Shown piece by piece: positions 1 to 33,221 of a stretch of DNA of 33,221 nt (positions are counted from its first letter, which is position 1; each line of letters opens with the position of its first letter). Made by a program: the position numbers and the translations under genes. Origin of the DNA: Tannerella sp. (GTDB lineage Bacteria; Bacteroidota; Bacteroidia; Bacteroidales; Tannerellaceae); contig JAITJX010000159.1 in the NCBI GenBank assembly GCA_031278765.1, forward strand, positions 1-33,221. Reading direction: 5' to 3'. A model generated the notes under the pieces. That model worked only from the letters and a program-made list of their open reading frames with translations. It was not told where the DNA came from and made no database searches.

Positions 1-75
1 GTGAAGCAATCCAGGAAAACGCAATGACGTGGTACCTGTATTCCTGGATTGCTTCGTTCCTCGCAATGACGGACA
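1..75. repeat. Intergenic repeat containing inverted GAAGCAATCCAGGAA / TTCCTGGATTGCTTC arms
   Basis: gaagcaatccaggaa near position 3 and ttcctggattgcttc near 41 are reverse complements; the same GTGAAGCAATCCAGGAA word recurs at about 32886 and 33006. Confidence 0.8.
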
Positions 76-143
76 TGTATATAATATATGTACGCGAGTT
101 TTCGTATGTCTGCGATGCTGAGGACATTCTTACGTATGTCCGT

Positions 144-248
144 AAGGTTCTTGTGCAGGTACATAAGGTTCTTGTGGAGGTACATAAGGTTCTTGTGGAG
201 GTACATAAGGTTCTTGTGGAGGTACATAAGGTTCTTGTGGAGGTACAT
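144..248. repeat. Tandem repeat, 5 x 21 bp (AAGGTTCTTGTGGAGGTACAT)
   Basis: Five consecutive 21-bp units; the first differs by one base (gtgcagg vs gtggagg). Confidence 0.95.
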
Positions 249-345
249 AAAAATGATTCTGTCTTTTGCGGATAGAAATTTAAACCGTAAAAGATGAAAA
301 AAATTCACTGTTTATTTCCATAAAAGACGGCATGAAAATACGTAT

Positions 346-353
346 TAATTTTG
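346..353 (+). promoter_or_regulatory. Putative Bacteroidetes -7 element (TAATTTTG) upstream of the JAB gene
   Basis: Matches TAnnTTTG; lies within the leader segment duplicated at about 2701. Confidence 0.45.
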
Positions 354-458
354 CAGTGAGAGCGAAAAGAAAATATTTTTAATTTACACAGAATACAAAA
401 CAAGGTGCCGCTCATGACAAAATGATGAGCGCAGTATTAAAAAAGCGTTTTCAAAGGT

Positions 459-1016
459 ATGAATACAACAGTCAAAATAAGTAAAAGCGCATTGGAACAT
501 TTTTCGCAGACTTGCGGGATTATGGTTCCGGAAACAGGAGGTATTTTCCTTGCCGACAAGGAGGGAGTGATTGCCGAGTTTGTATTTGACCGTAACGGAA
601 AGTGTTCGGACTGCGGATACGTCCCCGATAACGAGGCTTTAAATATCATTCTCGTGCAGAAAGAACAGCAGGGAGTGATTTACTGTGGTTCCGGACATTC
701 ACATCCCAATTGTTGCGCAACTTATCCGTCGGGGCGTTATTCCCGTTCCATCGGCGATATGGCTTCGGCTAAATTGAATCTGGAGTGCAATCCCGAACTC
801 GACCGTTTCATAATGTTTATCTGTCATTCGTCATGCGGGGGCAAGGAGTTTGAATACGAGGCATACGTGATTTTCCGGGACGAGCCTGAAATTCCGGTAA
901 AAGCAACAGTCGTTGTGACGGATGATGGTGTGTCTTCCAGACAAACAACTCTCGGTACTTGCGTGTGCAGTCGCCGTACAGCAACGAAGAGAGTAATTTC
1001 GGACAATTCTCAATGA
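459..1016 (+). CDS. JAB/JAMM (MPN)-domain putative metallopeptidase
   Basis: PETGGIFL followed by GSGHSHP...SIGD: E, HxH and SxxD elements of a JAMM motif. Confidence 0.7.
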   Translation: MNTTVKISKSALEHFSQTCGIMVPETGGIFLADKEGVIAEFVFDRNGKCSDCGYVPDNEALNIILVQKEQQGVIYCGSGHSHPNCCATYPSGRYSRSIGDMASAKLNLECNPELDRFIMFICHSSCGGKEFEYEAYVIFRDEPEIPVKATVVVTDDGVSSRQTTLGTCVCSRRTATKRVISDNSQ

Positions 1017-1047
1017 CGTTAATTTGCATCATTAAATTTTTAATAAT

Positions 1048-2241
1048 ATGAAAAAAATGAATTACATCTCATGTTTTTTCCTGTTTTGTGCAGGAGTTGA
1101 TTACCGGACGATAATGCAAACAACTTCGTCTGAAGTAACAAAATACAGGATTCTTGGCGCCTGTGTCCTGATACCGGCTGTACTGGCGCTGTTTTCGGGA
1201 TATTACGCAATGTATCTCGTGAGTCACAGCGAGGTTGTAGCCTTGTTGTTTGCACCTGTCTGGTCGCTAATCATTTTCACTTTAGACAGAGCGGTTGTTG
1301 CCTGTAGCCGTCCCGGTCGGTTTACGTTCGGCGTCTTTGCACGAATTTTTTTAGCGGTCATCATAGCGCTAACGGTTTCGGAAACGGCGCTTTTGGCTTT
1401 ATTTGACGATGCCATTGAGGAAAAACGCGTTTTTGTTGTGTCGGAGAAGCAGGATCAACTTTCTGCCGACTATGACGCACAAATAACTGCGATTCAAAAT
1501 CGGTCAAATGTGGAAAGAGGCAAGATAGAAGACCTGCGCACTTCCTATATTCAAGAAGTAGATGGTACAGGAGGTTCAGGCCATCCATTCAGGGGGCCGA
1601 TAGCGAAGGTAAAAGAAAATGCTTATTTGGCAGCCCTTGCCGACTTTCATCACGACGAAGAAATTCGGCAACAACAGATAGCAGCTATCCGTTTGGAAAG
1701 GAATGAACAAAGGCAAATCATAGCGGATAAAAATTTTGACGGATTGCTTGGCAATATGATTATTTTGGGACAATTGGGCAAAGAGAGTTCAACCGTTTTG
1801 TGGTGGACCTGGATAATTCGTCTTTTGTTGCTGGGCTGCGAACTGATTCCCATTATGATAAAATTGGGGCTGCCTCAAGAGAGTCTATATCATAGCGTTT
1901 TGGATATAAACAATGGTGTTTCTCTCGATTTGCACCGATATATATCGTCAGAAAAGGATAAAATTCTACGCTTGGAAGCGGCTGTCGCTACTGAGAGCGA
2001 GAGGGCAAGGTTGCTTTCTTTGGAAATAAGAAATAAGCTTGTTTGTAAATCAGAAGATTGCGATTTTTTTTCGGAACAAATTACTCGGTCGGCGGAAAGA
2101 CAGTTGAAATACGCAGACCGGATAACTTCAAATGTCGAAGATGCTGATAGCAGAGAAAAACTCTTCGGACAACTCAAGATCGTTCATGAGACTTATTCCG
2201 ATGATTTGAAAGTAATGATGATAAGAACGTTCGCAAATTAA
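1048..2241 (+). CDS. DUF4407-like membrane protein
   Basis: N-terminal TM helices with VWSLIIFTLDRAVV, TM helices around RIFLAVIIALTVSE, then a long coiled-coil region; pattern resembles DUF4407. Confidence 0.65.
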   Translation: MKKMNYISCFFLFCAGVDYRTIMQTTSSEVTKYRILGACVLIPAVLALFSGYYAMYLVSHSEVVALLFAPVWSLIIFTLDRAVVACSRPGRFTFGVFARIFLAVIIALTVSETALLALFDDAIEEKRVFVVSEKQDQLSADYDAQITAIQNRSNVERGKIEDLRTSYIQEVDGTGGSGHPFRGPIAKVKENAYLAALADFHHDEEIRQQQIAAIRLERNEQRQIIADKNFDGLLGNMIILGQLGKESSTVLWWTWIIRLLLLGCELIPIMIKLGLPQESLYHSVLDINNGVSLDLHRYISSEKDKILRLEAAVATESERARLLSLEIRNKLVCKSEDCDFFSEQITRSAERQLKYADRITSNVEDADSREKLFGQLKIVHETYSDDLKVMMIRTFAN

Positions 2242-2259
2242 ATTTTTAAAGATATAATT

Positions 2260-2646
2260 ATGAAACATCTATTAATTTTATTATTTGGTATTATTATGGT
2301 TACACAAATTTCATGTGGTAACAAGGCAGAGGTTCTTATATCTGATTACGAATCTCTTGTGTGTCGGGCAAACGAGTCGTATTCAAAATGCGACAGGGAG
2401 GCCTGGAAAATTATGGAGCAGAAGTTCAGTGAACTCAACAGTCGCTATTCGTGTATGTCTGAAAAGATGTGCGAAGCGGAAAGGAATAGCGTCAATCGGT
2501 TGAAAGGGCAATTCTACTCAATAAAAGTAAAGTATGAAGCCCTACAGTTGAAAGGCAAACTGAAAAACAGTTACAATGCTGTTAAGGGATTTGTAGAAGA
2601 AATGATTTCTAATCAATACACCGAAAAGCAGGAGAGGAAGAAATAA
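2260..2646 (+). CDS. Small putative lipoprotein, helical
   Basis: Signal peptide with lipobox-like QISCGN; short ORF directly downstream of the DUF4407-like gene. Confidence 0.6.
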   Translation: MKHLLILLFGIIMVTQISCGNKAEVLISDYESLVCRANESYSKCDREAWKIMEQKFSELNSRYSCMSEKMCEAERNSVNRLKGQFYSIKVKYEALQLKGKLKNSYNAVKGFVEEMISNQYTEKQERKK

Positions 2647-2654
2647 TCCTGCAA

Positions 2655-2800
2655 AATTTCACTATATTATTTCCATAAAAGACGGTAAGAAAATACGTAT
2701 TATTTTTGTAATGAAAACAAAATATTTTTAATTTAATTTTTAAAGCGATGAAGACAAAACAAAGTCCCGCTCATGACAAAAAAAGGAGCACAGTTCACAG
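2655..2800 (+). repeat. Duplicated leader/5' region, second copy of about 301-445
   Basis: TTTCCATAAAAGACGG, GAAAATACGTATTA, AAAATATTTTTAATTTA and CCGCTCATGACAAAA are shared in the same order by both regions. Confidence 0.8.
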
Positions 2801-3575
2801 CGCAATCGCGCAATCATTGTATCTCGGCGAGGTTTCCGCTTCGGAGTGCCGCGGCGAAATGCTGCCAACCGACTTTAGAGGGGTTCAGATAGACAGTCCG
2901 GGGTCTGCAACAGGCGGACAAGGCGCAATATACGCCCAACCGTCGGCAATGGAGTGGGATTATGACATCCCTGCTGTCCGACAGCCCGCGCAAACACTCT
3001 CGCCGATGACTGTTTCGCATTATCCGTCTTCTTCGTCGGGCATAATTGTCCGACAAACGACCGAGACCGACAACGAGTTGCAACGGATGATAGCAAGCAA
3101 TCGCCATATCGACGAAAAGACAAAAGAGCTGCTGTTTCGCAATCAGTCGCTTATCCAGCGCTTGTTCCCCAGCCAAAAAGATAAACTGATTGCTGAGATG
3201 CAGGGAAAGGCGGTTCAGTCTGCGCTTGATTTTCGGTTAAATCTCTACCGGCTTTCGACAGAGTTCCACATAGAGGCAGTAAGAGAGCACTTCAATGCGC
3301 TACTTCTCACTATTCGTGGTGACTACCGGCAACGAGTAAGCGAGTTTATGCTTACGAAACTCACGGAGTTGCACAAAATCGTTGATGAAAAACAGCGTTT
3401 TGTTATCGAATTGGCGAGTGGAAAAATACAGTATGCAGAAAAGCTTCCCGCCATGCTTCAAGGACGGTATTTAGCGTCTATTGATAAAGAGTTTGAAGGA
3501 TTCATTGTATTTGCCCAGAAGCAGATACAGCATTTTGAATCTATCATCGACGAACAGATTAAACGCTTAAACTGA
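2748..3575 (+). CDS. Hypothetical protein: low-complexity N-terminus, helical C-terminus
   Basis: Intact ORF behind an AT-rich leader with a -7-like TATTTTTG at 2701-2708; C-terminal half reads as amphipathic helices. Confidence 0.6.
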   Translation: MKTKQSPAHDKKRSTVHSAIAQSLYLGEVSASECRGEMLPTDFRGVQIDSPGSATGGQGAIYAQPSAMEWDYDIPAVRQPAQTLSPMTVSHYPSSSSGIIVRQTTETDNELQRMIASNRHIDEKTKELLFRNQSLIQRLFPSQKDKLIAEMQGKAVQSALDFRLNLYRLSTEFHIEAVREHFNALLLTIRGDYRQRVSEFMLTKLTELHKIVDEKQRFVIELASGKIQYAEKLPAMLQGRYLASIDKEFEGFIVFAQKQIQHFESIIDEQIKRLN

Positions 3576-3622
3576 TTGATTATAAATTATTTATTTTATT
3601 AATATTTTAATTTTTACAAAGA

Positions 3623-3830
3623 TGAAAAATTAAATTTTTCCCAGCGAAGTAGCAATGGCTGCAAGAGAGAGTTCAATAGCCTGAATTTTATACCGGCAGG
3701 GTAGCAATGTCTACATATCGTGGCGAAGTACCGGCTTCGGGCTGCCGTGTCGAGCCGGGGGCAATATCCCAACCCGAGTTGTCTTACCGCAAAAGACGCT
3801 GTGCGTATTTTCGTTTAATACACGTCGGGT
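3623..3830 (+). pseudogene. Possible remnant or interspersed repeat related to the N-terminus of the preceding ORF
   Basis: Reads YRGEVPASGCRVE, compared with YLGEVSASECRGE in the 275-aa ORF; leader aatttttacaaagatg resembles aatttttaaagcgatg, but the frame stops at once. Confidence 0.4.
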
Positions 3831-3856
3831 TCGATGCAGGAAAATTCCCTCATGAT

Positions 3857-6800
3857 CTACTGTTTTGCAATAATTTTAATATTTGCTTCGGTTACTTTTC
3901 TGTCGGAAATGGTTGTTGGGCTGCCAAACAATATTTCTTCGCCCTGTCCGGTCTTGGGAAACGCGATAACTTCTCTTATTGACGATTTCTCCTCTAATAT
4001 CATTATAAGTCTGTCTATACCCCATGCAATACCTCCATGAGGAGGAGCGCCATACTGAAAAGCGTCAAGCATGTGTCCTATACTTTTTTGCATACTTTGC
4101 CAATCATATCCCATATTATGATATGTGGCTTCAAGAATATCCCGTTTATGCGCACGGATTGACCCGCCTCCAATCTCATAACCGTTGAGAATCAAGTCAT
4201 ATTGTTGGGCAATTACGTTTTCAAGATTTATCCCGTTCAAATGGTCTTGCAAACACTCGTTTTTTGGCATTGAGAACGGATTATGCGAAAAAGTCCATGT
4301 GTCCTCTTCTGTTTTTTCATACTGGGGGAAATCTACTACCCACGCAGGATGTAGTTCTCCGGGCTTAATCAGATTTAATATTTTACCCAATTCCTGGCGT
4401 ACTGCGTTCAAAGTGTTATTGGCCGTTTTATAATCGGATGCAGCAAAAAAGATAATATCTCCAACTATGGATTCTGTTACATCAATAATTTCCTGACAAA
4501 TCTGTTCGCCCAGATATTTGATAATTGGGGATTGTAATTCATCTTCCTTCACAATAATATAAGCCAATCCTTCTAATCCGTTTTGTCGAGCGATTTCAGT
4601 AAGTTTCTCTACTTGGCTCTTTGTAATTCTTTTATCAGATAACTTGCCTGAAACCTTAATGCACTTAACAATCCCACCATTTTCTATTGGTTTTGCAAAG
4701 ACATTGAACGACGTTTTTTTGACAATATCAGTTATATCAGCCATCTCCAATGCAAAACGCAGGTCGGGACGGTCAGAGCCATATTTGTCCATTGCGTCTT
4801 TATACGTTAAAATCCTGAACGGATATAATTTCCAGTTTTTCGGATATATTTGAGTAACAATCTCATTAAATAGATTGGTATTCAATGTTATAACATCCTG
4901 CATGCTAACAAACGACATTTCCATGTCAAGTTGAGTAAATTCAGCCTGCCTGTCCCCTCTTGAATCTTCGTCCCTGAAGCATCGCGCAAGCTGAAAATAA
5001 CGTTCAAATCCGCTAACCATTAACATCTGCTTATATTGCTGCGGAGACTGTGGCAATGAATAGAATTTGCCGGGAAACTTACGACTTGGAACAATAAATT
5101 CTCTTGCGCCCTCATCTGTACCGGCTGATAGTATTGGGGTTTCAATCTCAATAAAATTGTTGTTATTAAGAATTTCTCGTATTAAATGAAGCACACGATG
5201 GCGATTAACGATTGTTTTATGCATTGAAGGGTTTCTATGGTCGAGAAATTTATATCTCAACCGCACTGCCTCGGTTATTTTATTCGATTTCCGTATCTCA
5301 AACGGTAAGGGTTGAGAAAGGTTGAGAATTTCAATCTGTTTGGTATCAATTTCAATTTCTCCTGTTCGGATTTTTGTATTATAATCCTCCAGATTGCGTT
5401 TAACAATTCTACCGGATACCATAATAACCGACTCGTTGGGTAATTTTGCAATGTCATCGAAGTTGTCTGTGTTATTTCTAGTAATTCGCACTTGGAAAGT
5501 TTCCTGACTCGAATCCCGCAAATCAATAAAAATCAACTTGCCATGGTCGCGCACGCTGGCTACCCAACCTGCCAGAACAACTTCTTCATTCAAGTTGATG
5601 ATTGATATTTCTGAAATAATATGCGTACGGTACTGTTCTTTAACTATTACAACGTCCGAGTCTATGACCTTTGTTTGGATAGTCTTAACTTCTGATTCGT
5701 TACTTTTTTTGATGACCGAAGAGGCTGACGGTTGTTTGATTGACAATTTCTCGATAATTTTCTGTTTGATAATTTTTCCTGAAACCGACTTGCCTGTAAG
5801 TTGAATAGTACTGCCGACCAAAATATTGATTCCAGACATATTGCCTGCTTCGATTTCTTTGGTAATTGACTGATATTGAAGCAATACTTCATCAATTTTC
5901 TTGTTTATATCTTCATCAGAAACGCTTTTGCTTTCAATAAAAGACTTGTAGTCAAAAGATTTGCTTTTTATTAATTCAGTTATAGCCTCTTGAAGCGCCA
6001 ATACCGAAATTCGTTGTGCTTTCAGCGCTTCGAAAATGAAACAAACAGCGTCAATATTTTCGATTGCTTCATATTCTTCGCTTTTGATATTGTTCAATAA
6101 AGTCTTTGCAACAAAGAGAGGGGCGTTTAATCCGGCATTTATAGCCATAAACAAAGACGACCTCATTGAATCTGATGTAAAGAATTTTGCGTCTTGAGGG
6201 CGGATGCCAGATTTTATTAGAATCGTTTCGATAGCAAAGGGTAATGTTTGGTCATCAACAACTGTGGACTCAACCGTTTGCTCAATGTTCACGAGTGGAT
6301 TATCAGGGTCAAGGGCGAAGCGATAATCAGCAGCAAACTCTTTTTTACGCATAGTTTTGGTACGCTTTGTGTCAGAATCAAATAAGACTGTCGTCTGGTC
6401 CGGTCTGAAACTCTTTTGCTTAACATAATAATCCAACTGCTTTTCAACCTCATCAATTACGGCTTCGAGCATAAACTTAAATGAGTTCAGGTTCTTTATT
6501 TCCGCTCTCGGATTTAGTGTCATGTCTCCGATTTTTCTCAATGACACGCTGACATCTGATTTGAACTCTCCTTTTTCGAGGTTGGCTTCAGAGATACTCA
6601 AAGACTGAACGATTCGTTGTAGTGTTTGAGCATATATCGGCACATCCGCGATTTCGTTGATACAAGGTTTTGTTACCACCTCAATTAATGGCACACCTGA
6701 CTTGTTGAAATCAACAAGGGTTTGAGTCGATTCATGTACTAATTTTGCTGCATCTTCCTCGATATGAGCCTGCTCTAATTGCACAGAGAATACCGATCCA

Positions 6801-7171
6801 TCGTTTCTGTAACATTGAACAAAACCATCCGGGATAACGGGTTTTTGAAACTGAGTAAGTTGATAATTTTTGGGCAAGTCGGGATATTCGTAGTGCTTTC
6901 TATCCCAACATATTATTTTGTTTCTAAAAGACGAATGGACTGCTTTGCCAAAAAGGATTGCTTTTTTGACAGCCTCTCGGTTAACTATCGGCAGGATTCC
7001 CATCTGACCTGTACAAATCGGGCAAATGTGCGTATTTGGAATGTCTGCTTCCGAGTTTGGACATGAGCAAAACAATTTTGTGGCAGTATTCAGTCGAACA
7101 TGCGTTTCAAGTCCCATAACGACCTCAAGGTCTAATGCTTTTAATTTTTTTGTTATCGTCTTTATGTCCAT
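3857..7171 (-). CDS. Fusion protein: Asp/Glu-tRNA amidotransferase subunit B (GatB, ~aa 1-476) + aspartyl-tRNA synthetase (~aa 512-1104)
   Basis: GatB: GLETHVRLNT, FCSCPN...CPICTGQMG, DYRFALDPDNPLV and a YqeY-like tail (LVGSTIQLTGKSVSGKIIKQKI). AspRS: OB-fold WVASVRDHGKLIFIDLRD, LPQSPQQYKQMLM, motif 2 FRDEDSRGDRQAEFTQLDMEMSF, GAD-type insert, motif 3 GGIAWGIDRLIMIL. One uninterrupted ORF. Confidence 0.95.
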   Translation of the reverse strand: MDIKTITKKLKALDLEVVMGLETHVRLNTATKLFCSCPNSEADIPNTHICPICTGQMGILPIVNREAVKKAILFGKAVHSSFRNKIICWDRKHYEYPDLPKNYQLTQFQKPVIPDGFVQCYRNDGSVFSVQLEQAHIEEDAAKLVHESTQTLVDFNKSGVPLIEVVTKPCINEIADVPIYAQTLQRIVQSLSISEANLEKGEFKSDVSVSLRKIGDMTLNPRAEIKNLNSFKFMLEAVIDEVEKQLDYYVKQKSFRPDQTTVLFDSDTKRTKTMRKKEFAADYRFALDPDNPLVNIEQTVESTVVDDQTLPFAIETILIKSGIRPQDAKFFTSDSMRSSLFMAINAGLNAPLFVAKTLLNNIKSEEYEAIENIDAVCFIFEALKAQRISVLALQEAITELIKSKSFDYKSFIESKSVSDEDINKKIDEVLLQYQSITKEIEAGNMSGINILVGSTIQLTGKSVSGKIIKQKIIEKLSIKQPSASSVIKKSNESEVKTIQTKVIDSDVVIVKEQYRTHIISEISIINLNEEVVLAGWVASVRDHGKLIFIDLRDSSQETFQVRITRNNTDNFDDIAKLPNESVIMVSGRIVKRNLEDYNTKIRTGEIEIDTKQIEILNLSQPLPFEIRKSNKITEAVRLRYKFLDHRNPSMHKTIVNRHRVLHLIREILNNNNFIEIETPILSAGTDEGAREFIVPSRKFPGKFYSLPQSPQQYKQMLMVSGFERYFQLARCFRDEDSRGDRQAEFTQLDMEMSFVSMQDVITLNTNLFNEIVTQIYPKNWKLYPFRILTYKDAMDKYGSDRPDLRFALEMADITDIVKKTSFNVFAKPIENGGIVKCIKVSGKLSDKRITKSQVEKLTEIARQNGLEGLAYIIVKEDELQSPIIKYLGEQICQEIIDVTESIVGDIIFFAASDYKTANNTLNAVRQELGKILNLIKPGELHPAWVVDFPQYEKTEEDTWTFSHNPFSMPKNECLQDHLNGINLENVIAQQYDLILNGYEIGGGSIRAHKRDILEATYHNMGYDWQSMQKSIGHMLDAFQYGAPPHGGIAWGIDRLIMILEEKSSIREVIAFPKTGQGEEILFGSPTTISDRKVTEANIKIIAKQ

Positions 7172-7175
7172 ATCA

Positions 7176-8573
7176 TTAAACCTCCTCTAAATATTTTGCA
7201 AATGAAAGAATCAAATCCTCGCGATTTTTGGCGGCAGTAATCTGAATACCTGTTCCGGTAAACAATGGCGCCGTAAGTGTCGGCAAGCCTCCCAGACTAA
7301 ACCCTACTGTATAAGCATCCGAAAGGTACATAGACAATGGATCATCCAAACTTCGTCCTGTTGCAGGAGGCAACGTAGTCGAAACCGGCGAAAGAATGAT
7401 ATTAACCTTTTCAAAATCACGATTGAAAGCAGCAACAATGTTGTTTCTTATCATTCTCGCTTTTAGATATATTTCTTCTTCGTGTCCTTGAGACAGCACT
7501 TGATTACCTCCAATAATGCGTCTCTTTGTTTCTTCCGTGAAATTTTCGGAACGTGTTATCATATAACTTTCGCGTATGTTTTTGCTATTGGTTCTCGCGC
7601 CATAAACCGAACCGTCTAATCGAGCAAGATTTGAAGCCGTTTCAGCCATAGCCAATACATAATAGGTTGAAACAAGAATATCTGTATCGAAGAAATCTAA
7701 CGGCACAACTTTTATACCTTGACCAACTATGGTTTCTATCATTTTTTGAAAGTCATTTTTAATTCGGGTGTCCAAATATTCGTTCTCAATGAAGTTCTTG
7801 TAATACCCAACAGTAAAGTTGAATTTATCAGGATTGAATACGTCGTCGGAGACTGGCGATGAAGCGTAAGTGGTCTGGTCGTGTATATCTTTCCCACTCA
7901 TGGTGTTAATTAAAATACGAATATCCTCCAGAGATGAAGCGACAGGTCCAACGCAGTCGGTTGATGAGGCATATGCCATAATTCCGTAGCGAGATACACG
8001 TCCGTAAGTCGGTTTCAAACCGTATATCCTGTTATATCCTGCCGGTTGCCTTATGGAACCTCCCGTATCGCCACCAACTGAAAAAGTTGTATAGCCTCTG
8101 GCAACGTTCACAGCGCTTCCTCCACTTGAACCACCTGCAACTTTGCTCTTGTCAAGAGCATTATATACCGTTCCGAAAACTGTGTTTTCGCTTGTGCTTC
8201 CATGACCAAAACAGTCGCAATTTTCTTTTACAATCGGTATTGCGCCTGCATCCATGAGTTTCTTGATAGCAGTTGCGGTATAAGGCGCTTTGTAGTTTTT
8301 AAGAAAATCCGAACTGCCGGAAGCCACAGTGCCTTGCAGGAGTATAACATCTTTGATACCGAAAGGAATACCTTCCAGCAATCCAATCTCTGCTCCTGTT
8401 TTTATCTTCATGTCAACCTTATCAGCCAGTGCTATGGCATTCTCTTCCAACAGCAAGTTCGCAGAATGGTATTCGTTATTGTGTAACAACGAAAGCCGTT
8501 CCTGAACAATATCACGGCAAGTACGTTTACTGGATACGAATTGCTGATGTATGTCGTGTATCTCTGACTTCAT
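7176..8573 (-). CDS. gatA: Asp/Glu-tRNA amidotransferase subunit A
   Basis: Amidase signature: GIPFGIKDV, VAGGSSGGSAVNVA, GGDTGGSIRQPAGYNRIYGLKPTYGRVSRYGIMAYASSTDCVGP. Confidence 0.95.
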   Translation of the reverse strand: MKSEIHDIHQQFVSSKRTCRDIVQERLSLLHNNEYHSANLLLEENAIALADKVDMKIKTGAEIGLLEGIPFGIKDVILLQGTVASGSSDFLKNYKAPYTATAIKKLMDAGAIPIVKENCDCFGHGSTSENTVFGTVYNALDKSKVAGGSSGGSAVNVARGYTTFSVGGDTGGSIRQPAGYNRIYGLKPTYGRVSRYGIMAYASSTDCVGPVASSLEDIRILINTMSGKDIHDQTTYASSPVSDDVFNPDKFNFTVGYYKNFIENEYLDTRIKNDFQKMIETIVGQGIKVVPLDFFDTDILVSTYYVLAMAETASNLARLDGSVYGARTNSKNIRESYMITRSENFTEETKRRIIGGNQVLSQGHEEEIYLKARMIRNNIVAAFNRDFEKVNIILSPVSTTLPPATGRSLDDPLSMYLSDAYTVGFSLGGLPTLTAPLFTGTGIQITAAKNREDLILSFAKYLEEV

Positions 8574-8576
8574 CTT

Positions 8577-8852
8577 TTATTCTTCAATTACTTTGGGTAC
8601 AACTAAATAATTATTCTTGACAACGGGAAAATTGTCAATTATTGTCTGTCGCTCCGATTCGGACGATTCAATCACAACGTCGTCTCGCAAATCGTTTAAG
8701 GACACTGCGCTATCCATCATAAGTTCAACAAAATCAACTTTGTTTTGCCCCGATACTGCCGCCCGAACTTTACCGAACAGTTTATCAACCGATTCGGATG
8801 AAGTGGCATCTTTAATATTTGACAGGACTTCTAATGACATTAATTTACTCAT
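8577..8852 (-). CDS. gatC: Asp/Glu-tRNA amidotransferase subunit C
   Basis: GatC-like C-terminus NFPVVKNNYLVVPKVIEE; located directly upstream of gatA. Confidence 0.8.
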   Translation of the reverse strand: MSKLMSLEVLSNIKDATSSESVDKLFGKVRAAVSGQNKVDFVELMMDSAVSLNDLRDDVVIESSESERQTIIDNFPVVKNNYLVVPKVIEE

Positions 8853-11290
8853 ATTATTGCTTTTAACCGGTTCTTGATTCTCTCTTTTGCCGAATCATAC
8901 GTCTTCTCCGTCTTAAAGTAGTTTTTATCGGGGATAATGTATTTTAAATTATCTTTCAGTTCTTTGATACGTCTGTACATTTTCTTTTTTGACGCTTGCG
9001 AACGGAACTGAACACCTGCCATAATAGCCGACTTTAGATACTTCAAATCATCTGTTTTACTATCATAATGTCCCAATAAATAGGCGCATTTTATCATGAT
9101 TTCGGCAAGCGACATATCTCCTGCAAAAAGGACTCCTTCGTTAATGAAATGTCCGGCAACCTCATATTCAACATCAGGGATCTGATGCTGTACTTGAGAT
9201 GTTAGAATTACAATATTGTTTTTGGCAATTGCATCTATTGCAAAATCCATGGGAGAATATTCATGCTTCTTTTTTTCTTCTGCCCTGATTTCATGTTCTT
9301 TGTCGTTTCTTTCTTCAGGAACCTTCAGTTCATATTGATAGGGGATGTTCCCTGCGCCAAAACCAATCAAAATAAAGACTGATGGTTTATCTTCGACGCT
9401 TAAATCCAGATACTTTTGATATAGTGTTTTTGATGTAAACGGGCTACATAATATCGGATATACACGGCAAGAGTCTTCTTTCAACTCTTCAATATCTGCT
9501 GCAATCTGGTTTTTATTGTTTATATCTTTAAGCCGTTGTAAAATTTCACTATATACTAACGGATTCATTTCTGACGAGTCTATTCTTACAACTTCCTTTG
9601 AAATGAACTTTGCAAATAGTGGCATTTTCTTGTCTTCCGGATTCCTGTATTTTGATGATTCCGACTTAAAAAACTTTTCCATTGCCGAGAATGAAGGTTT
9701 GCCCGAAGTACCGCCGCTTTTTGACATGGCAATAGTTCCTCCAGTCCTCAGCAAGTATAACTCGTCAAGACAGTTGCTATATGACAGCAGTTTCTCCTCA
9801 GTTTCCATTTCATCCCAATTATAACGGGCTATGATTTCGCCATCGAAAGCATCTACATCCCATATATTGACTTTTTTGAGATTATTACCCAGAAATTTTT
9901 TCCCCATATCAAAAGCAACTCCAATTTGTGGATTGACAAACTGATTAAGATAGTACAGTGCAGAAATCATATTATCAGGAGCATCAGATGGGGCAAATTC
10001 CGATTTTAGTGATATTTGAGAGCCGGTCAAGGCTATACTGCATTTCAAATCTTTAACGCAATATTGCAACAGGCTTAGAGTCCAAGCCATTGTATCAGTT
10101 CCGTGCGATAATAAAACGCCAACTTTATTGTGATAGGCCCCTTCTTTTCGAAGGATATCTTTAATATCCTGACTAACTGTGCCAATATTCCTGATTTCCC
10201 TCTTTGAATGTGAATTGTCGGTTGATTCAACGGCAACATAACCAGACAAGATTTCACCAAAATCATTCGTGAACTTTTTCAGATTTTCCTTGTTTTTGGT
10301 TACGGAAAAAATGGCAATTGATGTAGGCATGACGCCATATTGAACTTTCAGATGTTTTAAAATGTTAATTCCTCCATTATCAACAACTGATTGTTGTTGT
10401 TGATATTCTTCTACATATTTTAACTTATTCTCATCAATGTTTTCTTTTGATGTAAATTCTTTTTTACAGATTGGACATACATTCTTATCTTTTTTGCTTA
10501 TTTCATTACCTGTTTGGTCATAATTAATATCCAAAAGCACGATGTCCAATATTTCACTGGATTTCAACCATTTAAAAATATTTAGCTCGTTGCCATTGTA
10601 ATTCAGATTCATATCGTATGGAAAATCTATTACCTTATAAATTTGATTATTCGACTCTTCTTTGTTCAATTCAACTTCTAATTGACATTTAAAATGTGAA
10701 GCATGGTCGTCAATGACTCCTATTGGATGATATTCCGGAAGTTGTCGGTATGATACCCGCCTTACCTCATCTCGTTTCTCATCAATAAGATCAAAATTAA
10801 CAAATTCAGACACGGGTATTTTAATCTTGTTGCCGTTCTCTAACGGAAGCCGGAAATAAGAAAAGTCGAAGTACCGTAAGATATTCTCATATCCTGCTTC
10901 GTGTGAATATATTTTCGCCAATTTTTCCTTGACTTTATCTTCCGGTAAGAAACCAAACAGGATGATTGGCTCGTCGTTGCGGATTTTGTTTGTACAGCGA
11001 AGAGCCACCGCCAATTCAATACCAGGCAAATCGCTGCGTTTGTCTTGCTCGGCATAAGTTAACTCTGTGTTGATGATGTATGTAACAGCCGATGTATCTC
11101 GGCTGTCGTCATACAATTCGGATAGCAACGACAAAGCGCCGAAAGAACACCCTCTGGTATCGAAGCATTTAATCTTCTGCGCAACTTTGGATTTCTCAGA
11201 ATTAAACGAATCTTCAAATTCAAATGACTTGTGTTCGACGACGATAGTTTGAGCAAAGTCGTTATTGTCGGATATAATACGGTAATTCAT
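8849..11290 (-). CDS. Multidomain protein: receiver-like N-terminal domain + response-regulator receiver + L-asparaginase (type I/GatD-like) with swapped block order
   Basis: REC: GVIDDHASH, LDIVLLDINYD, GINILKHLK, IAIFSVTK. Asparaginase: SHGTDTMAWTLSLLQY...LTGSQ (~aa 395-424), RTGGTIAMSKSGG (~515-527), RIDSSEMNP (~569-577), GFGAGNIP (~643-650), VEYEVAGHFINEGVLFAGDM. Confidence 0.85.
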   Translation of the reverse strand: MNYRIISDNNDFAQTIVVEHKSFEFEDSFNSEKSKVAQKIKCFDTRGCSFGALSLLSELYDDSRDTSAVTYIINTELTYAEQDKRSDLPGIELAVALRCTNKIRNDEPIILFGFLPEDKVKEKLAKIYSHEAGYENILRYFDFSYFRLPLENGNKIKIPVSEFVNFDLIDEKRDEVRRVSYRQLPEYHPIGVIDDHASHFKCQLEVELNKEESNNQIYKVIDFPYDMNLNYNGNELNIFKWLKSSEILDIVLLDINYDQTGNEISKKDKNVCPICKKEFTSKENIDENKLKYVEEYQQQQSVVDNGGINILKHLKVQYGVMPTSIAIFSVTKNKENLKKFTNDFGEILSGYVAVESTDNSHSKREIRNIGTVSQDIKDILRKEGAYHNKVGVLLSHGTDTMAWTLSLLQYCVKDLKCSIALTGSQISLKSEFAPSDAPDNMISALYYLNQFVNPQIGVAFDMGKKFLGNNLKKVNIWDVDAFDGEIIARYNWDEMETEEKLLSYSNCLDELYLLRTGGTIAMSKSGGTSGKPSFSAMEKFFKSESSKYRNPEDKKMPLFAKFISKEVVRIDSSEMNPLVYSEILQRLKDINNKNQIAADIEELKEDSCRVYPILCSPFTSKTLYQKYLDLSVEDKPSVFILIGFGAGNIPYQYELKVPEERNDKEHEIRAEEKKKHEYSPMDFAIDAIAKNNIVILTSQVQHQIPDVEYEVAGHFINEGVLFAGDMSLAEIMIKCAYLLGHYDSKTDDLKYLKSAIMAGVQFRSQASKKKMYRRIKELKDNLKYIIPDKNYFKTEKTYDSAKERIKNRLKAII

Positions 11291-11310
11291 AGCAGACAGT
11301 TCTTAATCGG

Positions 11311-12057
11311 TTAATACTCTACTTGAATCAACAACTTATCTCTCAAGATAGACAACTCCTCTGTCATGTATTTATCTTCGGAAGGGTTACTTTCCAATAT
11401 ACCTCCAATTCCTGTAATATCAATTCCTGCTTCTTTCAATCTATCAAAATTTGCCTGTTCAGGTTGCTTTCCCAAACAACCATGCAAAAATTTAAGAACG
11501 GCTTCTATTTTTTCGGGATAAATCCAATTGGCAATTTCATTGAATGCTACGTTGAATTTGTCGACATCGAACTTGCCGTTAAATTTGTTGGCATCGAACT
11601 CGCCGCCGTTATCGTTGCTTGACCAAGATTTTATAATTTCTTTCAGATAAGGGTAGCCCGCATCTTCACTATTCTCGTGCCGCCCTTTTTTCTTTTTCTT
11701 GAAACTACTTAGTATAGACCCAACAGCGTTTTCATCGTTTGCTCTTCCTAACCTTGTATGGTACATCACATAAGTATTGTCTGTGCTGGACAAGGACAAA
11801 ATACACTCTGCCCAATCTTTAAATTCAATATGGTCAGAAATGAGCAAAATATCCCACTTATCTGTTTCTTTAACAGCATCAGACAACTTCACGCCTTTTG
11901 TTTGTGAAATCAGTAAATAATTTCTCAGTCTTGAAATGTAAGGAGTTGATGTATACAGAAATTTTTTACGAAAATCATCGCATTCTTCTCCTAATCCAAT
12001 ATCTTTAATTTTACTATGTTTCTTTATACTAACAATAAAAATAATTTTTTTATCCAT
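11311..12057 (-). CDS. Hypothetical protein; possibly receiver-like N-terminal fold
   Basis: Intact ORF in a tight operon; KKIIFIVSIKK and WDILLISDHIEF resemble alternating beta strands. Confidence 0.65.
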   Translation of the reverse strand: MDKKIIFIVSIKKHSKIKDIGLGEECDDFRKKFLYTSTPYISRLRNYLLISQTKGVKLSDAVKETDKWDILLISDHIEFKDWAECILSLSSTDNTYVMYHTRLGRANDENAVGSILSSFKKKKKGRHENSEDAGYPYLKEIIKSWSSNDNGGEFDANKFNGKFDVDKFNVAFNEIANWIYPEKIEAVLKFLHGCLGKQPEQANFDRLKEAGIDITGIGGILESNPSEDKYMTEELSILRDKLLIQVEY

Positions 12058-12064
12058 AATGATA

Positions 12065-15000
12065 TTATTTTGAAGTTAATTTTCTTGCACTGTATATTGC
12101 TTCCGTTAATGGAAATTTATGCTGCCTGTCAGTCATATATTGCTGCACGACAGAGAAATTCAGATAACGAATATTATCCGGCAAATTATTCGGCTTGCCT
12201 CGCCCAGAAATCACAACTATACGGTCGTAATAATCCTGTTTATCTGTTATAGCCACTTCTTTGAATACTATATCTCTAATAAAATTTTCTACGCCTTTTT
12301 TGTCGGTGTCGTCGTAATGTGCTCCCTTATATGACTTTATCATTTTTTCGAGTATGCTAAGATGTATAACCACAAAGTCGGTATTTTTAATATCTTCATT
12401 GATGTATTTGATTATATCCGAATAATTATTATCAAAATTTTGTTCATTCAGGTTAATTTTTAGTTCGCTATGGTAAACGGATTGAGCTTTTACAGAAGAG
12501 GAACATTTATATTCTTGTAATTTGTATTCTTTTGTAACAGGCACAAAAATATTATTAAATTGATAAAGGGTATAATAATCAATATGTTCAGGGTTACCCA
12601 ACTTTATTTCCGCTTTGTTCCATTTTGCTTTATATTGTTCCCCAATGGCGTGGGACTGTATTCGCTCGTCTATGACTTTAATACGCACACAGCAATTCAA
12701 TCCCCTTATTATGTTTAGAAATATTTCTTTTTCTGCTTTTCTTCCAAAATCTCCTCCTTCTTTAACATTCCACGGCGTTGTTGAAGACCTTTCTACTACT
12801 TTATATTTATTATTTTTTATTGTCCAATATGCAAGTTCGTTATGCGAACTACTGCAACCTTCATAGTATTTCAAGTATTTTTTGTCAGTTTCTTTAGGTC
12901 CTTCGTCATCTACTCCTATTTTTTTTGATTCTTCTACAAACATAATCCAGCAATCATATATTATATCTTTCCATTCTGTTTTGGTAATCTTTTCAACCCC
13001 ATCAACCCCACTTTTTGGTACTACTATCCTGCGGCTCAATGCAGGATTGTTTGACAAATCAAGGTCAGTATAATTTACAACCAAGCGATGTGGGTATATT
13101 TTTTTTAATGGTAATGGTTTTACTTCATGATTCTCATTATTAATTTCATTTTCGTTTAAAAAGTCTTTGGATGAAATTATCTTGATACCGTGCTTTAACA
13201 ACTCTTTCTTCTTTTCTTCATGCGTTGAACTAACTCCATTTCCAAAAATATCCTTATCGTCTCCCACAATCAGCACTTCTCGTGGTTTATACGCAAAGAA
13301 ACGATAAGCAAGGTAATTTTTCTCATTTTCTTGGCGCTTGTACGCTCTGAAAATGCCCAGTCGTTTTTCATTTTTTATTTCTTTGATAAAATACGAGTCT
13401 GTTTCTGTGAGTATTTCATGCTCTTCTCTTTTTTCATTTTTGTAAAGCGGCACTGTATACTCTTCGTGTTCAATCTCTTCCATTGGAATTTTACGCAAGT
13501 ATGTTGCCGATGCTTCCATTTCCAGCAAGCCCCAACCTCTTTGCCGCAACGTATTGCTTTTGCGGTCGATAACCGATTTGTTTATCTGTCGGTTTTGCTT
13601 GTGAACAAGCCAGTCGATATTGTTGATTTCTTTGGTTCCTTCTTCTTTGTCTTCAACCCAAATATCTGTATCTTCATCATCGCCCTGGTTGTTTTTCTTA
13701 ATCTTTGTATTGCCTGTAATATTATTCTTGATAATAATAGAAACGGCAAGCATCTCATTTACATCATCTTCCTTGCATTCTCCATCTTGGCATTCAGGAA
13801 TATCTTCGACTTTTAATTGAATAATAACGGGAGAGGTTTTTGTTGTTGCTACGCTTCCGTGTTTTACGAGGTTGCGTATCAGGTTTTCCAAGATAGTATA
13901 AAAAGCGTGATTGCCAAGCACATCGCCCGGAATGGCAAAAATTTTATTTTTGCTGTCATCATCATACTCAAATTTATAATAAAAATTTTCAATCCCGCTG
14001 ATAGTATCAACAAGAAGTCGGTTTTTCAGGAATCCATCCATAATATCGCCGAGCGTTGCGGATGTTTCCATAACTGGCGTACCCGTAGTGATGTCGCCGA
14101 TATAGTCAAAACGGACTTTGATGTAGTTGATAAGTGTAATAATATCTTCCAAACCGTGAAACTTATTGCTTTTCAATTCACTAAGGGCTATGGAAATTTT
14201 ATCATTAAGTCCATTCACCGTGCTGGCATTAAAATTGTTGAGAGTTATGCTAACTTCGTTGAAAACATTACTAACCGCTTGGATAAGTTCATCGAAGTTT
14301 TGGCTATTTTTTTCTTTGTTTTGCCCAGCAAGGCATTGACAATATTCGTGATTGTAAATTTGAAGGTTGTAGAAAAGCGTATTCTTAATCAGATTAACAA
14401 CCTTTACCAAAACGTGGCTGCCGATATTATGGCTGAGGTTGCGAGCCATAACTTGGGCAAGGGAGGCGCGGACGGCGATTTGAATAGTATTTTCTTCTTT
14501 TATGCGAAGAATAACAAAAAAAGTAAGTTTATTGATGAATATTTTAAGTTGCTTTAGAAAAATTTGTATTTCTTTCTTTTGTTCTGTGTTCTTCATGTCG
14601 CATTCTATTCCTATGTTAGCAGTTACAACATAAGGTTGTAATTTTTCTTCTTCAATAGAACCGAAAAAAACAGGTCCGACTAAAAAGAAAAAGTGAGTAA
14701 CATTGTTATCTTCATTTTCTTCTAAGGTATAACAGCTTTTTAGGGCATTTAACCAAGCTATAAATTTTGGTTTTAATGAATCATCTTTCTCTAAATATTC
14801 TCGTAAATTAGAGTCGTACACATAATTGTTATTTTCCTCAATGTGAGTGTGATATTCTGAGGAGGTAATTAATTCCGAGTTGAAACTAAACTCATATACT
14901 TCATCGAAAACTTTATTAGTTCTAAATATCAGCCCTATAGTTTCTGTCTTTTCTGTGTTAAAAATATCCTCACCCGAACCTATTAATATTTCATTTCTAT

Positions 15001-15286
15001 CAGTCGTAAATTTTTTTTTCTTGCCTATTCCGTGAAAATCCTTTTCAGAATGTATAAAATCCCCATAGAAAGCGATTTTACCTTTATCGCTTGCAACATT
15101 CCATATATTGAAATATTTTAGAAATTTAAAAATGCATTTTTCATCCTCATTAACTAATACTTTATTTTTCAATCTATTAAAAAATAATAAATTCCAATTG
15201 ACTGTAAATTTATTCTCTACATCCTTGACGAAATTCTCAAAAATTTCATCGAATATTTTATATTTATCATCAGATGGAGTATTCAT
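12065..15286 (-). CDS. Soluble GHKL-ATPase/histidine-kinase-like protein with C-terminal alpha/beta (receiver-like) region
   Basis: H-box-like MARNLSHNIGSHVL, N-box-like ILENLIRNLVKHG, G-box-like RGWGLLEMEA; later REVLIVGDDKD and DRIVVISGRGKPNNLP. No obvious TM helices. Confidence 0.8.
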   Translation of the reverse strand: MNTPSDDKYKIFDEIFENFVKDVENKFTVNWNLLFFNRLKNKVLVNEDEKCIFKFLKYFNIWNVASDKGKIAFYGDFIHSEKDFHGIGKKKKFTTDRNEILIGSGEDIFNTEKTETIGLIFRTNKVFDEVYEFSFNSELITSSEYHTHIEENNNYVYDSNLREYLEKDDSLKPKFIAWLNALKSCYTLEENEDNNVTHFFFLVGPVFFGSIEEEKLQPYVVTANIGIECDMKNTEQKKEIQIFLKQLKIFINKLTFFVILRIKEENTIQIAVRASLAQVMARNLSHNIGSHVLVKVVNLIKNTLFYNLQIYNHEYCQCLAGQNKEKNSQNFDELIQAVSNVFNEVSITLNNFNASTVNGLNDKISIALSELKSNKFHGLEDIITLINYIKVRFDYIGDITTGTPVMETSATLGDIMDGFLKNRLLVDTISGIENFYYKFEYDDDSKNKIFAIPGDVLGNHAFYTILENLIRNLVKHGSVATTKTSPVIIQLKVEDIPECQDGECKEDDVNEMLAVSIIIKNNITGNTKIKKNNQGDDEDTDIWVEDKEEGTKEINNIDWLVHKQNRQINKSVIDRKSNTLRQRGWGLLEMEASATYLRKIPMEEIEHEEYTVPLYKNEKREEHEILTETDSYFIKEIKNEKRLGIFRAYKRQENEKNYLAYRFFAYKPREVLIVGDDKDIFGNGVSSTHEEKKKELLKHGIKIISSKDFLNENEINNENHEVKPLPLKKIYPHRLVVNYTDLDLSNNPALSRRIVVPKSGVDGVEKITKTEWKDIIYDCWIMFVEESKKIGVDDEGPKETDKKYLKYYEGCSSSHNELAYWTIKNNKYKVVERSSTTPWNVKEGGDFGRKAEKEIFLNIIRGLNCCVRIKVIDERIQSHAIGEQYKAKWNKAEIKLGNPEHIDYYTLYQFNNIFVPVTKEYKLQEYKCSSSVKAQSVYHSELKINLNEQNFDNNYSDIIKYINEDIKNTDFVVIHLSILEKMIKSYKGAHYDDTDKKGVENFIRDIVFKEVAITDKQDYYDRIVVISGRGKPNNLPDNIRYLNFSVVQQYMTDRQHKFPLTEAIYSARKLTSK

Positions 15287-15315
15287 TTGTTCTAAGATTT
15301 TTTACCCAGAGAAAT

Positions 15316-16137
15316 TTATTTTTTTACAACAATAACAGTATCTAAGTCTTCTTCGGTCTGAATTTGACATTTCGAAGAGTAAAACGAAATATTCTTAAAT
15401 CCCACTTGCCTAAGTAAGATTTCTATTTCGTCATTAGCATATATTCGGAAACAATAATATTTTGTCGTTTCTTTTCCTGACTCCTCTCGCAGTTTCCAAC
15501 TGCCGTGCAAGCGTTTATCGTCAGAACAATACGATTTTTTTACATCTAAAGTATATTGTTGATTATTATGAAAAATATTTCTTGATGCGGCATAATCATT
15601 TTCTTTGCCTTTCAATATACGTTGTGCATTAAAATCCAAATGTATAAGCATTTTTCCATTCGGTTTAAGCAGATTGTAAAAATTTTGAGCAACTTTTTGA
15701 TTTTCATTATCATCAAAAAAACCAAAGGAACTGAACATATTTATTCCAAAATCATATAGCGTGTGATGATTGGAAATATTACGCATATCACAATTTTTAA
15801 TTTCAACACGATTCTGCATCGATTCACTTTTGGTCTGCAAAGATTCTTTGAACATTTGCAAATATTGCTTATTCAAGTCAATGGCAAATACATTTATTCC
15901 TTTTTCTGCTAATTGTGTTGCATGCCTACCCCAACCACAAGGACAGTCAAACAATGAGTCTCCTTTTTTGAGTTTCAGCAATTCATATATCATTCTTATT
16001 TCGTTTTCCGTCCTTTGTTCTCTTGTTATCTTTTGGTTACTGAAAGGACCTTCCGAACTATTATCAGCAATATAATAAAACTCTCCGAAGAATCCATATT
16101 TTTCTTCAAACCAATTTTTATTTTTGTTTCTTACCAT
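15316..16137 (-). CDS. Class I SAM-dependent methyltransferase
   Basis: Motif I-like LFDCPCGWGRHATQLAEKGINVFAIDLN, then NCDMRNI and LLKPNGKMLIHLDF. Confidence 0.85.
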   Translation of the reverse strand: MVRNKNKNWFEEKYGFFGEFYYIADNSSEGPFSNQKITREQRTENEIRMIYELLKLKKGDSLFDCPCGWGRHATQLAEKGINVFAIDLNKQYLQMFKESLQTKSESMQNRVEIKNCDMRNISNHHTLYDFGINMFSSFGFFDDNENQKVAQNFYNLLKPNGKMLIHLDFNAQRILKGKENDYAASRNIFHNNQQYTLDVKKSYCSDDKRLHGSWKLREESGKETTKYYCFRIYANDEIEILLRQVGFKNISFYSSKCQIQTEEDLDTVIVVKK

Positions 16138-16221
16138 TTATGGGCGTATTTATTAACTAATTTTTCACCTTTGACCTTCACTCAAAACCGAAGTATTAAA
16201 AACTTTGAATGAAAATCACTG

Positions 16222-16229
16222 CAAAGTTA
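16222..16229 (-). promoter_or_regulatory. Putative -7 element (TAACTTTG) for the methyltransferase-to-GatB/AspRS operon
   Basis: TAnnTTTG on the minus strand with a TTTTG about 15 bp further upstream (16245-16249). Confidence 0.5.
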
Positions 16230-16264
16230 AATAAAAAATTAATACAAAAGGATGTTTTTTTACT

Positions 16265-16290
16265 AAAAAATCACTTTTTTGTGATTTTTT
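16265..16290. terminator. Perfect hairpin AAAAAATCAC-TTTTTT-GTGATTTTTT
   Basis: 10-bp stem with 6-nt loop and flanking A/T tracts; candidate bidirectional terminator or IS-end remnant. Confidence 0.5.
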
Positions 16291-16550
16291 CGACATATAT
16301 ATAAATCAATGAGTTACGGTTTAATAGGATTAAGTTTAGCCGTATTATTTGCTCAAATCTAAACCTATTGTAAACCCTATTTAACATCCCTATTGCCTGG
16401 TTGGCTCTTTTTATTCCAATTTTTCGGTGTTCGGGTCCGTGCATACTGTTTTGTATAAACCAAAAAACGTATTCAACCCTCGCTCTTATTATGAGTTTTA
16501 TAGCCATAATGTCTTTCTTTGTTTTTTGTTACCCATCGAGCATCAATGTC
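16271..16550 (-). mobile_element. Decayed IS5-type (DDE) transposase remnant with internal deletion/frameshift
   Basis: DIDARWVTKNKERHYGYKTH (in the ABC ORF frame) followed in another frame by IIRARVEYVFWFIQNSMHGPEHRKIGIKRANQAIGMLNRVYNRFR, a typical IS5-type transposase C-terminus. Confidence 0.8.
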
Positions 16551-18128
16551 TTTTGTTTCTTCTAATTTATTTACTGTCATATAAAATTGTTTGGCTTCCC
16601 ATTCAAACAATCTATTATCGTGGGATACAATGATTATTATCTTTCTCTGTTCGGATAATTTGTAAAAGAAATTTCGTAATGTTTCCTCATTGTTATTATC
16701 CAATCCGCTCGACGGTTCATCAGCAAGTATAATATCGCTGTCTGAAATCAGAGCCATCATACAGGCAATTTTTTGTATTTGTCCTCCTGAAAGGTGGTCA
16801 ATTCGTTTTACCCATATACTTTTATCGGTTAAAAAATCGAAAGACAAGCCATATTTATCAATGGTTTTATTCACTTCCTTAATTAGACGATTAACACCTA
16901 ATATAGAGTATTTGCCAAATTCAGGAAGGATATTAATTACATTTTCAAATACGGTCATTTCCTTTGCGAAAATAGATATAGCTTCTTGCCTAAGGTAGAA
17001 AATACTGTTATTTGTACTGCTAAGTGTAATATCTCCTTTTTCGAGAGTGATTTCGTTATTAATCAATTTAAGAAGCGTTGTTTTTCCTACTCCATTCAAA
17101 CCGCATATGATATTAATGCCATTGCCAAATTGTGTGGAGAAATTCTGAAAAACAATCTTATTTTCATGATTAATATTATAACTGAAATCAATGTTTTGAA
17201 TGGAAATACTTTTATTTGTATTATTTTCAACATGAATTGTTTTGCGTGCTTTTTTCAGATTTATTTTTGCCACAGTCAAAATCAATGCGATACCAAAAAA
17301 TAATTTCCAATAGACCGGATTAGGAGTATATGCAATGATACATACTACCAAAATTTGGAACAACATTGAACCTAACAGTGCTTTTACTACCGAATTTTGC
17401 AATAGCGAAAAAAGATAATAATGCCTAATTATTTTTTCTTCATTCTTCTTTTTGTATCGGGCAATAATAAAGTCAATGAATTTATCGACCAACAAAAAAG
17501 AAGCCAGTGAATTGACAACAAAATCAAAGCCGCCGCCCGACCGGGCAACAGCTTCTTTGATTGCGTATCCAAAAGTACCATAACCGACGAGGATACCGGT
17601 AATAATAAATCCGAATGTTAATAATAACCGTTTATTTTCAATTGTATTCGCTTTTATATTTTCCCCAATTACTCTAATTGAAATACCTTGTTTTGTCCGA
17701 AAAAAAACATCAATTACAACAACAAGAACGATTGATATTATTGGCAACAATTTTGACAATTTATTAAAAAAGGCATAATTGTCGTTTGTCTTCAATGGTA
17801 ATGATTCTCCTATGGCAATAACCGATACGGCATACAATACCAACGAGAAGATAATACCGGCAAAAATGGCATTAATTTTAAATTCGTAAATTAATACCGA
17901 CAATAGCATATAGCATACTACCGAACAAGCAATAGCAGCAGAAACAGACAGCAATAATGAATTAGAAAAATTCCATGTTGCAACAAATGAAATGATACTG
18001 ACGATAGCCACTCCATCTATACTGATATCAATAATTTTTAGATTTTTGTATAATAATCCGATTCCTAACACAAAAGGCAACCAGAAAAATCCATTAACCA
18101 AACCTTCGGACAATACTTCCAAAAACAT
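16473..18128 (-). CDS. ABC transporter: TrpY-like permease fused to ATPase; C-terminal ~25 aa derived from a transposase remnant
   Basis: Multiple TM helices, then Walker A GLNGVGKTT, signature LSGGQ, Walker B IILADEPSSGLD, H-loop IIVSHD; tail ETKDIDARWVTKNKERHYGYKTH is transposase-like. Confidence 0.88.
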   Translation of the reverse strand: MFLEVLSEGLVNGFFWLPFVLGIGLLYKNLKIIDISIDGVAIVSIISFVATWNFSNSLLLSVSAAIACSVVCYMLLSVLIYEFKINAIFAGIIFSLVLYAVSVIAIGESLPLKTNDNYAFFNKLSKLLPIISIVLVVVIDVFFRTKQGISIRVIGENIKANTIENKRLLLTFGFIITGILVGYGTFGYAIKEAVARSGGGFDFVVNSLASFLLVDKFIDFIIARYKKKNEEKIIRHYYLFSLLQNSVVKALLGSMLFQILVVCIIAYTPNPVYWKLFFGIALILTVAKINLKKARKTIHVENNTNKSISIQNIDFSYNINHENKIVFQNFSTQFGNGINIICGLNGVGKTTLLKLINNEITLEKGDITLSSTNNSIFYLRQEAISIFAKEMTVFENVINILPEFGKYSILGVNRLIKEVNKTIDKYGLSFDFLTDKSIWVKRIDHLSGGQIQKIACMMALISDSDIILADEPSSGLDNNNEETLRNFFYKLSEQRKIIIIVSHDNRLFEWEAKQFYMTVNKLEETKDIDARWVTKNKERHYGYKTHNKSEG

Positions 18129-18134
18129 TCTTAT

Positions 18135-19109
18135 CTATAGATTAATTATTTGAGAAATATATTGTTCTGACAGTTTTATTTCTTTTTCTTCAAAGGTTTT
18201 GGAATTAATAAAGATATGAACATCTTTATCTTCTATTTCTACAATCGGCATCTGTTTTAAATCCTTGTGATTCTCATTAGCATCACGAATTATCTTACCA
18301 ATTAGTTTGCCAACTTCTTTATATTGAACAGACACAGCAAACATTATTCCGTCTTTAATTATTCCATCATCTAAACAGCATGAAATAACATTATTTTCAG
18401 AACAAAGTTTAGCAATGGTTGCCGCTTTTGTGGTTGCGCTTTTATCATGAGGGATAATTATTGCTTCTGCGCCATCTCTTATTAATTTGTTTGTTATATT
18501 ATACACATCTTCAGCAGAAGTTACTGCCCCCAATAAAGGCTTTGCGGACGATTTGGAAATTATATCAACAAATATGTTTTTCATATTTTTGGAGTTAATT
18601 TCCGCCTCGTTATAGATTATACCTATCTTTTTAGTAGCAGGCTTTATATCAAATATCACATTAACCAACTTTGAATAGGAAGAAAAAGGTACTTGGCTCA
18701 CAATATTTAATGGAAACTTTCGTGGTGGATTGATACCAAGTTCTTCCAATGCGCTAACCGAAGAAGGGATAGAGATAGACCCCGCAATGGTCGGCGGCAT
18801 TTTTGCTTGATACTTACCACTAAAAACACTTGTTACTACCTGCGAACCAATAGCCACAAAATAATTGGGTTTGGTTAATAAAGCTGCGTCAATAGCCGTG
18901 TTAAATTTTGACGCATCGCCTTCCGCACTAAATACTCTGGTATAATAAAGAGAATCCGTACAAACCTCTCGCAGTCCAGCTTCTATCTGTTTAAAAGCCT
19001 CAATAGAAGCGGGAATTACCATAGTAATAATCTTTTTATCATCAGTTTTACATGAAAACATAAAAACTAATGCTAAAATGCTGACCTGACTTGATTTTAA
19101 TACTTTCAT
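18135..19109 (-). CDS. ABC transporter substrate-binding lipoprotein, TrpX-like (ABC_sub_bind)
   Basis: Signal peptide with FSCK lipobox; AIGSQVVTSVF, KIGIIYNEAEINSKNM, DGAEAIIIPHDKSAT typical of the TrpX/PF04392 family. Confidence 0.85.
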   Translation of the reverse strand: MKVLKSSQVSILALVFMFSCKTDDKKIITMVIPASIEAFKQIEAGLREVCTDSLYYTRVFSAEGDASKFNTAIDAALLTKPNYFVAIGSQVVTSVFSGKYQAKMPPTIAGSISIPSSVSALEELGINPPRKFPLNIVSQVPFSSYSKLVNVIFDIKPATKKIGIIYNEAEINSKNMKNIFVDIISKSSAKPLLGAVTSAEDVYNITNKLIRDGAEAIIIPHDKSATTKAATIAKLCSENNVISCCLDDGIIKDGIMFAVSVQYKEVGKLIGKIIRDANENHKDLKQMPIVEIEDKDVHIFINSKTFEEKEIKLSEQYISQIINL

Positions 19110-19133
19110 TTTTTTATTTTATTAATTTGATTG

Positions 19134-19170
19134 CAAAAATAAGGAAATCAAAATTATCCAAAATTATCCA
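19134..19170 (-). promoter_or_regulatory. Putative promoter: TTTTGGATAATTT-N9-TATTTTTGCAA
   Basis: -7 TATTTTTG at 19134-19141; upstream 16-mer AAATTATCCAAAATTA (+ strand 19151-19166) is shared with 22156-22171. Confidence 0.6.
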
Positions 19171-19197
19171 AGCCATAATTTACTATATTTTAGATAT

Positions 19198-20772
19198 TTA
19201 TAAATATATATTATGTATGGCAAGCCAAGCCTTTTCTTCAGGCAGTATTCCTACTGAAGGCAAATTATTAAGTTTCAAGCACAAATCGGAAAGAAATTTA
19301 TTTCTATTATTGTCTCCTTTCGTACTTCTGCCAAACTCTTTCATCGCCGCTTCTATGGACGTTATTTTGCTGCGTTTTCCATCAGAACCACGATAATTCT
19401 GAAATTTTGGAATGAATACCCTGTAAAAAATTCGCCGCGTTATCAGTAGCGATTCTATATCTTCCCTGATTTCAAGTATGGATTCGTCGGCTCTATAATC
19501 AAAGTAATTATTAACTTGCATAGAGATATTATGCTCAAAAGCAGCCCAATCTGCCGAATTTCTTTTTTCTGTGTATTGAGTTTTATAAGAGGGAAGCGTT
19601 TGATTCCTGCGAGTGGTGGTAACCCAATTTGCACAATTAGGAATAGAGCAAATCAATTCTGTTATTTGCTGTACCTTTTGCCGAATTATGGGAAGATATG
19701 AGTTCCACAATGCTTTGCTTTTCTCTTCTTCAAATGCCTTCTTGAAAACTTGATGGTCGCAAAGCAAGAGAGCATTCACATCATTAACACTCAAATTGTC
19801 GGTAATTGTAAGAGAAAACAGGGCATAGAAACGTTTTTTTGAGGCGTAATCCAATATTTCAAAGCCCAATCTATCCTGATGACGTTTGGAGTTGGGTTTT
19901 AGTAATTCCCAATCACAAATAAGGGCGCGATAATCGTTTTTTCCGTCTGCGTCAATCTCTTTGATAACATCGTTTACATCCTGAAAAGCGTGTACCTCAA
20001 AATATCGTTCCAGTTCAGTCCTTGCCCACCGTAATTCGTCATCCTTGTCTTCCAGTAAAAGAATTTTTTTCTTATTTTCATCTTGTGAGGTCAATTCGTT
20101 GCTTTGAAGCGTATTGAGTTTTTCAACTAATTTGTCTATGGCATCTTCAAACTCTTCGATATTGCCTCTGCCGTGTGCTGTCGTTATCTTTTCGACTATG
20201 TTTTTAAGTGTGGGAAAGATTGCCTGTTCGGAGAGTTGATTGATTTTTGCAAGAATCTGCTCAACTTCTTCTTTTACAGAACTGATGCGCAAATTATGGT
20301 TAATGCTTACAATCAGATTTTTAATATCTATCAGGTAGAGACGCAGAAAAGCCAGCGTTGCGGGTAGCAACGGCACGATTGGCGCAAAAGCGTTTTCTAT
20401 CCCGACCAGCGTAACAGGAAACTCACAAAAAGCCGTTCCCCGCACCGATACAATGTTGAATTTTACCGTTTCGTCGTTGTTCTTTTCAAAATAAGTCTGC
20501 GGCAAGAACGACAGTATGCACATCGGAGCAAGCATTTTTTTGTCTAAACGCATACTGATGGCAATGTCCAAGCCGTAAAAGTCGGAATATGGCTTGTCGT
20601 CCCATTGCAGTTCGGCAAAAATTACTATACGGTCGCAGATAGCGGAATTATCTCGAATGAACGCTTCCAATTCCTCTTCGGAGGTAACATAAAAACAATT
20701 CTTATCGGGTATTATTTCGTTCATGTAACGCCATTGGCAGTCATCGCATATTATCAGATAGCGGTTTTCCAT
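19198..20772 (-). CDS. Tandem receiver-like protein (N-terminal pseudo-receiver + receiver + conserved C-terminal helical domain)
   Basis: IVIFAELQWDDKPYSDFYGLDIAISMRL...CILSFLP; REC KKILLLEDKDDELRWA, YRALICDWELL, FSLT, VFKKAF; C-terminus LLITRRIFYRVF...LPEEKAWL. Confidence 0.75.
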   Translation of the reverse strand: MENRYLIICDDCQWRYMNEIIPDKNCFYVTSEEELEAFIRDNSAICDRIVIFAELQWDDKPYSDFYGLDIAISMRLDKKMLAPMCILSFLPQTYFEKNNDETVKFNIVSVRGTAFCEFPVTLVGIENAFAPIVPLLPATLAFLRLYLIDIKNLIVSINHNLRISSVKEEVEQILAKINQLSEQAIFPTLKNIVEKITTAHGRGNIEEFEDAIDKLVEKLNTLQSNELTSQDENKKKILLLEDKDDELRWARTELERYFEVHAFQDVNDVIKEIDADGKNDYRALICDWELLKPNSKRHQDRLGFEILDYASKKRFYALFSLTITDNLSVNDVNALLLCDHQVFKKAFEEEKSKALWNSYLPIIRQKVQQITELICSIPNCANWVTTTRRNQTLPSYKTQYTEKRNSADWAAFEHNISMQVNNYFDYRADESILEIREDIESLLITRRIFYRVFIPKFQNYRGSDGKRSKITSIEAAMKEFGRSTKGDNNRNKFLSDLCLKLNNLPSVGILPEEKAWLAIHNIYL

Positions 20773-20775
20773 TTT

Positions 20776-20958
20776 TTATAAAGTTGGATTAAATACCGGT
20801 CTTAAAAATACTCCCAAAAGGATATAGCCGCCGCAAGTATTGGCTATACTCACGACTGTTTCGTACAACGATTGTGGCACTTTTTCCTTCGCTTTCTTAA
20901 ATTCTATGGAAGCGTCCTCTCCCTGTGCTATTATTTTCTCTCTATCTTCGACTGTCAT
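20776..20958 (-). pseudogene. Truncated AlbA_2 (Schlafen-type) domain ORF
   Basis: GEDASIEFKKAKEKVPQSLYETVVSIANTCGGYILLGV matches the AlbA_2 N-terminal half, then a short unrelated tail and stop. Confidence 0.75.
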
Positions 20959-20978
20959 TGACTTTTAATTTGGGATTG

Positions 20979-20986
20979 CAAAGTTA
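20979..20986 (-). promoter_or_regulatory. Putative -7 element (TAACTTTG)
   Basis: TAnnTTTG followed by GCAATC, 20 bp upstream of the AlbA_2 fragment start. Confidence 0.45.
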
Positions 20987-21046
20987 TTAAATTTGAATGA
21001 ATCATTCATCACTGCCGCCATAATTCAATTAAATTAATTGTTAATA

Positions 21047-22099
21047 CTATTTTCCGTGAACAAATTGTCCTTTGGAATTAAGAATTGCGCCCAGACTCCC
21101 AAGTTCACAACTGAAATAACCGTTTCCTATGTAATCAATATCGTCGTATTTAGCCGGAATGATTACATTAAACTTTTCATCAAAAACGCCATAGCGGTCA
21201 TACAGGTAGAATTTGGTATATGCGCTTTTCTTTCCTTGCTTCTGGTAGCCGTCGTTATCGTATTTGTTTCCTTCCGCTACCGGCTCATACAGAGGTGTTG
21301 CAATTTCCTCGTAATCCATTTCATCTAACCACAGTTTGCTAATCACTTCTTTACCGTCGTAAGCGAGCAGATACTGTTTATGTCCATTTGCATAGTCTAA
21401 TTCGCCGACCATAATACCCAAATCAAACACTTCCAATCTGTCATATACCGGTGGTAAAACGATATGGAGCAAACTGTCGCACAAGCCGAGTTTACCGCTA
21501 AATTGAAGTTCTACAAAGCCGAAATCGTCAAAAGTAACATCGTCATATTGACAGGGTAAAAGCAACTTGCCGGTCGTATCAATCACGCCGAATTTTGAAT
21601 CTTTACCCGGCACGATACAGTAGCCGTTGTCTCGAAAAATATAATTGTAGTATAAATGTTGGTTTTCAAAATCGAACTGCGGCTCAATTGCCATTTTCCC
21701 AGTTTTTACATTCACAAAACCAAGTTTATTGCCGATTACTACTGCGGCTAACCCCAATTTCGGGTTGTCAATCCATGCGCGGTCAAATTGCGGTGCGAAT
21801 ATTTGTTTTCCGCTTTCAGTGGAAAGAAAGCCTCGCTTATTGCCTTTACAGATTACAAAAGACAGACAATCGTAACCGGAATCGAAACCCAAAATCATAT
21901 CAAACCTGTCGCCAACAACATTGCCCATAAAATCAATAATGGCGTATTCACCGTTATTGTACATTACAGAAGTCAAATGTTTCGCAATCATGTTGCGATC
22001 AACTTCCCCATACTTGTGTTTGTATAATTTTACACCATACACTATACCACTGATTAGCATGATGGCCAACATTGCGCTTGAAAAAATTCTCTTTATCAT
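21047..22099 (-). CDS. WG-repeat-containing protein with N-terminal signal/TM segment
   Basis: Repeated [KR].GF[LV]...G...[FI].PQFD and FGVIDTTGKLLLPCQYDDV units; ATG at 22099 preferred over the track start 22141, which overlaps the predicted promoter. Confidence 0.85.
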   Translation of the reverse strand: MIKRIFSSAMLAIMLISGIVYGVKLYKHKYGEVDRNMIAKHLTSVMYNNGEYAIIDFMGNVVGDRFDMILGFDSGYDCLSFVICKGNKRGFLSTESGKQIFAPQFDRAWIDNPKLGLAAVVIGNKLGFVNVKTGKMAIEPQFDFENQHLYYNYIFRDNGYCIVPGKDSKFGVIDTTGKLLLPCQYDDVTFDDFGFVELQFSGKLGLCDSLLHIVLPPVYDRLEVFDLGIMVGELDYANGHKQYLLAYDGKEVISKLWLDEMDYEEIATPLYEPVAEGNKYDNDGYQKQGKKSAYTKFYLYDRYGVFDEKFNVIIPAKYDDIDYIGNGYFSCELGSLGAILNSKGQFVHGK

Positions 22100-22138
22100 C
22101 TCTGTAAAAATTAAAATATTAATACCAAAATCCTGTTG

Positions 22139-22175
22139 CAAAATTATTGTTATGTAAATTATCCAAAATTACCTG
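22139..22175 (-). promoter_or_regulatory. Putative promoter: TTTTGGATAATTT-N9-TAATTTTGCAA
   Basis: -7 TAATTTTG at 22139-22146; same upstream 16-mer and same spacing as at 19134-19170. Confidence 0.6.
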
Positions 22176-22320
22176 TTCTGTTACCTGAAACGGGCAGAGT
22201 TTATGATTACCGAAATTTGTCCGTACCATAATATTTGAATAAAAATTATGGCACAAAGATACAACGTGTAAGGAAAGGGTTCTTTATGTATGTGTATATG
22301 GAAGTTTTTTGTATCTCGCG

Positions 22321-24180
22321 CTATTCACCAAGAAGTTGCTTAATATAAGCAATTTCTTCTTCAGAAAACAGATTGCGATTATCTTTATTACCGTTAATAC
22401 TCTCGCGCGAAATATTTGACGGGAAGCAGTATTGAGTCTGGGGATATTGTTTTTGAAAGCCTTCAAACATTGTAGAAACCTCTGCAACGTTCCCGTTCTC
22501 TGATTTCAGCAAAGTATAAATCAGCAATCTTCGAGCAATAAGAGTATTAATGAAATTGTTTGACAAGGTTGAAGTATATTTGTCATCTTTCGGTTTTTCA
22601 GTTCTTTTCTCGCCAATTGGGCCTACTTTGTAATGAATAAAATAAACAAAATTATTGCCATACTCTTCCCCTGTACCATTCGCGCTCAGTTGAAGAAAGG
22701 AGGGGGGGGCTGTAAATTTAATAAGTTTTTCCAATGCTGTTACCTTTTCTTCAACATGAGTCTTTATCTCGGCGTAGGTTTTGAATTGTTCCGGGATTTT
22801 ATTCTTTTCATAATTCGATTGCTCCGCAAAAAAATTGATATAGTTTCTGAAATACTTCAATGGAATAGAATTTTTATCAAAATCTCCTTTTTTCTTGCCG
22901 CTTGCGCCTGCATTTCTTTTGTTGTCAATAAGGTCTTTTACTTTATTGATAAACTCTTGTCTTGCTGCATCAGAACAAATATAAACATCTTTTTGAAACG
23001 GATAGACATTTTTAGTGTTATCGTTTCCAAAGATGACGTCATTGTACAGATTGCGAGTAACATTGGAAAGTATAATATAAATACGGTCAAAACTGCTCTG
23101 CAACCATTTGATATAGTTAAAGCCGAGATATTGCAATTCTTCCACCTCGTTGTCATCCGTCTTTGCTTTAATCTCAATATCAGAAATTACAGCATCAAAT
23201 CTGTTCCCTTTTCCGTACCCTTCCAAACTGCGAAAATCATATCTTGGCGTTTGTTCTATTGTTATGAGAAAGCCTTGACTTTCCATTGCCTTAACAAGTT
23301 CTTTAATACGCATATCTGTCTTATAATCCTCATCAATAAACAAAACGCAATATTTCCTGCCGTCTTGTTGCCTGCTATCAACAGAACTTCCATTTATCGA
23401 ACTTTTGATTTGTTTGCATATTATCTTGAAATTCTCCTGTATCCCTTGCCTGTATTTTTCCTCTTTGAGGTCATCCTCTGCGATGCTGTTAACTTTTTTT
23501 TCCAGTTCATCTATATCTTCTTTCGAATGAGAATGTGTCCTGTTATCTGCATATTTCAATACTTTCAACTTTTCAATCAATGCTCCCTTTGTAGCACAAC
23601 TGCTTATATCGTGATTTATATGTTCAAGCATACCAACGATACTGCAAAAACGGCGTTGGGTATATTTTAATTCCAAATCGGTTAATTCTGTTGAAATATA
23701 ACTTGTTTTATATTTATCTGCGTCCGAATATTTTTCCATGGCATCTTTCAATTTTTCATTGATTATGAGAGCCTCTAATGCCTCTGACCAGTCAAATCTC
23801 CATGCCGGCAATTGAGCAAATCCATGTTTCAATGCGGGAGTGCAAATTATTTCAGCATCAGGGTGATGAGCAAGAATAATCTTTCGGCTCAAGAATGAAA
23901 CAAAAAAGATTGGGATTTTCACACCGGTCAAACGAAAATGTTGTGCTAATTTTATTCCGTTCATATCGGAATAAGCGCCTTTAAGAACTTCGTTTGACCA
24001 TTTTAATTCACATAAAACGATAATATAAGAGATTTTCTTCCAATTCCGCTCTTTTAAGGCCTCAAAGTTTATACAACATACGGTTTCATAACCCGAGCCT
24101 TTCACCTGGTTCTCAATATAATTCGTGGAGGCATCGGGATTCCAGCAAATTAAAACCTTTTGATTATTTTTTTTAGCCAT
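22321..24180 (-). CDS. Tandem receiver-like protein, paralogous in architecture to 19198-20772
   Basis: YIIVLCELKWSNEV..YSDMNGIKLAQHFRL..IPIFFVSFL; REC KYCVLFIDEDYKTD, FDAVISDIEI, IILSNVT; C-terminus LIARRLLIYTLL...FSEEEIAYI. ATG at 24180 chosen because a -7-like TACTTTTG lies at 24206-24213, next to the track's GTG start. Confidence 0.75.
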   Translation of the reverse strand: MAKKNNQKVLICWNPDASTNYIENQVKGSGYETVCCINFEALKERNWKKISYIIVLCELKWSNEVLKGAYSDMNGIKLAQHFRLTGVKIPIFFVSFLSRKIILAHHPDAEIICTPALKHGFAQLPAWRFDWSEALEALIINEKLKDAMEKYSDADKYKTSYISTELTDLELKYTQRRFCSIVGMLEHINHDISSCATKGALIEKLKVLKYADNRTHSHSKEDIDELEKKVNSIAEDDLKEEKYRQGIQENFKIICKQIKSSINGSSVDSRQQDGRKYCVLFIDEDYKTDMRIKELVKAMESQGFLITIEQTPRYDFRSLEGYGKGNRFDAVISDIEIKAKTDDNEVEELQYLGFNYIKWLQSSFDRIYIILSNVTRNLYNDVIFGNDNTKNVYPFQKDVYICSDAARQEFINKVKDLIDNKRNAGASGKKKGDFDKNSIPLKYFRNYINFFAEQSNYEKNKIPEQFKTYAEIKTHVEEKVTALEKLIKFTAPPSFLQLSANGTGEEYGNNFVYFIHYKVGPIGEKRTEKPKDDKYTSTLSNNFINTLIARRLLIYTLLKSENGNVAEVSTMFEGFQKQYPQTQYCFPSNISRESINGNKDNRNLFSEEEIAYIKQLLGE

Positions 24181-24420
24181 TTCTGATATCTGGTATTTCA
24201 CAGCGCAAAAGTACTCAAAAAAATCAACAGCGCCTCAAAGAAGATTTAACCGTATATTCTGAACGTTGCGACCGTCGGGATACGTCACATCGCCGGATTT
24301 TTTTTCCGAAAAAAAGTTTTTTCCTTGAGAAAAAAAGTTAAGATTTAAGATAATGACGGACACGTGAAAGCGCAATGACGGCAATGCGACAGGGCGACGG
24401 CGCGACGGGGAAGCGACATG

Positions 24421-24451
24421 TTTGGAATTTCGCAATTTTATCCTAACTTTG
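24421..24451 (+). promoter_or_regulatory. Bacteroidetes-type promoter TTTG-N19-TAACTTTG
   Basis: TTTG at 24421-24424 and TAACTTTG at 24444-24451, upstream of the rlmD-like gene. Confidence 0.7.
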
Positions 24452-24495
24452 CGCAAAATAACAGGAAATGTACGAATTAAGCAGTAAGAAAAGTC

Positions 24496-25911
24496 ATGAC
24501 GCGGAAAAACAAAATATTGCCGGTTATTGAAGCAGTTGAGATAACAGACCTTGCGGCCGAAGGGAAAGCGATGGCAAAGGTGAACGGTATGGTCGTATTC
24601 GTACCTTGGGCGGCGCCGGGCGACGTCGTTGATATTCGGCTGTATCGCAAGCGCAGGAATTATGCGGAAGGAAGCATTCTCCGCGTTCATAAATATTCCG
24701 ACGAAAGGGTAAAACCTTTTTGCGAACATTTCACGGTTTGCGGCGGTTGCAAATGGCAGCATATTCCGTATGAAAATCAGTTGAAATTTAAACAAAAACA
24801 GGTGACGGACGATTTGCAGCATATCGGCAAAGTGCATGTGGAAGAGTTTTTGCCGATAGTGGGTTCCGAAAAAACGGTTGGCTACCGCAACAAACTTGAA
24901 TTTACATTTTCAAACAAACGCTGGCTGACATCCGGAGAACTTGAAAAGAAAAACGAAAACACAGAAATGAACGGCGCAGGCTTTCATGTCTCCGGAATGT
25001 TCGACAAAGTGCTTGATATTGGCAAATGCTGGCTGCAAGAGGATATTGCCAATCACATCCGTTTGTTCGTCAAAGCGTATTGTTTGAAAAACAGCTGTTC
25101 ATTCTTTGATTTGAAAGCACAGACGGGTTTTATGCGTACATTAATTATACGTACATCGTCGAAGGGCGAAGTGATGGTAATCGCGGTTTTTCACGAAGAC
25201 GACATACCCAAACGCGAAAGCCTGCTGCGCGCACTCGCGGATCATTTCCCTGAAATCACTTCCCTGATGTATGTTGTTAACGGAAAATGCAACGATACGA
25301 TTACAGACCTTGAGGTGGTTTCTTATAGCGGAAAAGATCATTTGACGGAGGAAATGGAGGGTTTGAAATTCAAAGTCGGTCCCAAATCCTTTTATCAGAC
25401 AAACAGCCGTCAGGCATACAGGCTGTATTCCATTGCGCGTGATTTTGCGCAGCTCTCCGGCGATGATACGGTTTACGACCTGTATACGGGAACGGGAACT
25501 ATCGCCAACTTTATAGCCCGCAGGGCAAAGAGAATTATCGGTATCGAATACGTCGCGGAGGCCATCCGTGATGCGCAGGCAAATGCCCGGCTGAATGGAA
25601 TTAATAATGCGGAATTTTTTGCAGGCGACATGAAAGATATTCTCACCCGCGAATTTATAGCCGCACACAGAAAACCGGATGTGATCATCGCCGACCCGCC
25701 GCGCGCAGGCATGCACGATGCCGTTACGGAGACGATACTGTCCGTCGAACCGAAAAGAATCGTGTACGTCAGCTGCAATCCGGCTACACAGGCGCGTGAT
25801 TTGAACCGTCTCGGACTGAAATACGGCGTATCGAAAGTGCAGCCGGCAGATATGTTTCCGCATACCCACCATGTCGAGAATGTTGCGCTCCTGGAATTAA
25901 AAAAGGTTTGA
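24496..25911 (+). CDS. rlmD: 23S rRNA (uracil-5-)-methyltransferase, RlmD/RumA (TrmA) family
   Basis: TRAM-like N-terminus, CEHFTVCGGCKWQH Fe-S cysteines, VYDLYTGTGTIANFIA, ADPPRAGMH, VYVSCNPATQARDL. Confidence 0.92.
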   Translation: MTRKNKILPVIEAVEITDLAAEGKAMAKVNGMVVFVPWAAPGDVVDIRLYRKRRNYAEGSILRVHKYSDERVKPFCEHFTVCGGCKWQHIPYENQLKFKQKQVTDDLQHIGKVHVEEFLPIVGSEKTVGYRNKLEFTFSNKRWLTSGELEKKNENTEMNGAGFHVSGMFDKVLDIGKCWLQEDIANHIRLFVKAYCLKNSCSFFDLKAQTGFMRTLIIRTSSKGEVMVIAVFHEDDIPKRESLLRALADHFPEITSLMYVVNGKCNDTITDLEVVSYSGKDHLTEEMEGLKFKVGPKSFYQTNSRQAYRLYSIARDFAQLSGDDTVYDLYTGTGTIANFIARRAKRIIGIEYVAEAIRDAQANARLNGINNAEFFAGDMKDILTREFIAAHRKPDVIIADPPRAGMHDAVTETILSVEPKRIVYVSCNPATQARDLNRLGLKYGVSKVQPADMFPHTHHVENVALLELKKV

Positions 25912-25919
25912 CTGCGGAG

Positions 25920-27308
25920 ATGAAACATCGCCTTCTTTCCATAGCATTACTCCTTCTGACGCTCTCGTGTACGAACAGGCGCGAAAAAGGCAATGTTCAT
26001 GTCACCGACTTGCCGCAGATCAGGGAAAAAGGAGAATTGACCGCCGTAACGCTCAACAGTTCGATATCTTACTTCATTTATAAAGGCCAGAAAATGGGAT
26101 ACGAATATGACTTGATTGAAGATTTTGCAACATCTCAGGGATTAAGGTTGAATATCAAGGTGGCCGAAAATATTACCCGTCTTGAAGACATGCTGCACTC
26201 CGGCGAGGCCGACATCATCGCTTTCCCTCTCCAGAGGGATAATTCCATGAAACGAAGGGTCTTGTTTTGCGGACCCGAACAGCAGAATCATCTGGTAATA
26301 GTGCAACGGGCAAACAGGGGCGATACAATAGCAAAATCCGTCACAGAACTTATAAACAAAGACGTATGGGTGAAAAACAATTCCAGGCATCAGGAACGGC
26401 TTAAAAATCTGAACATGGAACTCGGCGGCGGGATAATGCTCAAAAACATAGCGCTTGATACGGTGACAACCGAAGATTTGATTGACATGGTTTCGTCCGG
26501 AAAAATACGCTATACGGTAAGCGAAAGCAATCTTGCGCGTTTGAGTAAAACATATCACGACAACATAGACATAAACCTTCAAATAAGTTTTCCTCAACGC
26601 ACCTCCTGGGCGGTAAGGAAGGAAAGCCCGCAACTCGCTTCGGCAGTAAACGTATGGACATCGAACCTTTCAATAAAATCAACCGTGAAGGCAAGGGTGA
26701 AAAGGTATTTTGAACAGTCGAAAAATGAGGCTCTGGATATTGAACTGCCTGTAATAAAGAAAGGCGACATCTCTCCTTACGATGATTTGTTTAAAAAATA
26801 TGCCTCTCAAATCGGCTGGGAGTGGCAAATACTTGCATCCATTGCATATCAGGAATCGAAATTCAAGACCCATCTGGAATCGTGGGCAGGAGCGAAAGGG
26901 CTGATGGGAATTATGCCCCAAACCGCCCGCAACTTCGGGTTTCCGTCCGACAGCCTTAATAACCCGGATGTTTCAATAAGAGCGTGCGTTAAAATCATTC
27001 AATACCTGGAAAAAATTTTTTCCGACATCGAAAATCGTCAAGAAAGGGCAAAATTTATTCTTGCTGCCTATAACGCAGGAAACGGACACATTGCAGACGC
27101 CCGAAAGCTTGCCGCAAAATATGGAGCCGATCAGAACCTCTGGCAAGGCAATGTAGCCGAATATGTGAAACTGAAAAGCGAAGCCCAATACTACGGCGAC
27201 GATGTTTGCAAAAACGGATACCTGAGAGGTATGGAAACTTACAGATATGTTACGGAAGTAATGGAGAGGTATGATACATATAAAAAAAATCGGGAGGAAG
27301 GAAATTAA
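25920..27308 (+). CDS. mltF: MltF-like lipoprotein: solute-binding domain + SLT lytic transglycosylase
   Basis: Lipobox LSCTN, SBP_bac_3-like region, then IGWEWQILASIAYQESKF...AGAKGLMGIMPQTA...AAYNAGNGHI. Confidence 0.92.
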   Translation: MKHRLLSIALLLLTLSCTNRREKGNVHVTDLPQIREKGELTAVTLNSSISYFIYKGQKMGYEYDLIEDFATSQGLRLNIKVAENITRLEDMLHSGEADIIAFPLQRDNSMKRRVLFCGPEQQNHLVIVQRANRGDTIAKSVTELINKDVWVKNNSRHQERLKNLNMELGGGIMLKNIALDTVTTEDLIDMVSSGKIRYTVSESNLARLSKTYHDNIDINLQISFPQRTSWAVRKESPQLASAVNVWTSNLSIKSTVKARVKRYFEQSKNEALDIELPVIKKGDISPYDDLFKKYASQIGWEWQILASIAYQESKFKTHLESWAGAKGLMGIMPQTARNFGFPSDSLNNPDVSIRACVKIIQYLEKIFSDIENRQERAKFILAAYNAGNGHIADARKLAAKYGADQNLWQGNVAEYVKLKSEAQYYGDDVCKNGYLRGMETYRYVTEVMERYDTYKKNREEGN

Positions 27309-27518
27309 TTAATGCGCTTCGGAAGCAAACAGCATTATTTCATAAGGCATAATGAGGGGGGTATTTTTAAGAGAAGAATCCGGACGGAAATACATCACGG
27401 GAGATGAATTTTCATGGAGATAATTTATCTTTTCCGCAGGCGCAACGCTTTTCCTCTCGTTAAATATCAACGAATAAAGAAGAAGAATACCAATAAATGT
27501 CAATAATACGTGTTTCAT
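27309..27518 (-). CDS. Small hypothetical protein with N-terminal hydrophobic segment
   Basis: 69-aa ORF with signal-anchor-like MKHVLLTFIGILLLYSLIF; convergent with mltF; little other support. Confidence 0.4.
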   Translation of the reverse strand: MKHVLLTFIGILLLYSLIFNERKSVAPAEKINYLHENSSPVMYFRPDSSLKNTPLIMPYEIMLFASEAH

Positions 27519-27632
27519 ATTTTTGCGTTATTTTACAGGATTTGAAAATAAAACGTAACAGGCAGGATTATTATTATACGGGATGAAAAAAAATATTCTT
27601 TTCCTGCGAAAACAACAACATGCAGCAATGGA

Positions 27633-28655
27633 TTATAAAGATCTCCATCCCTGTGCTTTCAATTTTATTTCTCCGCCATCGCGACCGACAAGTATGTTCC
27701 CGTATTCGGGTTTCGTGATGTGTCCGATTATTTTTACTCCCTTCATTGCGTCCACCTTGTCATGCAGCCCAAGCGGGACGGTGAAAAGCAGTTCATAATC
27801 CTCACCGCCATTAAGGGCAGCCGATACAAGGTTCATATTAAATGTTTCCGCCATTACTGCCGTCTGATAATCAATCGGGATACGGTCTTCAAAAATACGT
27901 ATCCCTGCATTGCTTTCCTTCGATATATGAAACAGCTCGGACGAAAGCCCGTCGGAGACGTCTATCATCGAAGTGGGAACAATATTTTCCCTCTCAAGCA
28001 TTTCAACAATATCCCGTCTTGCTTCGGGTTTTAGCTGGCGTTCGAGGATATATTCTTTCCCTGAAAAATCCGGACGGAAATCTGCTTCTCCTTTGAATAC
28101 GTGTTTTTCACGTTCGAGCAGCTGCAATCCCATGTAAGCGGCGCCCAAATCTCCCGAAACGCAAAGCAGGTCGTTTTCTTTTGCCCCGCTGCGATACGTT
28201 ATTTTTGACGTTTCTCCTTCGCCGATGCAGGTGATACAGATCACCAGGCCGGTAAGAGATGAAGAGGTGTCTCCTCCGACAAGATCAACGCCATATACTT
28301 CGCAGGCATGGTTAATCCCCGCGTATATTTCTTCAATATCTTCAATACCGAACCGTCCGGAGATGCCTATGGATACGGTAATCTGGCAGGGTTTTCCGTT
28401 CATGGCGTAAATATCCGAAAAATTGACGACTGCCGATTTGTATCCAAGATGTTTCAGGGGCACATAAGTCAGGTCGAAATGAATACCTTCGAGCAGCAGA
28501 TCGGTAGATACAAGCGTTTTCTTATCATGGTAATCAAGTACGGCGGCATCGTCGCCGACGCCTTTGAGCGTACTGCGATGATGCATCTTGATTTTTTCCG
28601 TCAAATGACGTATCAGTCCAAACTCTCCGAGTGTTGATATTTCGGTTTTTGACAT
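27633..28655 (-). CDS. thiL: Thiamine-monophosphate kinase
   Basis: GEFGLIRHL, GVGDDAAVLDY, VSTDLLLEGIHFDL, VNFSDIYAMNGKP, GGDTSSS, IDVSDGLSSEL, NGGEDYELLFTVP. Confidence 0.95.
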   Translation of the reverse strand: MSKTEISTLGEFGLIRHLTEKIKMHHRSTLKGVGDDAAVLDYHDKKTLVSTDLLLEGIHFDLTYVPLKHLGYKSAVVNFSDIYAMNGKPCQITVSIGISGRFGIEDIEEIYAGINHACEVYGVDLVGGDTSSSLTGLVICITCIGEGETSKITYRSGAKENDLLCVSGDLGAAYMGLQLLEREKHVFKGEADFRPDFSGKEYILERQLKPEARRDIVEMLERENIVPTSMIDVSDGLSSELFHISKESNAGIRIFEDRIPIDYQTAVMAETFNMNLVSAALNGGEDYELLFTVPLGLHDKVDAMKGVKIIGHITKPEYGNILVGRDGGEIKLKAQGWRSL

Positions 28656-29773
28656 TTTTCTTTCCTTATATTATTAATGGTAAAACAAACGTGTTTAACA
28701 ATTCTTTCTCTGAAATCTCTTTCCTTATCATACAGAAAATCTATTCCTGTCGGCAAAAAATACAGGCGCGGTTTCCATGATTCCGGAAGACTGCCGATCG
28801 ATTTAAGTCTCATTGCATCTTTTTCGGTACAGATAATCTTGCCGTTTGCCGGCATCTTTTGAAATATTTTATCCATACGTTGAATATCCGACCGCTTAAA
28901 AGAATAATGATCGGGGAATATAAATTCCGTTACCCTGTTTGAATATTTCTTTATTTTTTCCATAAAAGGTTGAGGATTGGCAATTCCGGCTATTAACAGC
29001 AATTCTTCGTCTACGGTTATTTCGGACAAACGACAGGGCGACGAAACTTTATCAGGAAACAAGGCTTTCATTTCATAATATTTGAGCGTTGAAAAATACA
29101 AAAGCCGGTTTGTTGTCATGGGCGTCATATTTTTCTCAATCGACCTCCGTTCTTCAGGCTTCAGCGAAGGACTGCATTTCGTAACGACGATCATATCCGA
29201 ACGGTAAGCCCCCGAAACCGGTTCGCGCAGATTGCCCGCCGGAAGCAGCGTGTCTTCATAACAGATATTGGAACGTTCCGTAAGCATAATGGTCAAAGAA
29301 GGAGATACGTATCTGTGTTGCATGGCGTCATCAAGAATAACAACGTCGGGTTTTTCATTTTCAGCCATTGAGAGCAATTTTTTTATGCCTCGCCTGCGAT
29401 TTTCATCGACGGATACAATTACTTCGGGAAACTTTTGTTTTATCTGACAAGCTTCATCTCCCGCTTCAATCGGCGTATGCCGTTCATTTACGATTAAAAA
29501 ACCTTTCGTTTTCCGTTTATATCCCCTGCTTAAGGTTGCTATACGGTAATTTTCTTTCAATATCTCAATGAGATATTCCGTAAACGGCGTTTTTCCGGCG
29601 CCTCCTGCGGCTATATTTCCTACGCAGATAACAGGCAATGGGAATCTTTCAGAGGGAAGTATTTTCCATTCAAATAACATGTTGCGAAGCCGGACGATGG
29701 CGCGGTATATCCACGAAAAAGGCATCAGGAGGCTTTTTATAACCGGATGCTTTCGATTAAAACATTCAGGCAT
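28613..29773 (-). CDS. lpxK: Tetraacyldisaccharide 4'-kinase
   Basis: VGNIAAGGAGKTPFTEYLIE Walker A, TLSRGYKRKTKGF, GDEACQIKQKFP, VVILDDAMQHRYVSPSL; overlaps the thiL start. Confidence 0.95.
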   Translation of the reverse strand: MPECFNRKHPVIKSLLMPFSWIYRAIVRLRNMLFEWKILPSERFPLPVICVGNIAAGGAGKTPFTEYLIEILKENYRIATLSRGYKRKTKGFLIVNERHTPIEAGDEACQIKQKFPEVIVSVDENRRRGIKKLLSMAENEKPDVVILDDAMQHRYVSPSLTIMLTERSNICYEDTLLPAGNLREPVSGAYRSDMIVVTKCSPSLKPEERRSIEKNMTPMTTNRLLYFSTLKYYEMKALFPDKVSSPCRLSEITVDEELLLIAGIANPQPFMEKIKKYSNRVTEFIFPDHYSFKRSDIQRMDKIFQKMPANGKIICTEKDAMRLKSIGSLPESWKPRLYFLPTGIDFLYDKERDFRERIVKHVCFTINNIRKEKCQKPKYQHSESLD

Positions 29774-31545
29774 TAAAAAAACTCAAAATCATAAGGCAAT
29801 CTTGCCTGCACGCCTTCCGTTTGTCTTATCCTTCGCAAGGTATTCAGCAGTTCGGCGTCTTCGCCAAGGCAATCCTCTACAATTGATGATTTAATATCGC
29901 CTATTTGTTTCTTCAGAAATTCGGTTATCGGGTCTGTCGACAGCGTGACGTTTTTAACCTCATAATCGGACAGTCCGGCCAGTTCGGCTGCCGCCTCGAC
30001 AGCGCGATTCAGGTCGCCTGTTTCATCGACAAGTCCGCGTTCAAGCGCCTGTTCTCCCGTCCAGACACGGCCCTGACCGATGGCGTCGATTTGTTCTATT
30101 GTCATGCCGCGTCCTTCGGCGCAACGTGTCAGGAAGGTATCATACATCAGATTGGTGTAATTTTGCATCAGTTGTTTCTCATCTTCCCGCCATGGTCTGG
30201 TTATATCTCCGAAATCGGAATATTTATTTGTTTTAACTACGTCTGACTTGATGTCTAATTTATTATACAGGCCCGTAATGTTTGGCAGTATTGAAAATAC
30301 TCCGATAGAGCCGGTGAGCGTATTTGCTTCCGAGATAATTTTATCGGCGGCACACGATATATAATAACCTCCGGAGGCGGCAACGTTTCCCATCGATACT
30401 ACGATTGTTTTATCCTTTTTTATCTGATTTACCTGATTCCATATCTGCTCCGAAATATAGGCGCTCCCTCCGGGAGAATTAACCCGCAGTACTACCGCTT
30501 TTACTGCGTCATCTTTTTTCAGTTTAATCAGATCGTCTACGAGTTTTTCCGTAATAAAATTACCGCTTGAATATATCGGCATCACGGACGAAGACATTAT
30601 CTCTCCTTCGGCATATACAATTGCAATTTTATTACCGCTGCGAACCGTATTTTTATCCAGTTTAACGAGTCTTTTAACATCAACGGTTTTAAGTTCCCTC
30701 TTCAGGTCGGCATTTACTTTTTCCTTAATAAAATTTTCCGCGTCTTCACGGTATTTCAATTCGTCGATAAATCCCAGTTCCACAGATTTCTCTCCCGAAG
30801 CGAACATATAGCCGCTGTCGGCGTATAAATGGACTGTTTCTTCCGAAATACCGCGTCCGGAAGCTATATTTCTCACGACATTTTTCCATATCGCCTGTTG
30901 ATACGACGTTATTTGTTCGCGGTTTTCTTCGCTGAATCTGTCATTCATAAACGGTTCGACGGCGCCTTTATAGGTCCCGACTTTAAAAATCATCATCTCA
31001 AGACCTGCTTTTTTGAACAGTCCCTTATAAAAATCCGCATGTGAAGCAAAACCCGAAAGTTTGAGTATTCCTAACGGATTCATAAATACATCGTCGGCTA
31101 CGGAACACAGATTATAACATCCCTGCGTATAATCGTCGGCGTATGCTGTTATAAATTTTCCGCTTTCTTTAAAATCCTGCAACGCCCTCCTTATCACATC
31201 CACACTTGCCATTCCGGCTGCAAAATGCGATGCGTCGAGATAAATTCCTTTTATATTGCCGTTTTCCTTTGCCACTTTTATTGCCGTAACAATATCTTTC
31301 AGAGACAATACCTCGCTGGCGTTAAACAATCCTCCGAACGGATTGTTAGTCGCTACTTCTTTCAGACTTCCGTTCAGCGAAAGTTTGAGTACATTTTCAT
31401 TGTTTTTGGGTAAGGAGGCCTCCATTGACTGGCCTACCGACGAAATCAAGCCTATCGTGAATATAAATCCTGCAAAAACAAATATCCCCGCAGCCACACA
31501 AAATGCAAGAGTTGATGCAAAAAACATCTTAAAAAACTGTTTCAT
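29773..31545 (-). CDS. sppA: Signal peptide peptidase SppA, 67K type
   Basis: RVNSPGGSAYISEQIW, VVSMGNVAASGGYYISCAADKI, LTGSIGVF; ATG at 31545 preferred because a -7-like TACTTTTG lies at 31573-31580; stop overlaps lpxK start (TAATG). Confidence 0.93.
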   Translation of the reverse strand: MKQFFKMFFASTLAFCVAAGIFVFAGFIFTIGLISSVGQSMEASLPKNNENVLKLSLNGSLKEVATNNPFGGLFNASEVLSLKDIVTAIKVAKENGNIKGIYLDASHFAAGMASVDVIRRALQDFKESGKFITAYADDYTQGCYNLCSVADDVFMNPLGILKLSGFASHADFYKGLFKKAGLEMMIFKVGTYKGAVEPFMNDRFSEENREQITSYQQAIWKNVVRNIASGRGISEETVHLYADSGYMFASGEKSVELGFIDELKYREDAENFIKEKVNADLKRELKTVDVKRLVKLDKNTVRSGNKIAIVYAEGEIMSSSVMPIYSSGNFITEKLVDDLIKLKKDDAVKAVVLRVNSPGGSAYISEQIWNQVNQIKKDKTIVVSMGNVAASGGYYISCAADKIISEANTLTGSIGVFSILPNITGLYNKLDIKSDVVKTNKYSDFGDITRPWREDEKQLMQNYTNLMYDTFLTRCAEGRGMTIEQIDAIGQGRVWTGEQALERGLVDETGDLNRAVEAAAELAGLSDYEVKNVTLSTDPITEFLKKQIGDIKSSIVEDCLGEDAELLNTLRRIRQTEGVQARLPYDFEFF

Positions 31546-31696
31546 AAGTATAATTTTTTTGAGTATTTGAGACAAAAGTAATTAAAAAAAGCGATTCTAC
31601 TTTAAAAAAAAGTATTTTCCTGATAAAAAAATTCTTTTCCGAAGTTCTCTAAAAAAAAGAGTTTCGGAAAAGAATCAAGTTCAAAGGTGGATTTTT

Positions 31697-32692
31697 TTAA
31701 AGTTTGTTATCCGAACCAAGGACGTCTTTTATTTTGTGAACATAAAGTTTTTTGGCATTTTCGCGTGCTGGGCCGAGATATTTACGGGGGTCAAATTCGG
31801 CTGGACTTTCAACAAATACTTTGCGGATTGCCGCCGTCATGGCAAGACGGCTGTCGGAATCAATATTTATCTTGCATACGGCAGATATGGCAGCTTTACG
31901 CAGCTGCTCTTCGGGTATTCCGATGGCGTTTTTCAAGGCGCCGCCATACTTGTTGATGGTATTAACTTCTTCCTGAGGGACAGACGATGCGCCGTGGAGA
32001 ACGATTGGGAAGCCGGGCAACTGTTTTTCAACGGCCTCAAGAATATCAAACGCCAGAGGAGGAGGCACAAGGCGTCCCTCTGCATCGAGAGTACACTGTT
32101 CGGGTTTGAATTTGTTCGCACCGTGTGAAGTGCCGATAGAGATGGCAAGCGAATCGCAAGCCGTTTTCGTTACGAAATCCACTACTTCTTCGGGACGCGT
32201 ATAAGTATGATGCTCGGAAGACACTTCGTCTTCTACGCCGGCCAAAACGCCAAGTTCGCCTTCAACCGTTACGTCAAACCTGTGCGCATATTCAACCACT
32301 TCTTTCGTCAAGGCCACGTTTTCATCATACGATAAATGCGACCCGTCAATCATAATGGAAGAAAAACCCATGTCTATACAACTTTTACAAAGATTGAACG
32401 TATCGCCGTGGTCAAGATGCAAAACTATCTGAGGATGGAGACATCCAAGTTCCTTTGCGTATGCTACCGCACCTTCGGCCATGTATCTTAAAATTGTCTG
32501 GTTTGCGTATTTACGCGCACCGCTTGAAACCTGAAGTATAACAGGTGATTTTGTTTCTACGGCTGCCTGAATGATAGCCTGCATTTGTTCCATGTTGTTG
32601 AAATTAAAGGCAGGAATAGCATATCCGCCTTTCATTGCTTGGGAAAACATTTCGCGTGTGTTCACCAATCCTAAATCTTTGTAATTTACCAT
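31697..32692 (-). CDS. fba: Class II fructose-1,6-bisphosphate aldolase
   Basis: YAIPAFNFNNMEQMQAI, VVLHLDHGD-like (IVLHLDHGDTF), SIMIDGSHLSYDENVALT, VEGELGVLAGVED, SIGTSHGANKF, VLHGASSVP. Confidence 0.95.
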   Translation of the reverse strand: MVNYKDLGLVNTREMFSQAMKGGYAIPAFNFNNMEQMQAIIQAAVETKSPVILQVSSGARKYANQTILRYMAEGAVAYAKELGCLHPQIVLHLDHGDTFNLCKSCIDMGFSSIMIDGSHLSYDENVALTKEVVEYAHRFDVTVEGELGVLAGVEDEVSSEHHTYTRPEEVVDFVTKTACDSLAISIGTSHGANKFKPEQCTLDAEGRLVPPPLAFDILEAVEKQLPGFPIVLHGASSVPQEEVNTINKYGGALKNAIGIPEEQLRKAAISAVCKINIDSDSRLAMTAAIRKVFVESPAEFDPRKYLGPARENAKKLYVHKIKDVLGSDNKL

Positions 32693-32741
32693 ATTTTATA
32701 CATTTATTAATTTTTTAGCGTTGCAAAGATAAGAATTAATT

Positions 32742-32836
32742 TTAAGATTCAGGATTTGAGATTTAAGATTTAAGATTCAAGATTTAAGATTTAAGATTTA
32801 AGATTTAAGATTTAAGATTTGAGATTTAAGATTTAA
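32742..32836. repeat. Heptameric tandem repeat (GATTTAA / GATTCAA variants)
   Basis: Uninterrupted AGATTTAAGATTTAAG-type 7-bp periodicity. Confidence 0.9.
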
Positions 32837-33022
32837 CGGTTAGTGGTCAGTGGTCAGTGACGTGTACCACGTCATTGCAAACGCAGTGAAGCAATCCAGG
32901 AAAAAGTCCCGCAGGGACGACACTTTATTAACCGTATGCTTCAGCTTACGGATCGTCAACGGTCAGTGGTCAGTGACGTGTACCACGTCATTGCGAACCC
33001 GCAGGGTGAAGCAATCCAGGAA
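32837..33022. repeat. Two copies of GGT(C/T)AGTGGTCAGTGACGTGTACCACGTCATTGC...GTGAAGCAATCCAGGAA
   Basis: Copies at about 32837-32902 and 32961-33022 are near identical; related to the repeat at 1-75. Confidence 0.85.
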
Positions 33023-33221
33023 TTAATGATTCAAGATTCAAGATTTAAGATTTAAGATTTAAGATTCAAGATTCAAGATTCAAGATTCAAGATTTAAGAT
33101 TTAAGATTTCACCCATATCTCAATCAAGTGTCGTCCCTGCGGGACTTTTTGACTCTTAGCTCCTTTTTTTCCGTAAGCTGAAGCATACGGTTAATAAAGT
33201 GTCGTCCCTGCGGGACTTTTT
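32901..33221. repeat. Perfect 51-bp inverted repeat (32901-32951 and 33171-33221)
   Basis: AAAAAGTCCCGCAGGGACGACACTTTATTAACCGTATGCTTCAGCTTACGG is the exact reverse complement of the last 51 bases of the window; a further partial copy lies at about 33127-33150. Confidence 0.95.
33027..33109. repeat. Second heptameric GATTCAA/GATTTAA tandem repeat
   Basis: Same 7-bp periodicity as 32742-32836, nested between the arms of the 51-bp inverted repeat. Confidence 0.9.

Follow-up and report, generated by a model that had tools for sequence, protein, structure and literature searches.

A class 1 asparaginase with a permuted N-terminal domain, encoded beside tRNA-amidation genes in Tannerella

A contig of a Tannerella sp. 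(JAITJX010000159.1) encodes an asparaginase of the PF00710 family in which the conserved blocks run B-A-C rather than in the canonical order, A-B-C. We refer to the whole stretch of 33,221 nucleotides that was analyzed as the window. The same order recurs in other bacteria as one clade, the catalytic residues are invariant across it, and the PF00710 match becomes a single one when the canonical order is restored. We consider it probable that the protein is a permuted, signal-controlled asparaginase that is coupled, in the window, to tRNA-dependent asparagine synthesis; here we infer the activity, the control by a receiver, and the coupling. The parts of the gene are as follows.

8849 to 11290, minus strand: permuted (B-A-C) asparaginase open reading frame (ORF) behind an N-terminal signalling-like region; 813 amino acids, uninterrupted (Pfam).
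10811 to 11290, minus strand: residues 1 to 160, EL-x-(Y/W)...SD-x-x-GI-x-LA-x-x-LR...PI-x-x-x-x-FL, resembling by motif the inactive-receiver-like proteins at 22321 to 24201 and 19198 to 20772.
10226 to 10735, minus strand: residues 186 to 355, whose resemblance to a receiver is solely by motif (IDDH ... LLDI ... FSV) and which contain a CPIC insertion.
9776 to 10135, minus strand: block B, canonical residues about 75 to 170 (HGTDT, TGSQ, the catalytic Lys, and DAF), ahead of block A (Pfam, pattern, profile, and tree alignment).
9872 to 9874, minus strand: K473, counterpart of the catalytic Lys K162 of EcAII (alignment), invariant in 11 of 11 sequences.
9512 to 9775, minus strand: block A, the canonical N terminus (TGGTIAM ... 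DSSEM; pattern, Pfam, profile, and tree alignment).
8852 to 9511, minus strand: block C, Asparaginase_C-like (GFGAGNIP, SQV, EYE, GDMS, and LLGH, with a C-terminal extension); PF17763, E = 9.7e-7 for the isolated domain.

Some 380 residues precede the catalytic domain. HGTDT occupies residues 396 to 400 (DNA position 10105 downwards) and is followed by TGSQ, the segment of the catalytic lysine, and DAF, all of which come before TGGTI at residues 516 to 520 (DNA position 9745 downwards). DSS then lies at residues 571 to 573, and block C begins at about residue 594. Pfam reports PF00710 as two separate stretches (81.8 bits, above the cut-off of 22.5), the better of which covers profile positions 72 to 171, with PF17763 after them; on the C-terminal domain, PF17763 scores 29.2 bits against a cut-off of 34.6 that other family members pass (L006, 48.1; L017, 53.4). 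The window DNA has a single occurrence of the pattern HGTDT-N{338,368}-TGGTI where 0.00 are expected; this, together with the recurrence of the order in other genomes, excludes chance. Alignments with the canonical asparaginases of Bacteroidota relatives (L002, L003, and L005) are confined to block B. The sequence-only reading, which had placed the HGTDT block before the TGGTIA block and block C last, is confirmed in this by Pfam, by the pattern, and by recurrence. Its span for the gene, 8849 to 10153, misses the start of the ORF, which lies far upstream at 11290. It was right that both threonines, the aspartate, and a lysine are kept, since all four are invariant; the lysine that it named, before TGSQ, is the wrong one, the catalytic residue being K473 in GNNLKKVNIW, after TGSQ.

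The change is a circular permutation limited to the N-terminal domain, with the C-terminal domain still last. B-A-C is no rotation of A-B-C, yet B-A within the N-terminal domain is; the earlier statement that this is not a simple circular permutation therefore holds for the whole chain and fails for the N-terminal domain taken alone. When A-B-C order was restored in silico, the two PF00710 stretches of the window protein merged into one and the score rose from 81.8 to 91.3 bits. Restoring the order in two further B-A-C proteins raised it from 69.9 to 79.8 and from 73.9 to 85.1 bits, so that the gain is about 10 bits in each of the three proteins, and the block-by-block comparison with PF00710 that had been proposed comes out in favor of the permutation. 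A profile of the family aligns with solved asparaginases in three pieces of shuffled order: profile positions 234 to 303 match chain positions 2 to 71, positions 108 to 203 match 75 to 166, and positions 283 to 438 match 167 to 324.

For the distribution of the family, we searched 85,462 species genomes for the DNA pattern of HGTDT, then 338 to 368 bases, then TGGTI. It was found at 14 places, 13 of which translate to B-A-C asparaginases in several lineages; the sequence-only reading had proposed a search for such homologs.

L012, L013, and L015 to L019: B-A-C, Acidobacteriota (order-pattern search, translated).
L021 and L022: B-A-C, Thermoanaerobaculaceae (order-pattern search, translated).
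L011: B-A-C, Aminicenantes (order-pattern search, translated).
L020, L023, and L024: B-A-C, Bacteroidales (order-pattern search, translated).

Because the CAT-codon form of the pattern lay outside this search, the family is undercounted and 13 is a lower bound. Outside the window, B-A-C asparaginases, often fused to a signalling domain, occur in no fewer than a dozen further bacteria, which belong to two or three phyla. L014 was rejected as a member, since the enzyme that matches the pattern there is canonical (a tandem or fused canonical reading was considered), as were three matches in viral contigs, which are chance matches in unrelated ORFs. The possibility of an assembly rearrangement, which would have undone the earlier reading, is contradicted by the same order in several independent assemblies (13 of the 14 places), and we reject an assembly artefact on that ground.

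Among 199 sampled Acidobacteriota genomes, 10 have a B-A-C asparaginase. In the window's own family (125 genomes), the sole other member found is a stand-alone protein of 388 amino acids from the same genus (G400). Among 295 genomes of the order, 396 of the phylum, and 395 of the class, the search recovered, apart from the window itself, only canonical type I enzymes that align over block B. No viral or plasmid relatives were found, and such an origin was rejected. In a tree of re-ordered sequences, 13 B-A-C sequences are split from eight canonical ones by a branch with support of 100/99, and this single clade fits one origin; the window's branch is long (1.61) and its placement is unsure. A check of 12 carrier genomes for canonical PF00710 proteins at E ≤ 1e-8 found none in 11 of them, which leaves the B-A-C enzyme as the sole PF00710 protein found there. 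The remaining carrier (G1135) has one canonical PF00710 protein besides, and relatives that do not have the permuted form (G373, G320, and G105) have canonical enzymes. It is suggestive, and no more than that because several carrier genomes are incomplete metagenome-assembled genomes, that the B-A-C enzyme serves as its genome's one class 1 asparaginase. In the Bacteroidales genome G1135, a second asparaginase-family protein (L100, 462 amino acids) has an extra N-terminal domain and looks GatD-like by eye. A Cas2-like gene and large ORFs, also recognized by eye, adjoin one Acidobacteriota permuted gene (L013:2988-6145).

Thr398, Asp399, Lys473, and Thr519 (window numbering) are identical in 11 of 11 B-A-C sequences, and Asp571-Ser572-Ser573 is kept in each of the ten that are long enough to include it. 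The predicted structure of the window's catalytic domain is poor (pLDDT 58.3, pTM 0.58); that of an Acidobacteriota member (L017) is confident (pLDDT 86.6, pTM 0.89), and the best Protein Data Bank matches of both models are L-asparaginases and GatD. For L017, target-normalised TM-scores from Foldseek are about 0.6 with high rmsd, limited because Foldseek aligns in chain order; such scores fit a permuted chain and are no proof of active-site geometry. Structure prediction thus supports an asparaginase-like fold for the B-A-C family, in line with the earlier suggestion that the rewired blocks may still fold. The enzyme most likely hydrolyzes L-asparagine to aspartate and ammonia.

The sequence-only reading also linked a receiver to the new N terminus, and this stands for the family and by motif only for the window. 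In L017, a PF00072 receiver precedes the catalytic domain (E = 1.3e-10), and an N-terminal receiver is present in many Acidobacteriota members, in varying states. In the window ORF, Pfam reported no PF00072, hhalign gave a probability of 1.8%, and pairwise comparison failed to show a receiver; residues 1 to 160 match the protein at 22321 to 24201 weakly (BLASTP, E = 0.07). Receiver control is not shared by the whole family: the receivers of several members are degenerate (L011 and L022), and other members stand alone (L006 and L115). The B-A-C proteins of G400 and G1135 have no receiver.

All genes from 24201 down to 3857 run in one direction. The kinase-like gene, the 248-amino-acid protein, the asparaginase, gatC, gatA, and gatB::aspS are separated by gaps of 7, 20, -4, 3, and 4 bases.

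22321 to 24201, minus strand: inactive-receiver-like protein (PF22563 iREC, E = 3.5e-4, below cut-off).
21047 to 22141, minus strand: WG-repeat protein of the same co-directional cluster.
19198 to 20772, minus strand: inactive-receiver-like protein by motif, in the same co-directional cluster.
12065 to 15286, minus strand: putative histidine-kinase-like protein, 1073 amino acids, motif ARNLSHNIGSHV; homologues in L059 and L096.
11311 to 12057, minus strand: 248-amino-acid protein of unassigned function, no Pfam match over cut-off; L059 and L096 each have a counterpart directly after their kinase-like gene.
8577 to 8852, minus strand: gatC-like gene, 91 amino acids (TIGR00135, E = 2.9e-6, below cut-off), with a 4-base overlap with the end of the asparaginase ORF.
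7176 to 8573, minus strand: gatA, 465 amino acids (PF01425, E = 1e-103; TIGR00132, 411 bits against a cut-off of 481), with the Lys/cis-Ser/Ser triad present by alignment.
3857 to 7171, minus strand: GatB::AspRS fusion, 1104 amino acids, with a bacterial-type, GAD-containing AspRS (NCBIfam, PF02938 GAD).

In the fusion, residues 14 to 477 match GatB (NF004012, 373.8 bits, cut-off 338; TIGR00133, 332.6 bits, cut-off 314.8) and residues 512 to 1102 match AspRS (NF001750, 722 bits, cut-off 443). The GatC and GatA proteins score below their equivalog cut-offs (27.5 against 47.1 bits and 411 against 481 bits, respectively), though gene order, the GatA Pfam family, and the triad fit GatCAB. GatB was found in three of the 125 family genomes, always fused to AspRS: the window genome, G400 (L057:223-3534), and G381 (L063:6675-10016). 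No GatB-AspRS fusion was found in the accessible portions of the open-access literature. The G400 protein is 72% identical to the window's over the fusion; the GatA homologue beside it (L057:3535-4848) has lost the Lys, the cis-Ser, and the nucleophile Ser while the operon is retained, so ammonia there would need another source. The window GatA looks intact and may make its own. The B-A-C asparaginase of G400 is on a different contig from its gat-aspS operon, and in G381, which also has the operon, no asparaginase was detected. Both genomes have an AsnRS alongside the fusion, which makes the indirect route to Asn-tRNA an extra there. In the stretches read around Acidobacteriota B-A-C genes, there were no gat genes or kinase; the coupling to tRNA amidation is therefore local to the window operon, in one genome. 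A long ORF that resembles glutamine synthetase by eye directly follows gatCA-gatB::aspS in G381 (L063:9940-12219), a possible amide-nitrogen link. In G000 (contig C113, L052:6431-8225), a class II synthetase scores 247.5 bits against the AsnRS cut-off of 342.6, and a separate OB-fold protein of 150 amino acids precedes it.

The genes upstream of the asparaginase in the window resemble a signalling cassette. The kinase is named by its motif, since the protein at 12065 to 15286 has no Pfam kinase match, and the gene order of the cluster from 19198 to 24201 is the same in L059. There (G320), the cassette of kinase-like gene, small partner, and inactive-receiver-like proteins stands with two radical-SAM proteins, and in L096 (G052) it is followed by TyrRS and by an enzyme that resembles tyrosine decarboxylase (PF00579 and PF21391). 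Given these other outputs, the asparaginase/Asn-tRNA operon looks like one output among several. Also inside the cluster (16473 to 19109), a permease fused to an ABC ATPase (16473 to 18128) has as its neighbor a substrate-binding lipoprotein that resembles TrpX (71.5 bits, cut-off 390), and the two are possibly an amino-acid importer.

These observations suggest a course of events in which the permutation would set a new N terminus directly before the HGTDT strand, with its catalytic Thr-Asp pair, at the place where the receiver is fused, so that phosphorylation could gate the active site. The histidine-kinase-like/inactive-receiver cassette may control the operon in the window genome, and the asparaginase may supply aspartate and ammonia to the GatB::AspRS machinery. 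The GatC-GatA-(GatB::AspRS) assembly would make Asp-tRNA(Asn) and amidate it to Asn-tRNA(Asn), and translation could continue, or be fed, while free asparagine is consumed. In its most specific form, which we offer tentatively and as possible but doubtful, a phospho-gated permuted asparaginase would be the aspartate-and-ammonia source of a fused transamidosome and would control how much asparagine goes to the free pool and how much to Asn-tRNA(Asn), the permutation being kept so that a signalling domain acts directly on the HGTDT strand.

Other explanations account for parts of these data. A plain catabolic or acid-resistance asparaginase (asparagine to aspartate and ammonia), with the synthetase and amidotransferase genes serving as an amino-acid sensor or as back-up charging in the manner of tyrS, is unlikely in our view. 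The B-A-C enzyme is the sole PF00710 protein found in most carriers, tyrS in the tyramine cluster of Enterococcus is responsive both to tyrosine and to acid pH (PMC3315439), and in G052 the kinase-like cassette precedes TyrRS and the decarboxylase-like enzyme; this last parallel comes from one genome, however, and a three-subunit amidotransferase exceeds what a sensor needs. We give somewhat less credence to a GatD-like role, in which the asparaginase, as a subunit of the tRNA amidotransferase, would produce the ammonia and replace or assist GatA. GatD (1zq1) is among the top structural and profile matches, the gene overlaps translationally with gatC, and G400 combines a GatA that is catalytically dead by its residues with a B-A-C enzyme. 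Yet the window protein scores 54.3 bits against the TIGR02153 equivalog cut-off of 324, it has no GatD N-terminal domain, the window GatA is intact, and the stretches read around the Acidobacteriota members show no gat genes linked to them.

Patchy occurrence, swappable outputs behind the cassette (radical-SAM in L059, TyrRS/decarboxylase in L096), and inactive-receiver-like partners would also suit a regulated conflict or defence system, in which infection leads the cassette to activate the asparaginase and starve translation of asparagine, the tRNA-dependent route conferring self-immunity. PADLOC 2.0.0 gave no credible match to known defence systems, there were no phage or plasmid matches, and the Acidobacteriota enzyme is seemingly its genomes' only asparaginase of that class, all of which make this reading improbable. 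It is more improbable still that the protein is a pseudo-enzyme or an artefact: the long branch and poor model of the window domain could be so read, but the ORF and its catalytic residues are intact and independent assemblies agree. A permuted, signal-controlled asparaginase coupled to tRNA-dependent asparagine synthesis remains our preferred reading.

L-asparaginase is both a drug and a textbook enzyme, and we found no natural permuted enzyme of class 1 among 5.39 million open-access papers. A natural B-A-C lineage indicates that the asparaginase fold evidently tolerates this chain order, and it could serve directly as a scaffold for building asparaginases that carry a regulatory domain at a new terminus. 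It also exposes a blind spot of annotation, as profile tools report the B-A-C enzyme as an ordinary asparaginase in fragments, and in the window operon the idea that signalling controls tRNA-dependent amino-acid synthesis can be put to the test.

Compared with class 1 type I L-asparaginases (AnsA; archaeal 1wls, 5ot0, and 9ufq; PF00710 with PF17763), the B-A-C enzymes share all block motifs, the catalytic Thr/Thr/Asp/Lys set, the C-terminal domain, and the predicted fold, and differ in having block A after block B and in the N-terminal fusion; identity to L017 in structural alignments is about 20 to 26%. The GatD of archaeal GatDE (1zq1 and 2d6f), a top structural match, is likewise an asparaginase-like amidase with a GatB-family partner, but GatD keeps the canonical order and has its own N-terminal domain, whereas the window protein falls below the equivalog cut-off and lies beside GatCAB, not GatE. 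The bacterial indirect route, in which a nondiscriminating AspRS acts with GatCAB, occurs beside AsnRS in Bdellovibrio (PMC4206432), much as relatives of the window genome have AspRS and GatCAB and keep AsnRS; here, by contrast, GatB and AspRS share one chain and an asparaginase lies within the operon. The AspRS-GatC fusion modeled by NF009460 is another known fusion and differs from GatB-AspRS. The tyramine (tyrS-tdcA) cluster (PMC3315439) similarly sets an aminoacyl-tRNA synthetase next to an enzyme that consumes the same amino acid, although the amino acid is another one, the cluster has no amidotransferase, and its control is by a T-box, as against the two-component-like control proposed for the window operon.
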